This document shows positions 1-64,000 of a DNA stretch of 64,000 nt, piece by piece. This DNA is from Hydrogenophaga sp. (GTDB lineage: Bacteria > Pseudomonadota > Gammaproteobacteria > Burkholderiales > Burkholderiaceae_C). Position numbers and translations under genes: made by a program. Below the pieces are notes generated by a model. It was not told the origin of the DNA. It made no database searches and saw nothing but the letters and a program-made list of their open reading frames with translations. Position 1 is the first letter of the stretch; each line of letters opens with the position of its first letter. The stretch covers positions 1 to 64,000 of the forward strand of contig NZ_JAHBZK010000021.1 in the NCBI RefSeq assembly GCF_019635465.1, read 5' to 3'.

Positions 1-1209
1 TACCCGCAGGATGGTGTCAAAGCGCTGCTGGATGTTCTTGATGAACCAGCGCGCTTCCTGCAGGCGTTGCTGCATGGCCGCCTGCCCACCTTCTCCGCCA
101 TCGCGCGCGCCGCGGTTCTGGCGCAGCGCGTTGGCGTACACGTCGTGCACCCGCAACCGGGGCATCACGTCCGGGTTGAGGATGACCTTGAAGCCGCGAC
201 CGGCACGCGTGACGATCACGTCGGGCACCACCACGTTGCGCTCGACGTCGACGAACTGGCGTCCGGGCTTGGGCTCCAGGCGCGCGATCAGCGCAAGGGC
301 AGCGCGCACGGTCTCGTCGTCGAGTCGGCAACTGCTGGACAGCTTGCGGACGTCGCGTTTGGCGATCAGCTCCATGGGCTGCCCACACAAGGCCAGCGCG
401 GCACGCGCTTCGACGGTGTTGCGCAACTCCAGGATCTGCAGCCGCAGACATTCGGCCAGGTCGCGGGCGCCGACACCCGCAGGCTCCATGTGCTGCAACC
501 ACTGCAAGGCGGTGCGCAGCCGTTGCTCGGCCAGTTCCTGCAGTGCCTGCAGGTGTTCCGGATCGCCGGTGGTCGACACCCCTTGCAGGCGCAACAGGGC
601 CTCGGCCAGCACCTCGATCGGTTCGTCGAGGTAGCCATCGTCGTTGAGCGACTCGATCAGAAACAGCAGCGCCGCGCGATCGTCGTCCGACAGGCGCAGG
701 CAACGCGCCTGCTCGTGCAGGTGGTCCTGCAGCGACACGGGTACGCGCGCCAGGTCCGCCGCCGATGCGGTGTCCTCGTCGTCGCCACTGCCGCTGTTGC
801 GCGCGGGTGCGTCGCCACCCCATTCGCTGTCGTCGGGTGTGACTTCGACCGAGCCATCGCCATCCCAGCTTTCTTCGATGGCACTGGCGCCCTCCAGCCG
901 TGCCTCCAGCGCGTCGGCGTCGCCGCCATCGCTGACGGTCTCTGTGCTGGACTCGGTGGCGGACGACGTGCCCGCGAACTCGGCGATCTGCTCACCCGCC
1001 TGCACGGGCGCGTCGGCGCCATCGGCCAGACCGAAGTCTTCGCGTTCGCTGCCCTCTTCGGCGCGTTCGAGAAACGGGTTCTCGTCGAGCATCTGCTCGA
1101 CTTCCTGCGCCATCTCCAGCGTGGACAACTGCAGCAGACGAATGGACTGCTGCAGCTGGGGCGTGAGCGCCAGATGTTGTGAGACCCGCAGCGACAGGCT
1201 TTGTTTCAT
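1..1209 (-). CDS. rpoN: RNA polymerase sigma-54 factor RpoN, 3' end beyond window
   Basis: Partial gene: 403 codons are present and the C-terminus lies to the left of base 1. The N-terminus has the glutamine- and leucine-rich region I of sigma-54 (LTPQLQQSIRLLQLST, then the MLDENPFLE stretch), which binds bacterial enhancer-binding proteins. A long acidic region II spans about residues 50-125, and the start of the core-binding domain follows (ALLFLIESLNDDGYLDEP). The DNA-binding helix-turn-helix and the RpoN box are outside the window. Sigma-54 directs core RNA polymerase to -24/-12 promoters. The gene starts 15 bases after lptB, the usual lptA-lptB-rpoN order of Proteobacteria, so it is probably co-transcribed with them. 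Start chosen at ATG 1209 because region I begins there. Confidence 0.95.
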   Translation of the reverse strand, partial: MKQSLSLRVSQHLALTPQLQQSIRLLQLSTLEMAQEVEQMLDENPFLERAEEGSEREDFGLADGADAPVQAGEQIAEFAGTSSATESSTETVSDGGDADALEARLEGASAIEESWDGDGSVEVTPDDSEWGGDAPARNSGSGDDEDTASAADLARVPVSLQDHLHEQARCLRLSDDDRAALLFLIESLNDDGYLDEPIEVLAEALLRLQGVSTTGDPEHLQALQELAEQRLRTALQWLQHMEPAGVGARDLAECLRLQILELRNTVEARAALALCGQPMELIAKRDVRKLSSSCRLDDETVRAALALIARLEPKPGRQFVDVERNVVVPDVIVTRAGRGFKVILNPDVMPRLRVHDVYANALRQNRGARDGGEGGQAAMQQRLQEARWFIKNIQQRFDTILRV

Positions 1210-1224
1210 GCCGACCTGCCGCGC

Positions 1225-2016
1225 TCACATGCGGAAGTGCTCGCCGAGGTACACCCGACGCACGTCCGCGTTTTCAACAATTTCCGAGGGCGTGCCGCTG
1301 GTGAGCACGTGACCGTCGTTGATGATGTAGCCCCGGTCACAGATGCCCAGCGTCTCGCGCACGTTGTGGTCGGTGATCAGCACGCCAATGCCGCGCGACT
1401 TGAGAAAGCCGATGATGCGCTGGATCTCGATCACGGCGATCGGGTCGATGCCCGCAAACGGCTCGTCAAGCAGGATGAAGCGCGGACTGGTGGCCAGTGC
1501 GCGGGCGATCTCCACCCGGCGTCGCTCGCCACCAGACAGCGCGGGCGCGGGCGAATCGCGCAGGTGCTCCACATGCAGGTCGCGCAGCAGCTCGTCCAGG
1601 CGCCGCTCGATGACGGCGTTGCTCAACGGTCGCCCGCGCTCGTCTTCCTGCAGCTCGAGCACGGCGCGCACGTTCTGCGCCACGTTGAGCTTGCGAAAGA
1701 TCGACGCCTCCTGCGGCAGGTAGCCCAGTCCCAGGCGCGCCCGCCGGTGAATGGGCAGGCCCTCGATCGAGCGGCCATCGAGCATGATCTGCCCGCCATC
1801 GGCGCGCAGCAGCCCCACCAGCATGTAGAACGAGGTGGTCTTGCCGGCCCCGTTGGGACCAAGCAGCCCCACCACTTCACCCTTGTCGACGGCCAGGGAG
1901 ACGTCCTTGACCACCTGACGGCTGCCGTAGGACTTTTTGAGCCCGCGCGCCACCAGGCGGCTCACGCCCATGGCCTGGGTGACCGCGAAATCGGCCGCTG
2001 CCGGCATCTGTCTCAC
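1225..2016 (-). CDS. lptB: LPS export ABC transporter ATP-binding protein LptB
   Basis: Cytoplasmic ATPase of the LptB2FGC complex that extracts LPS from the inner membrane and drives it across the periplasm. All ABC ATPase motifs are visible: Walker A GPNGAGKT (residues 53-60), Q-loop Gln102, signature LSGGE (160-164) and Walker B ILLDEP (181-186). At 263 codons it is slightly longer than the usual ~240 because of an N-terminal extension. The GTG start at 2016 overlaps the lptA stop by four bases (GTGA), which suggests translational coupling. An ATG at 2007, or the later Met before GVSRL, are alternative starts. The essential partners lptF, lptG and lptC are not in the window. Confidence 0.95.
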
Positions 2017-2621
2017 TGGCGCTGACCCTCGAGTTGCGTGGAAGGCCGCAGCGGCGTGTTGGCGGCGCCGTTGGAGGGTGGGGTGCTGCCGTCACGCGGC
2101 ACCGGGGTCAGGGTGGCGCGCACTCGGCCGCCGGGGTTGCCCGCGTTGCCAGCGGCCGGATTGCCGTCCACGGTGAAGACCTCGGTGCGGTTGTCGTAGA
2201 CGATCAGGCTGCCGCGGGTTTCATCGTTGAGCTGCGTGCCCAGGTAGCGCCGCAGCACGGCCTCGCCGATGAAGCGCACCGTGTCGGCCTTGCTGTCGTA
2301 CTCGATGCGTTTGGCCAGGCCCTCGATGTACTCGTCGAGGCCTTCGCGCTTTTGCTTGAAGTAGCCCGGGCTGCCCTGCACCACCCCGAACTGGTTGCCC
2401 TGCGGGTCCTGACGGACCTCCACCTGCGCGCCACGGATGACGATCGTCCCCTTGGTGATCACCACGTTGCCGGTGAAGACACTGACCTGGCGTGCGTCGT
2501 CGTAGCGCAGGTTGTCGGCTTCGGCATTGAGCGGTTTGAGGCGGTCGGCCTGCTCGGCCAGGACCGGCGCGGCGACAAACGCGGCAAGCACAAACGTGGA
2601 GGAAAGGATGAGGTGACGCAT
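2013..2621 (-). CDS. lptA: LPS transport periplasmic protein LptA (OstA domain)
   Basis: Periplasmic bridge protein that carries LPS from LptC to the outer-membrane LptDE translocon. An N-terminal signal peptide (MRHLILSS, hydrophobic core, then APVLA) precedes an OstA/LptA beta-jellyroll domain beginning near [12 protein letters not shown] and [12 protein letters not shown]. About 35 low-complexity Pro/Asn/Gly-rich residues follow at the C-terminus. ATG 2621 is chosen because it places the signal peptide at the N-terminus; a GTG at 2657 would add 12 residues before it. The last bases overlap lptB. The gene immediately upstream is dsbA, not the more usual kdsC-lptC, so lptC must be elsewhere. 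Confidence 0.93.
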
Positions 2622-2729
2622 GGCAAGGGCACGAAACTTGCATGCGATTCTAATCACCCCAGCGTGGCGCGCACCGCCTTGGGGCTCTCATCCTGAGACT
2701 TTTTGTTCGGCGAGCGCGCCGACGGATCG

Positions 2730-3350
2730 TCAGCCCTTGCGGACTTCGGCGATCAGCGCGTTGGCCACCACGAGCGTGTTCGGCCCCTGCCCAGGCACCA
2801 TGAACCGACCCGCCACGCCCAGTGCCGGCGTGCCTTCGATGGCATAGGCCTCTTGCAGCATCGCCGCGCCAGCGGCTTTGGCGCGGGTGGAGCCTTCGTT
2901 GTAAACCTGCGTGAACTTCGCGCGGTCGACCCCCTGGCGCACCACCCATTCGGTGATCGGCCCGGGCGTCGTCAGGGGCAGCCGCTCTTCGTGGATCGCC
3001 TTGAACACCTTGGCGTGCAGCGAGCCCAGCAGGTTCATCGATTCCAGCGTGTAGTACAGGCGCTGCATGGGCTCGAAAGCCGGGGAGAAGGCCACCGGCG
3101 CGCGGCGCAACACCACATCGGCCGGACGCCGCTTTTCCCAGTCTTCCAGCAGCGGCTCGAAGTTGAAGCAATGGATGCACGAGTAGGCGAAGAACTCGAC
3201 CACCTCGATCTTGCCGGCCGGCGCCTGGACCGGCACCTGCTTGGGCAGGCGCTGGTACTCAACCCCTTCTTTGGGCGCGACGCGCTGGGCAAACGCTGGC
3301 AGCGTGGCGCCGCTGGCGATCAGGGACAGGGTGAAGTCGCGTCTGAGCAT
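2730..3350 (-). CDS. dsbA: Periplasmic thiol:disulfide oxidoreductase DsbA
   Basis: Introduces disulfide bonds into exported proteins in the periplasm. The 206-residue precursor has a signal peptide (MLRRDFTLSLIASG to AFA). The thioredoxin-fold active site is C58-I-H-C61 in the context FFAYSCIHCFNFEP, and a cis-proline loop (EGTPALGV) lies near residue 165. Length and motif fit the betaproteobacterial DsbA family. It follows the SPOR-domain gene after 74 bases on the same strand (argS-SPOR-dsbA run). A 108-base gap before lptA may carry the lptA promoter. Confidence 0.93.
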   Translation of the reverse strand: MLRRDFTLSLIASGATLPAFAQRVAPKEGVEYQRLPKQVPVQAPAGKIEVVEFFAYSCIHCFNFEPLLEDWEKRRPADVVLRRAPVAFSPAFEPMQRLYYTLESMNLLGSLHAKVFKAIHEERLPLTTPGPITEWVVRQGVDRAKFTQVYNEGSTRAKAAGAAMLQEAYAIEGTPALGVAGRFMVPGQGPNTLVVANALIAEVRKG

Positions 3351-3424
3351 GAACTGGGTTCTCCGGTCATTGAATCGCCGGCTTGAGCGGCGCAGCGGCG
3401 CGAAAGTTCCCGCGTGGGCCGGCT

Positions 3425-4114
3425 TCAGCGCTGAACGCGCACCAGCGCCGCGTCAACGCGATTGACCTGCAGTTGCTCGATGGTCAGATCGGCCAGCGCC
3501 TTCTGGGCGAAGGGGCCGACGCGTACGCGGTAGACCGTGCGACCGTTCTGCTCGCGCTCGTCGATGCCGGCGGTGATGCCCAGCATGGCCAGCCGCGCAC
3601 GCTGGGCTTCGGCCTCGTCGGGGTTGCGGAAGGCGCCCGCCTGCACGAAGTAGGTGAACGGGTCGGCGCCAGGCGGCAGTTCGGTGGCCGGCGCTGCCTT
3701 GGCGGTTTCGGTCACTGGCTTGGCACCGGACGCGTTGTTGTTGTTCTGGCTCAGGCGCGAATTCACCAGGTCACCCAGCGGGTCCTTGCTGGTAGTGCCC
3801 GCTGCCGGCAGGTTGCGCCCATCGGCTGGCGGCACCGAAATGGCGCCCTCGGCCCCGCTGGCGGGGGTGGCAGGGGCGGCGGTGGGCGCACCGCTGATGG
3901 CCCGGTTGGGGTTCCAGCCCTTGTTGCGCTCGGCTTCCTTGGCGTCTTCTTCGGCGCTGCGCGTGAGGCCGCGATCGACAAAGGGCACCGGCACCCGCGT
4001 GACGTAGACCGCTACGGCCAGCGCGGCGGCCAGGCCCACGAGCAGGCCGATGACGAAGCCGATGAGCGTGCCGCCAAGGCTGCTGCGGGACTTGTGGGAA
4101 GGGGATTTCTTCAT
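3425..4114 (-). CDS. SPOR-domain membrane protein (FtsN-like)
   Basis: A bitopic inner-membrane protein. A short basic cytoplasmic N-terminus (KKSPSHKSRSS) is followed by one hydrophobic segment (LIGFVIGLLVGLAAALAVAVYV). Next comes a proline- and alanine-rich periplasmic linker of about 90 residues and a C-terminal SPOR domain (YFVQAGAFRNPDEAEAQRARL ... VYRVRVGPF). SPOR domains bind denuded glycan strands of septal peptidoglycan, so a cell-division role similar to FtsN is likely, but the specific protein is not assigned. Start chosen at ATG 4114 (GAGAGAC before it). A GTG at 4141 overlapping the argS stop would add nine residues. Gene order argS-SPOR-dsbA is common in Burkholderiales. Confidence 0.85.
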   Translation of the reverse strand: MKKSPSHKSRSSLGGTLIGFVIGLLVGLAAALAVAVYVTRVPVPFVDRGLTRSAEEDAKEAERNKGWNPNRAISGAPTAAPATPASGAEGAISVPPADGRNLPAAGTTSKDPLGDLVNSRLSQNNNNASGAKPVTETAKAAPATELPPGADPFTYFVQAGAFRNPDEAEAQRARLAMLGITAGIDEREQNGRTVYRVRVGPFAQKALADLTIEQLQVNRVDAALVRVQR

Positions 4115-4137
4115 GTCTCTCGATGGCCCTCGGGCCT

Positions 4138-5811
4138 TCACATCTTCTGCGGGGCACTCACGCCCAGCACGGCGAGGCCATTGTGCAGCACGCGGGCGGT
4201 CGCGGCGACCAGCGCCAGACGCGCGCGCTTGAGCCGCTCATCATCGACCAGGATGCGCTCGGCGTCGTAGTAACTGTGGTAACTGGCGGCAAGCTCGCGC
4301 AGGTAGAAGGTGACGTCGTGGGGCGCGAAATCGCGCGCGGCCGCGGTGAGCATCTCGGGGTACTTGGCCAGCTGGCGCATCAGTGCTTGCGCGGCCGGCG
4401 TGTCCAGTGGCGACAGATCGGCGTCGGCCAGCGTGGCGGCGTCGCCGCCCCAGCCGTTGAGCACCGAGCAGATGCGCGCGTGTGCGTACTGCACGTAATA
4501 GACCGGGTTGTCGTTGTTCTGCTGCACGGCCAGATCGACGTCGAAGGTGTACTCGGTGTCGGGCTTGCGGCTGAGCAGGAAGAAGCGCACCGCGTCCTTG
4601 CTGGTCCACTCGATCAGGTCACGCAGCGTCACGTAGCTGCCGGCCCGTTTGCTGATCTTGACCTCCTGGCCACCGCGCACGACGCGCACCATGGTGTGCA
4701 ACACGTAGTCGGGGTAGCCCGCGGGGATGCCGACGTCGGCCGCCTGCAGGCCAGCGCGCACGCGGGCGATGGTGCCGTGGTGATCGGTGCCCTGGATGTT
4801 GATGACCTTGGTGAAGCCGCGCTCCCACTTGGCGATGTGGTACGCCACGTCGGGCACGAAGTAGGTGTAGCTGCCGTCGGACTTGCGCATCACGCGGTCC
4901 TTGTCGTCGCCGTAGTCGGTGCTGCGCAACCACAGCGCGCCGTCCTGCTCGTAGGTCTTGCCGTTGGCGATCAGCTTGTTCACCGCCGCCTCCACGCGGC
5001 CGCTGGTGTACAGGCTCGACTCCAGGTAGTAGTGGTCGAACTTGACGGCAAAGGCCTGCAGGTCGAGGTCCTGCTCGTGGCGCAGGTAGGCGACAGCGAA
5101 CTGGCGAATGCCATCGAGGTCGTCGGCGTCACCGCTGGCGGTGAAGCTGCGGTCGTCCGCTTTCACCGTCTGTTTGGCGAGGAAATCGTTGGCGATGTCC
5201 TGGATGTAGTCGCCGTTGTAGGCGGCCTCGGGCCAGTTCGCGTCGCCCGGCTTCGCGCCTTTGACCCGCAACTGGGTGGACGTGGCCAGCGTGTTGATCT
5301 GCACGCCCGCGTCGTTGTAATAGAACTCGCGGTGCACGGCCCAGCCCTGGGTCTGGTACAGGTTGCAGATGGCGTCACCGAGCGCGGCCTGACGACCGTG
5401 GCCCACGTGCAGCGGGCCGGTCGGGTTGGCCGAGACGAACTCCACCATGAGGCGCTGACCGTTGTCGGGCTGGCTGCCGTAGCGCTCGCCTTCGGCCAGC
5501 ACGTCGCGCACCACCTGCTGCCTGGCTTCGGCCTTGAGGCGGATGTTGATGAAGCCGGGGCCGGCAATCTCGATGGCGTCGACCCAGCGCTGGTAGGCCG
5601 GTTGCGCCAGCAAGGCGTCGCGCAACTGCTCGCCCACGGCACGCGGGTTCAGCTTCAGCGGTTTGGCCAGCTGCATGGCCGCGGTAATGGCGAAGTCGCC
5701 ATGGGCCGCCACCTTGGGGGATTCGAAGGCGGCCTTGTCGCCCGCGCCGGGGCTCAGTTTGTCCAGCTCGTCGCGCAGTGCCGCGAGCAGGTCTTGTTGG
5801 ATGTGGAGCAT
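4138..5811 (-). CDS. argS: Arginyl-tRNA synthetase
   Basis: Class I aminoacyl-tRNA synthetase charging tRNA-Arg in the cytoplasm; 557 residues, normal for the family. The HIGH-type motif appears as [15 protein letters not shown] and the KMSKS-type loop as [13 protein letters not shown]. The N-terminal Add-1 domain and the C-terminal DALR anticodon-binding domain ([11 protein letters not shown] onwards) are both present. It starts only nine bases after the end of the LysR gene upstream on the same strand, so its promoter must lie inside lysR or it is read through from it. The downstream SPOR gene is close enough for co-transcription. Confidence 0.97.
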
Positions 5812-5820
5812 CGCGCGATT

Positions 5821-6735
5821 TTAGGTGGCCGTGTGCGCCTGCCCCAGCCACTCGCGCCAATGGTCAATGCAGGCACGCAGCTTGGGCAGGCGGTGGCGCT
5901 CGGGCAGCATGACGGCGTAGATCGGCACCCGGCTGCGGTCGAACCAGTCGTCGAGCACCGGCACCAGCGCGCCACTGGCGATGTGCGCACGCGACAGCAG
6001 ATCGTTGACGCGCGCAATGCCCACGCCCTGCACGGCCAATGCCATGGTCACCGCGGAGTTGTCGCTGCGGGTGTGGCCCTGGGCCACGAACACCGCGCCG
6101 GGCGACGGCGCTTTGCCCGGCGCATAGGGCCAGCGGTTGAGGCCCGCGCTCACGCTGTGGCTGATCAGGCGGTGGTGGGCCAGGTCGTCGGGGTGCTGCG
6201 GCGTGCCGTGGCGCGCAAGGTAGGCCGGCGAGGCACACAGTCGCCGCCCGTGTTCGGCCAGTGGCATGGCGATCAACTGGTCGTTCTGCGTGGCCCCGGT
6301 GCGCACCGCGATGTCGATGCCATCGCGCGCCATGTCGCTGATGCGGTCGTCGGCCATGACCTCCAGGCGCAGCTGTGGGTAGCGTTCGTAGAGGCTGGGC
6401 AGGCTGGGCCCGATCACCGTCTCGGCCAACACCGGGCTCACCCCCAGGCGGACCTGGCCGGCCGGCCCGCCGCGGTGGCGGCTGAACTCGGCCGCCAGCT
6501 CGTTGCGGGTGTCCACCAGGCGGCGCGCGTGCGCCACAAAGGTGTCGCCCTCATCGGTGAGCGAGAGCCCGTGTGTGTTGCGGTGCATCAGCCGCGCCCC
6601 GCAGCGCGCCTCCAGCCGGGCCAGCGCACGCGAGACCTGGCTCACCAGCACATGCCGCTCGCGGGCCGCGGCCGACAGCGAACCCAGCTCGCTCACGCGC
6701 ACAAACAGCTCGGCGTCGTCGAGGTCGATGTTCAT
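5821..6735 (-). CDS. LysR-family transcriptional regulator
   Basis: 304 residues, standard LysR length. The N-terminal winged HTH spans roughly residues 4-63 (DAELFVRVSELGSLSAAAR ... SQVSRALARLEARCG), followed by a type 2 periplasmic-binding-like effector domain. The HTH style (LVSQVSRALARLE) resembles regulators of neighbouring divergent genes. The divergent neighbour is a 71-codon ORF at 6849, and a TTTGCA/TGCAAA palindrome lies between them, so one of its targets is probably that ORF or itself. The effector is unknown. argS follows nine bases downstream. Confidence 0.85.
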   Translation of the reverse strand: MNIDLDDAELFVRVSELGSLSAAARERHVLVSQVSRALARLEARCGARLMHRNTHGLSLTDEGDTFVAHARRLVDTRNELAAEFSRHRGGPAGQVRLGVSPVLAETVIGPSLPSLYERYPQLRLEVMADDRISDMARDGIDIAVRTGATQNDQLIAMPLAEHGRRLCASPAYLARHGTPQHPDDLAHHRLISHSVSAGLNRWPYAPGKAPSPGAVFVAQGHTRSDNSAVTMALAVQGVGIARVNDLLSRAHIASGALVPVLDDWFDRSRVPIYAVMLPERHRLPKLRACIDHWREWLGQAHTAT

Positions 6736-6754
6736 GGCGCGAGCATCGCTTTGA

Positions 6755-6771
6755 TTTGCACTTTTTGCAAA
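6755..6771. promoter_or_regulatory. Candidate LysR-type operator, TTTGCA-N5-TGCAAA
   Basis: A perfect 6-bp inverted repeat with a five-base T-rich spacer sits 20 bases upstream of the LysR start (6735) and 78 bases before the divergent small ORF. It contains the T-N11-A core expected of LysR boxes. Position and symmetry support a binding site; assignment to this regulator is inference. Confidence 0.45.
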
Positions 6772-6848
6772 GCCATTTCGCGTTTCAAGGCGTTTCCGAT
6801 GTTTGGTGTTGCACCTAGAGTTCGCCCACCGTCACCAAGGAGCACGCC

Positions 6849-7064
6849 ATGTCCATCCAGCCGCACGATTACGCCCTCGCCCGGGCCACCGCGGAACAAC
6901 TGCGCCAAGAAGCCTGGCAGGAACTCTGGCGCGACGCCGACGCCGTCTGGGCCCGCGTCAGCCACGACGCCGCCGAACGGCTGGCGCGCAGCGGCAACCG
7001 CTGGCGCGTGCGCCTGGCGGCGCACCGCGCGCGGCGCGAGCGCACCCGCCTGGTCTGCGGCTAG
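6849..7064 (+). CDS. Small Arg/Ala-rich hypothetical protein
   Basis: 71 residues, not recognised. It begins with SIQPHDYALARATAEQL, has a predicted amphipathic helical middle rich in Trp (EAWQELWRDADAVWARV), and ends in a strongly basic tail (RVRLAAHRARRERTRLVCG). A good ribosome-binding site (AAGGAG, seven bases before ATG 6849) supports real translation. It diverges from the LysR gene at 5821-6735 and converges on the ArgP-like gene; the two stop codons share the bases CTAG at 7061-7064. The basic C-terminus could bind nucleic acid or acidic lipid, but nothing in the sequence decides this. Confidence 0.6.
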   Translation: MSIQPHDYALARATAEQLRQEAWQELWRDADAVWARVSHDAAERLARSGNRWRVRLAAHRARRERTRLVCG

Positions 7065-7969
7065 GGGTCGGGCATCGGTGCCAGTTGCGCCGCAGCCGCC
7101 TCGCGCACCGCCCGGGTCAGCCGTTGCGCCGACGGCGGCTCGTGCGCCCAGTGCTGCCAGTACAGGGCCACGTCCACCGTGGCGCCGGGCAACACCTCCA
7201 CCAGACCCGGTCGCTTAGCCAGGTGCTGCTCGGGCACCATGCCCCAGCCCATGCCCAGCTCGATCGCGGTCTCGAAGGCTTCCACCGCCGGCACGTAGTG
7301 GCGCGGATAGGCCGGCTGGTCGAGCCCGAAGTGCTGTGCCAGAAACGCGTCCTGCAGCGCGTCCTTGCGGTTGAAGATCACGGCCGGCAAGGCCAGCAGC
7401 TTGTGCGGCGACACCGCACGCCGCGCTGAACGGCAGCTCGCCGCCACCGCCGGCGCCGCCACGCAGCGGTAACGCATCACCCCCAGCGGCTCGGCCACGC
7501 ACCCGCGCATGGCGTCGGCGCGCGCCGTCACGCAGCCCAGCACATCACCGCTCTTGAGCGCGTCGTGGGTGTGGTCCTGGTCGTCGATCACCACCTCCAG
7601 CAGCAGGTGGTGGCGCGCCAGCAAGGGCGCCACCCCGGGCAGGAACCAACCCGCCACCGAGTCGGCGTTGATGGCCACCGACAGGCTCTGCCAGCGTTCG
7701 CCAGCGCGGGCCTCACCTCCGCGCAGGCCCGCCAGGAGATCGGCCTCCATCATGCGCACCTGCTTCACATGGCCCAGCAAGGCCTGACCGGCCGGCGTGG
7801 CCCGCACCCGCTTGCCACGCACCAACAGACGCTGGCCCAGCTGGTCCTCCAGCGCCTTGATGCGCAGCGAGACCGCGGCCAGCGTGATCTTCAGCGACTG
7901 CGCCGCCGGGCCGAAGCCGCCGTGCTCGGCCACCGCCGCCAGGGCATCGAGTTGCCGGGGGTCAATCAT
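7061..7969 (-). CDS. argP: LysR-family regulator, ArgP/LysG type
   Basis: Regulator of the ArgP (IciA)/LysG group, which senses lysine or arginine and activates a LysE/ArgO-type exporter. The N-terminus MIDPRQLDALAAVAEHGGF with the HTH SLKITLAAVSLRIKALEDQLGQ is close to the ArgP signature. An effector domain fills the rest. From ATG 7969 the protein has 302 residues, the usual length; a TTG at 7987 would add six residues. It is divergent from the exporter gene at 8122, the classical argP-argO arrangement, and davB/davA for lysine breakdown follow beyond the exporter. No clear Shine-Dalgarno precedes ATG 7969. Confidence 0.85.
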   Translation of the reverse strand: MIDPRQLDALAAVAEHGGFGPAAQSLKITLAAVSLRIKALEDQLGQRLLVRGKRVRATPAGQALLGHVKQVRMMEADLLAGLRGGEARAGERWQSLSVAINADSVAGWFLPGVAPLLARHHLLLEVVIDDQDHTHDALKSGDVLGCVTARADAMRGCVAEPLGVMRYRCVAAPAVAASCRSARRAVSPHKLLALPAVIFNRKDALQDAFLAQHFGLDQPAYPRHYVPAVEAFETAIELGMGWGMVPEQHLAKRPGLVEVLPGATVDVALYWQHWAHEPPSAQRLTRAVREAAAAQLAPMPDP

Positions 7970-7995
7970 TGAGTTGTGCTTAATCAAATTGAGTT
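7968..7995. promoter_or_regulatory. Direct repeat ATTGAGTT, 20-bp spacing, in argP-exporter region
   Basis: Two identical ATTGAGTT octamers start at 7968 and 7988, two helical turns apart, at the start of the ArgP-type gene and facing the exporter. The surrounding sequence is strikingly AT-rich (TTAATCAAATTGAGTTCGAATCAA). Spacing on one DNA face and position suggest regulator or RNA polymerase contacts; this is inference. Confidence 0.4.
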
Positions 7996-8046
7996 CGAAT
8001 CAACACGATTAAACATCAATCCATTCTCAGGCACCATGCGCAGCCG

Positions 8047-8117
8047 GTTGGGCGTTGAGGGGTGAGCGTTGAGCGAAGCCCTGTCTTCACGCCCAACGCC
8101 CAACCCTCAACGCCCGA
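8047..8117. repeat. Heptamer repeats in inverted arms (GTTGGGC... / CGCCCAA...)
   Basis: Left arm: GTTGGGC, GTTGAGG, GGTGAGC, GTTGAGC (8047-8074). Right arm: CGCCCAA, CGCCCAA, CCCTCAA, CGCCCGA (8090-8117). The arms are complementary in the same heptamer register and could fold into a hairpin ending four bases before the exporter ATG at 8122. The same heptamer family recurs at 30796-30920 before marC. No Shine-Dalgarno is visible for the exporter, so the structure may affect its translation. Confidence 0.7.
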
Positions 8118-8121
8118 TACC

Positions 8122-8751
8122 ATGACCTTGAGCTTCCCCGTTTTCTCCGCCGGCATGGTGCTGAGCCTGTCCCTGATCATGGCCATCGGCCCGCAAAACG
8201 CACACGTGCTGCGCATGGGCCTGCAGCGCCAGCACCTGTGGCTGACCGTCGCCATCTGCGCGCTGGCCGACATCGTGCTGATCGCACTCGGCGTGCTGGG
8301 CCTGGCGCAACTGGGTGGCCTGTCCGACAAGCTGCAAGGCGCCCTGATCGGCGCCGGCGTGCTGTTTCTGCTGGTCTATGGCTGGCAGGCCTTTCAACGC
8401 TTTCGCGCGCCAGCCCAACGCACGCCCGATGGCCAGCCCCTGGCCCCGCCGCCCACCTCGCGCAAGCAGGCCGTGCTGTCGGCCCTGGCCTTTTCCTGGC
8501 TCAACCCGCACGCCTGGCTGGACACGGCCGTGCTGATCGGCACCGCCTCACTGGCCTACGGCTCGGCCAGCAAGGTGTTCGGCCTGGGCGCCGTCACCGG
8601 CTCGGTGGTCTGGTTCATCGGCCTGGGCAGCGCAGCCTTCTGGCTCGGCCGGCGCCTGAACTCGCTGCACATCTGGCGCGTGCTGGACGGCCTGGTGGCG
8701 CTCATGATGTGGGGCACCGCGCTGTGGCTGCTGTGGTCGCTGCGCGGGTGA
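8122..8751 (+). CDS. LysE/ArgO-family basic amino-acid exporter
   Basis: 209-residue inner-membrane protein with about six hydrophobic segments and the family hallmark near the N-terminus (LSLIMAIGPQNAHVLRMGLQ). A conserved second motif (SWLNPHAWLDTAVLIGT) lies near residue 135. LysE/ArgO proteins expel excess lysine or arginine by proton antiport. The divergent ArgP-type regulator supports basic amino acids as substrates, and the downstream davBA genes favour lysine. ATG 8122 is chosen because it starts the hydrophobic N-terminus; an upstream GTG at 8062 lies inside the heptamer-repeat region and would add 20 non-conserved residues. Confidence 0.88.
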   Translation: MTLSFPVFSAGMVLSLSLIMAIGPQNAHVLRMGLQRQHLWLTVAICALADIVLIALGVLGLAQLGGLSDKLQGALIGAGVLFLLVYGWQAFQRFRAPAQRTPDGQPLAPPPTSRKQAVLSALAFSWLNPHAWLDTAVLIGTASLAYGSASKVFGLGAVTGSVVWFIGLGSAAFWLGRRLNSLHIWRVLDGLVALMMWGTALWLLWSLRG

Positions 8752-8757
8752 TCGCTT

Positions 8758-8910
8758 GCGATGACAAATGATGGCGGCTGCGCCGCACGTGACAAATGAC
8801 GGGCGTGCGTGCCGTCCGGGTCATTGAAGCGGCAGCGCAGTCATTCGTCATCTGTCATTCGTCATGCGCAGCAAGTCATCTTCGGCGCAGCCGCCATCAT
8901 TCGTCATCGC
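8758..8910. repeat. Large imperfect inverted repeat between exporter and davB
   Basis: Arms at 8758-8784 and 8884-8910 are 27 bases each with one mismatch (GCGATGACRAATGATGGCGG followed by CTGCGCC). The 99-base interior carries further copies of TGACAAATGAC and its complement GTCATTCGTCA (near 8790, 8841 and 8856). The element fills the gap between the exporter stop (8751) and davB (8930). It could act as a terminator or attenuator, or be a non-autonomous repeat; it has no T-run. Confidence 0.65.
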
Positions 8911-8929
8911 GTCACTGACCGAAAACCCC

Positions 8930-10591
8930 ATGCCATCCACCCAACCCATCACCGTCTTCGGCCCTGACTTCCCCTTCGCCTACGACGACTGGCTGCGCCA
9001 CCCCGCGGGGCTGGGCGCGCTGCCGCGCGACATGCTCGGCACCGAGGTGGCCATCGTGGGTGCGGGCATGGCGGGCATGACGGCCGCGCACGAGCTGATG
9101 AAGCTGGGCCTGAAGCCGGTCGTGTACGAGGCCTCGCGCCTGGGCGGGCGGCTGCGCTCGCAGGCTTTCGAAGGTGCGCGGGGGGTGGTGGCCGAGCTGG
9201 GCGGCATGCGCTTTCCACGTTCGGGCACGGCGTTCTTTCACTACGTTGACCGGCTGGGGCTGGGCACGCGCCCGTTTCCCAACCCGCTCACGCCCGCGGC
9301 CGGCTGCACCGTCATCGATCTGGAAGGGCGCACCCACCGCGCGCGCACGCTGGCCGACCTGCCGCCCCTGTTCGCCGAGGTGGCCCAGGCCTGGGCCGAG
9401 GCGCTGGAAGAAGGGGCCGGCTTCGGCGAACTGCAGGATGCCCTGCGCGAACGCGACGTGCGCCGCCTGAAGGCGCTGTGGGACGCATTGGTGCCGCTCT
9501 GGGACGATCGCACCTTCTACGACTTCGTGGCGCAGTCGGACGCGTTCAAGCGCCTGTCCTTCCACCACCGCGAGGTGTTCGGCCAAGTGGGCTTCGGCAC
9601 CGGCGGCTGGGATTCGGACTTTCCCAATTCCATGCTCGAGATCCTGCGTGTGGTGCTGACCGGGTGCGACGAGAACCAGCACCTGGTGGTGGGCGGCGTG
9701 CAGCAGGTGCCGCAAGGGCTTTGGCAGCACGCGCCCGACGCCCGCACGCTGCGGTACTGGGGCGCCGGCACGTCGCTTGCGCAACTGCACGGAGGCGCGC
9801 CGCGCCCGGGCGTGGCCGCCATTGCCCGCGCGCCCGACGGGCGCCTGGCCGTGACCGATGTGCTCGGCAACACGCGCCGCTACGCCGCGGTGCTGACCAC
9901 CTGCCAGAGCTGGTTGCTGACCACGCAGATCGCGGTGGAAGAGTCGCTGTGCTCGCACAAGCTCTGGATGGCGCTGGACCGCACGCGCTACATGCAGTCG
10001 TCCAAGACCTTCGTCATGGTCGATCGCCCGTTCTGGAACGACCTGCGCGACGACGGCTGGCCGGTGATGGGCATGACGCTCACCGACCGCCTCACGCGCG
10101 GCACCTACCTGTTCGACAACGGGCCCGACCAGCCCGGCGTCATCTGCCTGAGCTACGCGTGGATGAGCGACGCGCTCAAGATGCTGCCGCACCCGACCGA
10201 AAAGCGGGTGCAACTGGCCCTGTCGGCGCTGAAGAAGATCTACCCCGACGTCGACATCGCCAGCCACGTCATCGGCGACCCGATCAGCATCTCGTGGGAG
10301 GCCGACCCGCACTTCCTGGGCGCCTTCAAGGGCGCGCTGCCCGGCCACTACCGCTACAACCACCGCATGTACGGCCACTTCATGCAGGACGCGCTTCCCG
10401 CGCAGGAACGCGGCCTGTTCCTCGCGGGCGACGACGTGTCCTTCACGCCGGCCTGGGTCGAAGGCGCGGTGCAGACCGCACTCAATGCAGTGGCCGGCAT
10501 CGTGCGCCACCTGGGCGGCCACAGCCACGACGACAACCCCGGCCCTTGCGAGGCCTACCCGCGGCTGGGCCCGGTGGCGCTGGCCGATTGA
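8930..10591 (+). CDS. davB: L-lysine 2-monooxygenase DavB (FAD amine oxidase family)
   Basis: Flavoenzyme that converts L-lysine with O2 to 5-aminovaleramide plus CO2 and water, the first step of the aminovalerate route. The 553-residue protein starts with ITVFGPDFPFAYDDWLRHP and has the FAD dinucleotide motif VAIVGAGMAGMTAAHEL, then VVYEASRLGGRLRSQ and AELGGMRFPRSGTAF. The C-terminal FAD segment is GDDVSFTPAWVEGAVQT. From memory these blocks match Pseudomonas putida DavB closely along the whole length; tryptophan 2-monooxygenases are a less likely alternative. ATG 8930 matches the family start; an in-frame ATG at 8864 lies in the repeat. davA follows after five bases. Confidence 0.92.
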   Translation: MPSTQPITVFGPDFPFAYDDWLRHPAGLGALPRDMLGTEVAIVGAGMAGMTAAHELMKLGLKPVVYEASRLGGRLRSQAFEGARGVVAELGGMRFPRSGTAFFHYVDRLGLGTRPFPNPLTPAAGCTVIDLEGRTHRARTLADLPPLFAEVAQAWAEALEEGAGFGELQDALRERDVRRLKALWDALVPLWDDRTFYDFVAQSDAFKRLSFHHREVFGQVGFGTGGWDSDFPNSMLEILRVVLTGCDENQHLVVGGVQQVPQGLWQHAPDARTLRYWGAGTSLAQLHGGAPRPGVAAIARAPDGRLAVTDVLGNTRRYAAVLTTCQSWLLTTQIAVEESLCSHKLWMALDRTRYMQSSKTFVMVDRPFWNDLRDDGWPVMGMTLTDRLTRGTYLFDNGPDQPGVICLSYAWMSDALKMLPHPTEKRVQLALSALKKIYPDVDIASHVIGDPISISWEADPHFLGAFKGALPGHYRYNHRMYGHFMQDALPAQERGLFLAGDDVSFTPAWVEGAVQTALNAVAGIVRHLGGHSHDDNPGPCEAYPRLGPVALAD

Positions 10592-10596
10592 GTGCC

Positions 10597-11334
10597 ATGT
10601 CGCCGCTGCGCCTGGCCTTGTGGCAAACGCCCCACCCGGCCGATCTGTCTCACCCCGCCGAGGCGCTATCGCGGCTTGATGCCGCCGCGGCCGAAGCGGC
10701 GGCCCAGGGTGCGCACTGGCTGGTCACACCCGAGATGTTCCTCACCGGCTACCTGATCGGGCCAACCCTGATCGCCGCGCGTGCCGAAGCCGCCGACGGG
10801 CCCTTGCTGCAGGCCGTGCGCAACTGCGCGCGCCGCCATGGCATCGGCATCGTCACCGGCTGGCCCGAGGCGCGGGCGCAGGCCCTGCCCTTCAACAGCG
10901 TCGCCGCCATCGATGAAACCGGCGCGCTGCTCGCGGTGCACCGCAAGATCCACCTCTTCGGCGACGGCGACGCGCAGCGCTTTTCGCCCGGCACCGACGC
11001 ACCCGCGCACTTTCGCTGGCAGGGCTGGCATCTGGGCCTGCTGATCTGCTTCGACGTGGAACACGACCCGCCGCTGCAAGCGCTGGCCGACGCGGGTGTG
11101 CAGGCCGTGCTGGTGCCCACGGCCAACATGGTCGGCTACGACGAGGTGCAACAGCTTCGCCTGCCGGACGCGGCCAGGCGCTTCGGCTTGGCGATCGCCT
11201 ACGCCAATGCCTGCGGGCGCGAGGGCAACACGGTCTACAACGCGCACACCATGCTGGTGGACCGCGACGGCACCTGCATCGCCGACGCCGGATCCGGGCC
11301 CACGCTGCTGCTGGCCGATCTGCCGGCCGCGTGA
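10597..11334 (+). CDS. davA: 5-aminopentanamidase (delta-aminovaleramidase) DavA
   Basis: Nitrilase-superfamily amidase, 245 residues. It hydrolyses 5-aminovaleramide, the DavB product, to 5-aminovalerate and ammonia. The catalytic triad is visible: Glu46 (VTPEMF), Lys117 (VHRKIHLF) and Cys151 (LLICFDVE). It starts five bases after davB, and the pairing with DavB makes the substrate assignment firm; sequence alone would only give a carbon-nitrogen hydrolase. The next enzymes (DavT, DavD) are not in the window. It converges on a LysR gene across a hairpin at 11337-11377. Confidence 0.88.
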   Translation: MSPLRLALWQTPHPADLSHPAEALSRLDAAAAEAAAQGAHWLVTPEMFLTGYLIGPTLIAARAEAADGPLLQAVRNCARRHGIGIVTGWPEARAQALPFNSVAAIDETGALLAVHRKIHLFGDGDAQRFSPGTDAPAHFRWQGWHLGLLICFDVEHDPPLQALADAGVQAVLVPTANMVGYDEVQQLRLPDAARRFGLAIAYANACGREGNTVYNAHTMLVDRDGTCIADAGSGPTLLLADLPAA

Positions 11335-11336
11335 CC

Positions 11337-11377
11337 AGGGCCTGTTCACACTATTTTTCCAAGTGCGAACAGGCCCT
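11337..11377. terminator. Hairpin between convergent davA and lysR
   Basis: Perfect 11-bp inverted repeat AGGGCCTGTTC (11337-11347) / GAACAGGCCCT (11367-11377) with a 19-base loop containing a T5 run. It starts three bases after the davA stop codon and its right arm contains the end of the opposing LysR gene. It may end transcription in both directions, but no T-run follows either arm. Confidence 0.5.
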
Positions 11378-12305
11378 AGTTCGCGCGCCAGTAGTCGGCG
11401 CGGCCGTACTCGTGCTTGAGCAGGTCGATCCACAGGCGCACCCGCAGCGCCAGGTGCTTGCGTTGCGGAAACAGCGCGTAGATGCCGTTGGGCGGCGCGG
11501 CGAATTCGTCGAGCACGCTTTGCAGCCGACCCGCCTGGATGTCGGCCTCGACCTCCCAGGTGCTGCGCCAGGCAATGCCATGCCCGTCCAGACACCATTC
11601 GTGCAGCACCTGGCCGTCGCTGCAATCCATGGGGCCGCCCGGGCGCAGGTAGTGCACCTCGCGCTCCTCGGGTGAGCCGTCCACCGGCAGCGAGAAGGCC
11701 CAGCCACGCGTCTGCGACGCGTCGCTGGAGAGCGTCAGGCAATCGTGTTTGGCCAGCTCGGCCGGCGTGACCGGCGCACCGCGGCGCTGCAGGTAACCTG
11801 GCGCCGCCACACACAGCCGGCGGTTGTCGGCCAGTCGCACGCTCACCAGCGACGAATCGGGCAGATCGCCCACCCGCACCGCGCAGTCGTAACCCTCGCC
11901 GGCCACGTCGACCACGCGGTCCGACAGGTTGAGCGAGACGCTGACCTCCGGGTGCAGGTCGCGAAAACGCGGCACCAGCGGGGCCACGTGGCGGCGCCCG
12001 AAGCCGGCCGGCGCGGTGATGCGCAGATGCCCGCTGGCCTTGACACCGCCGGCACTGACGCTGGCCTCGGCGTTGGACAGATCGGTCAGCAGGCGCTGGC
12101 AGTCCTCGAGAAAGGCACTGCCCTCGTGGGTGAGCGAGATGCGCCGCGTGGTGCGCACCAGCAGCTTCACGCCCAGGCGCGACTCCAGCGCGTCGAGCCG
12201 GCGCCCGATGATGGCCGGCGCCACCGATTCGGCACGGGCCGCGGCGGTGAGGCTGCCGCGCGTGGCCACGGCCACAAAGGTTTCCAGTTGCTTGAGTTTG
12301 TCCAC
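11376..12305 (-). CDS. LysR-family transcriptional regulator
   Basis: 309 residues. The N-terminal HTH (LKQLETFVAVATRGSLTAAAR, then PAIIGRRLDALESRLGVKLL) is followed by a LysR effector-binding domain containing GHLRITAPAGFGRRHVAP, as in regulators of the CrgA/PA-type subgroup. It converges on davA and lies downstream of the Lrp gene on the same strand with a 101-base gap, so its own promoter is likely there. Targets are unknown; control of davBA is possible only by proximity. Confidence 0.85.
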   Translation of the reverse strand: MDKLKQLETFVAVATRGSLTAAARAESVAPAIIGRRLDALESRLGVKLLVRTTRRISLTHEGSAFLEDCQRLLTDLSNAEASVSAGGVKASGHLRITAPAGFGRRHVAPLVPRFRDLHPEVSVSLNLSDRVVDVAGEGYDCAVRVGDLPDSSLVSVRLADNRRLCVAAPGYLQRRGAPVTPAELAKHDCLTLSSDASQTRGWAFSLPVDGSPEEREVHYLRPGGPMDCSDGQVLHEWCLDGHGIAWRSTWEVEADIQAGRLQSVLDEFAAPPNGIYALFPQRKHLALRVRLWIDLLKHEYGRADYWRAN

Positions 12306-12406
12306 GCGGGCAGATTATTCAAACGGCACACACAAATCAACGCGTCGGCGCGATTTTTACCGCTGAATTGGTTTGCAATCTGCGTGCCAGAGCCCCAGTC
12401 GGGCGC

Positions 12407-12844
12407 TCACAGCGAGGGTGGCAGCGCCACTTCGCGCAGGATGAGCCGGGTGTAGGTCTCGCGCACGCCGGGGTGCTGGCGTAGGGTTTCGGTGAGCTGC
12501 ATCAGGTCGTCGCGATCGGCGCAGGCCACGCGCACCGCGTAGTCGAACGAGCCCGTCATCAGCGTGGCGCCCAGCACCTGCGGCAGGTGGCGCAGGGCGG
12601 TCTCGAAATCCATCGCGCTGGTGCCGGGCGCCATCTTCACCTCGATCTGCGCGTGCAGGTCGCGACCGAGGGCACTCGGGTCGACAGTGGCGCGGATGTG
12701 CTGCACCACACCACTGCCGCACAGGCGGCGAAAGCGCTCGGCCACGGCGTTGGCGCTCAGGTGCACCGCCTCGCCCAGGTCGCGAAAGCTGATGCGCCCG
12801 TCCTGGGCCAGAAGACGGACGATTTCCCGGTCGATTTGATCCAT
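12407..12844 (-). CDS. Lrp/AsnC-family transcriptional regulator
   Basis: 145 residues, standard for the family. An AsnC-type HTH occupies residues 1-55 (IDREIVRLLAQDGRISFRDLGEAVHLSANAV...). A RAM ligand-binding domain follows (QIEVKMAPG ... GATLMTGSFDYAVRVACADRDDL). Lrp-type proteins bind amino acids and assemble into octamers around DNA. It is divergent from the HTH protein gene at 12946 with 101 bases between them, which contain an 11-bp-phased TAAGAACT direct repeat. Given nearby lysine genes, an amino-acid effector is plausible but unproven. Confidence 0.87.
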   Translation of the reverse strand: MDQIDREIVRLLAQDGRISFRDLGEAVHLSANAVAERFRRLCGSGVVQHIRATVDPSALGRDLHAQIEVKMAPGTSAMDFETALRHLPQVLGATLMTGSFDYAVRVACADRDDLMQLTETLRQHPGVRETYTRLILREVALPPSL

Positions 12845-12865
12845 GACCGCGATTGTCTCCGTACT

Positions 12866-12884
12866 TAAGAACTTTGTAAGAACT
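12866..12884. promoter_or_regulatory. Direct repeat TAAGAACT, 11-bp period
   Basis: Identical octamers at 12866-12873 and 12877-12884 lie one helical turn apart, 22 bases upstream of the Lrp start and 62 bases before the divergent gene at 12946. The AT-rich, phased arrangement fits a regulator site or promoter element in this divergent region. The binding factor is not identified. Confidence 0.35.
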
Positions 12885-12945
12885 AATCAGCGCCAAATGC
12901 AGCCCATGTCGCACTAAGCTCTGCGCGCCACCGGACCGACACACC

Positions 12946-13926
12946 ATGTACCAGATCGACCTGCCCGCACCCCCGACGACCCCTGTGCCCCTGAACGCCG
13001 GCAACGGCCGCCCCGTGCGCGGCCGCCCGGTGCGCCACGCCGACCTGGCCGAGCTGCGGCAGCTGCTGCCCGGCTGGCTGGTGCTGGACGCCGAACTGCG
13101 CGCCGCCCTGCCGGTGCTGTGGACGCGACTGCTCGGTCAGCCCGGCTTCAGCGCCGACGTGATCGAGGACCTGTCGCGCCCACCCGGCCAGCGCCTGGTC
13201 GGCCTGGGCATGACAGTGGCCCTCAGCGCCGACTGGCAGGCGCGCCTGCGCGAGGCGCCGCCTGCGCACGCCGGGGCGGTCTGGTACCGCGACTTCATGG
13301 ACGGGCGCACCGCCCCCATGGACGACCGCACGCTGGCCCAGGCCAATGCGCGCGGCGAGGTCGGCATGCTGGTGCTGCACTACGCCCAGGACGCCATCGA
13401 CCCGGCACGCCCGGAGGTGCAACAGGTGCTGCTGGCGGCCATGCAGCTGTTTCGCCACGCGCACGGTGGTCTGCATCTGCGCGACGTGTGGCAGGAGGCG
13501 CTGGCCGACGGCGGCGACTACCTGCTGGGCATGGGGTTTCGGCGCCGCACGCAGCGCGGTCCGGGCCAGCCCGACCTGTTCGGCCTGGCCCGCGACGAAG
13601 CCATGCGCATGTTCCCCGGGCCGCCGGCGCGCGACGTCTTCCAGTTCGTGCCGCCGGTGATGGGCTTTACCGCCGCCGAACGCCGGGTGCTGCGTCTGGC
13701 GGTGTGCGACCTGACCGACGACGACATCGCCGATGAAGTGGGCGTGACCTCGCACACGCTCAAGAAGGTGTGGCGCTCGGTGTTCGAGCGCGCCACCGAC
13801 GCCCTGCCCGACATGTTCGGCCCGCCCAGTACCGACGCCGCCGCCGGCACCCGCGGGCCGGAGAAACGCCGCCACCTGTTGCAGTACCTGCGCCAGCACC
13901 CCGAAGAACTGCGTCCCTGGCCCTGA
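12946..13926 (+). CDS. Protein with C-terminal LuxR-type HTH, unknown N-terminal domain
   Basis: 326 residues. The C-terminal portion (about 236-285) reads FTAAERRVLRLAVCDLTDDDIADEVGVTSHTLKKVWRSVF, a LuxR/GerE-type helix-turn-helix. It is followed by a basic tail (EKRRHLLQYLRQHPEELRPW). The first 230 residues are not recognised; they include an Arg/His-rich start and a possible sensory domain (QRLVGLGMTVALS, AGAVWYRDFMDGR). It is divergent from lrp and precedes the hemerythrin operon by 110 bases, making it a candidate regulator of that operon. No receiver or PAS domain could be identified with certainty. Confidence 0.7.
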   Translation: MYQIDLPAPPTTPVPLNAGNGRPVRGRPVRHADLAELRQLLPGWLVLDAELRAALPVLWTRLLGQPGFSADVIEDLSRPPGQRLVGLGMTVALSADWQARLREAPPAHAGAVWYRDFMDGRTAPMDDRTLAQANARGEVGMLVLHYAQDAIDPARPEVQQVLLAAMQLFRHAHGGLHLRDVWQEALADGGDYLLGMGFRRRTQRGPGQPDLFGLARDEAMRMFPGPPARDVFQFVPPVMGFTAAERRVLRLAVCDLTDDDIADEVGVTSHTLKKVWRSVFERATDALPDMFGPPSTDAAAGTRGPEKRRHLLQYLRQHPEELRPWP

Positions 13927-14035
13927 GCCACACGAGGGTCGACCACCCCTAATAGGTCACTACCCTTTTTGTGGTCTGGGCCGCGCAGGCCAGGTCTCGA
14001 AGAATCCGGGCACACCCCACCCACCGGAGCCCTAG

Positions 14036-14776
14036 ATGCTGATGACCCCCGACAACCACCAGAGCGAGAACACGCAGTTCGTCTGCCACAGCGCACGCGT
14101 GCAGAGCTATCGCTTCATCCACAAGGCGCTGCGCGCGCTGATGTTTCGCACCCTGCAACAGGTGGCCAGCCTGGACGCCGACGACGCCGGCGAGCGCACC
14201 ACCATGGTGGCGCAGGTCGAAGAGCTGCTGCAGGTCTGCAGCGACCACCTCGACCACGAGAACCGCTTCTTCCACAGCGCGCTTCGCGAACGCGCGCCGC
14301 GCGCCGTGATGCCCTTCGACGACGACCACGACGATCACGTCGGCACCATCGCGCAACTGCGCCACCAGCTCGACCAGGTGGCCATGGGCGGCTCGGCCGC
14401 CGCGCAGCACGCCTATGCGCTCTACCTGGGCCTCACCCGTTTCGTCGGCGAAAACCTCGAGCACATGGCCGAGGAGGAAACCACGCTCACGCGCACGCTG
14501 TGGCAGCACTTCAGCGACGACGAGATCCATGCGCTGGAGGGCCGGCTGCAAGCCAGCTTCGCGCCGCAGGAAAGCGCCTACTACCTGCGCTGGATGGCGC
14601 GCAGCCTCAACCACGCCGAGCTCGCCACGCTGATGCAGGGCGCGCGCGCCGGCATGCCGGCGGCCGCCTTCGCCGAGCTGTGCGATCTGGTGCGCGACGC
14701 GCTGCCGCAGAACCGCTGGGCCCGCCTGTCGCGCACGCTCGGCGTGCAGGCCGTGCCCGGCCTCGCCACCGCCTGA
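14036..14776 (+). CDS. Hemerythrin HHE-domain protein
   Basis: 246 residues, mostly helical, with hemerythrin-type iron ligands spread over four helices: RFIHKALRA, CSDHLDHENRFF, DDDHDDHVGTI and NLEHMAEEETTL. HHE-domain proteins bind a di-iron centre and are used for oxygen, NO or iron handling. A second helical region (residues 160-240) may be another domain. CGGAG lies before ATG 14036; an in-frame ATG six bases later is an alternative. It is first in a four-gene run (7-base gap, 4-base overlap, 13-base gap) with three exported proteins, an unusual partnership. Confidence 0.8.
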   Translation: MLMTPDNHQSENTQFVCHSARVQSYRFIHKALRALMFRTLQQVASLDADDAGERTTMVAQVEELLQVCSDHLDHENRFFHSALRERAPRAVMPFDDDHDDHVGTIAQLRHQLDQVAMGGSAAAQHAYALYLGLTRFVGENLEHMAEEETTLTRTLWQHFSDDEIHALEGRLQASFAPQESAYYLRWMARSLNHAELATLMQGARAGMPAAAFAELCDLVRDALPQNRWARLSRTLGVQAVPGLATA

Positions 14777-14783
14777 GTCGGCC

Positions 14784-15839
14784 ATGCACCGACGGATTCG
14801 ACACGCCGCCCTGGCGGTGGCGCTGGGGCTGGCTGCGCCCATGGCGGCGCTGGCGGGCGACTGCTGGGCGCCCGACGCGGCCACGGCCACGCCGCCAGGC
14901 GTGTGGGCGCGAGCACTCAACCACGCCGGCGAACGCATGCGGCGCGACCCCGCCATCCAGGCCATCGATCGTGTGCGCTACCGCCTGCACCGCTCCGTCA
15001 GCGTGCCGCAGCACAGCGGTGCGCCGGCGGCCGCCGAGGCCCATGTGATGCTGCACGGCCCCGACACCTGGCAAGGCGCTTGCGGCCTCAAGCCCGAAGC
15101 CGACCGCCTGCACGGCGCCAGCCTGAGCGTGCACCTGAACAACCTGCGCGCCGTGCTGAACCCGCTCGACATCGGCGGCGACGCGCAGCCACCGTTCTTT
15201 GTCGCGCCCACCGAAACCGGCCGCCGCGCCGGCCACCCGGTCTACGACGGGCGTTTGCTGGTGCTCACCGTCGGCCGGCTGCCGGCCTTCGTGCCCGTGA
15301 GCGTGGGCGAGTACCTGCAGGCCTGGCAGCGCCAGCTCGACCACGAGCAGACGACCACACGCCAGGACGCGCAGGCCCTGCAGGCCGACGAGGCGCAATG
15401 GCGCGAAGCCCTGGCGCAACTCGAACGCAGCGACCCAGCCGCCGCGGCCGACATGCGCCGCACCCTGGCCGAAGCGCGCGCAACGGCCCGCGGCGAAGGC
15501 GCCAGCGACCCGCTGGGCGAGCGCGCCGCGCTGCGCGCCCTGCGCCAGTCGCTGAGCGCCGCGCGCCTGGCCAGCCCGGCGTACGTGAGCTCGGCCGCCA
15601 TGGAGCGGCAGCGCTTTGGCATTGCCCGCGCCGACGAACCCGGCGCCCAGGCCCTGGTGCGCGTGAACCCCGCGCTCTGGCAAGGCGCCCGGCCCGGTGA
15701 TGTGCGCGTGGTGGCCCTGGAGGTCTACCTCAACCGCTCCGAGGCCTTCGATCACCCCGACACCCCCTTGCAGGCCGCCGCGCGCGGCTGGCTCTCCCGC
15801 GTGGACCCGGCGATCTACGCCGACCTGCTCACCCCATGA
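14784..15839 (+). CDS. Secreted protein of unknown function
   Basis: 351 residues, not recognised. An N-terminal signal peptide (HRRIRHAALAVALGLAAPMAALA) precedes a mature protein starting GDCWAPD. The body has a globular region with two further conserved-looking blocks (HGPDTWQGACGLKPEADRL, LVLTVGRLPAFVPVS). A predicted coiled coil lies around residues 180-240 (QRQLDHEQTTTRQDAQALQ ...), and the C-terminus is YLNRSEAFDHPDTPLQAAA. It overlaps the next gene by four bases (ATGA), indicating co-translation with the OmpA-like protein. Confidence 0.65.
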   Translation: MHRRIRHAALAVALGLAAPMAALAGDCWAPDAATATPPGVWARALNHAGERMRRDPAIQAIDRVRYRLHRSVSVPQHSGAPAAAEAHVMLHGPDTWQGACGLKPEADRLHGASLSVHLNNLRAVLNPLDIGGDAQPPFFVAPTETGRRAGHPVYDGRLLVLTVGRLPAFVPVSVGEYLQAWQRQLDHEQTTTRQDAQALQADEAQWREALAQLERSDPAAAADMRRTLAEARATARGEGASDPLGERAALRALRQSLSAARLASPAYVSSAAMERQRFGIARADEPGAQALVRVNPALWQGARPGDVRVVALEVYLNRSEAFDHPDTPLQAAARGWLSRVDPAIYADLLTP

Positions 15840-16774
15840 AACGACGAACCCTGTTGCTGGGCATCGCTGGCATGCCCTGGCGCAGCCATGCCGCGCCCGA
15901 GCCCCACCCCCCCCACAACCTGCTGGTGCGCGAGCGCGGCGTCGCGGTGGTCGCAGCCAGCTCGTCCTACGGCGGCAGCGAGGCCGACAACCTCGTGCCT
16001 TCGCTGCAGCGCCTGGCCGAGCCCGGCGTGACCCTGCAGGACTTCATCTGGTGCACCGAGGACAACGCGCCCTTTCCGCACTGGGCCTTGCTCGACCTGC
16101 AGCGCCCGCAATGGATCACCACGCTGGTGTTCAACAACGCGCTCAAGGACGAGCCGGCCTACCCCGGCATCTCGGCGCGCGGCGTCGAGGTCTGGCTGGG
16201 CCGCGAGTCGCGCGATCGGCTGCAGCGGGTGGCCTCGTTCGAACTTGAGCGTGGCCGCGCCCACCAGGCCGTGCGCATCGAGCCCACCGAGGCGCGCTGG
16301 CTCAAGTTTGTTGTGACCAGCAACTGGGGGCACCCGGCCTGGACCGAGATGAACCCCGCCGCCGCGCACGACGACGGCAGCCGACCGGCCGATCTGGCCC
16401 AGGCGCTCGACCGCCAGGGCCACGTCGACGTGTACGGCCTGTACTTCGACTTCGCCCGCGCCAGCCTGCGCCCCGAAAGCGAAGCGGTGCTAGCGCAGAT
16501 CCTGGCCTGGCACCGCGCGCACCCCCAGGTGCGCCTGCGCATCGAGGGCCACACCGACGCCATCGGTGCGGCCAGCGCCAACGATGCCTTGTCGCTGGCG
16601 CGTGCGCAGGCCGTGGTCAGCGCACTGGTTGCGCGGGGCGCGCGTACCGACGCCCTGCAGGCCATCGGCCACGGCGCCCGACAGCCCGTGGCCCCCAACG
16701 ACAGCGACAGCGCTCGCGCCCGCAACCGCCGCGTGAGCGTGGTGCGCGCGGACGCGCCTTCCCGACAACCCTGA
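15836..16774 (+). CDS. OmpA-like exported protein with discoidin-like N-terminal half
   Basis: 312 residues. The start MKRRTLLLGIAGMP carries a twin Arg and may be a Tat-type or Sec signal. Residues 35-175 look like a coagulation factor 5/8-type (galactose-binding-like) beta domain: WALLDLQRPQWITTLVFNNAL ... LKFVVTSNWGHPAWTEM. Residues 195-305 form an OmpA/MotB peptidoglycan-binding domain (YGLYFDFARASLRPESEAVL, RIEGHTDAIG, RARNRRVSVV). It would anchor to the cell wall and bind sugar or another ligand in the periplasm or outer membrane. The fusion is uncommon; domain identity of the first half is moderately supported. Confidence 0.72.
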   Translation: MKRRTLLLGIAGMPWRSHAAPEPHPPHNLLVRERGVAVVAASSSYGGSEADNLVPSLQRLAEPGVTLQDFIWCTEDNAPFPHWALLDLQRPQWITTLVFNNALKDEPAYPGISARGVEVWLGRESRDRLQRVASFELERGRAHQAVRIEPTEARWLKFVVTSNWGHPAWTEMNPAAAHDDGSRPADLAQALDRQGHVDVYGLYFDFARASLRPESEAVLAQILAWHRAHPQVRLRIEGHTDAIGAASANDALSLARAQAVVSALVARGARTDALQAIGHGARQPVAPNDSDSARARNRRVSVVRADAPSRQP

Positions 16775-16787
16775 TTCATCCAGCCCC

Positions 16788-18338
16788 ATGAAACGACTTG
16801 CACTGCTGATCGGCGCCACCTTGCTCGGCGCCGCCTTGTTCGCCTGCGGCGGTGGCGGCGGCGACGATGCCGCGGCCCCCACCACGCCCGGCACCACCCC
16901 CACCGAATCCCCCGGCGTCAGCACGCCCACCATCACCGCCGTGGGCGACGCCCTGGGCATGCCCAGCATGGCGCGCATCGGCCCGGCGGGCGGCACCGTC
17001 AGTTCCGGCGACGGCCAGGTCGTGCTGGAGGTGCCGCCCGGCGCGCTCGGCGAAACGGTGGACATCACGCTCACGCCGATCACCCGCCAGCTGCCCTCCG
17101 GTCGCGTGGGCGCGTGGCGCTTCGAGCCGCACGGCCTGGTGTTCCAGCAGCCCGCCACGCTGCGTGTCAAAGGCCTGTCGGCCAGCGAAGCCGAGCGTTT
17201 GCGACTGGCCACCCAGGACGCCAGCGGACAGTGGATCGCCATGGACGCGCCGCAGCCGGGCGCGGCCGGCGAGCTGTTGTTCGCCATGCCGCACTTCAGT
17301 GACTGGGGCTTCTATGAGCGTTGGTACATGAGCCCGGAGACCACCACCGCGCGAGCGGGCGAGACGGTGGTGCTCAAGGCCTTCGACCTGGGCTGCGATC
17401 CGTCGGCCGACGCCCAGTGCGACATGCTCACGCCCCTCGCGGGCAACGCCGACGTGCTGCGCTGGACCGTCAACGGCGTGCCCGGCGGCAGCGCGGGCAG
17501 CGGCACCTTGTCGGCCACCCGTGGCGGCGAGGTGGTCTACACCGCACCGGCTTCTCCACCGGCGGACAACCCCGTTGCCGTGACCGCCACCCTGGCCAAC
17601 CCGCGCGGTGGCGTGATCCAGCTCGTCGCCCACATCCGGGTGCTGCCCGCCGAGTCGCATTGGCAGGGGGAGGTTCATCTGAGCTTCTTCGGCCTGCGCA
17701 CTGACCGCGGCGGCCAATCGCTGGGCCGCCACCAGGTGCTGTTCGACAGCAGCTACCAGGTGCATGGCGAGGTGACCGATGCCATGGGCGACGACGGCGC
17801 CTTCAGCGCCTCACTGCTGACCTCGGCGCCCACGGTGGACTATCGCTACCAGTACGGCTACAAGGAGCCGGGCTACGAGACCCTGACCGAGCTCGAGAGC
17901 CGCCGCGTGGCGCCCGAGGTGTACGACGGACTGGGCTGGAACCCGGTGATTGCGCTCACCGGCTACAGCGACGGCACGCTGCAGTTCGGCTTCGCCAGCC
18001 TGCAGGCCTTCATGGACATGCGCGGCCAGCGCACCGAGTCCTCGTACGACGGCACCAACGGGCAGACCACGGTGCAGCGTTTCGCCCTGCACGACCCGGT
18101 GCACAGCGGCCCCGACCTCAGTGGCATCCCCACGGGCGTCTGGGCCCGCCACCCGATCACGGGCGCCCCGCTGGCCGAACTGCCCAGCACGCTCGAAGGC
18201 CAGCGTGTGAGCGGCGAAGCGGTGCCGACCTGGGCCGGTGAGTCCACGCTGGAGAACGTGCCACTGGTGTTCGAAGGCCAGACCATCACCGGCACGCTCA
18301 AGCTGCGCTGGCGCTTCAGTCGCGTCACCCCGCCCTGA
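16788..18338 (+). CDS. Lipoprotein with ZU5-like and Ig-like regions, unknown function
   Basis: 516 residues. A lipoprotein signal with lipobox LFAC places the lipidated Cys at residue 20, followed by a poly-Gly linker and a Pro/Thr-rich segment. Residues about 65-165 (GPAGGTVSSGDGQVVLEVPPGAL ...) resemble the ZU5-type beta domain seen in bacterial surface proteins. A probable Ig-like segment follows (TTARAGETVVLKAFDLGCD), with further beta-rich sequence to the C-terminus. It is probably exposed on the outer membrane. It is last in the hemerythrin-led run and converges on the CaiB-type gene 15 bases away. Confidence 0.65.
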   Translation: MKRLALLIGATLLGAALFACGGGGGDDAAAPTTPGTTPTESPGVSTPTITAVGDALGMPSMARIGPAGGTVSSGDGQVVLEVPPGALGETVDITLTPITRQLPSGRVGAWRFEPHGLVFQQPATLRVKGLSASEAERLRLATQDASGQWIAMDAPQPGAAGELLFAMPHFSDWGFYERWYMSPETTTARAGETVVLKAFDLGCDPSADAQCDMLTPLAGNADVLRWTVNGVPGGSAGSGTLSATRGGEVVYTAPASPPADNPVAVTATLANPRGGVIQLVAHIRVLPAESHWQGEVHLSFFGLRTDRGGQSLGRHQVLFDSSYQVHGEVTDAMGDDGAFSASLLTSAPTVDYRYQYGYKEPGYETLTELESRRVAPEVYDGLGWNPVIALTGYSDGTLQFGFASLQAFMDMRGQRTESSYDGTNGQTTVQRFALHDPVHSGPDLSGIPTGVWARHPITGAPLAELPSTLEGQRVSGEAVPTWAGESTLENVPLVFEGQTITGTLKLRWRFSRVTPP

Positions 18339-18353
18339 GGCTGCGCCGGGCGT

Positions 18354-19559
18354 TCAGGCCACCACGCGGGCCTGGCGCAAGGCGTCCTGCTCGGCGGCGT
18401 CCAGGCCCAGTTCGGCGAGCAACTCGGTGGTCGCGTCGCCCAGCGTCGGCGGGCTGTGTCGCACACCCAGGCGCTCGCCGTCGAGCGTGAAGGGCAGCAG
18501 CGTGGCCTTGGCCGTCTGGCCCGCGCGTGGCCCGTCGGGCAAGGTCATGTCGGCCAGTCCGCCGGTGGCCAGCAGGTGCTCGTCGTCGAGCAGCTCTTCG
18601 GGTTTGCGGATGGGCGCATACGGCAGGCCCACGCGCTCGAACAGCGCGGCCAGGTCGGCCGCCCGCCAGCTGGCCAGGCGCTCGCGCAGCACGGGCAGCA
18701 AGGTCGGGCGCTCGCGCACGCGGTGGTTGTTGCTGCCGTAGCGCGGGTCGGCCTTGAGGTCGTCGTAGCCCAGCGCATCGCAGAAGGTGACCCACTGCGC
18801 ATCGCTGACCGCGCTCAGAAAGATCTGCTCGCCGTCCTTGACGGTGAACACGTCGTAGATGGCCCAGGGGCTGATGCGCGCCGGCATGGGCGCGGCCGGC
18901 ACGCCGGTCATGGCGTACTGCAGCATGTGCTGGCCCACCAGGAAGATGTTGTTCTCGAACAGCGCGCTCTGCACCTCCTGGCCGCGCCCGCTGATGCCGC
19001 GCTGGATCAACGCGCCCAGCGCGCCGATGGCGCCGAACATGCCGCCCATGATGTCGTTGACGCTGGTGCCCGCGCGCAGTGGGTCGCCGGGGCGCCCGGT
19101 CATGTAGGCCAGCCCGCCCATCATCTGCACCACCTCGTCGAGCGCGGTGCGGTGCTCGTACGGCCCTGGCAGAAAACCCTTGTGGGTGACGTAGATGAGC
19201 CGCGGGTTCTCGGCCGACAGGCTGGCGTAGTCGAGCCCGTACTTGGCCATGGTGCCGGGCTTGAAGTTCTCCGCCACGATGTCGGCGGTGCCGGCCAGGC
19301 GGCGCGCCAGCGCCGCGCCCTCGGGCTGGTGCAGGTCGATGGCGATGCTGCGCTTGTTGCGGTTGAACATGGGAAAGAAGCCCGCGCCGGCGCCCAGCAG
19401 GTGGCGGGTGCGATCGCCCTCGATGGGTTCGACCTTGATGACGTCGGCGCCCAGGTCGCCCAGCACCATGCCGCAGGTGGGGCCCATGACCATGTGGGTG
19501 AATTCGACGACGCGCAGGCCCTGCAGCGGCAGGTGGGAGGCGGGGGACGCAGCGGACAC
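18354..19559 (-). CDS. CaiB/BaiF-family (class III) CoA-transferase
   Basis: 401 residues, normal for the family. Class III CoA-transferases move CoA between carboxylic acids through an aspartyl-CoA thioester. Typical blocks are present: LRVVEFTHMVMGPTCGMVLGDLGADVIKVEP, NKRSIAIDLHQPEG, VAENFKPGTMAKYGLDY, and SVNDIMGGMFGAIGAL with the probable catalytic Asp. A TTG at 19589 would add ten residues, but GTG 19559 has a clear AGGAG six bases upstream and is chosen. The substrate is unknown. It diverges from the haloacid dehalogenase gene. Confidence 0.85.
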   Translation of the reverse strand: MSAASPASHLPLQGLRVVEFTHMVMGPTCGMVLGDLGADVIKVEPIEGDRTRHLLGAGAGFFPMFNRNKRSIAIDLHQPEGAALARRLAGTADIVAENFKPGTMAKYGLDYASLSAENPRLIYVTHKGFLPGPYEHRTALDEVVQMMGGLAYMTGRPGDPLRAGTSVNDIMGGMFGAIGALGALIQRGISGRGQEVQSALFENNIFLVGQHMLQYAMTGVPAAPMPARISPWAIYDVFTVKDGEQIFLSAVSDAQWVTFCDALGYDDLKADPRYGSNNHRVRERPTLLPVLRERLASWRAADLAALFERVGLPYAPIRKPEELLDDEHLLATGGLADMTLPDGPRAGQTAKATLLPFTLDGERLGVRHSPPTLGDATTELLAELGLDAAEQDALRQARVVA

Positions 19560-19680
19560 GCGGGACTCCTGTCTGATCGGTATTCGCAAGAAGGGGCGCA
19601 GATTACACCCAAAAAAGTCATGGATAAAACGCGCACACGGCCATCAATCATTGCCAAAGTCAGCAATACAGTCTGACCCC

Positions 19681-20376
19681 ATGGACAAACCTTTGGCCGT
19701 GCTCTTTGACGCCTATGGCACGCTGTTCGACGTTTACAGCGTCGGCCTGCGCGCCGAGCAGTTGTACCCCGGACGCGGTGCGCGCCTGGCGGTGCTCTGG
19801 CGCGACCGCCAGATCGACTACACCCGCCTCATCACCATGAGCGGTGACCCGGCGCGCTACCGCCCGTTCTGGGACATCACCGAAAGCGCGCTGCGCTACG
19901 CCATTCAGGTCATCGTGCCGCAGGCAATCGACGACTTCGCGCCGCACGAGGACGCGGTGGCCAGCCTGATGAACGAGTACCGCCACCTCTCGGCCTTTCC
20001 CGAGAACCGCGAGGTGCTGCAGGCGCTGCGCGCGCGCGGCGTGGTCACCGGCATCCTCTCCAACGGCGACCCGGACATGCTCGGCATTGCGCTGCGCAGC
20101 GCCGGTTTGGACGGCCTGCTTGACCACGTCATCAGTGCAGACGCGGTGCGCCAGTACAAGGTGGCACCCGCGGTGTACGAACTCGGCGAACGCGCCACCG
20201 GCCTGTCGCGCGGGCAGATCCTGTTTGTCAGCAGCAATGCCTGGGACGCCGCCGGCGCCGCCTGGTTCGGCTACCGCACGCTGTGGATCAACCGCAACGC
20301 CATGCCGTTCGAGCAGCTCGGCAACCGGCCCGAGGCCATCGGTAGCTCGCTGCGCGCGGTGCTCGACCTCTTCTGA
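19681..20376 (+). CDS. Haloacid dehalogenase, type II (L-2-haloacid dehalogenase family)
   Basis: 231 residues of the HAD superfamily. The nucleophile motif is [10 protein letters not shown] with Asp10. A helical cap follows ([19 protein letters not shown] ...), then motif II ILSNGD, the basic residue in [10 protein letters not shown], and the terminal acidic/Asn motif [16 protein letters not shown]. Cap and motifs match the L-2-haloacid dehalogenase type II group (the SNAWD box), so hydrolytic dehalogenation of 2-haloacids is plausible, although many members have unknown substrates. It lies 38 bases before glcB. Confidence 0.85.
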
Positions 20377-20414
20377 TTTCCCTTCTCTTTCAGCAACCCA
20401 TCCGGAGCCCACCC

Positions 20415-22622
20415 ATGAGCGCCAGAACCCAAGTCCACAGCCTGCAAGTCGACACCGCCCTGCACGATTTCATCAACGGCCAGGTGCTGCCCGGCACCGG
20501 CGTGGCGCCCGCGGCCTTCTGGCAAGGCTTTGACACCCTGGTCAACGCGCTCGCCCCCAAGAACGCCGCCCTGCTGGCCGAGCGCGATCGCCTGCAGACC
20601 GAGCTGGACAAGTGGCACAGCGCCAACCCCGGCCCGGTGCGCGACATGGCGGGCTACCGCAAGTTCCTGGAGACCATCGGCTACCTCGTGCCCGATGCGG
20701 GCAAGGTCAAAGCCACCACCAAGAACGTGGACGACGAACTGGCGGTGCAGGCCGGCCCGCAGCTGGTGGTGCCCATCCTCAACGCCCGCTACGCACTGAA
20801 CGCCGCCAACGCGCGCTGGGGCTCGCTCTACGACGCGCTGTACGGCACCGACGTGATCAGCGAAGACAAAGGCTGCGGCAAGGTGGGTCCCAAGGGCGGC
20901 TACAACCCCAAGCGCGGCGCCAAGGTGATCGAGTGGGCGCGCTACGTGCTCGACCGCACCGCTCCGCTCAAGAAGGGCTCGCACGTGGGCTCGCGCGGCT
21001 ACCGCGTCAAGGACGGTGAGCTGGTGGTGACGCTGGCCGACGGCAAGACCAGCAAGCTCGAGCACAAGTCGCAGTTCGTGGGCTACCAGGGTGATGCCAA
21101 GGCGCCCAAGGCGGTGCTGCTCGAGCACAACGGCCTGCACCTGGAGATCCAGATCCGCCCCGACAGCCCGATCGGCAAGACCGATCCGGCCGGCATGAGC
21201 GACCTGGTGGTCGAAGCCGCACTCTCCACCATCCTCGACCTGGAGGACTCGGTGGCCGCCGTCGACGCCGAAGACAAGCTGCTGGCCTACCGCAACTGGC
21301 TCGGCATTCTGCAAGGCACGCTGACCGAGTCGTTCGAAAAGGGCGGCAAGACGCTCACCCGCGGCTTGAGCCTGGACCGCGAATACACCGCGCCCAACGG
21401 CAAGAAGACGGTGCGCCTGCATGGCCGCTCGCTGCTGTTCGTGCGCAACGTCGGCCACCTGATGACCAACCCCGCGATCCTCTGGGGCCCCGAGGGCAAG
21501 GAGATCCCCGAAGGCATCATGGACGCGGTCATCACCACGGCCATCGCCATCCACGACATCAAGAAGCACAAGCAGCACGCCTACCGCAACTCGCGCAAGG
21601 GCTCGGTCTACATCGTCAAGCCCAAGATGCACGGCCCCAAGGAAGTGGCCTTCGCGAGCGAACTCTTCGGCCGCGTCGAACAGCTGCTGGGCCTGCCCGC
21701 CGCCACCGTCAAGCTGGGCATCATGGACGAGGAGCGCCGCACCTCGGTCAACCTCAAGGCCTGCATCGCCGCTGCGGCGGACCGCGTGGCCTTCATCAAC
21801 ACCGGCTTCCTGGACCGCACTGGTGACGAGATGCACACCGCCATGCTGGCCGGCCCCATGGTCCGCAAGGGCGACATGAAGACCAGCGCCTGGATCCAGG
21901 CCTACGAACGCAACAACGTGCTGGTCGGCCTGGGTTGCGGCCTGCGTGGCAAGGCGCAGATCGGCAAGGGCATGTGGGCCATGCCCGACCTGATGAAGGC
22001 CATGCTCGAACAAAAGATCGGCCACCCCAAGGCCGGTGCCAACACCGCCTGGGTGCCCAGCCCCACCGGTGCCACGCTGCACGCCATGCACTACCACCAG
22101 GTGCTGGTGCGCGACGTGCAAAAGCAGCTCGAGAAGATCGACGCCGACAAGGAACGCGACAACCTGCTGACGGGCCTGCTCACCGTGCCGGTGAGTGCGA
22201 ACCCGAACTGGAGCGCGGAAGAGAAGCAGGCCGAGCTCGACAACAACGCACAAGGCATCCTGGGCTACGTGGTGCGCTGGGTCGACCAGGGCGTGGGCTG
22301 CTCCAAGGTGCCCGACATCAACGACGTCGGCCTGATGGAAGACCGCGCCACGCTGCGCATCAGCAGCCAGCACATCGCCAACTGGCTGCACCACGGCGTG
22401 GTGAGCGAGAAGCAGGTGCGCGACACCTTCGAGCGCATGGCCGCCAAGGTCGACAAGCAGAACGCGGGCGACAAGCTCTACAAGCCCATGGCCGGCAACG
22501 CCAAGACCAGCATGGCGTACAAGGCCGCGCTGGACCTGGTCTTCAAGGGCAAGGAGCAACCCAGCGGCTACACCGAGCCGCTGCTGCACGCCTGGCGCCT
22601 GAAGGTGAAGGCAGCCGGCTGA
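20415..22622 (+). CDS. glcB: Malate synthase G
   Basis: 735 residues. It condenses glyoxylate and acetyl-CoA to malate in the glyoxylate shunt or glycolate use. Family blocks are clear: AARTQVHSL-type N-terminus with [42 protein letters not shown] (Mg-binding acidic region), [38 protein letters not shown] and the C-terminal [16 protein letters not shown] strong terminator follows at 22644. isocitrate lyase is not in the window. Confidence 0.97.
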
Positions 22623-22643
22623 GCACACCGACCTGACCCAGCG

Positions 22644-22671
22644 CAAGGCGCCCAAGGGCGCCTTGTTTTTT
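22644..22671 (+). terminator. Rho-independent terminator of glcB
   Basis: Near-perfect palindrome CAAGGCGCCC-AA-GGGCGCCTTG followed directly by six T residues, 22 bases after the glcB stop. This is a textbook intrinsic terminator for plus-strand transcription. Confidence 0.92.
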
Positions 22672-22702
22672 GGCCGGACGGGTCGGTTCGTACCATCGCG
22701 CG

Positions 22703-22996
22703 ATGTACCTGATCTTTGACGCCATCGACAACGGCGACGACACCGGCACCTGGGAAGCCATGGCCAGCGTGCGCGCACACGAAGTGGCGGCGGTGCTGAC
22801 CGAGGCGCAAACGGTGCTGGCACAGGCCGACGCGCGGGCGCCAGGCCCCCGCGGTGCACTCGACGACGGTGGCGCGTGGGACGCCGACCTGCAGCAACGC
22901 AAGGACGGCGAGTGGGTCGAGATCACGCTCACGCTCACCGGCCCGTGGCATTGGGGCGAAGCCTTGCTGGCCGGGCGCTGCACCCACGATCAGTGA
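22703..22996 (+). CDS. Small hypothetical protein
   Basis: 97 residues, not recognised. It begins YLIFDAIDNGDDTGTWEAMASVR and continues with an acidic, Asp/Ala-rich middle (EAQTVLAQADARAPGP) and a Trp-containing C-terminus (EWVEITLTLTGPWHWGEALL). It looks like a cytoplasmic globular protein. It starts 32 bases after the glcB terminator and so probably has its own promoter. Codon use resembles its neighbours. It converges on the gene at 23075 with a GC-rich hairpin between. Confidence 0.6.
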   Translation: MYLIFDAIDNGDDTGTWEAMASVRAHEVAAVLTEAQTVLAQADARAPGPRGALDDGGAWDADLQQRKDGEWVEITLTLTGPWHWGEALLAGRCTHDQ

Positions 22997-23008
22997 GCCC
23001 CAAATGGC

Positions 23009-23035
23009 GAGGGGGGCCCCGAAGTGACCCCCCTC
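23009..23035. terminator. GC hairpin between convergent genes
   Basis: Inverted repeat GAGGGGGG (23009-23016) / CCCCCCTC (23028-23035) with an 11-base loop, in the 78-base gap between two convergent genes. There is no T-run, so intrinsic termination is uncertain; it may belong to a dispersed intergenic repeat. Confidence 0.4.
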
Positions 23036-23074
23036 TGGTGCGACGCTTCGCCGCTCCTCAACTGGTGCCTGCCC

Positions 23075-24211
23075 TCACATGGACTTGGCGAGTTCGAACA
23101 TCACCGCGGTGCCCAGCGCGTCGCGGATGTTGCCGCGGCCCACACGGGCCATGGAGTTTTCGCTGAAGCCCGACATCGCAAACGAGCTGTCGTCGGGTGA
23201 GATTTCCACGAACGGCATGTCGAGCAACTCGCGCAGCACGTCACGGCGGAATTGGTCGAACTCGGGGCCCTTGAGGTCCGCGTCGATGACGACGATGCCG
23301 GGCGTGCGGTGCGCGATCGCATCGCGCGCCTGCTGCAGATCGATCACGCTGTCGGCACTGACGCCGATCTCGCGCAGCGCGTCGCGCACGTCGGCGCGCA
23401 CCTGCAGCGAAGGCGAGACCACCAGGGCGTAGACGGTCTGCAGCGACTTGAACATCGACGAGTGGTCGTCGCTGATGTCGATGGCGGAGATGCCGTCAAC
23501 CGCCTGTGCCGTGCGCTGGAACAGTGCGGTGGCGGTGATGCCTTCGCCCGACACATCGCGTGTGATGTCGATGCCGCCAGCGGTCATCGCGATCTGGCGC
23601 ACCAGGGCCCAGTCCAGGTTGTCCAGCGACCCCGTATGGCTCGACGGCGGCGCTTCGTCGCCATGAATGCGCACTTGAATCCGTGCGTGGGGCGGCCAGT
23701 TGTTGATGTCCACGCGCACATCGATGCGTCGCCCCAGGGGCAAGGCCCAGTCGAGCATCGCGGTCAGGAAGGCGTGCGCAATGGTCGGGTCGATCAGCAC
23801 GTCCACCGGCTTGAGCTTGCGCCGCATTTCCACGCCCATCAGCGTGAACTCCTTGCGCCGCTCCTGCAGCAAGCCCTCGGCCAGCTGCGCCAGATCGACC
23901 TTCTCGTGGGACTGACGGATGCGCCCCGAATGGAAGCGCTGCAGCTGCTGCATCACCACCGACAGCCGCTTGATACGCGCCATGGGCACGCCCAGCGTCC
24001 ACTGGTGTTTGGGGCCGAGGCGCTGCTCGGCATCGAGCTGGTCGATGCCCGCCTGCAGGGCTTGCAGCGCATCGCCAATCTGTTCGGCCGCCGACGCCAG
24101 CAGCGCCGGGCCGTGTTCCGACAAGGACCAGGGCGCGGGTTCGCGCGCCTTCCCCGCTGCCCCGGGGGCGCCTGGGAGGTCCTTTTTGAGCGAGGCCATT
24201 TGGAGTTTCAC
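23075..24211 (-). CDS. Degenerate histidine-kinase/receiver-like protein
   Basis: 378 residues, soluble. Residues 30-130 are helical and resemble a kinase dimerisation region (PMARIKRLSVVMQQLQRFHSG), but the usual H-box His-Glu is not obvious. Residues 140-240 resemble an HATPase domain without the N-box Asn pairs or a DxGxG motif; only GEGITATALFQR recalls the G2 box. Residues 260-378 are receiver-like: VVIDADLKG holds a possible phospho-Asp, but the acidic pair at strand 1 is replaced by VVSPSLQVR. It could be a pseudokinase scaffold or sensor. GTG 24211 is the longest start; ATG 24199 is an alternative. Confidence 0.65.
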   Translation of the reverse strand: MKLQMASLKKDLPGAPGAAGKAREPAPWSLSEHGPALLASAAEQIGDALQALQAGIDQLDAEQRLGPKHQWTLGVPMARIKRLSVVMQQLQRFHSGRIRQSHEKVDLAQLAEGLLQERRKEFTLMGVEMRRKLKPVDVLIDPTIAHAFLTAMLDWALPLGRRIDVRVDINNWPPHARIQVRIHGDEAPPSSHTGSLDNLDWALVRQIAMTAGGIDITRDVSGEGITATALFQRTAQAVDGISAIDISDDHSSMFKSLQTVYALVVSPSLQVRADVRDALREIGVSADSVIDLQQARDAIAHRTPGIVVIDADLKGPEFDQFRRDVLRELLDMPFVEISPDDSSFAMSGFSENSMARVGRGNIRDALGTAVMFELAKSM

Positions 24212-24336
24212 AGTGTGTCCATCGATCGCGGCGCCCGGGACCGAAGGTCGTTGCCGAAGGCCGGGCGGTGCGCGTTGATGAAATTGTCGCTACCCCCTGG
24301 GGATTTCGAACCACCGAACGAAGCGGGAAGTTTTAG

Positions 24337-25428
<1,092 letters not shown>

Positions 25429-25444
25429 ACGGAGCACCGTCGGG

Positions 25445-26554
25445 ATGCGTGTCTTTCATGTCCAGCCCGGCGCCGTCAGCGAGACCGGCACGCTGCCCAT
25501 GGTGCTGCCGCCGCGCGGCTTCATCTGGGTGGCCTGCGGCCGGCGCGAGTTCGAGTTGGAGCACGGCCACGTGCAGGCCACGTTGCAGGTCATGTGCGGC
25601 ACCACGCTGGTGGACCTGCACGTCAACGACCTGCTCAACAACCAGCTGCCCTCGCACTACGACTACACCTCGCGCTACGACATCCTGGTGTTTCGCCGCC
25701 TGGCCGCGGGTCAGGCCGAGACCGACATCAGCGAGCCGGGCACCATCCTCACCGAACACGTCAAGCGCAGCGGCCCGCCGGTGCTGCGCCGCATCGACAC
25801 CAGCCCGGTGGGCTTTGCGGTGTTCGACCGTGTGCTGCTGACGGTGCACCCGGCCGGCTGCGGCGTGCTCGATCACTACTCGAACCGCCTGCTGGCCAGC
25901 GCGACCAGCGCCTCGCGCACCGCCGGTGTGAGCCTGCCGGTGAGCCCGGCCGACACCATGCTGCGCATCGTCAACCTGATGGTCGACGGCTATCTGGACC
26001 TGCGCCGCGAACTCACCCGCCAGCTCGACCACTGGCAGTCCGAACTGCTCAGCCCGCGCCAGCGCTTCACCAACTGGGGCTCACTGCTGGACGCGCGCAT
26101 TTCGCTGCACCAGCTCGACGAAATCTGCGAAGACCAGCGCAGCGCCGTGCAGGACTGGATCGAAGCGCTGGAAGACTGGGACCCGATCGAGCCCATCGGC
26201 GGCCAGCGCGGGCTGGAGCTGCTCAAGGTGCGCAGCCGCGACGTGCTCGAGCACATCGAGCGCGTGGTGCACCACGTGCGCCGGCTGGAGCAAAACGCCG
26301 AGACCGCGGTGCAGATGCACTTCTCGGCGCAAAGCAACCGCACCAACGACATCATGCGCACGCTGACGGCGCTCACCGCCGTCTTCCTGCCGCTCAACCT
26401 CATCGCGGGCATCTTCGGCATGAACTTCGAGTTCATTCCCTTCCTGCACGACCGCACCGGCTTCTGGTGGGCCATGGGCTCGATGGTGTTTGTGGCCGTG
26501 GGCCTGAGCGCGTATTTCTGGCGCAAGCGCTACCTGCGCTCGTCGGGCCGCTGA
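25445..26554 (+). CDS. corA: CorA-family magnesium/divalent cation channel
   Basis: 369 residues. A large cytoplasmic domain (residues 1-300) is rich in charged helices (LDHWQSELLSPRQRF, LEHIERVVHHVRRLE). Two C-terminal transmembrane helices follow, with the signature GIFGMNFEF between them (GMN motif of the pore). The end is basic (WRKRYLRSSGR). CorA pentamers import Mg2+ and sometimes Co2+ or Ni2+. Its place 16 bases after the Mg-type hemB suggests co-transcription and a loose functional link through magnesium. Confidence 0.9.
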   Translation: MRVFHVQPGAVSETGTLPMVLPPRGFIWVACGRREFELEHGHVQATLQVMCGTTLVDLHVNDLLNNQLPSHYDYTSRYDILVFRRLAAGQAETDISEPGTILTEHVKRSGPPVLRRIDTSPVGFAVFDRVLLTVHPAGCGVLDHYSNRLLASATSASRTAGVSLPVSPADTMLRIVNLMVDGYLDLRRELTRQLDHWQSELLSPRQRFTNWGSLLDARISLHQLDEICEDQRSAVQDWIEALEDWDPIEPIGGQRGLELLKVRSRDVLEHIERVVHHVRRLEQNAETAVQMHFSAQSNRTNDIMRTLTALTAVFLPLNLIAGIFGMNFEFIPFLHDRTGFWWAMGSMVFVAVGLSAYFWRKRYLRSSGR

Positions 26555-26558
26555 GCCT

Positions 26559-27209
26559 TCAGACGTAGGGCGGGCCCAGGCCTTCGTTGGCCATCACGCG
26601 CTGCACCGCCGGGCGCGCCAGCACCCGCTGCAACAAGGCGCCCAGGTGCAGCCGCTCGCGCGCCGCGCCCTGCGCAAAGTGGCGTGTCCAGCGGCACAGT
26701 GTGAACACATAGGCGTCGAGCACCGAATAGCGATCGCCCAGGAACCACAGGCCACCGTGGCGCGCGAGCTCGGCATCGAGCTGGTCCAGCAGCGGCGCGA
26801 TGCGGCGCTGCGCCACGGCCTTGACTTCCTCGGCACCGGCCACGTTGCCGTCGTTCACCCAGCGGTGCGGGTAGAAGTAGACGATCAGCGTCATCTGCAA
26901 CGTGGTGGCCAGCGACAGCAGCCATTTGTAGGCGTGCGCGCGCCCGGCCGACGCCAGCGGCGGCATCAACCCGGCCTCGGGGTGGGTGTCGGCCAGGTGC
27001 AACGCGATGGCGGCCGTCTCGTACAGCACCAGATCGCCGTCGACCAGCACCGGGATCAGGCCATTGGGGTTGAGCGCGCGGTAGGCGGCCGAGTCGAGTC
27101 CGCCGTGCTCGCGGTCGATGAGCACACGTTCATAGGGCACGCCGAGTTCTTCGAGCAGGATGTGCGGCACCATGGCCGCGGTGCTGGGGGAGTAGTGCAG
27201 CTTGATCAT
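26559..27209 (-). CDS. Glutathione S-transferase family protein
   Basis: 216 residues. The N-terminal thioredoxin-fold domain reads [21 protein letters not shown] with the glutathione-binding cis-Pro and Glu-Thr region [22 protein letters not shown]. An all-helical C-terminal domain follows ([20 protein letters not shown], the N-capping box). ATG 27209 overlaps the amidohydrolase stop by four bases, so it is translated together with it. Last gene of a four-gene minus-strand operon with a DsbA-type isomerase and a dienelactone hydrolase. The substrate is unknown. Confidence 0.88.
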
Positions 27210-28129
27210 CGAAGCGGTGTGGGTTCGGGCAGGCCAAAGAGTCGTGCGCCGTTGCCCCAGGCGATGCGTTGGGCCACGTCGGAGGGCAGCGTGCCCAGCC
27301 AGGCGCGGTAGCCCTGCATCAGGCTGTCGTAGGCTTCCCAGCGCTGGTTGACCCAGGTATCGGAGCCGATCAGGAAGCGGTCGGGGTACTTGAGCAGCAG
27401 CGCGCGCCACTCGGGGCACAGCTGGCCGTCGCCACAGGTGAGCCCCGGGCGGTAGGACAGCTCGCCCATCAGCTGCGGGTAGCGCGCGAGCAGTTGGTCC
27501 ACCCGTGCCACGGGCGAGCCGCCAATGCCGGTATGCGCCCAAATCAGGCGGGTGTCCCGCCCTTTGGATGCCCCGTGTGCCATGAGCTTGTCGATGGCGT
27601 CGTCGTCCACATGCGCGAGCACGGCCAGGCCTTGCCGGTCGGCCAGCGCCATGAGTTGTTTCGCGATCGGACCGTCGGCGTTGGCGCTGTCGTAGAGGTG
27701 GAATTCACCCAGGCCGCGGTACGGCCCCATGGCCGTGCCGCGCGCCAGCTCGGTGTCGACCATGGTTGCGATGCTCGGGTCGCGGAACCAATTGTTGTAG
27801 TCGGCCCGGTTGCGGTAGAGCCGCACGAAAGGCACCACGGCCACACCCGCCGCGCGCGCGGCGTCCTGGGCCGCCGCCAGCGCCCGCGTGCCCTCGTTGG
27901 GGCGCGAGTTGGCGACGATGGCGCGCACACCGTTGCGCTGCATGCGCGCCAGCACGTCGCTCAGGGGGTAGGGGCAATCGGCGCTGCGCTCGCTGCTGTG
28001 GGCGCAGGCCTCGACGTTGTAGTGCAGGTGGGCATCGAACAGCGGCCCGCGGTAGGGCTCGGCCGCCGCACCGGTGGCGGCCAGCGCCAGCGCCCCGCCG
28101 AGCAACCCACCCAGCCAGGCGCGCCACAT
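27206..28129 (-). CDS. Exported amidohydrolase-2 family protein
   Basis: 307 residues. An N-terminal signal peptide ([23 protein letters not shown]) is followed by a TIM-barrel amidohydrolase: metal motif LFDAHLHYN, then [19 protein letters not shown] and [14 protein letters not shown] with the conserved Asp. Amidohydrolase-2 members include decarboxylases, lactonases and hydrolases; the reaction here is not assigned. Export is notable because its operon partners are cytoplasmic. ATG 28129 is chosen for the signal peptide; longer forms read into the preceding gene. It lies four bases after the dienelactone hydrolase gene. Confidence 0.8.
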
Positions 28130-28133
28130 GGCC

Positions 28134-28820
28134 TCAGCCCACGTGCTGGGCAAAGAAGGCCAGCGTGCGTTCGCGGGCCAGTTTGGCCGCGGCCTCGTTG
28201 TACGCGCCGCGCTGGTCGCAGTTGAAGCCGTGGTTGGCCTGGTAGACGTGCACCGTGACACCGGGTTGGGCCTTCTTGAAGGCCTCGACCGTGTCGAGCG
28301 GGATCCAGTGGTCCTGGTCGCCGAAGTGCGCCAGCACCGGCACCTGGGGCTTGCGCGCCGCCTCGTCGGGCGTGGTCATGCCACCGCCGTAATAGGGCGC
28401 GGCCGCGCTCAGGCCCTTGAGCGTGCAGGCGGCGCGCCAGGTCAGCAGACCACCCCAGCAATAGCCAACGATGCCGACCTTGCCGGCCTGTGCCGCCCAC
28501 TGGATCGCGGCCTGCAGGTCGGCCAGCACGCCCGGCGCGGGCAGTTCCTCGACCGCGGTCTTGAGGCCGAAGCCCTGCTTCATGTCGGCCTCGGCATAGC
28601 CCAGCTCCAGCGATGCCTGGCCGGCACGCGAGAAGGTGCTGGGCGCCACCGCCAGGTAGCCCGCGGCGGCATAGCCGTCGGCCACCGAGCGGATGTGGGA
28701 GTTGACGCCGAAGATCTCCTGCACGACGACGATGCCGCCCTTGGGCGTGCCGGCTGGGCGGGCCACATAGGCGGGGCAGCTGTGGCCGTCGGCCGCGGTG
28801 AGGGTGATGGTTTCGCTCAT
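28134..28820 (-). CDS. Dienelactone hydrolase family protein
   Basis: 228 residues, alpha/beta hydrolase. The catalytic Cys is in the nucleophile elbow GYCWGG, the Asp in FGDQDHWIP and the His in QANHGFNCD, as in dienelactone hydrolases that open 4-carboxymethylene-butenolides from chlorocatechols. The oxyanion region is [14 protein letters not shown]. Many members act on other small esters, so the substrate is uncertain. ATG 28820 is followed by [13 protein letters not shown], the usual family start. It is second in the operon, 41 bases after the isomerase gene. Confidence 0.87.
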
Positions 28821-28861
28821 GGTGGTGTCCTCTGTCTGTCTGCTTGTTTGTTCGGTCTCGC

Positions 28862-29464
28862 TCAGTTCTTCTGCAGCGCACGTTCGACGAAGTCGAGCCG
28901 GTCCTGGCCCCAGAACATCTCGCCATCGACCACGTAGCTCGGTGAGCCGAACACGCTCACGTCGATGGCGGCCTGAGTGTGGGCATCGGCCAGCGCCTGC
29001 GCCGCGTCGGTCTGCGATTGTGCGAGCCGCGCGGCGTCCAGGCCAGCCTCGCCAAGCAAGGCCGCCAGCGTGGCGGTGTCGGCGATGTCGCGCTCCTGCG
29101 CCCACACGGCCGACATCACCGCGCCACTCAGACGCAGCGCGGCCTCGGCGCCGTCCTGCTCGGCCACGACGCTGATCAGGCGCGCGGACGGGTCGCCCGC
29201 CACCGGAAAGTGCTTGGGGTGCAGGTTCAGCGGCAACTGCAGCCAGTCGCGGTAGCGCTGCAGCTCGACCAGGCGATAGGCCTGGCGCTGCGGGGCGCGC
29301 TTGCCCAGCGGCAAGCCCCCCGAGAGCGGAAAGATCTTGCCCAGGTCCATGGGGCGCACGCGCACCTCGGCGTTGGTGGCGCGGGCCATGCGCACGAAGC
29401 GCTCGTGGCCCAGGTAAGCCCAGGGGCTCATGGTGGCGAAGTAGTAGTCGACCTTGTGACGCAT
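28862..29464 (-). CDS. DsbA-family protein, 2-hydroxychromene-2-carboxylate isomerase-like
   Basis: 200 residues with a thioredoxin/GST-kappa fold. The N-terminal motif DYYFATMSPWAYLGHERF has Ser in place of redox Cys, as in 2-hydroxychromene-2-carboxylate isomerases that use glutathione. The C-terminal signature GSPSYVVDGEMFWGQDRLDFVE is typical of this group. Known members act in naphthalene breakdown; no other naphthalene gene is visible, so the natural substrate is open. It is the first gene of the minus-strand operon and is divergent from an SDR gene, 106 bases away. Confidence 0.85.
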   Translation of the reverse strand: MRHKVDYYFATMSPWAYLGHERFVRMARATNAEVRVRPMDLGKIFPLSGGLPLGKRAPQRQAYRLVELQRYRDWLQLPLNLHPKHFPVAGDPSARLISVVAEQDGAEAALRLSGAVMSAVWAQERDIADTATLAALLGEAGLDAARLAQSQTDAAQALADAHTQAAIDVSVFGSPSYVVDGEMFWGQDRLDFVERALQKN

Positions 29465-29570
29465 CGAAGTCTCCGGTGGCTGTTGTAATGGCGCCCGACA
29501 TTGGCGCGCTGGCAGGGGCCGCGAAGGCGATCTTGTACGCGATGCGCGCGACAGTTGCAGGAGATCGGGT

Positions 29571-30320
29571 ATGGACAACAAGGTTTTGCTGGTGACGGGC
29601 GGCTCGCGCGGCATCGGAGCGGCCACCTGCCACCTGGCGGCGCGCCAAGGCTGGGCAGTGGCGGTGAACTACACCGCCAACTCGCTGGCCGCCGATGAGG
29701 TGGTGCGCGCCACCCGCGCCAACGGTGGCCAGGCCATGGCGGTGCAGGCCGACGTCGCCGACGAGGCGCAGGTGCTGCGCATGTTCGAGCACATCGACGC
29801 CAAGTTCGGTCGGCTCAGCGGGCTGGTCAACAACGCCGGCGTGGTCGACGTCACCGCCCGCATCGACGAGATGAGCGTGGCGCGCTGGCGCCGCATGTTC
29901 GACATCAACGTCATCGGCAGCATGCTGTGTGCCCGCGAGGCGGTGCGCCGCATGAGCACGAAGCACGGCGGCAGCGGCGGCGCGATCGTCAACGTCTCCA
30001 GCGCCGCGTCGCGCCTGGGCTCGGCCGGTCAGTACGTGGACTACGCCGCGGCCAAGGGTGCCATCGACGTGTTCACCGTCGGCCTGGCGCGCGAGGTGGC
30101 CGACGAGGGTGTGCGCGTCAATGCGGTGCGCCCGGGCCTGATCGAAACCGACATCCACGCCAGCGGCGGCCTGCCCAACCGCGTGCGCGACCTGCAGCAC
30201 CTGGTGCCGATGCAGCGCGGCGGCCGCCCGGAGGAAGTGGCCGAGGCGATCGTCTGGCTGCTGTCGGACGCGGCCAGCTACACGACCATGAGCCTGGTCG
30301 ACGTCTCGGGAGGCCGCTGA
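29571..30320 (+). CDS. Short-chain dehydrogenase/reductase (FabG-like)
   Basis: 249 residues, classical SDR. The nucleotide motif is TGGSRGIGAAT, then NNAG (LVNNAGVVD), a Ser in IVNVSSAASR and the catalytic YAAAK (VDYAAAKGAID). It probably oxidises or reduces a hydroxyl/keto group with NAD(P)H; the substrate is unknown. GCAGGAG precedes ATG 29571. The stop overlaps the MaoC ATG (ATGA), so the pair may act in succession on an acyl-CoA or similar hydroxy/enoyl substrate. Confidence 0.9.
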   Translation: MDNKVLLVTGGSRGIGAATCHLAARQGWAVAVNYTANSLAADEVVRATRANGGQAMAVQADVADEAQVLRMFEHIDAKFGRLSGLVNNAGVVDVTARIDEMSVARWRRMFDINVIGSMLCAREAVRRMSTKHGGSGGAIVNVSSAASRLGSAGQYVDYAAAKGAIDVFTVGLAREVADEGVRVNAVRPGLIETDIHASGGLPNRVRDLQHLVPMQRGGRPEEVAEAIVWLLSDAASYTTMSLVDVSGGR

Positions 30321-30799
30321 TGGGTGTCACCAAGAAGGAACCCCGCATCTGGTGGGAAGATCTGCAGACCGGCGAGGTGCGCGAGCTCGGCAGCATCACC
30401 CCCACGGCCGAGGAGATCGTGGCCTTTGCCAGCCAATGGGACCCGCAACCGTTTCACCTCGACCCCGAGGCCGCCAAGGACTCGGTGTTTGGCGCGCTGT
30501 GCGCCAGTGGCTGGCACACCTGCGCCATGGCCATGCGCCTGATGGTGACCAACTTCCTGCACGAGACCTCCAGCCTGGGCTCGCCCGGCCTGGACAGCCT
30601 GAAGTGGCTCAAGCCGGTGTTCCCCGGCGACACGCTCACGCTGCGCCACACCATTCACGAGAAACGCGTGATGGCCCGCCGCCCCGACGTGGGCCTGGTG
30701 CGCACCAGCTGGGAGATGGTCAACCAGCACGGCGAGCCGGTACTGCGCATGGAAGGGCATGGGATGTTCCGCCTTCGGGCACCGGAACATCCCAGTTGA
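30320..30799 (+). CDS. MaoC-like hydratase/dehydratase
   Basis: 159 residues, single hot-dog domain. The hydratase-2-type catalytic Asp/His pair is in SQWDPQPFHLDPEAA, followed by FGALCASGWHTCAMA and the C-terminal FPGDTLTLRHTI. MaoC proteins hydrate or dehydrate enoyl-CoA compounds. Its ATG overlaps the SDR stop by four bases, which supports a two-step partnership (hydration and oxidation of an acyl-CoA). The specific substrate is not shown. Confidence 0.87.
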   Translation: MGVTKKEPRIWWEDLQTGEVRELGSITPTAEEIVAFASQWDPQPFHLDPEAAKDSVFGALCASGWHTCAMAMRLMVTNFLHETSSLGSPGLDSLKWLKPVFPGDTLTLRHTIHEKRVMARRPDVGLVRTSWEMVNQHGEPVLRMEGHGMFRLRAPEHPS

Positions 30800-30850
30800 G
30801 CGTTGTGCGTTTCTCGTTGAGCGTGCGCATGTTGGCGGGCGCAAAATCCA

Positions 30851-30920
30851 CGCCCAACGCCCAACGCCCAACGCCCAACGCACAACGCACAACGCCCAAC
30901 GCACAACGCACAACGCACAA
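30851..30920 (+). repeat. Tandem heptamer array CGCCCAA/CGCACAA, 10 units
   Basis: Ten contiguous heptamers: four CGCCCAA, two CGCACAA, one CGCCCAA, three CGCACAA. About 50 bases upstream, GTTGAGC, GTTGTGC and another GTTGAGC (30796-30824) are in inverted orientation, so a stem can form. The array ends 18 bases before the marC start. Related heptamers lie before the amino-acid exporter at 8122. Too short and spacer-less for CRISPR. Confidence 0.85.
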
Positions 30921-30938
30921 CGCAGCTCGCCCGACGCC

Positions 30939-31559
30939 GTGGACTTCAAACCCCTCATCACCCTGCTGGCGATCGTCAACCCGTTGGCGATCGTGCCCTT
31001 CTTCATCCATTACACGCAGGGCTTCAGCCGCAAGCAGCGCCAGCGCACGGTGCTGATCTCCTCGATCAGCGCGTTCGCGGTCATCGCCACCTGCGCGCTC
31101 ATCGGGCTGCAGATCCTCGAGTTCTTCTCGATCTCGCTGGCCAGCTTCCAGGTCGGCGGCGGCATGCTGCTGCTCACCTCGGCGCTGTCCATGCTCAATG
31201 CGCGACCGGCCGAGGCCAAGGCCACCGAGCAGGAGGTGAGCGACGCCTCGTCGCGCACCAGCATTGCGGTGGTGCCGCTGACGATTCCCTTGCTCACGGG
31301 GCCGGCCAGCATGTCCACTGTGGTGATCTACGCCGACCAGGCCAAGACCTTTCTGCAGCACGCCGCGCTGGTGGGCTACGGCGTGGTGGTGGCGCTGGCC
31401 ACGGCGCTGTGCTTTGCGCTGGCCGAACCCATTGCACGCGGGCTCGGCCAGACCGGCATCAACGTCATGACCCGGCTGATGGGCCTGATCCTCGCCGCGC
31501 TGGCGGTCGAGGTCATGGCCAACGGGCTGATCAAGCTGTTCCCGGCGCTGGCCGGGTAA
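30939..31559 (+). CDS. MarC family inner-membrane protein
   Basis: 206 residues with about six hydrophobic segments, e.g. LITLLAIVNPLAIVPFFIHY at the N-terminus, VVPLTIPLLTGPASMSTVVIY in the middle and LMGLILAALAVEVMANGL at the end. These are the MarC/UPF0056 signatures. MarC proteins were once tied to multiple antibiotic resistance but their function remains unclear. The GTG start at 30939 (VDFKPLITLLAIVNP) is chosen because the upstream frame is the heptamer repeat; no good Shine-Dalgarno is visible. It converges on the TRAP gene ten bases away. Confidence 0.85.
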   Translation: MDFKPLITLLAIVNPLAIVPFFIHYTQGFSRKQRQRTVLISSISAFAVIATCALIGLQILEFFSISLASFQVGGGMLLLTSALSMLNARPAEAKATEQEVSDASSRTSIAVVPLTIPLLTGPASMSTVVIYADQAKTFLQHAALVGYGVVVALATALCFALAEPIARGLGQTGINVMTRLMGLILAALAVEVMANGLIKLFPALAG

Positions 31560-31568
31560 GCCCCCGCC

Positions 31569-32573
31569 TCACTTCATCTTCTGCGTCTCGGCGCGGAACT
31601 CGGCCAGCACCGCGCGCGCGTTCTTGAGGCCGCGCGCTTCCGCTGCCGCCACCCACTTGTCTTCCAGCTGCGACTGCTTGGCCTTCACATCGTTGATGAA
31701 GGCCTCGTTGGCCATCTGGCGTTGCACGCCGGTGGTCTTCTGGATCTCGCGCGAGGCGGCGTCGGTGCGGTCCCAGCCGGCGGCAAACAGGCGCGCCGCG
31801 GCCTCGCCCGAGACCTTGTCGATGGCGGCCTTCTCTTCGGGCTTGAGGGCGTCGTACTTGCCCTGATTCATCATGAATACGAAGCTGGTGTTGTAGAGGC
31901 CGCCGGGGAAGGTGGTGGCGTACTTGACCATGCTCAGCCGCATGGACTGCAGCGACTCGTCGGGGAAGAAGGTGCCGTCCATCACGCCGGTGGACAGCAG
32001 CTCGAAGGATTCGGTGGCGGGCTTGAGCGTGGTGTTCCAGCCCATCAGCTTGGACAACTCGTTGATGTTGCCGCCACCGATGCGGAACTTGAGTTTGGCC
32101 GCGTCGGCCGCGCTGCCCACCGGCTGCTTGACGGTGAAGATGATGCCTGGGCCGTGCGTGAACACGGCCAGCGTCTTCACGCCCTTGTGCTCGCCCAGCG
32201 GCGCGAAGTACTTGTTGTAGATGCGCTGGTAGGCCACCGTGGTGGCGGTGGAGCTGTCGCCCAGGAAGGGGAACTCGGCCACCTGGGTGAAGACGAAGCG
32301 GCCGGGCGTGTAACCGTCCACCGTGAACGACACGTCGGCCAGGCCATCGCGCACCGCATCGAAGGTGCCGGGGGGCGCCGACACCGCCTTGGGCAACAGG
32401 TTGCACTTGACGCTGCCCTTGGTTTCTTTCTCGACGGCTTCGCACCACTGGTTCTGGGCCACGGTGGCGCCGTGCGCCGGTGGCAGCCAGGTCGACACGT
32501 TGAGCACGGTCTGCGCGCTGGCGGCGGTGCCGATGGCCATCAGGGCGGCCAGGGTGATGGGGTTGCGGGTCAT
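31569..32573 (-). CDS. TRAP transporter substrate-binding protein (DctP family)
   Basis: 334-residue periplasmic binding protein. A signal peptide (TRNPITLAALMAIGTAASA) precedes mature QTVLNVSTWLPPAHGATVAQNQW. DctP-family blocks follow (KFRIGGGNINELSKLMGWN, SLQSMRLSMVKYATTFPG). TRAP transporters import carboxylates, including aromatic acids. The membrane partners DctQ and DctM are not adjacent: the next gene is convergent marC. It is last in the long hpa-associated series and lies 49 bases after the Rieske gene, behind the leader GGAGACAAGCCC. Confidence 0.88.
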   Translation of the reverse strand: MTRNPITLAALMAIGTAASAQTVLNVSTWLPPAHGATVAQNQWCEAVEKETKGSVKCNLLPKAVSAPPGTFDAVRDGLADVSFTVDGYTPGRFVFTQVAEFPFLGDSSTATTVAYQRIYNKYFAPLGEHKGVKTLAVFTHGPGIIFTVKQPVGSAADAAKLKFRIGGGNINELSKLMGWNTTLKPATESFELLSTGVMDGTFFPDESLQSMRLSMVKYATTFPGGLYNTSFVFMMNQGKYDALKPEEKAAIDKVSGEAAARLFAAGWDRTDAASREIQKTTGVQRQMANEAFINDVKAKQSQLEDKWVAAAEARGLKNARAVLAEFRAETQKMK

Positions 32574-32622
32574 GGGCTTGTCTCCGGGATGTGTTGTGGT
32601 GGGACGGGAACGGAAAAGCGGC

Positions 32623-33708
32623 TCAGGCCACCGGGGCGGGCTGCGCAGACAGGCGTTGCGCCTCCTGCTCGGCGCGCACGCGCGCTTCGAGCAGGCGACG
32701 GAACTGGATCAGCGCCGCGTCCATCGCCAGCGGCAACATCGGCAGCGTGGGGTTGTGCTGAATGTTGCGGTGCTGCGCGGTGATCATGTCGCGGTCTTCG
32801 TTGAAGGCGCCGATCAGGCTGTTGTAGATGCTCTCGGTCACGCTGGCGTCGCCCTCGCCCGTGGGGTGCGACTGCTGGAAGAAGTAGTGCGTGGTGGTGG
32901 CCGTCTCGGGCGTCAGGGTCTGGCACGAGTGCAGACGCACCGAGGGACCGGCGGCGTCGGGTGCCTGCCCGGTCGGACGCCCGCCAGAGTGCATCAGCAG
33001 CGTGCCCGGCAACAGGAATTCGTAGACGAACCAGCGGTCCAGGTTGGTGTCGAAGCTGCGAAAGCGTTGGTAGAACGGCGGCGGCGGCACGTCACTGACC
33101 TGGCGCGACACCTTGATGCCCATCTGCGGCCAGTCGGCATGGGCCCCGGCCACGGGCTCGATCGTCGGCCGCGCCTGCGCGATGCGCGTGGAGCCGCCCA
33201 GCGACTTCTCGTGCACATAGCTCAGGTGCGAGAAGTCGAGCAGGTTGTCGCAGATCAGCAGGTACGGTGTGTCGTAGTGCAGGTAGCCGGGCTTGTTCTG
33301 CCAGTCCGGCGAATCGCAGCTGAAGTTGTCGGGCAGCAGCGCGTCGTCGGCCAGCGCCGGGTCGCCCATCCACACGAACACCCACTTGTTCCTGAGCACC
33401 ATCGGGTAGCGCTTGACGCGCGCCTTGGCCGGCACGATCTCGATGCCCGGTGCCTCCACACACTGGCCGCGGGGGTCGAACTTGAGCCCGTGGTAGCCGC
33501 AGCGCACGCAGTCGCCCTCGCGCCGCCCCACCGACAGGGGTGCGTGCCGATGGCAGCAGCGGTCTTCCAGCGCGACCAGATCACCCGCCTGGGTGCGGTA
33601 GACCAGCACCGGCTCGCCGAGCACGGTGCGCGTGAACAGCGTCGGCGAATCGGCCGACGGAATTTCGTGATCCCAGGCGATCACGTACCAGCAATTGCGA
33701 AGCCACAT
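32623..33708 (-). CDS. Rieske non-haem iron oxygenase, VanA-type
   Basis: 361 residues. The Rieske [2Fe-2S] ligands are Cys51-x-His53 and Cys70-x-x-His73. The mononuclear iron site is the DNLLDFSHLSYVH segment (about 155-167) plus a downstream acidic ligand. Length and the start MWLRNCWYVIAWDHEIP are those of VanA/toluenesulfonate monooxygenase-type aromatic demethylases. VanA uses a VanB reductase, which is absent here. Its position in the homoprotocatechuate series suggests that it generates a pathway substrate, for example by O-demethylating homovanillate; this is inference. A strong GAGGAGACAAGGCC leader precedes ATG 33708. Confidence 0.88.
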   Translation of the reverse strand: MWLRNCWYVIAWDHEIPSADSPTLFTRTVLGEPVLVYRTQAGDLVALEDRCCHRHAPLSVGRREGDCVRCGYHGLKFDPRGQCVEAPGIEIVPAKARVKRYPMVLRNKWVFVWMGDPALADDALLPDNFSCDSPDWQNKPGYLHYDTPYLLICDNLLDFSHLSYVHEKSLGGSTRIAQARPTIEPVAGAHADWPQMGIKVSRQVSDVPPPPFYQRFRSFDTNLDRWFVYEFLLPGTLLMHSGGRPTGQAPDAAGPSVRLHSCQTLTPETATTTHYFFQQSHPTGEGDASVTESIYNSLIGAFNEDRDMITAQHRNIQHNPTLPMLPLAMDAALIQFRRLLEARVRAEQEAQRLSAQPAPVA

Positions 33709-33768
33709 GGCCTTGTCTCCTCCTCTGGGGGTGGAGCGGCCATGCTAGGCGGGGGTGGGTGAGGGCTT

Positions 33769-33796
33769 GTCCCCTTCGGGGGGGATGGACGGGGAC
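33769..33796. promoter_or_regulatory. Inverted repeat GTCCCC-N16-GGGGAC upstream of Rieske gene
   Basis: Six-base arms GTCCCC (33769-33774) and GGGGAC (33791-33796) lie in the 117-base gap between the LuxR gene and the Rieske gene. The left arm can also pair locally (CCCC-TTCG-GGGG). It could be a binding site for the adjacent LuxR regulator or a hairpin; nothing decides between them. Confidence 0.3.
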
Positions 33797-33825
33797 ATCC
33801 AACCCGCCGCGGCATGATCGTGCCG

Positions 33826-34647
33826 TCAGCCCAGCCAGCGCGCCAGCCGCACCCGGTCCGCCGGTAAGCCCGCTTCGGCCAGCTTGGCGTAGGCGCGCTT
33901 GCGCAGGGTCACCACGGTCGACGGCGCGACGTCGAGCTCGGTGGCGATGCCGTCGGCGCTCATGCCGCTGGCGATGCGGGCGACCACCTCGGCTTCGCGC
34001 GGCGACAGCGTGGGCAGCAGCCGCTGCAACTGGTGGCGCGAGCGGACGATCTCGGCGCAGCGGTCGGCGGCCACGGCTTGCGCGCCCAGGGCAGCCTGGT
34101 GGGCCTGGCGCAGCAGCGGGGCGAGGCCGAGCAGGCGGTGGATATCGCCTTCGCTGAACTGGCCCTGGTGGTGGTCGCGGTAGAGGTGAATGGCCTGCAC
34201 CGCGCCGGGCGCGGGTGCGTGCAACAGGGTGAAGCGCTCGGTCAGGCGCTCGCGGGTGTAGATGTCGTTGCGCCAGCCGGCCACGGGCAGTTCGTCGGCG
34301 CGGCAATGCAGCACCGCCACCTCGTGCGCCGGGCGCTCGGCCACCCGGTCGGCCAGCCGCATCACGGCGTCGCTGCGCCAGTAGCTGCGGCGGTAGATGG
34401 CAAAGCACTCGGCCACCACGTCGCGGTCGTGCGTGTGGCGCGAGCTGCCTTCGATGAGTTCGGGCGTGTCGCGACGAAAGTGCACCAGCGAGAGGTACTC
34501 AACCGGCACCACCGCATCGATGGCGCGCAGCAGGCGCGATGCGCTGGGCGGCGCGCTGGCGCAGTCGAGCAGGGCCGAGACGGCCTGCGGGTTCAGAGCA
34601 GGACTGTTGGCGGTGGGGGCGCTGTCGAACGACCAGATGGCGGGCAT
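33826..34647 (-). CDS. LuxR-family transcriptional regulator
   Basis: 273 residues. The C-terminal LuxR/GerE HTH (about 208-258) reads LSPREAEVVARIASGMSADGIATELDVAPSTVVTLRKRAY. The N-terminal 200 residues form a likely effector-sensing domain (SLVHFRRDTPELIEG, LHAPAPGAVQAIHLYRDHHQGQFSEGD) without receiver motifs. It lies between the PanE-like and Rieske genes on the same strand, 41 bases after the former, and probably controls the Rieske/TRAP genes that follow. The effector could be an aromatic acid. Confidence 0.85.
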   Translation of the reverse strand: MPAIWSFDSAPTANSPALNPQAVSALLDCASAPPSASRLLRAIDAVVPVEYLSLVHFRRDTPELIEGSSRHTHDRDVVAECFAIYRRSYWRSDAVMRLADRVAERPAHEVAVLHCRADELPVAGWRNDIYTRERLTERFTLLHAPAPGAVQAIHLYRDHHQGQFSEGDIHRLLGLAPLLRQAHQAALGAQAVAADRCAEIVRSRHQLQRLLPTLSPREAEVVARIASGMSADGIATELDVAPSTVVTLRKRAYAKLAEAGLPADRVRLARWLG

Positions 34648-34688
34648 GGCCTCATTCTCGAAAGCACACCGCCTGCGCTGCCAGCGGA

Positions 34689-35696
34689 CTAACCCTGTGC
34701 CTCGGGGTACAGCCCCAGCGTGCGCGCCTTCAGCCGCGCCAGGCCCATGAGCGCATCGGTGAACGGCGTGGGCACCTGGGTGAGGCGACCGAGCTCGGCG
34801 ACCACGCCCACCAGTGCGTCAAGCTCGACCGGGCGCAGCGCTTCCACGTCCTGCAGCATCGAGGTCTTGAAGGCGCCGAGCTTGAGCGTCATGGCGTGGC
34901 GGTCTTCGGGTTGCTGGTCGATGGGGATGCCGATCTTCGCGCCGATGGCCTTGGCCTCGAGCATCACCGCACTGATGAAGCCGCGCACCTGCGGGTCGGC
35001 CAGGATGCGGTCGGTGGTGGCGCCGGTGATGGCGCTGACCGGGTTGACCGTCATGTTGCCCCAAAGCTTGTACCAGATGTCGCGCTGGATCTGCGGCGAC
35101 AGCGTGGCGTCGACGCCCGCCTGGCGCAGCAGCGCCACCACGGCCTGCGCGCGCGGGCTTTGCTCGCCCGAGGGTTCGCCCACCAGCAGGCCGTTGCCAA
35201 AGTGATGGCGCACCAGGCCCGGGGCATCCACCGAGCAGCTGGCATGCACCACCCCGCCGAGGATGTGGCGCGCCGGCACGGCGCGTGCCATGGCACCGCC
35301 GGGGTCCACCACCGGCAGCGGCGTGCCTTTCAGCGCCCCGCCAAAACCTTCGAAGAACCACCAGGGCACGCCGTTCATGGCGGTGAGCACCGTGGTGTGA
35401 CGGCCGATCAGGGGTTCGACGATGGGCGCGATGCTGGGCAGCGCGGGCGCCTTGACCGCCAGGATGACGAGGTCGTGCGCGCCCAGCTGGTAGGCGCGGT
35501 CGGAGGCCTCGACCGGGCACTGCAGCAGTTCGCCGCCCTGGTGCAGGCGCAATCCGTGTTGGCGCAGTGCGTTGAGCGTGTCGCCGCGCGCAAGCGCACT
35601 GAGCTGGCAGCCGGCGCGGCCCAGGCGCACGCCGAGCCAGCCGCCGATGGCGCCGGCGCCGACGATGGCCACGCTCTGGATGGTGGGTTGGGTCAT
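34689..35696 (-). CDS. 2-dehydropantoate 2-reductase family protein (PanE/ApbA)
   Basis: 335 residues. The N-terminal Rossmann motif is VAIVGAGAIGGWLGVRLG. The catalytic Lys and Asn blocks appear as YKLWGNMTVNPVSAITGA, and the C-terminal ketopantoate-reductase helical domain follows. The family reduces ketopantoate or related 2-oxoacids with NADPH. Placement behind hpa genes and a class II aldolase suggests a catabolic 2-oxoacid substrate rather than pantothenate synthesis, but this is inference. It is 42 bases after the aldolase gene. Confidence 0.85.
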   Translation of the reverse strand: MTQPTIQSVAIVGAGAIGGWLGVRLGRAGCQLSALARGDTLNALRQHGLRLHQGGELLQCPVEASDRAYQLGAHDLVILAVKAPALPSIAPIVEPLIGRHTTVLTAMNGVPWWFFEGFGGALKGTPLPVVDPGGAMARAVPARHILGGVVHASCSVDAPGLVRHHFGNGLLVGEPSGEQSPRAQAVVALLRQAGVDATLSPQIQRDIWYKLWGNMTVNPVSAITGATTDRILADPQVRGFISAVMLEAKAIGAKIGIPIDQQPEDRHAMTLKLGAFKTSMLQDVEALRPVELDALVGVVAELGRLTQVPTPFTDALMGLARLKARTLGLYPEAQG

Positions 35697-35738
35697 GCGC
35701 GCGAGCTTAACCGCGGGCCCTGGGTGCCGGGATGACGC

Positions 35739-36533
35739 TCAGGCCCGGTAGCTGCTGTCGATGCGATCGACCTGGCGCACCAGGGCGTCGAACACGTCGC
35801 GCCCGGCCCCGTGGTTGGGGTTGAACTGCAGGGCGTCGCGCGTGCATTTGGCCGCGATGTCTTCGGGCACCGGAATGGCCGCCTGCGCACCGCCCATGCT
35901 GAAGGTGGCGAGCTGGATCTCGCAGGCGCGCTGCAGCGTCCAGAGAATGGCGAAGGTCTGCGGCAGGGTGGCACCCCAGGCCAGCAGGCCGTGATTGCGC
36001 AGGATCACCGCCGGCTTGCCGCCCATGCTTTGCAGCAGGCGCGGGCCCTCGTCGGCGTGGATGGTGATGCCCTCGAAGTCGTGGTACGCCACCATGCCGT
36101 GCAGCTGCGCGGTGTAGAAGTTGGTTTGCTGCAGACCGTCCTTGAGGCAGGCCACCGACACGCCGGCCGTGGTGTGCGTGTGCATGACGCAGTGCGCGCC
36201 CTCCAGGCCGTCGTGAATGGCCGCGTGCACCGTGAAGCCCGCCGGGTTGACGCGGTGCGCCGAGCCGTCGAGCACCTTGCCCTGCAGATCGATCTTGACG
36301 AGGTTGCTCGCGGTCACTTCGCTGTAGTGCAGGCCGAAGGGATTGATGAGGAACTGCTTGGCGCCACCGGTGACGCTGTCGGGCAGGCGCAGCGTGATGT
36401 GGTTGTAGATCATCTCCGTCCAGCCCAGCATGGCGAAGACGCGGTAGCAGGCGGCCAGCTCCAGGCGCGCGGCCCATTCGTCCGCGTGCATGCCGGGTGG
36501 CAGCACCGTGGTGTTTTGCAGGGGGGCGTTCAT
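35739..36533 (-). CDS. Class II aldolase/adducin family protein
   Basis: 264 residues. The class II aldolase fold is shown by the zinc ligands in HCVMHTHTTAGVSV and by ILRNHGLLAWGATLPQTFAI. Substrate-binding region: YNHITLRLPDS and INPFGLHYSEVTASNLVKID. Members cleave or epimerise sugar phosphates or hydroxy-acids; the substrate here is unknown. ATG 36533 has an AGGAGACAAGACC leader. It lies 22 bases after hpaI, which also makes aldol-cleavage chemistry, so the two may handle related intermediates. Confidence 0.87.
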   Translation of the reverse strand: MNAPLQNTTVLPPGMHADEWAARLELAACYRVFAMLGWTEMIYNHITLRLPDSVTGGAKQFLINPFGLHYSEVTASNLVKIDLQGKVLDGSAHRVNPAGFTVHAAIHDGLEGAHCVMHTHTTAGVSVACLKDGLQQTNFYTAQLHGMVAYHDFEGITIHADEGPRLLQSMGGKPAVILRNHGLLAWGATLPQTFAILWTLQRACEIQLATFSMGGAQAAIPVPEDIAAKCTRDALQFNPNHGAGRDVFDALVRQVDRIDSSYRA

Positions 36534-36555
36534 GGTCTTGTCTCCTCTCGAATGA

Positions 36556-37383
36556 TCAGTAGGTGTTCGGGCCTTGCGGGCTGGCACGCTTGAACTGGCC
36601 GAGCAGCTGCGCCGCACCCGAGGCCAGCAACATGGTGTCGGCGCCCACGGCCACGAACAACGCCCCCGCGTCCAGCCATTGGCGTGCACCGGCTTCGGTG
36701 GTGGCCAGAATGCCGGGCGCCTTGCCCGCGGCGCGGATGCGGCGGATGCCATCGGCGATGACCGCCTGCACCTCGGGGTGCGCGGCGTTGCCGCGGTGGC
36801 CCATGCTGGCGCTCAGGTCGGCCGGGCCGATGAAGACGCCGTCGACACCCGGTGTGGCGGCGATGGCGTCGAGGTTCTGCATCGCCGTCACCGTCTCGGC
36901 CTGCACCAGCACGCAGACCTGGTCGTCGGCCTCGTGCACGTAGCGCGCGTGGGCCTGCCAGCGCGAAGCGCGGGCCAGTGCACTGCCCATGCCGCGCACG
37001 CCCACCGGCGCGTAGCGCGTGGCGGCCACCACCTGGGCGGCCTGTTCGGCGGTGTCGATCATGGGCACCAGGAGGGTCTGCGTGCCGATATCGAGGTACT
37101 GCTTGATGAGCGCCGTGCCGACCTCACCAATGCCCACGGGCACGCGCACCACCGGGTGCGAACGCGCGTCGCCAAAGGCCTGCTGCGCGCTGGCCACGGC
37201 CTGCAGCTGTGCCAGCGTGCTGCGCACGTCGTTGGGGGCGTGCTCGCCGTCGATGAGCAACCAGTCGTAGCCGGTGCTGGCGATGAGTTCGGTGCTGTAC
37301 GGGCTGGCCAGCGCGGCCCACAGGCCGATCTGCGCGCGGCCTTCGCTCAGCGATTGCTTGAAGGAGTTGACAGGGATTTGCAT
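36556..37383 (-). CDS. hpaI: 4-hydroxy-2-oxoheptane-1,7-dioate aldolase HpaI
   Basis: 275 residues, class II pyruvate aldolase of the HpcH/HpaI family. It cleaves 4-hydroxy-2-oxoheptanedioate to pyruvate and succinate semialdehyde, the last step of homoprotocatechuate breakdown. Key blocks: [38 protein letters not shown], the metal-binding Glu in [14 protein letters not shown] and Asp in [17 protein letters not shown] 37383 matches the family start ([11 protein letters not shown]). It lies 19 bases after hpaH. Confidence 0.93.
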
Positions 37384-37402
37384 GGGACGGCCATCGGACA
37401 CA

Positions 37403-38227
37403 TCAGACAAAACGGAAGCGCAGCACACCGAGCGGGCCGTAGTCGGCCTCGAAGCGGTCGCCGGCTTTCGCGGGCACCGGGCGGGTGAACGAGCCGGCGA
37501 GCACGATCTGCCCGGGCTGCAGCGACTCGCCCCAGGGGGCGAGCTTCTCGGCCAGCCAGGCGATGCCGATGGCGGGGTGACCCTGCACACCAGCGGCCAG
37601 GCCGGTCTCCTCGACCACACCGTTGAGCTTGAGCACGGCACCGCACCAGGGCAGGTCGGTGGTGAGCGGGTCGGCGCGAAACCGCGGATCGCCCTCGCCG
37701 ATCACGATGGCGGCGTTGGCGGCGTTGTCGCTGATGGTGTCGAACACCTTGCGCGGCGCCTTGGTGTCGCGGTCGAACTGCTCGATGCGCGCGTCGATGA
37801 TTTCGATGGCGGGCGTCACGTAGTCGGTGGCGGCCAGCACCTCGTCCACCGAGACCTTGCCGCTGAGCGCACGCTTGAGCACAAAGGCCAGCTCCACCTC
37901 GACGCGCGGCGAGAGGAAGCGCGTGACGGGAATCTCGAGTTCCTGCCCCGCGGGCACCACCAGCTTCATCGAGCCCAGCAGCGTGCCGAAGTCGGGCTCA
38001 TCGATCTGGCTGGAGAGTTGCATGGCGCGGCTGGTGAGGCCGATCTTGTGACCGATGACCGGGTCGCCCCGGCCGCGCTGCAGGGCCACCCAGGCGCGGC
38101 CCACGCGGTAGCCGTCGGCTATGGTCATGCCGGGGTGGCGTTGCGAGAAGTGGCGCAGCGGCTGGCGCGACTGCGCGGAGCGGTCGAGTTCGGCCGCGAG
38201 CTGTTCGATGGTGGTGTCGTCGAGCAT
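37403..38227 (-). CDS. hpaH: 2-oxo-hept-4-ene-1,7-dioate hydratase HpaH
   Basis: 274 residues of the FAH-like hydratase family. It adds water to 2-oxohept-3-ene-1,7-dioate, giving the HpaI substrate. Family blocks: [25 protein letters not shown], the acidic metal-binding stretch [30 protein letters not shown] and the C-terminal [20 protein letters not shown]. Starts at ATG 38227, one base after the end of hpaF. Confidence 0.92.
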
Positions 38228-38228
38228 G

Positions 38229-38681
38229 TCAGCCCTTGGGAGACGTGAACAAGGGGTGGATGGAACTGTTCTTGGCGTCGAACACCTCGTGGCCTTCGTC
38301 CACCTGCGCGGTGATGCCGATGGCGCGCGTGGCCAGGTGCGTGGCGAAGTGCGCCTTGGCCACGGTCTCGATGGTTTCGCCCACGCGCAGGTGCACCAGC
38401 GCGCTGCGGCCCTTGGCCATGCGCACGTTGAGGTAGACGAAGGCGTAGTCGCCACCGCGGCCGGCAGCCTCACCGGCCGCACCGCCGTCGGCAATGGCCC
38501 AGTGCGCGGCCGGGTAGGCCAGTACGCGCGTGCCACCGGTGGGGAAGACCTGACGGTCCTGCTCGTCGCGCACCGTCAGCATGGCGTCGCACAGTCGGCG
38601 GCACAGCGCGCCCATGTCGGTGCCGCCGTCGTTGGGGTGCCGGTCGAGGTTGCCGCTGTAGAGGATGACGAGGTGGGGCAT
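38229..38681 (-). CDS. hpaF: 5-carboxymethyl-2-hydroxymuconate delta-isomerase HpaF
   Basis: 150 residues, tautomerase-superfamily member. It isomerises 5-carboxymethyl-2-hydroxymuconate to 5-oxopent-3-ene-1,2,5-tricarboxylate. The protein begins with the conserved [12 protein letters not shown], where Pro2 is the catalytic base after Met removal. The C-terminal half contains [17 protein letters not shown]. It is longer than the ~125-residue enterobacterial enzyme because of a Gly/Ala-rich insertion at about 68-78. Nine bases after hpaD. Confidence 0.9.
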
Positions 38682-38690
38682 GGCGAGCTC

Positions 38691-39614
38691 CTACAGCCGC
38701 GACACGGCCTGAAAGCCCTGCGCCGACGACGCCTGCGCCTTGGGGATGGCCTCGCCGCTGACCTCAGTGACCGGAAACACCACGTTGATCTGCCCGGTGC
38801 CGGAGGCGCCGAAGTACGGCGTGATGACCTCGGCCTGGCCGCTGTACTCGCTCCAGCCGAGCGCGCCCAGCATCATGGCCGTATCGTGCATGAAGCCTTC
38901 GCCGTGGCCCTTGACCGCGTACTCGGGCAGCATCTCGCAGAAGGCCTTCCACTCGCCGGCCTGCCACATGCGCACCACCTCGTGGTCCATGGTTTCGAGG
39001 AAGGGGCTCCAGATCTTGAAGGCGAACTCGGGCGCCAGGCCGTTCTGCGCAAAGCGGTGGCTGAGCGAGCCGCTGGCCAGGATGGCGACGGTGCCGTCGT
39101 ATTCGTCTTCGATGGCACGGCGGATGGCCCAGCCCAGGCGCGCGCTGTCGTTGAGGTAGTGCGCCATGCACAAGGCCGAGACCGACACCACCTTGAAGTG
39201 TTCGTCGGCGTTCATGTAGCGCATGGGAACGATGGTGCCGTACTCCGGCGCCAGCGTCGTGGCGTCGTGCGCCAGCGTGTCCACACCCATGCCGTTGGCC
39301 ACCTTGGCCAGCAACTTGCCCAGCCCGGGGTTGCCCGGAATGGCGTAGGGCATGTTGCTGATGAAGTGCGGCAGCTCGTTGCTGGTGTAGTTGCCCGCCC
39401 AGTGGCGCGCGCAGTTGATGTGGTAGCTGGCGTTGACGAGCCAGTGGGTGTCGAAGATGACGATGCTGTCGACACCCAGGTCACGGCAGCGTTGGCCGAT
39501 GGCCTTCAAACCATCGATGGCGTCCTGGCGCGTGCCCTTGCGCGGACCATCGAACTCGCTCATGACGATGGAGGGGACGTGGGTGATCTTGGCCACCAGT
39601 GCGAGCTTGCCCAT
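38691..39614 (-). CDS. hpaD: 3,4-dihydroxyphenylacetate (homoprotocatechuate) 2,3-dioxygenase HpaD
   Basis: 307 residues, LigB-type (class III) extradiol dioxygenase. It opens the ring of 3,4-dihydroxyphenylacetate with Fe2+ and O2. Ligand-bearing blocks are KITHVPSIVMSEFDG, VIFDTHWLVNASYHIN, AHDATTLAPEYGTIVPMRYM and LASGSLSHRF. It belongs to the HpaD group found in E. coli C/W, not the vicinal-oxygen-chelate type. ATG 39614 has the AGGAGACAAAACCC leader shared by other genes of the cluster. It is 28 bases after hpaE. Confidence 0.94.
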   Translation of the reverse strand: MGKLALVAKITHVPSIVMSEFDGPRKGTRQDAIDGLKAIGQRCRDLGVDSIVIFDTHWLVNASYHINCARHWAGNYTSNELPHFISNMPYAIPGNPGLGKLLAKVANGMGVDTLAHDATTLAPEYGTIVPMRYMNADEHFKVVSVSALCMAHYLNDSARLGWAIRRAIEDEYDGTVAILASGSLSHRFAQNGLAPEFAFKIWSPFLETMDHEVVRMWQAGEWKAFCEMLPEYAVKGHGEGFMHDTAMMLGALGWSEYSGQAEVITPYFGASGTGQINVVFPVTEVSGEAIPKAQASSAQGFQAVSRL

Positions 39615-39642
39615 GGGTTTTGTCTCCTGTGATCCGTTGCGC

Positions 39643-41115
39643 TCACACGCCCCAGTGGGGGATGTGGTGGCCGCCCAGCGACACTGCAACGTTCTTGGGT
39701 TCGAGGAACACCTCATAGCTCCAGGTGCCGCCCTCGCGCCCTGTGCCCGAGGCCTTGGTGCCGCCAAAGGGCTGGCGCAGGTCGCGCACGTTCTGCGAGT
39801 TGACGAAGCACATGCCGGCTTCGATGGCCGCGGCCACGCGGTGCGCCTTGCCCAGGTTCTCGGTCCAGACGTAGCTGGAGAGGCCGTATTGAATGTCGTT
39901 GGCCAGCGCGATGGCGTGTGCCTCGTCCTTGAACGGGATCAGGCAGGCCACCGGGCCGAAGATTTCCTCCTGCGCGATGCGCATGCGGTTGTCGACATCG
40001 GCAAACACCGTGGGCCACACGTAGTTGCCCTTCTGCACACGCGCCGACAACTCGGGCGCATAGCTGGGGCGGTCCAGGCCGCCGCACAGCAGCGTGGCGC
40101 CCTCCTTCGGGCCCAGCTCAATGTAGCTGCGCACCTTGGCCAGGTGGCCCTGGCTGATCATCGGGCCGATGATGGTCTGCTCGTCCTGCGGGTCGCCCAC
40201 CACGATCTTCTTCGCACGCTCGGCGAACTTCTGCGCAAAGTCGGCGTAGATGCTTTGCTGCACCAGGATGCGGCTGCCCGCGGTGCAGCGCTCGCCGTTG
40301 TTGCTGAAGATCATGAACACCGCGGCGTCGAGCGCGCGGTCAAGGTCGGCGTCCTCGAAGATCACGAACGGACTCTTGCCACCGAGCTCCATGCTGAATT
40401 TCTTGAGGCCGGCGGTCTTGACGATGCGATTGCCGGTGGCGGTGGAACCGGTGAAGCTGATGGCGCGCACGTCGGGGTGCGCGCACAGCGGCTCGCCGGC
40501 TTCCTTGCCGAAGCCGTGCACCACGTTGAGCACGCCGGCCGGCACACCGGCCTCCAGCGCCAGCTCGCCCAGGCGCGCGGCGGTCAGCGGCGAGAGCTCG
40601 CTCATCTTGAGCACCGCGGTGTTGCCAAAGGCCAGGCAGGGCGCGACCTTCCAGGTCGCCGTCATGAAGGGCACGTTCCAGGGGCTGATGAGTGCGCACA
40701 CACCCACCGGGTGGAACAGGGTGTAGTTGAGGTGCGTGGGTGTGGGGTAGGTGTGGCCGTCCACGCGCACGCACATCTCGGCGAAGTAGCTGAAGTTGTC
40801 GGCCGCGCGCGGCACCAGCTGTTTGCCGGTCTGCGAGATGGTCTGACCGGTGTCGTCGGTCTCGGTGCGTGCGATTTCGGGCACGTGGGCCGCGATCAGC
40901 TCGCCGAGCTTGCGCACGATCTTGGCGCGCTCGGTGGCGGGCCGGCCGGCCCAGGCGGGGAAGGCGTCCTTCGCGGCCTGTACCGCAGCGTTGACTTCGG
41001 CCTCGCCACCGGCGGCGACTTCGGCCAGCGTGGCCTGCGTGGCGGGGTTGACGGTCTCGAAGGTGGCGTGGCTGCCGACGGACTTGCCGTTGATGAGGTG
41101 CTGGATGGTGGTCAT
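39643..41115 (-). CDS. hpaE: 5-carboxymethyl-2-hydroxymuconate semialdehyde dehydrogenase HpaE
   Basis: 490 residues, aldehyde dehydrogenase superfamily. It oxidises the ring-cleavage semialdehyde with NAD+. The general base Glu lies in the FSMELGGKSPFVIFED block, the catalytic Cys in NNGERCTAGSRIL, and the NAD-binding loop in AISFTGSTATGNRI; the last block RQPFGGTKASGTGREGG is typical. The length is standard. ATG 41115 overlaps the hpaG2 stop by four bases, so it is translationally coupled. Confidence 0.94.
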   Translation of the reverse strand: MTTIQHLINGKSVGSHATFETVNPATQATLAEVAAGGEAEVNAAVQAAKDAFPAWAGRPATERAKIVRKLGELIAAHVPEIARTETDDTGQTISQTGKQLVPRAADNFSYFAEMCVRVDGHTYPTPTHLNYTLFHPVGVCALISPWNVPFMTATWKVAPCLAFGNTAVLKMSELSPLTAARLGELALEAGVPAGVLNVVHGFGKEAGEPLCAHPDVRAISFTGSTATGNRIVKTAGLKKFSMELGGKSPFVIFEDADLDRALDAAVFMIFSNNGERCTAGSRILVQQSIYADFAQKFAERAKKIVVGDPQDEQTIIGPMISQGHLAKVRSYIELGPKEGATLLCGGLDRPSYAPELSARVQKGNYVWPTVFADVDNRMRIAQEEIFGPVACLIPFKDEAHAIALANDIQYGLSSYVWTENLGKAHRVAAAIEAGMCFVNSQNVRDLRQPFGGTKASGTGREGGTWSYEVFLEPKNVAVSLGGHHIPHWGV

Positions 41116-41888
41116 GCGGAACTCGCCGGGGCGGTAATGGTGTTGTGCAGATCGCCGATGCCGTCGATGGACGTGATCACCACGTCGCCGGGTTGGCAGT
41201 CGACCACGCCGTCGGGCGTGCCGGTGAGGATGAGATCCCCGGGCTGCAGGGTCATGAAGGAAGAGAAGTACGCGATGAGTGCGGGGATGTCGAACACCAT
41301 GTCGCCCGTGTTGCCGCGCTGGGTGACCGCGCCGTTGACGGTGGTCTGCAACGCGAGGTTCATGGGGTCGGCCACGTCGGCGGCGTCCACCAGCCAGGGG
41401 CCGATGGGGGTGCAGGTGTCGCGGTTCTTCACGCGCAGGTTGGGGCGGTACCAGTTCTCGAGGTAGTCGCGGATCGCGTAGTCGTTGGCGACGGTGTAGC
41501 CGGCCACGAAGTCATAGGCGTCGTCGCGCTTGACGCGCCTGGCCGCGCGGCCGATGACCACCGCCAGCTCGCATTCGTAGTGCATGAACTGCACGCCGGC
41601 CGGTCGCACGGTGTGCGCGCGGTGGCCGATGAGCGAGGCCTCGCCCTTGGCGAAGGCCAGCGGCTCGGTGGGGGGTTTGAAGGCCAGCTCCTTGGCGTGG
41701 TCGGCGTAGTTCAGGCCCAGCGCGAGCACGGTGCGCGCGTGCGGCACCGGTGCCAGCGGCGGCAACCAGACCACGTCGTCAAACGCCACGCGCCGGCCCC
41801 TGAAGGCGGCCGTCTGCAACTCGAGCTGGCCGTCGATCTCGATGGCGTCGTGGACCGCGCCGGCCCAGGCGATGCGGGCGCGCTTCAT
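41112..41888 (-). CDS. hpaG2: Homoprotocatechuate isomerase/decarboxylase subunit HpaG2
   Basis: 258 residues, FAH-family fold. It acts on 5-oxopent-3-ene-1,2,5-tricarboxylate (decarboxylation with isomerisation). Metal-binding acidic residues lie in FMHYECELAVVIGRAARRV, with GLNYADHAKELAFKPP before it and the C-terminal GDLILTGTPDGVVDCQPGD. In E. coli the two halves are one polypeptide (HpaG/HpcE); here they are separate genes, the other being the gene directly upstream. It overlaps hpaG1 and hpaE by four bases each. Confidence 0.9.
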   Translation of the reverse strand: MKRARIAWAGAVHDAIEIDGQLELQTAAFRGRRVAFDDVVWLPPLAPVPHARTVLALGLNYADHAKELAFKPPTEPLAFAKGEASLIGHRAHTVRPAGVQFMHYECELAVVIGRAARRVKRDDAYDFVAGYTVANDYAIRDYLENWYRPNLRVKNRDTCTPIGPWLVDAADVADPMNLALQTTVNGAVTQRGNTGDMVFDIPALIAYFSSFMTLQPGDLILTGTPDGVVDCQPGDVVITSIDGIGDLHNTITAPASSA

Positions 41889-42544
41889 GCCGACACCTCT
41901 TCCGCTTCAAAACGCTGCACGACGGGTTTGAGCCCGGCCGCGCTGATTTCCACCACGTCGCCATCGCTCACGCGAGGGCGCGATCCATCCGCCAGGCATT
42001 CGCTCCCCAGCAGCAGCACATCGCCCGGGCGCAGCGTCATGAACCCGGCCACGTCACGCAGCAGCGTGGGCATATCGCGCACCAGGTCGCGCAGGGCGGT
42101 GGTCTGTTTGTGCACGCCGTGGATGCGCAGCTCGATCTCGAGTCCGGCCAGACCGTCGAGCCCGCCCAGTACGCTCAGCGGCGTGGGCTCCAGCGGCAGG
42201 CCGAGAAAGCCGTCGCGATTGCGGAACTTGATGGCCGGGCGGTAGTAGCTGTCGTGCGCCACGCTCACGTCGTTGACCAGCAGGACATGCGAGGGCTGGC
42301 CATCGTCACCGATGAGCAGGCCCAGGCTGGCCGCCACCTCGATCGCCTCGCCGGGCGGCAGCGCCACGCTGGCGCCGTGCGGTGCAAAGGTGTTGGCTGT
42401 CTTGACGTAGAGCACCGGCGCCTTGGGCGCCCCGCCATAAGGCTTGTCGTCCATGCGCGGTTGCCACAAGGCCCACTCGCCGCGGAAGTTGAGCAGCGTG
42501 CCGTAGACGGTGCCGCGGGGGGCCCAATAGGGATGTGAGATCAA
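41885..42544 (-). CDS. hpaG1: Homoprotocatechuate isomerase/decarboxylase subunit HpaG1
   Basis: 219 residues, partner half of HpaG. Typical blocks: RGTVYGTLLNFRGEWALW, PVLYVKTANTFAPHG, VNDVSVAHDSYYRPAIKFRNRDGFLG and the C-terminal RPGDVLLLGSEC. The start is TTG 42544: no ATG or GTG lies before the conserved PRGTVYGTLLNF. AGGA lies six bases upstream, and TTGA overlaps the hpaR stop. It may be a single-domain homologue that forms the decarboxylase with HpaG2. Confidence 0.87.
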   Translation of the reverse strand: MISHPYWAPRGTVYGTLLNFRGEWALWQPRMDDKPYGGAPKAPVLYVKTANTFAPHGASVALPPGEAIEVAASLGLLIGDDGQPSHVLLVNDVSVAHDSYYRPAIKFRNRDGFLGLPLEPTPLSVLGGLDGLAGLEIELRIHGVHKQTTALRDLVRDMPTLLRDVAGFMTLRPGDVLLLGSECLADGSRPRVSDGDVVEISAAGLKPVVQRFEAEEVSA

Positions 42545-43020
42545 GCGGCTTCCTCGCTCAGGTTGTTGTCGTCGACGCCGCCTTCCAGCGCAATCACCTC
42601 GTCCAGCAGCGCATAGAGCTGCGCCAGCCGCGCCTTGCTCAGGCGCTCCTCCAGCCAGGCGTAGTGCGCCTCGATGGTGGCCGAGAGCTTGCGCACCAGC
42701 TTGAGCCCTGCCGGGGTCGCGCGGACCACCGTGCGCCGCGCGTCCTGGGTGCAACGTTCGCGGGTGATGAGGCCGTCGCGCTCCATGCGCGCCAGCACGC
42801 CGGTGAGGCTTGGGCCGAGCAGAAAGGCCTCGCGCGCAATGCGACCGGTTTCGATACCGGCCGGATCGCGCGCGTGTTCGCCCAGCACCCGAAGCACGCG
42901 CCATTGCTGGTCGCTCAGGCCGTGCTCGCGCAGGCTGGGGCGGGTGTGCTGCATCACGGCTTCGCGCGCCTGCAGCAGCAGGCGCGGCAAGTTGCGGTGA
43001 ACGAAGGCGGTCTCTTGCAT
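42541..43020 (-). CDS. hpaR: MarR-family regulator HpaR of the homoprotocatechuate operon
   Basis: 159 residues. A winged HTH of MarR type (LREHGLSDQQWRVLRVLGEHA ... GRIAREAFLLGPSLTGVLARMERDGLITR, with the wing DARRTVVRATPAGL) gives the HpaR family, which represses hpa catabolic genes until homoprotocatechuate or 4-hydroxyphenylacetate is present. It is unusual in being the first gene of the operon it controls, reading hpaR-hpaG1-G2-E. A perfect palindrome ends four bases before its ATG 43020, implying autorepression. No Shine-Dalgarno is visible, so a leaderless transcript is possible. Confidence 0.92.
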   Translation of the reverse strand: MQETAFVHRNLPRLLLQAREAVMQHTRPSLREHGLSDQQWRVLRVLGEHARDPAGIETGRIAREAFLLGPSLTGVLARMERDGLITRERCTQDARRTVVRATPAGLKLVRKLSATIEAHYAWLEERLSKARLAQLYALLDEVIALEGGVDDNNLSEEAA

Positions 43021-43024
43021 GCGG

Positions 43025-43052
43025 CGAATTATTTAATAAGTTAAATAATTCG
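43025..43052. promoter_or_regulatory. Probable HpaR operator: perfect 12-bp inverted repeat
   Basis: Arms CGAATTATTTAA (43025-43036) and TTAAATAATTCG (43041-43052) with a TAAG spacer form a 28-bp palindrome directly upstream of hpaR. It is very AT-rich in a high-GC region. Symmetry, length and position match MarR-family operators overlapping a promoter. It may also act on the divergent gene at 43121. Confidence 0.8.
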
Positions 43053-43120
43053 GCAAGCCCACCGACCCTGCCGCGCATGGGTGTTTTCCCTCACCCGCCT
43101 CGCGCCACCACAATCGCCCC

Positions 43121-44164
43121 ATGAACCGACTGATCAAACTGCTGGGCACCCCATGGCCCTTGATCCAGGCCCCGATGGCGGGCTCACAGGGCGCCGCGCT
43201 GGCGCTGGCCGCGGGCGAGGCCGGCGCATTGGGCTCCCTGCCCTGCGCGATGCTGGGCGCCGAGGTGCTGCAAAGCGAGCTGCACCTCCTCACTGACGCC
43301 GGACGGCCCTACAACCTCAACTTCTTTGCGCACACCTCGCCCGACGCGGACGCTGCACGCGAGGCCGCCTGGCGCCAGGCGCTGGCGCCGTATTACGCAG
43401 AGATCGGCCAGGACCCGGCCACCGTGCCTGCGGGCGCGGGTCGCCAGCCTTTCAGCGATGCCGTGGCCGACGTTGTCGCGCCCTTCAAACCCCGCGTGGT
43501 GAGCTTTCACTTTGGTCTGCCGTCGGCCGAGCTGCTGGCGCGCGTGAAGGCCTGGGGTGCGGTGGTGCTGTCGTCGGCCACCACGGTGGACGAGGCGCTC
43601 TGGCTGCAGGCCCACGGCGCCGACGCGGTGATCGCCCAGGGCCTGGAGGCCGGCGGCCACCGCGGCCACTTCCTCAGCGACGACCTGACGCGCCAGAGCG
43701 GCACCTTCGCCCTGCTGCCGCAGATCAAGGCGGCCGTGCGTGTGCCGGTGATCGCGGCCGGGGGCATTGCCGATGCGGCCGGCGTGCGCGCCGCCATGGC
43801 CCTGGGCGCCGACGGCGTGCAGGTGGGCACCGCCTACCTGTGCAGCCACGAAGCCACGACCAGCGCGGTGCACCGCGCGGCCTTGCTGAGCGAGGCCGCG
43901 CGCCACACGCAACTGACCACCCTGTTCTCGGGCCGGCCCGCGCGCGGCATGCCCAACCGGGTCATGCGCGAACTGGGCCCGCTGAATCCGGCCGCGCCGG
44001 CCTTTCCGCTGGCCACGGCGGCCATCGCGCCCTTGCGCGCGCACTGGGAGAAGCTGGGCAGCGGCGACTTTTCGCCCTTGTGGTCGGGGCAGAACGCCAG
44101 CGCTTGCAAGGCGGCGCCAGCGGCGGACATCACGCGCGAACTGGTACGCGGTTTCACGGCCTGA
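43121..44164 (+). CDS. Nitronate monooxygenase (2-nitropropane dioxygenase family)
   Basis: 347 residues, FMN TIM barrel. Signature segments are PLIQAPMAGSQGAALALA at the N-terminus, the catalytic His region GLEAGGHRGHF, and the FMN-binding VIAAGGIADAAGVRAAMALGADGVQVGT. The family oxidises alkyl nitronates such as propionate-3-nitronate, and some members are enoyl-ACP reductases. It is divergent from hpaR with the operator in between, and is followed by radA after 33 bases. Confidence 0.88.
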   Translation: MNRLIKLLGTPWPLIQAPMAGSQGAALALAAGEAGALGSLPCAMLGAEVLQSELHLLTDAGRPYNLNFFAHTSPDADAAREAAWRQALAPYYAEIGQDPATVPAGAGRQPFSDAVADVVAPFKPRVVSFHFGLPSAELLARVKAWGAVVLSSATTVDEALWLQAHGADAVIAQGLEAGGHRGHFLSDDLTRQSGTFALLPQIKAAVRVPVIAAGGIADAAGVRAAMALGADGVQVGTAYLCSHEATTSAVHRAALLSEAARHTQLTTLFSGRPARGMPNRVMRELGPLNPAAPAFPLATAAIAPLRAHWEKLGSGDFSPLWSGQNASACKAAPAADITRELVRGFTA

Positions 44165-44197
44165 GGGCCCCGGCCGCTCCTCTATAGTCGCGCCCTC

Positions 44198-45577
44198 ATG
44201 GCCAAGGACAAGACCGTCTACACCTGCAGCGAATGCGGCGGCACCAGCCCGCGCTGGCTGGGCAAGTGCCCGCATTGCAACGCCTGGAACACGCTCATCG
44301 AAGGTGTGGCCGAGGGGAGCGGCGCGCCCGCCAAAAACCGGTTCGCGGCCCTGGCCCGCACCAGCGCTGTCACGCCGCTGGCCAGCATTGAAGCGCGCGA
44401 CGTGCAGCGCACGCCCACCGGCCACGAAGAGTTGGACCGCGTGCTGGGCGGGGGCATCGTCGAAGGCGGCGTGGTGCTGATCGGCGGCGATCCGGGCATC
44501 GGCAAATCGACCCTCCTCCTGCAGGCGCTGGACAGCCTGCAACGCGCGGGCATGGCGGCGCTCTACGTCACCGGCGAAGAAAGCGGTGCCCAGGTGGCGC
44601 TGCGCGCACGCCGGCTGGGCATCGAAGGCTCGCAGGTGCAGGTGCTGGCCGAGATCCAGCTGGAGCAGATCCTGGCCACGCTGGAAGCGACCAAACCGGC
44701 CATCGCGGTGATCGACTCGATCCAGACCGTGTATTCGGAGCAGCTCACGAGCGCGCCCGGCTCGGTGGCCCAGGTGCGCGAATGCGCGGCGCATTTGACG
44801 CGCGCGGCCAAGGCCTCGGGCACCGCCATCGTGCTGGTCGGCCACGTCACCAAAGAAGGCGCACTGGCCGGACCGCGCGTGCTGGAGCACATGGTCGACA
44901 CCGTGCTGTACTTCGAGGGCGACACGCACAGCAGCTTCCGGCTGGTGCGCGCCATCAAGAACCGATTTGGCGCGGTCAACGAGATCGGCGTGTTCGCCAT
45001 GACCGACAAGGGTCTCAAGGGTGTGAGCAACCCAAGCGCGATCTTCCTGTCGCAGCACGCCGAGCCGGTGCCCGGCAGCTGCGTGATGGTCACGCTCGAA
45101 GGCACCCGCCCGCTGCTGGTGGAGCTGCAGGCCCTGGTCGACACCGGGGGGCCCAGCCCGAGGCGCCTGTCGGTGGGCCTGGAGCGGGACCGCCTGGCCA
45201 TGCTGCTGGCGGTGCTGCACCGCCACGCCGGCGTGGCCTGCATGGACCAGGACGTGTTCGTCAACGCCGTCGGCGGGGTGCGCATCAGCGAGCCCGCGGC
45301 CGACCTGGGCGTGATGCTGGCCATCACCAGCAGCCTGCGCGGCAAGCCCTTGCCCAAGGGCTTCATTGCCTTTGGCGAGGTGGGGCTGGCCGGCGAGGTG
45401 CGCCCCGCGCCGCGTGGGCAGGAACGGCTGCGCGAGGCGGCCAAGCTGGGGTTTTCGGTGGCGGTGGTGCCCAAGGCCAACCTGCCCAAGAAGAACGACA
45501 AGGCCTTCGAGGGCCTGCAAGTGCATGGCGTGGAACGCATCGAGCAGGCGCTCGAGCTGGCTCGCCGACTGGATTGA
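44198..45577 (+). CDS. radA: DNA repair protein RadA
   Basis: 459 residues. A C4 zinc finger at the N-terminus (YTCSECGGTSPRWLGKCPHC) is followed by a RecA-like ATPase core with Walker A GGDPGIGKST and Walker B-like AIAVIDSIQTV. The RadA-specific KNRFG motif is present (IKNRFGAVNEIGVF), and a C-terminal Lon-protease-like domain ends the protein (AFGEVGLAGEVRPAPRGQER). RadA drives branch migration in recombinational repair. ATG 44198 gives the zinc finger at the N-terminus. Confidence 0.96.
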   Translation: MAKDKTVYTCSECGGTSPRWLGKCPHCNAWNTLIEGVAEGSGAPAKNRFAALARTSAVTPLASIEARDVQRTPTGHEELDRVLGGGIVEGGVVLIGGDPGIGKSTLLLQALDSLQRAGMAALYVTGEESGAQVALRARRLGIEGSQVQVLAEIQLEQILATLEATKPAIAVIDSIQTVYSEQLTSAPGSVAQVRECAAHLTRAAKASGTAIVLVGHVTKEGALAGPRVLEHMVDTVLYFEGDTHSSFRLVRAIKNRFGAVNEIGVFAMTDKGLKGVSNPSAIFLSQHAEPVPGSCVMVTLEGTRPLLVELQALVDTGGPSPRRLSVGLERDRLAMLLAVLHRHAGVACMDQDVFVNAVGGVRISEPAADLGVMLAITSSLRGKPLPKGFIAFGEVGLAGEVRPAPRGQERLREAAKLGFSVAVVPKANLPKKNDKAFEGLQVHGVERIEQALELARRLD

Positions 45578-45590
45578 GGACGATCGGACC

Positions 45591-46025
45591 ATGACTTTTC
45601 AACGCATCGGCATCGTGCTGGTGGCCGCCTTCTTGCTGTTCTGGGGCTACCGCCAGTTCGGCTGGGGTGGCGTGGCCGGGGTGAGCGGCGCGCTCTTTCT
45701 GTGGCTGATGCTGCACGTGACCCGTTTGATGACGGTGATGCAGCGCGCAGCGCGCCGGCCCATCGGCTATGTGGACAGCGCCGTCATGCTCAACGCGAAG
45801 CTGCGTGCGGGCCAGAGCCTGTTCCATGTGGTGGCGCTCACGCGCGCCCTGGGCGAGCGCCAGTCGGCCGAAGGAGAACAGCCCGAGGTCTATCGCTGGA
45901 CGGACAACGGCGGCTCCTGGGTGCAGGCGCGCTTTCAGGGCGGGAAACTGGCCGATTGGGCGATGCACCGACCTGAGGCCACGCCGGCCGAACCGGCGGA
46001 AGGATCGGGTGCCGACGCGCCGTAA
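45591..46025 (+). CDS. Small membrane protein, unknown function
   Basis: 144 residues. Two N-terminal hydrophobic segments (residues 6-19 and 27-47) precede a soluble tail with RRPIGYVDSAVMLNAKLRAGQ and a Pro/Ala-rich end. It is not recognised. It starts 13 bases after radA, suggesting co-transcription, and ends 43 bases before ilvE. The conserved-looking tail block VYRWTDNGGSWVQARFQGG may be cytoplasmic. Confidence 0.65.
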   Translation: MTFQRIGIVLVAAFLLFWGYRQFGWGGVAGVSGALFLWLMLHVTRLMTVMQRAARRPIGYVDSAVMLNAKLRAGQSLFHVVALTRALGERQSAEGEQPEVYRWTDNGGSWVQARFQGGKLADWAMHRPEATPAEPAEGSGADAP

Positions 46026-46068
46026 AATCGCCGGCTGTCCCGAACACCCTCACCCCCCAAGGATTTCC

Positions 46069-47007
46069 ATGAGTTCCATCGTTCCCTCGATGTCCGACCG
46101 CGACGGCAAGATCTGGATGGACGGCCAGCTGGTGGATTGGCGCGACGCCAAGATCCACGTGCTCACGCACACCCTGCACTACGGCTGCGGCGCCTTCGAG
46201 GGCGTGCGGGCCTACAACACGGTCAACGGCACGGCCATCTTCCGCCTGCAGGAGCACACCGAGCGCCTGTTCAACAGCGCCAAGATCCTGCGAATGCAGA
46301 TCCCCTTCACCATGGACCAGGTGAACGAGGCCCAGAAGGAAGTGGTGCGGGTCAACCAGCTCGAGAGCTGCTACATCCGCCCGCTGACCTGGATCGGCGA
46401 CAAGAAGCTGGGCGTGAGCCCCAAGGGCAACACCATTCACCTGATGGTCGCGGCCTGGGCCTGGGGCGCCTACCTGGGTGACGAAGGCCTCAAGCGCGGC
46501 ATCCGCGTCAAGACCAGCAGCTACACCCGCCACCACGTCAACATCACCATGACGCAGGCCAAGGCGGTGAGCAACTACAGCAACAGCATCCTGGCCAACC
46601 TTGAAGCCACCGAAGACGGCTACGACGAGGCCCTGCTGCTGGACGCCACCGGCTTCGTGAGCGAAGGCGCGGGTGAGAACCTGTTCATCATCAAGGGTGG
46701 CGTGATCTACACGCCCGACCTGTCGGCCGGCGCCCTCAACGGCATCACCCGCAACACGGTGTTCCACATCGCCAAGGACCTGGGCCTGGAGATCGTGCAA
46801 AAGCGCATCACCCGCGACGAGGTCTATATCGCCGACGAGGCCTTCTTCACCGGCACCGCGGCCGAGGTCACCCCGATCCGCGAACTCGATCGGGTGCAGA
46901 TCGGCGCCGGCAGTCGAGGGCCGATCACCGAGAAAATCCAGACGGCCTTCTTTGACATCGTCAATGGCCGCAATCCCAAGTACGCCCACTGGCTCACCAA
47001 AGTTTGA
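46069..47007 (+). CDS. ilvE: Branched-chain amino acid aminotransferase
   Basis: 312 residues, class IV PLP enzyme. It transaminates Val, Leu and Ile with 2-oxoglutarate. The PLP Lys165 is in MTQAKAVSNY. Other blocks are LHYGCGAFEGVRAY, YIRPLTWIGDKKLGV, GFVSEGAGENLFI and FFTGTAAEVTPIREL. ATG 46069 is preceded by AAGGATTT. It is followed by a GC-rich repeat element and a zinc-finger gene. Confidence 0.95.
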   Translation: MSSIVPSMSDRDGKIWMDGQLVDWRDAKIHVLTHTLHYGCGAFEGVRAYNTVNGTAIFRLQEHTERLFNSAKILRMQIPFTMDQVNEAQKEVVRVNQLESCYIRPLTWIGDKKLGVSPKGNTIHLMVAAWAWGAYLGDEGLKRGIRVKTSSYTRHHVNITMTQAKAVSNYSNSILANLEATEDGYDEALLLDATGFVSEGAGENLFIIKGGVIYTPDLSAGALNGITRNTVFHIAKDLGLEIVQKRITRDEVYIADEAFFTGTAAEVTPIRELDRVQIGAGSRGPITEKIQTAFFDIVNGRNPKYAHWLTKV

Positions 47008-47057
47008 CCCCCCCGCGTCGCCTTCGGCGCCACCCCCCAGGGGGCAACACCAGCGGC

Positions 47058-47070
47058 CCGGCAAAGCCGG
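47058..47070. repeat. Compact hairpin CCGGC-AAA-GCCGG in ilvE/zinc-finger gap
   Basis: A perfect 5-bp-stem hairpin lies within the 118-base ilvE to zinc-finger gap, flanked by further complementary GCGG/CCGC and by CCCCC/GGGGG tracts (47032-47044). It has no T-run. It may be part of a dispersed intergenic element; a genome-wide count would tell. Confidence 0.4.
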
Positions 47071-47125
47071 TTCCGCGGTGTCCCTGGATCAGGCCCGTGC
47101 AGGCAGAGCGATCAGGAGAATCCGA

Positions 47126-47332
47126 TTGAAGAACGCAGCGATCGAACTCAAGGCCAAGGACCTCAACGCCCAGGGCGGTGTGTTCTGCCCCAGCCCGCTG
47201 GCCGACATGAAACTCTGGAACAGCCACCCCAAGGTCTACCTGGACGTGGCCAAGACCGGCGAAGCCATGTGCCCGTACTGCGGCACGGTCTACAAGCTCG
47301 CTGCGGGCGAGCACGTGGCCCACGGCCACTGA
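47126..47332 (+). CDS. Zinc-finger domain-containing protein
   Basis: 68 residues. It belongs to a small conserved proteobacterial family (NDUFS6-like zinc-finger domain): GGVFCPSPLADMKLWNSHPKVYLDV followed by AMCPYCGTVYKL. Cys and His positions fit one zinc site. The start is TTG 47126, with AGGAG seven bases upstream; no ATG or GTG precedes the conserved region. Function unknown; some homologues accompany LPS or respiratory genes. It is 54 bases before rfbB. Confidence 0.85.
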   Translation: MKNAAIELKAKDLNAQGGVFCPSPLADMKLWNSHPKVYLDVAKTGEAMCPYCGTVYKLAAGEHVAHGH

Positions 47333-47386
47333 ACGCGCAGTGAGGCGGGCGGCCATGAACCGACACCGCAGAGGGAGACGATTCGA

Positions 47387-48448
47387 ATGATCCTGGTCAC
47401 CGGCGGCGCCGGCTTCATCGGCAGCAACTTCGTGCTGGACTGGCTCGCGCAAAGCAACGAGCCGGTGGTCAACCTCGACAAACTGACCTACGCCGGCAAC
47501 CGCCGCAACCTGGCCAGCCTGGACGGCGATGCGCGCCACGTGTTCGTGCAGGGCGACATCGGCGACTCTGCGCTGGTGGCGCGGCTGTTGGCCGAGTACC
47601 GCCCGCGCGCGGTGATCAACTTCGCGGCCGAGAGCCATGTGGACCGCTCCATCCACGGCGCCGACGATTTCATCCAGACCAACGTGGTCGGCACCTTCCA
47701 CCTGCTCGAAGCGGTGCGGGCCCATTGGGGGCACCTGCCCGCAGCCGAACGGGCGTCATTTCGCTTCCTGCACGTGAGCACCGACGAGGTCTACGGCAGC
47801 CTGGCACCCGACGCGCCGGCCTTCACCGAAGACCACGTCTACGAGCCCAACAGCCCGTACAGCGCCAGCAAGGCCGCCAGCGACCACCTGGTGCGCGCCT
47901 GGCACCACACCCACGGCCTGCCGGTACTGACCACCAACTGCAGCAACAACTACGGGCCGTACCACTTTCCCGAGAAGCTCATCCCGCTGATGATCGTCAA
48001 CGCGCTGGCCGGCAAGCCGCTGCCGGTCTATGGCGATGGTCAACAGGTGCGTGACTGGCTCTACGTGGGCGACCACTGCAGCGCCATCCGCCGCGTGCTC
48101 GAGGCAGGTCGCGTGGGCGAGACCTACAACGTCGGCGGCTGGAACGAGCAGCCCAACCTGGCCATCGTGCACACCATCTGCCGGCTGCTCGACGAGCTGC
48201 GGCCCAGCGCCGAGGGTTCGTACGCGCGCCTGGTCACGCACGTGAAAGACCGCCCCGGCCACGACCGACGCTACGCCATCGACGCGCGCAAGATCGAGCG
48301 CGAACTGGGATGGCGCCCGGCAGAGACCTTCGAGACCGGCATCCGCAAGACGGTGCAGTGGTACCTGGACCATGCCGACTGGGTGGCCGAGGTGCAGAGC
48401 GGCAGCTACCGCGACTGGGTACAGACGCAGTACGGGGCCGCGGCATGA
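47387..48448 (+). CDS. rfbB: dTDP-glucose 4,6-dehydratase
   Basis: 353 residues, extended SDR. It converts dTDP-glucose to dTDP-4-keto-6-deoxyglucose. The NAD motif is [17 protein letters not shown], the catalytic YSASK in [17 protein letters not shown], and [11 protein letters not shown] contains the Thr-Asp-Glu catalytic triad. It is the first gene of the surface-sugar operon, preceded by GAGGGAGACG. Its product feeds rhamnose (RfbC, RfbD) and probably the 3-amino sugar branch. It overlaps rfbD by four bases. Confidence 0.95.
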
Positions 48449-49341
48449 AGATCCTGCTGCTGGGCGCCATGGGGCAGGTGGGTTGGGAGCTGCAGCGCAG
48501 CCTGGCGCCGCTGGGTGAGGTGGTGGCGCTCGACCGCGACACCGCCGAGACGGCCGATTTCTCGCGCCCGGACACCTTGCCCGCGTTGGTCGCGCGGCAC
48601 GCGCCGGACGTGATCGTCAACGCGGCCGCCCACACCGCCGTCGACAAGGCCGAGAGCGAGCCCGAGCTCGCCCACACCCTCAACGCCACTGCGCCCGGCA
48701 TGCTGGCACAGGCGGCCGCCGGGCGCGGCGCGCTGCTGGTGCATTACTCGACCGACTACGTGTTCGATGGCAGCGGTGAGCAAGCGCGCAGCGAAGACGC
48801 ACCCACCGGCCCGCTGAGCGTGTACGGCCGCACCAAGCTCGCTGGCGAGCAGGCCATCCGGGCCAGCGGCGGGCGCCACCTCATCCTGCGCACCAGCTGG
48901 GTCTACGGCACGCGCGGCCAGAACTTCCCCAAGACCATGCTGCGCCTGGCGCAAGAGCGCGAGGTGCTGCGCATCGTCGACGACCAGGTGGGCGCCCCGA
49001 CCGGCGCCGACCTGCTGGCCGACGTAACCGCGCACACGGTGCGCGCCACACTGGGCGATGCCCGCCTGGGCGGCACCTACCACGTGGCCCCGCAGGGCGA
49101 GGTGAGCTGGCACGGCTTCGCACGGTATTGCATCGATACGGCCCGCGAGCTGCGCCCGGACTTGCGTTGGCAGCTGCAGCGCCTGGACGCCATCCCCAGC
49201 ACCGACTACCCGACGCCGGCGCGCCGGCCGCTCAACTCGCGCCTGAACACAGCCAGATTGCAAGCCGCTTTCGGCCTGGCGCTGCCGCGCTGGGAGCCCG
49301 GCGTGCGGCGTATGCTCGCGGAGTTCCTCACCCCATCATGA
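48445..49341 (+). CDS. rfbD: dTDP-4-dehydrorhamnose reductase
   Basis: 298 residues, extended SDR. It makes the final reduction to dTDP-L-rhamnose with NAD(P)H. The nucleotide motif is [15 protein letters not shown], with [23 protein letters not shown] and the catalytic YGRTK ([14 protein letters not shown]). ATG 48445 overlaps the rfbB stop (ATGA), and its stop overlaps rfbA in the same way. Confidence 0.95.
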
Positions 49342-50246
49342 GCACCACGCAACGCAAAGGCATCGTCCTGGCCGGCGGATCGGGCACACGCCTGCACCCG
49401 GCCACGCTGGCCATCAGCAAACAGTTGCTGCCGGTCTACGACAAGCCCATGGTCTACTACCCGCTCAGCACCCTGATGCTGGCTGGCATCCGCGACGTGC
49501 TGATCATCAGCACCCCGCAAGACACCCCGCGCTTTCAGCAACTGCTGGGTGACGGCAGCCAGTGGGGCATGAACCTGCAATACGCGGTGCAGCCCAGCCC
49601 CGACGGCCTGGCGCAGGCCTTCATCATCGGCGCCGACTTCGTGGGCAACGGGCCCAGCGCGCTGGTGCTGGGCGACAACATCTACTACGGGCACGACTTC
49701 GCCAGCCTGCTGGGCCAGGCCGACCGCAAAAGCGACGGCGCCACGGTGTTCGCCTACCACGTGACCGACCCGGAGCGCTACGGCGTGGTCGCCTTCGACG
49801 CCACCGGCAAGGCGCTCAGCATCGAAGAGAAGCCGACACTGCCCAAGAGCAACTACGCGGTCACCGGTCTGTACTTCTACGACGCCCAGGTGGTCGACAT
49901 CGCGAAGTCGATCAAGCCCAGCGCCCGCGGTGAGCTCGAGATCACCGCCGTCAACCAGGCCTACCTCGACCGCGGTCAGCTCGACGTGCAGATCATGCAG
50001 CGCGGCTACGCCTGGCTCGACACCGGCACCCACGACAGCCTGCTTGACGCCAGCCAGTTCATCGCCACGCTGGAGCACCGGCAAGGCTTGAAGATCGCCT
50101 GCCCGGAAGAGATCGCCTGGCGCAGCGCCTGGATCGACAGCGCGCAGCTTGAGCGATTGGCCGAGCCGATGAAGAAGAATGGGTATGGGCAGTATTTGAT
50201 GCGGTTGCTCAAGGATCGGTTGATTGACTATCGCGAACATGAATAA
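49338..50246 (+). CDS. rfbA: Glucose-1-phosphate thymidylyltransferase
   Basis: 302 residues. It makes dTDP-glucose from dTTP and glucose-1-phosphate. The nucleotide-binding [20 protein letters not shown] is followed by [15 protein letters not shown], the metal-binding GDNIYYG, and the C-terminal [15 protein letters not shown]. Bases near its 3' end (from about 50160) become visibly less GC-rich, the start of the shift into the downstream genes. It overlaps rfbC by eight bases. Confidence 0.95.
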
Positions 50247-50808
50247 CCAACTGAAAGTCACAACCACCGCCATCGACGGAGTTCTCCTGCTGGAGCCTCG
50301 AGTGTTTGGCGACGAACGCGGCTTCTTTCTCGAGAGCTACAACCAGCGCACATTTGAAGAGGCCACAGGCCAAGTCGTCCAGTTCGTTCAAGACAACCAT
50401 AGCCGCAGCGCCCAGGGTGTGCTGCGCGGGCTTCACTACCAGGACGAGCCATACGCCCAGGGCAAGCTGGTGCGTGTCACGCGAGGCGCCGTGTTTGACG
50501 TGGTGGTCGACATTCGTCCCCGTTCGCCAAGCTTCGGCCAGTGGATTGGCGTGGAACTCTCCGAATCCAACCAGTTGCAGGCCTGGATCCCACCCGGACT
50601 GGCGCATGGTTTCTGCGTCACCAGCGAAAGCGCCGATTTCCAGTACAAGACCACCGAGTACTACAACGCGGCGCACGAGCGCTGCATCGCCTGGAACGAC
50701 CCCGATCTCGCCATCGGCTGGCCCGCCGGCATCGAGCCCGTCTTGTCCGCGAAAGACCGCGCCGGACGGTCTTTTCATGCAGCTACCGGGCGCCAAGTAC
50801 CCCAATGA
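50239..50808 (+). CDS. rfbC: dTDP-4-dehydrorhamnose 3,5-epimerase
   Basis: 189 residues, cupin fold. It epimerises C3 and C5 of the 4-keto sugar. Catalytic His and Tyr are in [20 protein letters not shown] and YKTTEYYNA. The family start is [26 protein letters not shown] 50239 lies inside the end of rfbA. With RfbA, RfbB and RfbD it completes dTDP-L-rhamnose synthesis. It overlaps fcl (ATGA). Confidence 0.95.
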
Positions 50809-51800
50809 AATCTTCGATGCCGCCTTTGATCTATGTGGCCGGCCACCGCGGCATGGTGGGCTCCGCCATCGTGCGAGCTCTGCTGGCCAACGGCCACCCG
50901 CAGGAGCGGATCGTCACGCGTACCCACGCCGAGCTCGACCTCACCAACCAGCAGGCGGTGCGCTCATTCTTTGCCGACACCCCGGTGGACGAGGTCTACT
51001 TGGCGGCGGCCCGTGTGGGTGGCATTCACGCCAACAATACGGAGCCGGCGCAGTTCATCTACGAGAACTTGATGATCGAGGCCAACGTGATTCACGAGGC
51101 CTACCGCGGGGGCGTTAAGCGGCTTCTGTTCCTGGGTTCAAGTTGCATCTACCCGCGCATGGCGCCCCAGCCCATGCGGGAAGACGCCTTGCTGACCGGC
51201 CCGCTCGAGGCCACCAATGAACCCTACGCAATCGCCAAAATTGCCGGCATCAAGCTCTGCGAGAGCTACAACCGCCAGTACGCAGCAGAGGGGGTCGACT
51301 TCCGAAGCGTCATGCCGACCAACCTGTACGGACCCGGTGACAACTACCACCCGGACAACTCCCACGTGATCCCGGGCCTGATCCAGCGCTTTCACCGGGC
51401 AAAGGAGGAACAATTGCCGGAAGTGAAGATCTGGGGCACCGGCCTACCCCGGCGGGAATTCCTGTATGTGGACGACATGGCAGCTGCGTCGGTGCACGTG
51501 ATGAACCTGCCAAAGTCCACGTACGACAGCCTGACCTCCCCCATGCAGAACCACATCAACGTGGGCTATGGCAGCGACGTGTCGATCGGTGACCTGGGCC
51601 ACCTGGTTGCCCGGGTCACCGGCTACAACGGCCGCATCGAGTTCGACACGACCAAGCCCGACGGCACGCCGCGCAAGCTGATGGACAGCCAGCGCCTGCG
51701 TGACATGGGATGGCGCCCGGCCGTCGACTTGGAGCAGGGCCTGGTGAAGGCCTACCAGGACTTCCTGCACCACAACGTACGCGGAAAGTCGATCCAATGA
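50805..51800 (+). CDS. fcl: GDP-L-fucose synthase
   Basis: 331 residues, extended SDR. It epimerises and reduces GDP-4-keto-6-deoxymannose to GDP-L-fucose. Motifs: [46 protein letters not shown] and the catalytic YAIAK ([16 protein letters not shown]). It is placed before gmd, the reverse of the common order. ATG 50805 overlaps the rfbC stop. Confidence 0.94.
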
Positions 51801-52924
51801 CCCATACAGCCAAGGTCGCCCTCATCACAGGCATCACCGGGCAGGATGGCTCGTACCTTGCCGAGTTTCTGCTTGAAAAGGGATATGTCGTCCACGGCAT
51901 CAAACGCCGGGCCAGTCTGTTCAATACCGACAGGGTGGATCACATCTACCAGGATCCCCACGTCGACAATCAGCGCTTCGTATTGCACTACGGCGATCTG
52001 TCCGACACCAGCAATCTCGTGCGCATCATCCAGCAAGTGCAGCCCGACGAGATTTACAACCTCGGCGCGCAGAGCCATGTGGCCGTGAGCTTCGAGAGCC
52101 CGGAGTACACCGCCGACGTGGACGCGGTGGGCACGTTGCGTATTCTTGAGGCCATCCGCATTCTTGGCCTTGAGAAGAAGACGCGCTTCTATCAGGCCAG
52201 CACCAGCGAGCTCTACGGCTTGGTCCAGGAGATTCCTCAGAAGGAGACCACGCCGTTCTACCCGCGCTCACCCTACGCAGTAGCCAAGCTGTACGCCTAC
52301 TGGATCACGGTGAACTACCGCGAGGCCTATGGCATGTACGCATGCAACGGCATCCTGTTCAACCACGAGAGCCCGCGCCGAGGCGAGACCTTCGTCACCC
52401 GCAAGATCACCCGCGGTCTTGCCAATATTGCGCTGGGGCTGGAGAAATGCCTCTATATGGGCAACATGGACGCGCTGCGCGACTGGGGTCATGCCAAGGA
52501 CTACGTCCGCATGCAGTGGCTGATGCTGCAACAGGAGCAACCTGAAGACTTCGTCATTGCCACCGGTCAGCAGTACAGCGTGCGGCAGTTCATTGAATGG
52601 TCTGCGTCCGAACTGGGCATTCGGTTGCGTTTCGAGGGACATGGCGTGGATGAGCGGGGGATCGTGACCTCGGTCGACGGTGATCGCGCGCCGGCAGTCA
52701 AGCCGGGCGACGTGCTGGTGAGTGTCGATGCGCGCTATTTCAGGCCGACCGAAGTCGAGACCTTGCTGGGAGACCCGACCAAAGCCAGGGAACGTCTGGG
52801 CTGGGTGCCCGAGATCAGTGCGCAGGCCATGTGCCGCGAGATGGTGGAGCACGATCTCGCGCAAGCGCGAAAGAAGGCGCTGCTCCAGCGCCATGGGTTT
52901 GCAGTCACCTTGAACCGGGAATGA
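51797..52924 (+). CDS. gmd: GDP-mannose 4,6-dehydratase
   Basis: 375 residues. It dehydrates GDP-mannose to GDP-4-keto-6-deoxymannose, the Fcl substrate. The NAD motif is [18 protein letters not shown], and Gmd hallmarks include [52 protein letters not shown] and [17 protein letters not shown]. Genes for GDP-mannose supply (manB, manC) are not in the window. It overlaps both fcl and the following gene by four bases. Confidence 0.95.
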
Positions 52925-53307
52925 GCATGGCCCACTTCAGCCTGATCGAGCTGCCGACGTTCAGCGACCCGAGAGGGTCGCTCACGGTGATGGAGAACTC
53001 ACTGCCGTTTGCGCCGGTGCGTACCTACTGGATCAGTGGTGCGGACGGGCAGGTTCGGGGCGGACACCGTCACCACCAAACCCGCCAGGCGCTCATCGCT
53101 GTCGCCGGCACGGTCGTCATCTATATGAACGACGGAATCACCGAAGAGCACATCGCGCTGGATCACCCGTCGCGCTGCCTGCTGGTGGAGCCCAAGGACT
53201 GGCACACCATGACATTTGGCCCGGGCTCGGTGCTGTTGGTGATGTCGTCGCATCCCTACAACCGCAGTGACTATATCGACGACCCCTACGACCGGAGAGT
53301 GTCGTGA
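52921..53307 (+). CDS. dTDP-4-keto-6-deoxyglucose 3,4-ketoisomerase (FdtA/QdtA family)
   Basis: 128 residues, cupin (WxcM-like C-terminal) fold. It moves the keto group from C4 to C3 of dTDP-4-keto-6-deoxyglucose. Family residues: [43 protein letters not shown] with the His cluster, and [17 protein letters not shown]. FdtA (galacto product) and QdtA (gluco product) cannot be told apart by reading. The next gene is a matching aminotransferase. It overlaps gmd (ATGA) and the aminotransferase (GTGA). Confidence 0.88.
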
Positions 53308-54392
53308 TCGAGTACGAAAGTCTGGCCCGATCCAACGCTGCCTTCATGAGCGAGCTGGAGGCCGCCGCATCGCGCGTCCTGCGCTCGGGCTGGTATGTGC
53401 TGGGTAACGAAGTGAATGCGTTCGAAGAGGAGTTCGCTGCCTGGGTGGGAGCACGTCACTGCATCGGCGTGGCCAACGGACTGGACGCGCTCATCCTGTC
53501 CATCGAGGCGCTGGACCTCCCTGCTCGCAGCGACATATTGGTCGCCTCCAACACTTACATCGCCACCATCATCGCCATCGTTCGCGCAGGCCATCGGCCA
53601 GTGCTGGTCGAGCCCGAGCTCGAGACCTTCAACATGGATCCAAGCCGCCTGGCAGCGGCCATCACACCCCACACCCGGGCCATCTGCGTCACGCACCTGT
53701 TCGGCAAGGCATGCCGCATGGATGCCATTGGTGCATTTGCCCGAGAGCATGGACTGAGCCTGATCGAGGATTGCGCCCAGTCCCACGGTGCCCGCCTGGG
53801 CGGTCAGACCACAGGCACATTTGGTGACGCCGGCTGCTTCAGCTTTTATCCCACCAAGAACCTGGGTGCCATCGGCGAAGGCGGCGCCATTGTTACTAAC
53901 GACGACTCGCTTGCCGAGCGGCTTCGCATGACGCGAAACTACGGTTCCGAGCGCAAATACGTCTTCAAGTATGTGGGGGTGAACTCACGCCTGCACGAGA
54001 TGCAGGCCGCACTGTTGCGCGTGAAGCTGCGCCATCTCGATGCCATGACCTCGCACAAGCGCGCGCTGGCGCAGATCTACTTCGATAGACTGCCCGACTG
54101 GGTGGACAAGCCCGTGCAGCGCGCCGACGAACACGACGTGTTTCACATTTTTGGCATCCGATGCCGGAAACGGGACGCCCTGCGACAGCACCTACTCGAG
54201 CATGGCGTCAAAACCGAGATCCACTACCCCATCCCACCGCACCGTCAGGAGGCCATGCGCGGCATCCTGAGCGGCGACTATGCGGTGGCGGACGAACTGC
54301 ATGGCACGGAGCTGAGCTTGCCAATCTCCAACGGCCACAATCGCCGGGATATCGAGTCGGTTTGCTCAATCATTGGGCGCATGTCGCGCTGA
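53304..54392 (+). CDS. DegT/DnrJ/EryC1 aminotransferase (FdtB/QdtB-like)
   Basis: 362 residues, PLP sugar aminotransferase. The PLP Lys185 is in FYPTKNLGAIGEGGAI. Other blocks are WYVLGNEVNAFEEEFAAW, VANGLDALILSIEAL, SNTYIATIIAI and LIEDCAQSHGARLGG. With the 3,4-ketoisomerase before it, it most likely makes dTDP-3-amino-3,6-dideoxyhexose (Fuc3N or Qui3N). No acetyltransferase for that amine follows directly. GTG 53304 overlaps the previous stop. Confidence 0.9.
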   Translation: MIEYESLARSNAAFMSELEAAASRVLRSGWYVLGNEVNAFEEEFAAWVGARHCIGVANGLDALILSIEALDLPARSDILVASNTYIATIIAIVRAGHRPVLVEPELETFNMDPSRLAAAITPHTRAICVTHLFGKACRMDAIGAFAREHGLSLIEDCAQSHGARLGGQTTGTFGDAGCFSFYPTKNLGAIGEGGAIVTNDDSLAERLRMTRNYGSERKYVFKYVGVNSRLHEMQAALLRVKLRHLDAMTSHKRALAQIYFDRLPDWVDKPVQRADEHDVFHIFGIRCRKRDALRQHLLEHGVKTEIHYPIPPHRQEAMRGILSGDYAVADELHGTELSLPISNGHNRRDIESVCSIIGRMSR

Positions 54393-54438
54393 CAGCCTGC
54401 CTCGCCAGGATCAACCACAATCCAGACCCCAGATCGAC

Positions 54439-55641
54439 ATGAGCACCGAAGCGTACTACGGCCTCCCTCCCCAAGTGGAGTTCTGCTCCAACTGCGTCAT
54501 TTCCAATCAAAGGCCCAGCTCCACTGTGGAATTCGGCAGTCGCAAGGGCGAGAGGAAGTCAACGATTTCTTTCAAGGATGGGCTGTGCTCGGCCTGCGCC
54601 TATGCACGCGAGAAGGAAAGCAATATTGATTGGAAGCTGCGCGAGGATCGCTTGGTGGAACTGCTATCCCGCTTTCGCCGCAACGACGGTCGCTATGACG
54701 TGATCGTGCCAGGCAGTGGCGGTAAGGACAGCGCCTACACGGCCCATATCCTCAAGGCAAGGTACGGAATGAACCCTCTGACCGTCACCTGGGCGCCACA
54801 CCTCTACACCGACATAGGTTGGAAGAATTTCACCAACTGGATGCACATTGGCGGACTGGACAACATCCTTTACACGCCCAACGGAAAGCTGCATCGGCTG
54901 CTGACGCGGCTGGCCTTTCTAAACCTGCTGCATCCGTTCCAACCGTTCATCATCGGCCAGCGCATCATCGGCCCAGCCATGGCGGCTCGCTTCGGCGTAC
55001 CGCTGGTGATGTACGGAGAGAACCAGGCCGAGTACGGTAACAACGTCGACGACAACCAGCGCCCTACCATGGATCCAGCGTTCTTCTCGACAGGCGACCC
55101 ACTGGACATGAAGTTTGGCGGTGTCACCATGCGAGACATCATGGCCGAGCATGGGTACGCCATGGGCGATTTCGCGCCCTACATCCCGCCGCAGCGCGAA
55201 ACGCTGGAGCAGGCCGGCATCGAGGTGCACTACCTCGGCTACTACCTCAAATGGGATCCGCAGGAGTGCTACTACTACGCGGTCGAGCACACCGGCTTCC
55301 AGGCTAACCCGGAGCGCACCGAAGGCACCTACTCCAAGTACAGCAGCATCGACGACCGTATCGACCCGTTCCACTACTACACGACGCTGGCGAAGTTCGG
55401 CCTGGGACGCGCCTCCTACGACGCCGCGCAGGAAATCCGCAACGGCAAGATCACCCGCGAAGAGGGCGTCAATCTGGTGCGCAAGTTCGACCAGGAGTTC
55501 CCGGCAAAGTACTTCCCCGACTTCCTCGAGTACATCGGCATCAGCGAGGCCGAGTTCCACGAGACGGTCGACCGCTACCGCTCGCCTCACCTCTGGCACA
55601 AGGTGGACGGCCAGTGGCAACTCAAACACGTGGTGAGCTGA
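54439..55641 (+). CDS. N-acetyl-sugar amidotransferase (PseA/WbpG family)
   Basis: 400 residues. It is an ATP-pyrophosphatase-type enzyme that activates the acetamido group of a sugar and uses ammonia to form an acetamidino group. The PP-loop SGGKDS (93-98, in PGSGGKDSAYTA) and two Cys pairs (C16/C19 and C50/C53), probably binding zinc, are visible. WbpG works with HisH2/HisF2, which supply ammonia; homologues of both are at 60779-62145 in this operon. Its gene is 46 bases after the aminotransferase gene and two bases before neuB. Confidence 0.88.
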   Translation: MSTEAYYGLPPQVEFCSNCVISNQRPSSTVEFGSRKGERKSTISFKDGLCSACAYAREKESNIDWKLREDRLVELLSRFRRNDGRYDVIVPGSGGKDSAYTAHILKARYGMNPLTVTWAPHLYTDIGWKNFTNWMHIGGLDNILYTPNGKLHRLLTRLAFLNLLHPFQPFIIGQRIIGPAMAARFGVPLVMYGENQAEYGNNVDDNQRPTMDPAFFSTGDPLDMKFGGVTMRDIMAEHGYAMGDFAPYIPPQRETLEQAGIEVHYLGYYLKWDPQECYYYAVEHTGFQANPERTEGTYSKYSSIDDRIDPFHYYTTLAKFGLGRASYDAAQEIRNGKITREEGVNLVRKFDQEFPAKYFPDFLEYIGISEAEFHETVDRYRSPHLWHKVDGQWQLKHVVS

Positions 55642-55643
55642 CC

Positions 55644-56702
55644 ATGACCCAGACCCCCGAATTCCAGATCCAGGGCCGCAGGATCGGCGCTGCCCATCCC
55701 CCGCTGGTGATCGCCGAGATCGGCATCAACCACGAGGGCAACTACGACAAGGCGATCCAGATGGTGGACGACGCGCGCCAGGCAGGCTGCGAATGCGTGA
55801 AGTTCCAGTACCACGTGATCGAGGATGAAATGATCCCCAACGACGTGATTCCGGGCAACGCCAAGGAGTCCATCTGGGACATCATGAAACGGTGCGCACT
55901 GACGCCGGCCGAAGAGCGCCGGCTCAAGCAGTACGTCGAGGACAGAGGCCTCATTTATCTCAGCACGCCGTTCTCGCGCTCCGCCGCCAACGAGTTGGAG
56001 ATGCTGAACGTCAACTGGTACAAGATCGGTTCGGGCGAGTGCAACAACTACCCGCTGATCCGCCACGTGGCGGCCTTCGGCAAGCCGGTGATCCTGTCGA
56101 CCGGCATGAACGACATTGACAGTATCCGGCCTGCGGTGGATATCTTCCGTGCCGCCGGGGTGCCGTTCGCCCTGCTGCACTGCACCTCGATGTACCCCAC
56201 GCCATACGACAAAGTGCGGCTGGGTGCGATCGCCGAGCTGCAGGAGGCATTCCCCGACGCGGTGCTCGGCCTGTCCGATCACTCACTGGGCCCCTACACC
56301 TGCTTAGGCGCCGTACCGCTGGGCGCGTCCATCCTCGAGAAGCACTTCACATCCAGCTTCGACTGGCCCGGGCCGGACATCCCGATCTCGGTTGATCCGG
56401 TCCAACTGGCCGAGATGGTCAAAGGCAGCCGCGCCATCCACCAGGCGTTGGGTGGGTCCAAACGTATCCTGGCCGAAGAACAGCCAACCATTGACTTCGC
56501 GTACGCCTGCGTGGTAACCACCCGACCGATCGCCGCAGGCGAGGCCTTCAGTGCCGACAACATCTGGGTCAAGCGCCCGGGCACCGGCGAGATCAAGGCG
56601 CGCGACTACGAACGTCTGATCGGCAAGGCGGCTACGCGCAGCCTGCCACTCAACACGCAGGTCGCCTGGTCGGACGTGGACGGTATCGAGTCCAGCACAT
56701 GA
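55644..56702 (+). CDS. neuB: Nonulosonic acid synthase (NeuB/LegI/PseI family)
   Basis: 352 residues. It condenses phosphoenolpyruvate with an N-acyl-hexosamine to a nonulosonic acid. A TIM barrel (LVIAEIGINHEGNYDKA, CVKFQYH, YLSTPFSR, IGSGECNNYPLI, LSTGMND, HCTSMYPTP, GLSDHS, LEKHFT) is followed by a C-terminal SAF (antifreeze-like) domain (ACVVTTRPIAAGEAFSADNIWVKRPGTG). Which acid is made (sialic, legionaminic or pseudaminic) depends on partners; NeuC rather than PseG points away from pseudaminic. ATG 55644; overlaps the pyruvyl-transferase gene. Confidence 0.9.
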   Translation: MTQTPEFQIQGRRIGAAHPPLVIAEIGINHEGNYDKAIQMVDDARQAGCECVKFQYHVIEDEMIPNDVIPGNAKESIWDIMKRCALTPAEERRLKQYVEDRGLIYLSTPFSRSAANELEMLNVNWYKIGSGECNNYPLIRHVAAFGKPVILSTGMNDIDSIRPAVDIFRAAGVPFALLHCTSMYPTPYDKVRLGAIAELQEAFPDAVLGLSDHSLGPYTCLGAVPLGASILEKHFTSSFDWPGPDIPISVDPVQLAEMVKGSRAIHQALGGSKRILAEEQPTIDFAYACVVTTRPIAAGEAFSADNIWVKRPGTGEIKARDYERLIGKAATRSLPLNTQVAWSDVDGIESST

Positions 56703-57850
56703 CTGCGGTTGATCGCCCGATCAGGGTGCTCCATCTTGCGAGCTTCGTCGGCAACATCGGCGACCTCGCCAACCATGCGGGTGCGCGGCGCCTATTGGCC
56801 AAGCACGTGCCTTTTCGCCTGGAATTCACGGAACTGGAGATCCGTGAGTTTTACTGGAAGCAGCGCACCTTCGACGCTGCTTTTGTTGACTATGCCAACA
56901 GCTTCGACCTGCTGATCATCGGAGGCGGGAACTACTTCGAGCTGTGGGTCGACCATTCGATGACCGGTACATCGATCGACATTTCGCCCGATCTGATGCA
57001 GCGGCTCACCGTACCGACGCTGTTTCACTCATTGGGCGTGGACACCGGTCAAGGCTATACCGAGCGCTCGGCCGGTCGCTTCCGCGCGTTCATAGAGACA
57101 GTGCTGGATCGCGACAACATGTTTGTGAGCGTGCGCAACGACGGCTCCACACGTGCCCTGAACGAGGTACTTGGCACGACCATGGCGCAGCACATTCCCA
57201 CGATGCCGGATGGGGGCTTCTTTGCAGCGCCGCCCCGTTCCGCGACAAGCGGGCGCAGTCCCTGCATCGGTATCAATATCGCGGGCGACATGCTGGACAA
57301 GCGATTTGACGGTGGCCTGAATGTGGACGGATTTCTGGAGGAACTGGCCACTGCTTGCTGCGGGCTGCTGGACCAGCAGCCCGACATGCGCATCGTACTA
57401 ATGCCCCACATCTGGCGCGACGTCTCCCTGATTGCACAACTCCTTCCCCGGTTTGCCGATAGCTACCTGCGAAGGCGCGTGGCCGTCGGCCGTCTGGAGC
57501 CCACACAGAACGGTTTGGACGAATTTCTCGCCAACTACCAGGCCTTCGACTTGGTACTGGGCATGCGGTTTCACGCCAACGTCTGCCCGATCGGGATGGG
57601 CGTTCCTACCCGGGGCTTGCTCAACTATCCGCAGGTGCAACGCCTGTACGAGGAACTCGATCTGCCCGAGCGCCTGGTGGATGTGCGCGACCACGGTTTC
57701 GGCGTTCGGCTGCAGGATGCAGCAAGCTCGGATCTGGCCGCGCTACCTGAAAGGCGGGCCGAAAGCCTCCAAAGTGTCGGGCTCATCGAGCAACAGGCGC
57801 AGCGCACACTTTCGTCCATCAGCGCCTGGTTGCAACGCGCGCTGAACTGA
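56699..57850 (+). CDS. Polysaccharide pyruvyl transferase family protein
   Basis: 383 residues with the GT-B-like fold of CsaB-type proteins. Signature positions are HLASFVGNIGDLANHAG, DLLIIGGGNYFELW and the C-terminal LVLGMRFHANVCPIGMGVPT. The family adds ketal-linked pyruvate from PEP to sugars. It sits between neuB and a large glycosyltransferase-like gene. Pyruvylation of the repeat unit is a reasonable guess. Its start overlaps neuB by four bases. Some family members have other substrates. Confidence 0.8.
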   Translation: MTAVDRPIRVLHLASFVGNIGDLANHAGARRLLAKHVPFRLEFTELEIREFYWKQRTFDAAFVDYANSFDLLIIGGGNYFELWVDHSMTGTSIDISPDLMQRLTVPTLFHSLGVDTGQGYTERSAGRFRAFIETVLDRDNMFVSVRNDGSTRALNEVLGTTMAQHIPTMPDGGFFAAPPRSATSGRSPCIGINIAGDMLDKRFDGGLNVDGFLEELATACCGLLDQQPDMRIVLMPHIWRDVSLIAQLLPRFADSYLRRRVAVGRLEPTQNGLDEFLANYQAFDLVLGMRFHANVCPIGMGVPTRGLLNYPQVQRLYEELDLPERLVDVRDHGFGVRLQDAASSDLAALPERRAESLQSVGLIEQQAQRTLSSISAWLQRALN

Positions 57851-57852
57851 CC

Positions 57853-59625
57853 GTGAATCTTCTTTTCTTTAACCCGCACGCCGCCCTGTGGCCACACACC
57901 GCGCCCGAGGCCTTCATCGCCCGCTCTCTCGCGGCGCAGGGCCACAGCGTCAATTACCTGACCTGCGGCAAGGCGCAGACTTACTGCGCACCCATGACGG
58001 CGCGCCGGCACGCCCCGGGTTGCAGCCCGGAAGACGTCGCACGCATCTGCTCTGAATGCCGGGCGAACAAGGATGCTATTGGTTTCGTGTACCGATTTCC
58101 CATCGACGAACTCGAGAACCATCTCGTCCCAAACGACAAAGCGCGGCTCGATGCGATCGCAGCCGATGCTGTGACACACGGCTCCCTGGACACGCGATAC
58201 CTGGGGGTCGACGTTGGTCGAATTGCGCTCTACGAGTTCACGCTGGCGCACAAGAAGATGAGCAGCGAGCTCACCCCTGTCCAGTGGCAACAGTACCAAG
58301 TGTACCTGGCCAACGCGCTGCGCACGCTGGAGGCTTTCTCGCGCTACCTGGACCGACATTCGGTCGATGTCGTCTTTGCCTTCAGCCCCCAGTACTCGAA
58401 CATCAACTCGTGCATGCAGTACGCCATTGCGCGTGGCGTGAAGGTCATGTTCATGGAAAGCGGGACCAATCTGTCAGACAGGTTGAGTTCCATGCGCGTG
58501 TGGGACTGGAAGGTTCATCGGCTGGTCAATCCGGCACTGACTTACTGGAAGCAATCGAGTCTGAATCCGGTGTCGGCCAGCGGTGTGGCGGCAGTCATCG
58601 GGCATTTCGAGCAGCTCCTGTCTGGCCAGCATTTCGCGGTGTTCTCTGCCCCCTACAGCGAAAGCCGCGACTTGCGGCAACGCTGGCATATCCGTCATGA
58701 CCAGAAGGTGCTGCTCATGACCTTGTCCAGCTACGACGAGGCCTACGCAGCGCTGCTGATTTCCGCATTCCCGCAAAGCAAGGTTTTCAGTGACGTGTTC
58801 GAAACCCAGGCCGACTGGGTACGTGCCACCATCGAATGGGCGCGGGACAGGCCGGACGTGTTTCTGGTGATTCGCGTGCACCCGCGAGATTTCCCCAACA
58901 AGCGTGAGAACTTCCGTTCCGAACAGTCCTTCATGCTTGAGGACCTGCTGGCCAGCGTACCGCCCAACGTTCATGTGAACTGGCCATCGGAGGGCGTACC
59001 GCTGTACGAGCTGCTGGAGGATACGGACGCCCTGCTCACGGGGTGGTCCGTCACAGCGCTGGAAGCCCTGATCCTGGGTATTCCGGTCGTCACCTACGAT
59101 GCCCGATTGCCGTCGTATCCAGCAGATGTGCACTACACGGGGCGATCGGCCAGCGAGTATTTCGGCAACATCGACCGTGCATTGTCCGATGGATGGTCGC
59201 TGAAGAATGCCATCAACGGGTTCCGCTGGATGGCCTACAACTTCGTGACCTGTACCGTGAGAGCGTCGGACCGCTTCGGGCGCTTCGAGCTCGGCCAGAC
59301 GGCCGGACCGATTCATCGCTTGGCATCGCGGGTCATGAATCGGCTTCCCAGGATCTCCCATGCCATGGACCTGGTCCATTGGCAGTCTGCACGAGACGCC
59401 GGACGCATCGTTTCGTGCATGATTGAACAAGGATTCGACGCTTTGCCGCCAGCGCGTGCAGTGCTCGGCGAGATGCCGGTATCGAGCGGTGACGATCGAA
59501 ATCTGGTCCTCGAAGGCTTGGCCCGGCTCCATGCGCTCCTGTACGGGGACAGCAAGCTCCCGACCGACAAACCTGGACTTTCACTGCGTATCCGCAATCT
59601 GCTTGCGCAGGAGGGCGTCGCATGA
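57853..59625 (+). CDS. Large glycosyltransferase-like protein, unknown specificity
   Basis: 590 residues. The start MNLLFFNPHAALWPHTAPEAFIARSLAAQGHSVNYL and the later WPSEGVPLYELLEDTDALLTGWSVTALEALILGIPVVTY suggest a GT-B fold with a nucleotide-sugar binding C-terminal half, like capsule polysaccharide biosynthesis proteins. Cysteines in PGCSPEDVARICSECRAN may form a metal site, which is unusual for this fold. I do not recognise the family and cannot name donor or acceptor. It begins with GTG 57853, two bases after the previous stop, and overlaps neuC. Confidence 0.7.
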   Translation: MNLLFFNPHAALWPHTAPEAFIARSLAAQGHSVNYLTCGKAQTYCAPMTARRHAPGCSPEDVARICSECRANKDAIGFVYRFPIDELENHLVPNDKARLDAIAADAVTHGSLDTRYLGVDVGRIALYEFTLAHKKMSSELTPVQWQQYQVYLANALRTLEAFSRYLDRHSVDVVFAFSPQYSNINSCMQYAIARGVKVMFMESGTNLSDRLSSMRVWDWKVHRLVNPALTYWKQSSLNPVSASGVAAVIGHFEQLLSGQHFAVFSAPYSESRDLRQRWHIRHDQKVLLMTLSSYDEAYAALLISAFPQSKVFSDVFETQADWVRATIEWARDRPDVFLVIRVHPRDFPNKRENFRSEQSFMLEDLLASVPPNVHVNWPSEGVPLYELLEDTDALLTGWSVTALEALILGIPVVTYDARLPSYPADVHYTGRSASEYFGNIDRALSDGWSLKNAINGFRWMAYNFVTCTVRASDRFGRFELGQTAGPIHRLASRVMNRLPRISHAMDLVHWQSARDAGRIVSCMIEQGFDALPPARAVLGEMPVSSGDDRNLVLEGLARLHALLYGDSKLPTDKPGLSLRIRNLLAQEGVA

Positions 59626-60773
59626 CCCGCAAGGTGCTATTCATTACTGGTACACGTGCCGACTTCGGCAAGCTCAAGCCACTCATTCAGGCCGTCGATG
59701 CGGCTGAAGGCTTCGAGACCGCGGTGTTCATCACGGGGATGCATACCTTGTCCCGCTACGGTTACACGCTTGACGAGGTATACCGCGTGCTCCCGGAGCA
59801 CCGGTTGCGCGACGGCACGCGCAGCGTGTACGTCTATCACAACCAAGTGGTCGGCGAGCCCATGGAACGTGTGCTCGCATCCACCATCGAGGGCCTGTCG
59901 AGGTACCTGACCGAGTTTCGCCCCGACTTGATCGTCGTCCATGGCGATCGCGTAGAAGCGCTGGCTGGCGCGATCGTCGGTGCGCTGCGCAACATCCTGG
60001 TGGCGCATGTGGAAGGCGGCGAGGTTTCGGGCACGGTGGACGAACTGATCCGCCATGCCGTAACCAAGATGTCCCATATCCACTTCGTCGCCAACGACGA
60101 AGCATCGCGTCGCCTGCTTCAACTCGGTGAGCGTCCAGAGACCATCCATGTGATCGGGTCCCCTGACATAGATCTGATGATGTCGCCGTCGCTGCCCGAC
60201 ATCGCCGAGGTCAAACGCTACTACGACATTCCGTTTCAGGATCACGGCGTCGTGCTGTTCCACCCCGTCACGACCGACCTCGAGGACACGCAGCGCTCGG
60301 CTCAAGGGATCGCCGACGCGGTTCTTGCCAGCGGACGTGACCATGTGGTCATCTATCCGAACAACGACGAGGGTTGCGAGTTGATCTTCAGCGCCTGGGA
60401 GCGCTTCAGGAATCAGCGACGCATCAAGCTGCTGCCTTCGATGCGCGTCGAATACTTTCTGGTGATGCTACGCAACGCGCGTTACCTCCTGGGGAACTCC
60501 AGCGCGGGCATTCGAGAGTGCCCGGTCTTTGGCGTACCGGCCATCAACGTTTCGACGCGCCAGAACGGTCGGTCCAACGCCGCCTGCATCATCAACGTGC
60601 CCGGTGAGACATCCGCGCTGACTGCGGCCATGGACTCGGCCTGGGACAATCTGGAGCGGCATGCGCCTGACCTCTCCTTCGGCAAGGGAAACAGCGCCGG
60701 CATGTTCGTGTCCGCCCTGAGCGACGCCCACTTCTGGAGCGCGTCAACCCAGAAGCTGTTCAACGACATCTGA
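59622..60773 (+). CDS. neuC: UDP-N-acetylglucosamine 2-epimerase, hydrolysing (NeuC/LegG family)
   Basis: 383 residues. It epimerises C2 and hydrolyses the nucleotide to give the free ManNAc-type sugar used by NeuB. Family features: LFITGTRADFGKLKPLI at the start, VHGDRVEALAGAIVG, AHVEGGEVSGTVDELIRHAVTKMSHIHF, and the C-terminal NSSAGIRECPVFGVPAINVSTRQNGR. In a legionaminic-type route the homologue LegG takes a 2,4-diacetamido-trideoxy substrate. ATG 59622 overlaps the preceding stop. Confidence 0.9.
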   Translation: MTRKVLFITGTRADFGKLKPLIQAVDAAEGFETAVFITGMHTLSRYGYTLDEVYRVLPEHRLRDGTRSVYVYHNQVVGEPMERVLASTIEGLSRYLTEFRPDLIVVHGDRVEALAGAIVGALRNILVAHVEGGEVSGTVDELIRHAVTKMSHIHFVANDEASRRLLQLGERPETIHVIGSPDIDLMMSPSLPDIAEVKRYYDIPFQDHGVVLFHPVTTDLEDTQRSAQGIADAVLASGRDHVVIYPNNDEGCELIFSAWERFRNQRRIKLLPSMRVEYFLVMLRNARYLLGNSSAGIRECPVFGVPAINVSTRQNGRSNAACIINVPGETSALTAAMDSAWDNLERHAPDLSFGKGNSAGMFVSALSDAHFWSASTQKLFNDI

Positions 60774-60778
60774 ACGCC

Positions 60779-61534
60779 ATGCAGCGGATCATTGCCCGGC
60801 TGGACATCAAGAATGGCATGGTCATCAAGGGCATCCACCTTGAAGGCCAGCGCCGTATCGGCGACCCAGTGGAGATTGCGCGCAAGTACTATGCGCAGGC
60901 CATCGACGAGATCATCATGATGGATTCGGTTGCAGCGCTCTACGGCCGCAGCAACTTGTTTCACACCATCGCCGAAGCCTGCCGCACTGTGTTCGTGCCC
61001 ATCACCATGGGTGGTGGGATTCGCTCGGTCACCGACGTTGAGGTGGCACTTGCCGCCGGAGCCGACAAGGTCGCCATCAACAGTGCGCTCGTGCAGGAGC
61101 CGAGTCTGGTCGACCGTATCGCGTCGATCTACGGCAGCCAATGCCTAGTCGCCTCGATAGAGGCCAAACGCCGAGACCAAGGCTGGGAGGTGTACGTGAG
61201 CAACGGGCGCGAGCCGACAGGGCGTGACGTGATCGACTGGGTGCGCGAACTGGAGCGACGCGGCGCCGGTGAAGTGCTCGTGACCTCAGTTGATCAGGAG
61301 GGCACGCAGCGCGGTTTCGATATCGCCCTGTGCCACGCCGTGGTGGAAGCCGTCCGCATCCCCGTCATTGCCTCTGGAGGTGCGGGCAAGCTTGAACACC
61401 TGAGCCAGCTGAATGCCGGCGCTCACGTGCAAGCCATCGCCATCGCCTCGATGCTGCACTACAACAAGGCCTTGGTGGACCAAATCAAGTCCGTGCTACC
61501 TGACACCGTTCGGCACACGAAGGGGTTTGCATGA
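60779..61534 (+). CDS. hisF: HisF-like cyclase subunit paralogue (ammonia-channelling for sugar amidination)
   Basis: 251 residues, (beta-alpha)8 barrel of HisF type: IIARLDIKNGMVIKGIHLEGQRRIGDP, VPITMGGGIRSVTDVE, VTSVDQEGTQRGFD and IASGGAGKLEHL. Asp9 (HisF Asp11) is kept, but the position of HisF Asp130 is Glu128 (SIEAKR). No other histidine gene is near. Placement with HisH and a WbpG-type amidotransferase marks it as the specialised copy that passes ammonia to amidination, not histidine synthesis. It overlaps the hisH-like gene by four bases. Confidence 0.88.
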   Translation: MQRIIARLDIKNGMVIKGIHLEGQRRIGDPVEIARKYYAQAIDEIIMMDSVAALYGRSNLFHTIAEACRTVFVPITMGGGIRSVTDVEVALAAGADKVAINSALVQEPSLVDRIASIYGSQCLVASIEAKRRDQGWEVYVSNGREPTGRDVIDWVRELERRGAGEVLVTSVDQEGTQRGFDIALCHAVVEAVRIPVIASGGAGKLEHLSQLNAGAHVQAIAIASMLHYNKALVDQIKSVLPDTVRHTKGFA

Positions 61535-62145
61535 TCGCGGTGATCGACTACGGCATCGGAAACGTGCGCAGTGTGATCAACGCGCTTGAGCACGTGGGTG
61601 CCAGCGCGACGTTGACCCGCGATCCGGTCAAGCTGCGTGCCGCTGACGCGCTGGTGTTACCAGGAGTGGGCGCATTCGGTGAGGGCATGCGCCGGCTGGC
61701 AACCCATGGCCTGACCGAGCCACTGCGCGAATTGGTGCTGGCTGGCCGCCCCCTTTTGGGCATATGCCTAGGTTTCCAGATGCTGATGCGCTCAAGCAAC
61801 GAAATGGGAAAGCACGCCGGGCTTGGACTGATCGATGCCGACGTGGTTCGCCTGCCTGTGGACGCGCGTCTTCCCCATATTGGGTGGGCTCCAGTGCATG
61901 CAACCGCCTCTCCGAGTGCGCCCCGCTTGCTGAAAGGCCTCGAGGGAGCGCGTTTCTACTTCGTTCACTCCTACGGCGTGATCGGTTCCACCTTCACGTT
62001 TGCGGCCGGCATTGCAGAGTGCGACGGCCTGCCGTTCGCCGCGCTGGCGGAATCGGGTCGTGTGTTCGGCACCCAGTTCCATCCGGAGAAAAGCGGTGAA
62101 GCCGGCCTGACCATGTTGCGAAACTTCATGGATGTCTGCACATGA
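61531..62145 (+). CDS. hisH: HisH-like glutamine amidotransferase subunit (sugar amidination)
   Basis: 204 residues, class I glutaminase. The triad is Cys79 (GICLGFQML), His184 and Glu186 (GTQFHPEKSG). The start VIDYGIGNVRSVINALEHVG and LVLPGVGAFGEGM are typical of HisH. It generates ammonia from glutamine for the HisF-like partner and, by analogy with HisH2 in Pseudomonas O-antigen clusters, for the N-acetyl-sugar amidotransferase. It overlaps both neighbours by four bases. Confidence 0.9.
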   Translation: MIAVIDYGIGNVRSVINALEHVGASATLTRDPVKLRAADALVLPGVGAFGEGMRRLATHGLTEPLRELVLAGRPLLGICLGFQMLMRSSNEMGKHAGLGLIDADVVRLPVDARLPHIGWAPVHATASPSAPRLLKGLEGARFYFVHSYGVIGSTFTFAAGIAECDGLPFAALAESGRVFGTQFHPEKSGEAGLTMLRNFMDVCT

Positions 62146-62849
62146 CAGCGGGCTATCTGGCGATCGTGACCGCGCGCGCTGGCAGCAAGCGGCTGCCGGA
62201 CAAGAACATCCGACCGCTTTGTGGGCATCCCCTGTTCGTGTGGTCGGTGAAGGCGGCGCTTGCCGCAGCTTCGGTCAGCCGCATCATCGTGTCCACCGAT
62301 TCGCCTTACTACCGCGAGATCGCCCTGAAGGCGGGTGCGGACTGCCCCTGGCTGCGACCGCCCGAGCTGGCGACCGATACCACCTCGAGCGCCGACGTGG
62401 TCGCTGACATGCTGGACCGCCTGGGTGATGAACTTGCGCGGTACCGTGGCCTGGTGCTGCTGCAACCCACTTCGCCGTTGCGCGTAGCAGCGGACATTGA
62501 GGCGGCAATCGGACTGTACGAAGCCCGGCAGGCGCCTGCCGTCGTCACTGTGAGCGAAGCGGAGTGCCCGCCTGCCTGGATGGGCCAGCTGCCCGCGGAT
62601 GGCTGCATGGATCATTTTGTGCAGCCGCAGTTTCGCGGCATTCGCAGCCAGGATCTTGGGCTGTGGTATCGCCTCAACGGTGCTGTGTACGTGATTGGCA
62701 TCGATACCTTCCAGCGCGAACACGGGTTCATGCCAACAGGAACGCTGGGCTACGTCATGCCACGAGAGCGCTCAGTTGACGTGGACACAGCCTTCGATTT
62801 CCAGGTGGCCAATGCGTTGATGAGCGCGCGGGCGCACCGAGACACCTGA
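62142..62849 (+). CDS. neuA: Acylneuraminate/nonulosonate cytidylyltransferase (NeuA/LegF-like)
   Basis: 235 residues. It activates the NeuB product with CTP to the CMP-sugar. The nucleotide-binding signature is AIVTARAGSKRLPDKNIRPLCGHPLFVW, followed by IIVSTDSPYYREIA, VLLQPTSPLR and LGYVMPRERSVDVDTAFDF. It is a short form without an added esterase domain. With NeuC and NeuB the set for making CMP-activated nonulosonic acid is complete. Its stop overlaps the next ATG by one base (TGATG). Confidence 0.92.
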   Translation: MTAGYLAIVTARAGSKRLPDKNIRPLCGHPLFVWSVKAALAAASVSRIIVSTDSPYYREIALKAGADCPWLRPPELATDTTSSADVVADMLDRLGDELARYRGLVLLQPTSPLRVAADIEAAIGLYEARQAPAVVTVSEAECPPAWMGQLPADGCMDHFVQPQFRGIRSQDLGLWYRLNGAVYVIGIDTFQREHGFMPTGTLGYVMPRERSVDVDTAFDFQVANALMSARAHRDT

Positions 62850-63970
62850 TGAGTGGCAGTCACATCGATCGGCTCTCGGGGGTTCGTGGCCTGGCCGCAC
62901 TCGTGGTGCTCCTGGCGCACCTCGCGCAGATTCACCTGCTGCGATTCGAGGGACTGGGTACGCCTCTGCATCGGGTGTCGTCCGTAGCGAGCGAATACGC
63001 CGTAATTGTCTTCTTCGTCCTGTCCGGATACCTCATCACCCATACGCTGGAAGCGAACATCCGCCGCAATGGATCCGTGGACATGGGTGAATACCTGACC
63101 GCTCGCATAGCGCGCCTGTACCCTCCGTTTCTACTGGCCGTCGGGGTGTCGATCGCCGTCTATGGCAGCCTCGACACCCTGGCGCTACCGGGTCGAGGCG
63201 GAGCCATGTCCCTGCCCGGCGACCTGTACGCCGCGCGAGAGATTGTTCATCTGCACGGAAGCGAGGTACTGAACGCGCTATTCATGATACGAGGCATGCT
63301 TGAGATCAACGGGCCTTTGTGGAGCCTGTATATCGAGGCGAAACTGTACTTGGTGTTCGCCTGCGCATTGGCGCTGATGACCGGTCACCGGCGGCGATTG
63401 GCACTCGTGGCCACGCTCGCAGTGGTCCTGTGGAGTGGATTCAGGCACAACCCGGGGTTTGCGCTCTACGCTGCAATCTGGCTCTGCGGCTCCCTTGGCT
63501 ACTACCTCTGGAATGAGGAAGGACGCGCGTTGCATCGTCGCAGGGCGCAGCTTTGCGGCCTCGCGGTGGTCGGACTGGCGATGGTGGCCGCCCGCGACAC
63601 GTTGGTCGCGAATGCCCCGCTGTATGAGCCCGCTGTCCAGTTGGCAGCGTCGGTCGGAATCGCGTGGATGCTGTTCCATGTCAAGCTCCCCTGGCCACGG
63701 ATGCAAGGACTGGCCGGTTGTTCATACAGTCTTTACGTGACGCATTTCCCCCTCCTGCTGCTAGTGCAGGCAATGGTGGTATCTGTGGACTCGCGTACAC
63801 CGTTTGGCGCTCTGTCGGCCGTCCTCGTGAGTTTTGCCCTGGCGGGAACTGTCGCCTGGCTGGGCGGTGTGCTCGAGCGGCGCAAGAGCGCCATTCAGGC
63901 CGGGCTGCTCAAGGCCCTGACCACGATGTCGCGCGGCCTCGGACTGGACAGCCAGGGGAGGACTCCGTGA
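62849..63970 (+). CDS. Membrane O-acyltransferase (acyltransferase-3 family)
   Basis: 373 residues with about ten hydrophobic segments. Family start: DRLSGVRGLAALVVLLAHLAQIHL with the catalytic His region, then VIVFFVLSGYLITHTL and YLTARIARLYPPFLLAVGV (Arg-rich loop). Members add acetyl groups to O-antigen or capsule sugars at the inner membrane. It is a candidate for O-acetylation of the nonulosonate polymer. The stop overlaps a possible next GTG at 63967. Confidence 0.87.
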   Translation: MSGSHIDRLSGVRGLAALVVLLAHLAQIHLLRFEGLGTPLHRVSSVASEYAVIVFFVLSGYLITHTLEANIRRNGSVDMGEYLTARIARLYPPFLLAVGVSIAVYGSLDTLALPGRGGAMSLPGDLYAAREIVHLHGSEVLNALFMIRGMLEINGPLWSLYIEAKLYLVFACALALMTGHRRRLALVATLAVVLWSGFRHNPGFALYAAIWLCGSLGYYLWNEEGRALHRRRAQLCGLAVVGLAMVAARDTLVANAPLYEPAVQLAASVGIAWMLFHVKLPWPRMQGLAGCSYSLYVTHFPLLLLVQAMVVSVDSRTPFGALSAVLVSFALAGTVAWLGGVLERRKSAIQAGLLKALTTMSRGLGLDSQGRTP

Positions 63971-64000
63971 GCGCGCCTGCTTCACGCATGCAGCGGGCAC
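63967..64000 (+). CDS. 5' fragment of a following gene, truncated by window end
   Basis: A GTG at 63967 overlaps the acyltransferase stop (GTGA), continuing the four-base overlap pattern of the operon. Eleven codons are visible (starts MSAPASRMQRA if read from GTG); an in-frame ATG lies at 63988. Too short to identify. The operon therefore continues past the window. Confidence 0.35.
   Translation, partial: MSAPASRMQRA

Follow-up and report, generated by a model that had tools for sequence, protein, structure and literature searches.

On positions 1 to 64,000 of the Hydrogenophaga sp. contig NZ_JAHBZK010000021.1 (the window), a run of eight genes (54439-62849) was found which, with slightly better than even confidence, we take to be a horizontally mobile unit that would make and place a sialic-acid-type nonulosonic acid (NulO) with an amidine at N5 (Neu5Am).

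Organization of the gene cluster

Nine densely packed open reading frames (ORFs), all on the plus strand, lie between 54439 and 63970, among them genes for NeuB, NeuC and NeuA and for an amidotransferase, a HisF-like and a HisH-like protein. The ORF list and the translations confirm the coordinates and the strand which an earlier note on this DNA had given for all nine. According to coordinates and start sites, adjacent genes share 1-4 bases or have 2-5 bases between them. The features of the run and of the genes upstream of it are:

47387..52924, plus strand: rmlB, rmlD, rmlA, rmlC (these four named by reading), fcl and gmd, for the backbone sugars dTDP-rhamnose and GDP-fucose
52927..53307, plus strand: FdtA-like 3,4-ketoisomerase, a backbone gene outside the NulO unit
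53304..54392, plus strand: FdtB-like sugar aminotransferase, probably acting at C-3, a backbone gene
54439..55641, plus strand: N-acetyl sugar amidotransferase (NASAT/WbuX family), LpNASAT branch, 400 aa, PP-loop SGGKDS at 93-98 and Cys4 motif
55644..56702, plus strand: NeuB-type nonulosonate synthase, N. meningitidis type (Pfam profile, sequence comparison)
56699..57850, plus strand: polysaccharide pyruvyl transferase family protein (PF04230, predicted GT-B fold), member of the conserved unit
57853..59625, plus strand: 590-aa protein with GTG start, probable GT-B glycosyltransferase for the NulO (weak profile matches only)
59622..60773, plus strand: NeuC-type hydrolysing UDP-sugar 2-epimerase (TIGR03568 over cut-off)
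60779..61534, plus strand: HisF-like (WbuZ) partner of the amidotransferase (best profile TIGR03572, below cut-off)
61531..62145, plus strand: HisH-like (WbuY) glutaminase (TIGR01855 over cut-off, GICLGF and FHPEKS stretches)
62142..62849, plus strand: NeuA-type CMP-nonulosonate synthetase (CTP_transf_3 over cut-off)
62849..63970, plus strand: membrane O-acyltransferase (Acyl_transf_3), outside the conserved eight-gene unit

Among the backbone genes, gmd is over its profile cut-off and fcl reaches 495.3 (cut-off 500).

Occurrence of the unit in other genomes

With unchanged order, the eight genes from the amidotransferase through NeuA are found again in a Rhodocyclaceae MAG (L064, 64-89 % identity) and in the cyanobacterium Microcystis elabens FACHB-917 (L065, 59-80 %), which rules out chance for the gene grouping. 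Since the neighbours differ in L065, the unit is bounded by the amidotransferase and NeuA. The acyltransferase gene (Acyl_transf_3, 92.8 bits, cut-off 31) is without a match in L065 and is represented in L064 by a 123-aa ORF. Directly upstream of the L065 amidotransferase lies a 54-residue PtmE-like remnant (39 %), possibly left from an earlier GDP-sugar-based NulO route at this site.

A genome of the same family (G207) has the backbone fcl-gmd-fdtA-fdtB (69-73 % to the window) and five downstream genes (58-77 %), and carries at the place of the unit a cassette with PseB, PseC and PseI, with PseF and PseG assigned by reading, plus NASAT, HisH, HisF and a homologue of the 590-aa protein (32 %). 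Its NASAT is 31-32 % identical to that of the window and belongs to another branch. As the backbone is kept while the cassette is of pseudaminic type with its own trio, the trio and the 590-aa gene go with the NulO and not with fdtAB.

Two loci come from the same genus. L157 (genome G711) comprises neuA-neuB-neuC, two glycosyltransferase-like ORFs (by reading) and hisF-hisH-NASAT; its NASAT is 72 % identical to the window protein and falls in the same five-row clade (100/100), and the locus is without a match to LegB, LegC or LegH and likewise to fdtA or fdtB. L158 (G764) contains LegB, LegC, a weak LegH, LegI, LegG and PtmE together with NeuA, HisF, HisH and a NASAT which is 51-53 % identical to that of the window and groups with L055, a LegB-LegC locus. 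The two loci present a clean contrast between two likely amidine pathways within one genus. L157 pairs with L047 in the NASAT tree, within the clade of the window; the L047 locus contains LegB, PtmE and a VIPGNA-type NeuB, and no LegC. Two further loci, L132 and L142, were off target. The recurrence of the unit, G207, the NASAT tree and L157 all support what the earlier note had assumed, that NeuC/NeuB/NeuA and the trio form one coupled set with the amidine most likely on the NulO.

The amidotransferase and its partners

The amidotransferase scores 350.8 bits with the NASAT profile TIGR03573 (cut-off 203.2). A reading of the 400-aa translation confirmed the PP-loop reported earlier and revealed the tetracysteine motif C16/C19 and C50/C53; PP-loop SGGXDS and tetracysteine motif together define NASATs (PMC10607449), and the window protein has both. 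The HisH-like protein (TIGR01855, 193.4 bits, cut-off 105.4) supplies Cys, His and Glu in the stretches GICLGF and FHPEKS. For the HisF-like protein the best profile is WbuZ (TIGR03572, 267.3 bits, below the cut-off of 299.7); it is a second copy, and a HisF that passes the cut-off (364.5 bits) is encoded on another contig of the genome.

Among solved structures the one NASAT matched is that of L. pneumophila (LpNASAT, 8WEX), with 56 % identity, and WbuX of E. coli O145 is 21 % identical. In the NASAT tree a branch of 24 rows (100/99) takes in 8WEX and the window, with O145 WbuX and L017 outside, and the same grouping of the window with LpNASAT was obtained when the tree was repeated with L157 and L158 added and without seven rows (L072, L078, L084, L086, L104, L124, L130). 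Between its two Cys pairs LpNASAT has an additional segment that is missing from other NASATs (PMC10607449). The alignment places this segment in the window, L064, L065, L047 and others; it is absent from O145, L017 and L058-L061, the latter at the base of the same branch. By its sequence the amidotransferase is of the LpNASAT branch and not of the E. coli O145 WbuX group, and most likely it would make an acetimidoyl group on the NulO.

Within the LpNASAT branch, sialic-type NeuB/NeuC accompany the amidotransferase in the window, L064, L065, L157 and L076, and are near-by in L073. In a second branch, that of L074, the amidotransferase adjoins neuB in L074, L078, L084, L124 and L130, and lies between neuB and neuC in L074, L124 and L078 (the L078 contig ends soon after). 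It is conceivable, at somewhat below even probability, that Neu5Am is a natural sugar in several bacterial phyla and that at least two amidotransferase branches (LpNASAT, L074) joined sialic-type NeuB/NeuC operons.

NeuB, NeuC and NeuA

NeuC reaches 367.3 bits with TIGR03568 (cut-off 235.9) and 233.7 with Epimerase_2 (30.6). As the L047 NeuC, which comes from a LegB locus, passes TIGR03568 too (364.8 bits), the model score leaves the substrate unfixed. The best NCBIfam model for NeuB is TIGR03569 (352.9 bits, below the cut-off of 399.65), ahead of PseI, and Pfam NeuB gives 239.2 (22.1); the L047 NeuB, 68-69 % identical to N. meningitidis NeuB, is also under the TIGR03569 cut-off (374.4). For NeuA the best NCBIfam model is PseF (150.6 bits, below the cut-off of 205.7), and CTP_transf_3 reaches 80.5 (22.6).

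The window NeuB is 55.6 % identical to N. meningitidis NeuB (1XUU). Section 7 of PMC7371886 locates the C4-C6 specificity of NeuB at positions 70-85, and in the alignment of the two proteins positions 68-86 (N. meningitidis numbering) read NDVIPGNAKESIWDIMKRC in the window against KQVIPGNADVSIYEIMERC in N. meningitidis. This N. meningitidis-like stretch differs at most positions in the NeuBs of LegB-LegC loci. It is not shared by E. coli K1 NeuB, which is also sialic and 34 % identical to the window protein. In the NeuC tree the enzymes of E. coli K1, O104 and O145, which serve sialic acid, group with the legionaminic LegG. Since sialic NeuCs group with LegG and K1 NeuB differs from the window, the sequence type leaves the substrate unfixed as well. 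A motif comparison of NeuC (EGGE.SGT, HPVTT; human GNE versus LegG) was dropped as a guide to the substrate, because the LegG-like form also occurs in NeuC of E. coli K1.

The window's NeuC clade of 44 rows contains none of the reference enzymes, and N. meningitidis SiaA presumably falls in it. A Neisseria genome, sought for SiaA by its DNA-uptake-sequence pattern, was found in none of 369 genomes; with N. meningitidis NeuB as query the best identity was 69 %, and 7 of the 369 genomes were matched at E 1e-100. Loci with window-type NeuC rarely have LegB (3 of 35) or LegC (1 of 35), against 14 and 9 of the 30 loci with other NeuC only, a count in which the LegB/LegC references were partly taken from the latter loci, and several loci are incomplete.

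The 590-aa protein and the pyruvyl transferase relative

No curated cut-off of the Pfam and NCBIfam profiles is reached by the 590-aa protein. Cys 38, 45, 57, 66 and 69 are invariant in an alignment of three full-length members. The predicted model (mean pLDDT 40) is too poor for use, and the sole match to a solved structure in a profile search has E 0.11. DUF6716 was rejected (19.7 bits, cut-off 27; not seen in the L064 or L065 homologues), and a match in G007 was discounted as marginal (E 7.5e-4, three stops). From its sequence, the protein is a probable GT-B glycosyltransferase for the NulO. The neighbouring 56699..57850 product is over the cut-off for PS_pyruv_trans (PF04230, 58.6 bits, cut-off 25.3), with a predicted GT-B fold (mean pLDDT 83). 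In structure searches its model matches many GT-B enzymes, none of them prominent, and no pyruvyl transferase is among the best 50 matches listed in either search.

Proposed pathway

From the genes, their order, families, relatedness and recurrence as a unit we infer the following reactions and both transferase roles. NeuC would convert UDP-GlcNAc to ManNAc, NeuB would condense ManNAc with PEP to Neu5Ac, and NeuA would activate it to CMP-Neu5Ac. The ammonia that HisH would release from glutamine would travel inside the HisF-like barrel to the amidotransferase; this PP-loop enzyme would activate the oxygen of the 5-N-acetyl group with ATP and replace it by NH, yielding CMP-5-N-acetimidoyl-neuraminate (Neu5Am). 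That amidination takes place on the CMP sugar is inferred by analogy from a statement on PtmG in PMC3766260. The 590-aa protein would transfer the sugar onto a glycan with rhamnose, fucose and a 3-amino-3,6-dideoxyhexose, and the pyruvyl transferase relative may decorate the glycan or be a second transferase.

Alternative products

An unlikely alternative is a 9-deoxy, 7-hydroxy amidine NulO similar to fusaminic acid, in which UDP-QuiNAc, made by a PglF-like dehydratase (75018-77009) and a reductase (72901-73851), would be processed from NeuC onwards to 5-acetimidoyl-9-deoxy-neuraminate or an epimer. Such a sugar has been described for Fusobacterium nucleatum 25586 (PMC9912281; a reference title in PMC12940168). 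The cluster contains the dehydratase, the reductase-like gene and a sugar transferase; two further points are L047, a member of the same NASAT clade as the window, where LegB and PtmE occur without LegC in the locus, and the remnant of a PtmE-like gene next to the L065 unit. However, dehydratase, reductase and transferase together are a common route for priming a glycan with QuiNAc and need no link to a NulO, and there was no PglF-like match in 21 kb of L065 and 21.5 kb of G711 contig C13.

A shade less probable is the legionaminic-type Leg5Am7Ac of the earlier note, for which the PglF-like dehydratase, some C-4 aminotransferase and a PglD/NeuD-like protein would provide UDP-diNAc-bacillosamine for NeuC, NeuB, NeuA and the trio. 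NeuC-type hydrolysis is common to the sialic and the legionaminic routes, and the latter also requires LegB/LegC/LegH or PglF/E/D. The note had deduced the type from the presence of NeuC-type instead of PseG-type hydrolysis, an argument which thus does not hold. Its proposed search past base 64000 was extended to the end of the contig (ORFs listed, part of them profile-searched) and to the whole genome, where nothing came near the cut-offs: the best values were 119.7 bits for LegB (TIGR04180, cut-off 475) and 171.3 and 165 bits for LegC (TIGR04181, cut-off 420), and neither LegC nor another dedicated UDP-sugar aminotransferase was found. As the genome is 88.25 % complete, LegB and LegC could be absent from the assembly only. 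The same contig carries, besides the PglF-like gene, a PglD/NeuD-like gene (NeuD/PglB/VioB family, 74440-75021; 153 bits, cut-off 160.8; a candidate for the LegH/PglD acetyltransferase) and a WecE-type aminotransferase (83077-84192, 609.7 bits). Of the DegT-family genes in the genome two are strong (343 and 301 bits) and the other eight reach at most 35.

For the FdtB-like aminotransferase beside the NASAT the scores are 308 (QdtB) and 227 (WbpE), both of which we take to be C-3 enzymes, and at most 170 with perosamine synthetase, ArnB and dTDP-4-amino-4,6-dideoxygalactose transaminase, presumably C-4 enzymes. By these scores and its pairing with FdtA it has the look of a C-3 enzyme; G207 shows the same pair and has a PseC besides. 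On the other side, its best NCBIfam matches are C-4 models, all far under cut-off (top PseC, 194.7), a point for Leg5Am7Ac. With the LegC model the genomes of L064, L065 and G711 give 177, 221 and 189.8 bits, the L065 gene being PseC (550 bits), so that M. elabens may make a pseudaminic acid as well. LegC lies inside the NASAT locus (355-533 bits) in eight of the nine class genomes searched, representing 9 of the 17 class NASAT loci fetched, and in G764 (527 bits). It is over the cut-off in 4 of 37 NeuB-scan genomes (L073, L077, L087, L101), all with window-type NeuC, and within the locus in L101. L. pneumophila, the source of the sole solved NASAT matched, offers a precedent with NeuABC, a PtmG homologue and a dehydratase outside the locus; against Leg5Am7Ac stand the NeuB and NeuC, different from the type in LegB-LegC loci, and L157, which has the set and no legionaminic genes matched.

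Least probable is ordinary Neu5Ac with the amidine on another sugar (the FdtAB-derived 3-amino sugar or QuiNAc), for which fdtB directly upstream of the NASAT and E. coli O145 speak, whose locus (RM13514) unites neuB, a cytidylyltransferase, neuC, an N-acetyl sugar amidotransferase and hisH, with WbuX involved in L-FucNAm formation from L-FucNAc (PMC10607449); but the window NASAT is of the LpNASAT branch and distant from WbuX, the PglF-like gene is not FnlA-like (134.1, cut-off 730), the trio travels with neuBCA in L065 and leaves fdtAB behind, L157 has no fdtA/fdtB match, and G207 keeps fdtAB though its NASAT is of another branch.

Related systems and significance

For L. pneumophila the combination of NeuABC and a PtmG-like amidotransferase has been described before (PMC3766260, section 6). 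The window NASAT shares with LpNASAT the PP-loop, the Cys4 motif and the extra segment. In L. pneumophila, however, an aminotransferase and NeuD adjoin NeuC and the product is a 5,7-diamino sugar, whereas the window, compared by NASAT sequence, has the pyruvyl transferase relative and the 590-aa protein and no LegB or LegC found. The O145 cluster likewise unites sialic genes and a NASAT, but that NASAT is of a distant branch and takes part in L-FucNAm formation, whereas in the window the trio is part of the sialic unit. In amidination of pseudaminic type (PseA; locally G207), NASAT, HisH, HisF and a 590-aa homologue accompany a NulO pathway, but this is the PseB/PseC/PseI route. Fusaminic acid, likened here by its description as a sugar and not by genes, is a 5-acetimidoyl NulO with a C7 hydroxyl, but is 9-deoxy and of other configuration. 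We know of no amidotransferase that accompanies N. meningitidis NeuB, despite the similar enzyme.

A 2023 review lists, in the part consulted, N5-acetimidoyl groups on Pse, Leg and 8eLeg (PMC9912281), and a search of open-licence PubMed Central found no report of an amidine on neuraminic acid. The unit would thus probably make a sugar for which we found no description, earlier amidines having been reported on bacterial relatives of sialic acid; the suggestion that the combination may define a new glycan holds, for this reason and not for the legionaminic one first given. If Neu5Am is made, its amidine would set a positive charge beside the carboxylate of the common sialic acid, and could alter recognition by sialidases, phages and sialic-acid-binding proteins.

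Gene content of the run and its contig

Nine open reading frames (ORFs) on the plus strand, joined by overlaps of 1–4 bases or gaps of 2–5 bases, make up the run at 54439–63970. The G+C content is 0.65–0.70 at 40–50 kb versus 0.605–0.634 from 50 kb onward, and the contig extends past the window to 92478.

Genes of the run (profile searches) and of its surroundings
54439–63970, plus strand: N-acetyl sugar amidotransferase (NASAT), NeuB, polysaccharide pyruvyl transferase family protein, 590-aa protein, NeuC, HisF-like, HisH-like, NeuA, membrane acyltransferase
5′ of the run: rmlB, rmlD, rmlA, rmlC (named by reading), fcl, gmd, FdtA-like gene, aminotransferase
Contig beyond the window: ABC exporter (best match PglK, far below the cut-off)
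Contig beyond the window: at least three glycosyltransferases, a reductase-like gene, a sugar-phosphate transferase
Contig beyond the window: NeuD/PglD-like acetyltransferase; PglF-like dehydratase ending at 77009
Contig 65.7–72.1 kb: four methyltransferase genes amid glycosyltransferases

The four methyltransferase genes suggest a methylated glycan. A second sugar cluster lies on the minus strand at 82.5–88 kb of the contig; it holds a WecE-type aminotransferase and then, by reading only, genes for a NeuD-like acetyltransferase, a methyltransferase, and dioxygenase-like and WbqC-like proteins.

A recurring unit of eight genes

With NeuB as query against species genomes 68 loci were obtained. 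A Rhodocyclaceae MAG (L064) has the order gmd-fcl-fdtA-fdtB-NASAT-neuB-pyruvyl transferase-590-neuC-hisF-hisH-neuA, with gmd and fcl reversed relative to the window and with a short acyltransferase ORF, the ABC gene and FkbM 3′ of neuA. The cyanobacterium Microcystis elabens FACHB-917 (L065) keeps all eight genes from NASAT to neuA at 59–80 % identity amid different neighbours, so these eight genes make up the unit. Immediately upstream of them (L065:7880–8041) lies a 54-residue PtmE-like remnant. Near the window the unit is rare: a scan of the family detected the 590-aa protein in 3 of its 299 genomes (own genome and one marginal match counted), NASAT in 3 of 67 genus genomes and a NASAT family member in 28 of 369 genomes of the class sample at E 1e-40 (own counted in both).

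Cysteines 38, 45, 57, 66 and 69 of the 590-aa protein (57853–59625) are invariant across three full-length homologues and could be metal ligands. Homologues of the pyruvyl transferase protein (44 %) also occur near neuABC in L068, L110 (Nitratidesulfovibrio) and L127, in stretches where NASAT was not matched, so that its function may be a more general one tied to sialic-type nonulosonic acids (NulOs).

Target of the amidotransferase trio

A genome of the same family (G207) shares the backbone of the window (fcl, gmd, fdtA and fdtB 69–73 %, five downstream genes 58–77 %) and carries at the site of the unit PseB, PseC and PseI (PseF and PseG by reading), HisH, HisF, a 590-aa homologue and a NASAT 31–32 % identical to that of the window. 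The same backbone holds a different NulO cassette there, so the trio of NASAT, HisF-like and HisH-like proteins and the 590-aa gene go with the NulO genes.

In a tree of 36 NASAT sequences the window groups with L064, L065 and L047 (100/100) within a 24-row branch containing the Legionella pneumophila enzyme, LpNASAT (100/99); Escherichia coli O145 WbuX (21 % identity to the window NASAT) falls outside. A disordered LpNASAT fragment is described as absent from other family members (PMC10607449); the corresponding stretch is present in the window NASAT and absent from the four basal rows of the branch (L058–L061).

Neither LegB nor LegC was found in a search across the whole genome of the window. 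Its only two strong DegT aminotransferases are one paired with FdtA, nearest to QdtB- and WbpE-like enzymes, and one of WecE type. Among nine genomes of the class taken from 17 fetched NASAT loci, eight have LegC within the NASAT locus (355–533 bits) and the ninth (G600) has a match of 333.9 bits on a different contig; the best LegC scores were 177 bits in the L064 genome and 221 bits in the L065 genome, where the gene is PseC. LegC exceeded the cut-off in 4 of 37 NeuB-scan genomes searched (L073, L077, L087, L101), all with a window-type NeuC. L047 belongs to the NASAT clade of the window, yet has LegB and PtmE.

Two NASAT loci of the same genus
L157: neuA, neuB and neuC; a pair of glycosyltransferase-like ORFs; hisF and hisH; a NASAT that falls in the clade of the window; no match to any legionaminic gene along the contig
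L158: LegB, LegC, weak LegH, LegI, LegG and PtmE with NASAT, NeuA, HisF and HisH

N5-acetimidoyl groups are known on Pse, Leg and 8eLeg (PMC9912281), and L. pneumophila NeuABC with a PtmG homologue lead to Leg5Am7Ac (PMC3766260). NulOs occur in Accumulibacter (PMC8053191). No report of the predicted amidine of neuraminic acid (Neu5Am) was found in the parts consulted of open-licence PubMed Central, including PMC12940168, PMC9912281 and PMC7371886.

NeuB and NeuC types

The window NeuB is Neisseria meningitidis-like in the C4–C6 stretch that PMC7371886 names. In a survey of 85 loci (L047–L131), LegB occurs in 3 and LegC in 1 of the 35 loci that have a window-type NeuC, against 14 and 9, respectively, of the 30 whose only NeuC is of another type; since some of the latter are the source of the LegB/LegC references and many stretches are incomplete, this contrast is a trend, not a test. 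No assayed enzyme was found in the window's clade of the NeuC tree. NeuC of E. coli K1, O104 and O145 serve sialic acid, yet fall among the LegG-type enzymes of legionaminic pathways and outside the window clade, so the clade does not equal the substrate; sialic NeuC is of more than one lineage.

Eight loci (L113, L114, L115, L118, L121, L122, L123, L047) combine LegB-like genes with NeuB and a LegG-type NeuC, LegC being absent from the stretch; six have a PtmE-like gene and all except L047 have the NeuB motif DM(K/T)PG instead of VIPGNA. Possible products of these loci are 9-deoxy, 7-hydroxy (fusaminic-like) NulOs made via a GDP-sugar route. Fusaminic acid shows that 7-hydroxy NulOs with an amidine do occur (PMC9912281).

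A second NASAT branch beside neuB

NASAT is present in 15 of the 68 NeuB loci and, measured on open frames, lies within 300 bases of a window-type neuB on the same strand in eight (L064, L065, L074, L076, L078, L084, L124, L130); within the stretches examined none of these has LegB (≥45 %) or LegC (≥40 %). The separate branch formed by the NASATs of L074, L078, L084, L124 and L130 has hosts in Bacteroidota, Ignavibacteriota, a Gammaproteobacterium and Latescibacterota, with NASAT directly adjoining neuB. It also includes L104 (Thaumarchaeota), where NASAT is not adjacent to neuB; LegB and LegC are absent from all these stretches. That five of the eight NASAT-neuB loci fall in a separate branch suggests that amidination of sialic-type NulOs arose or spread more than once.
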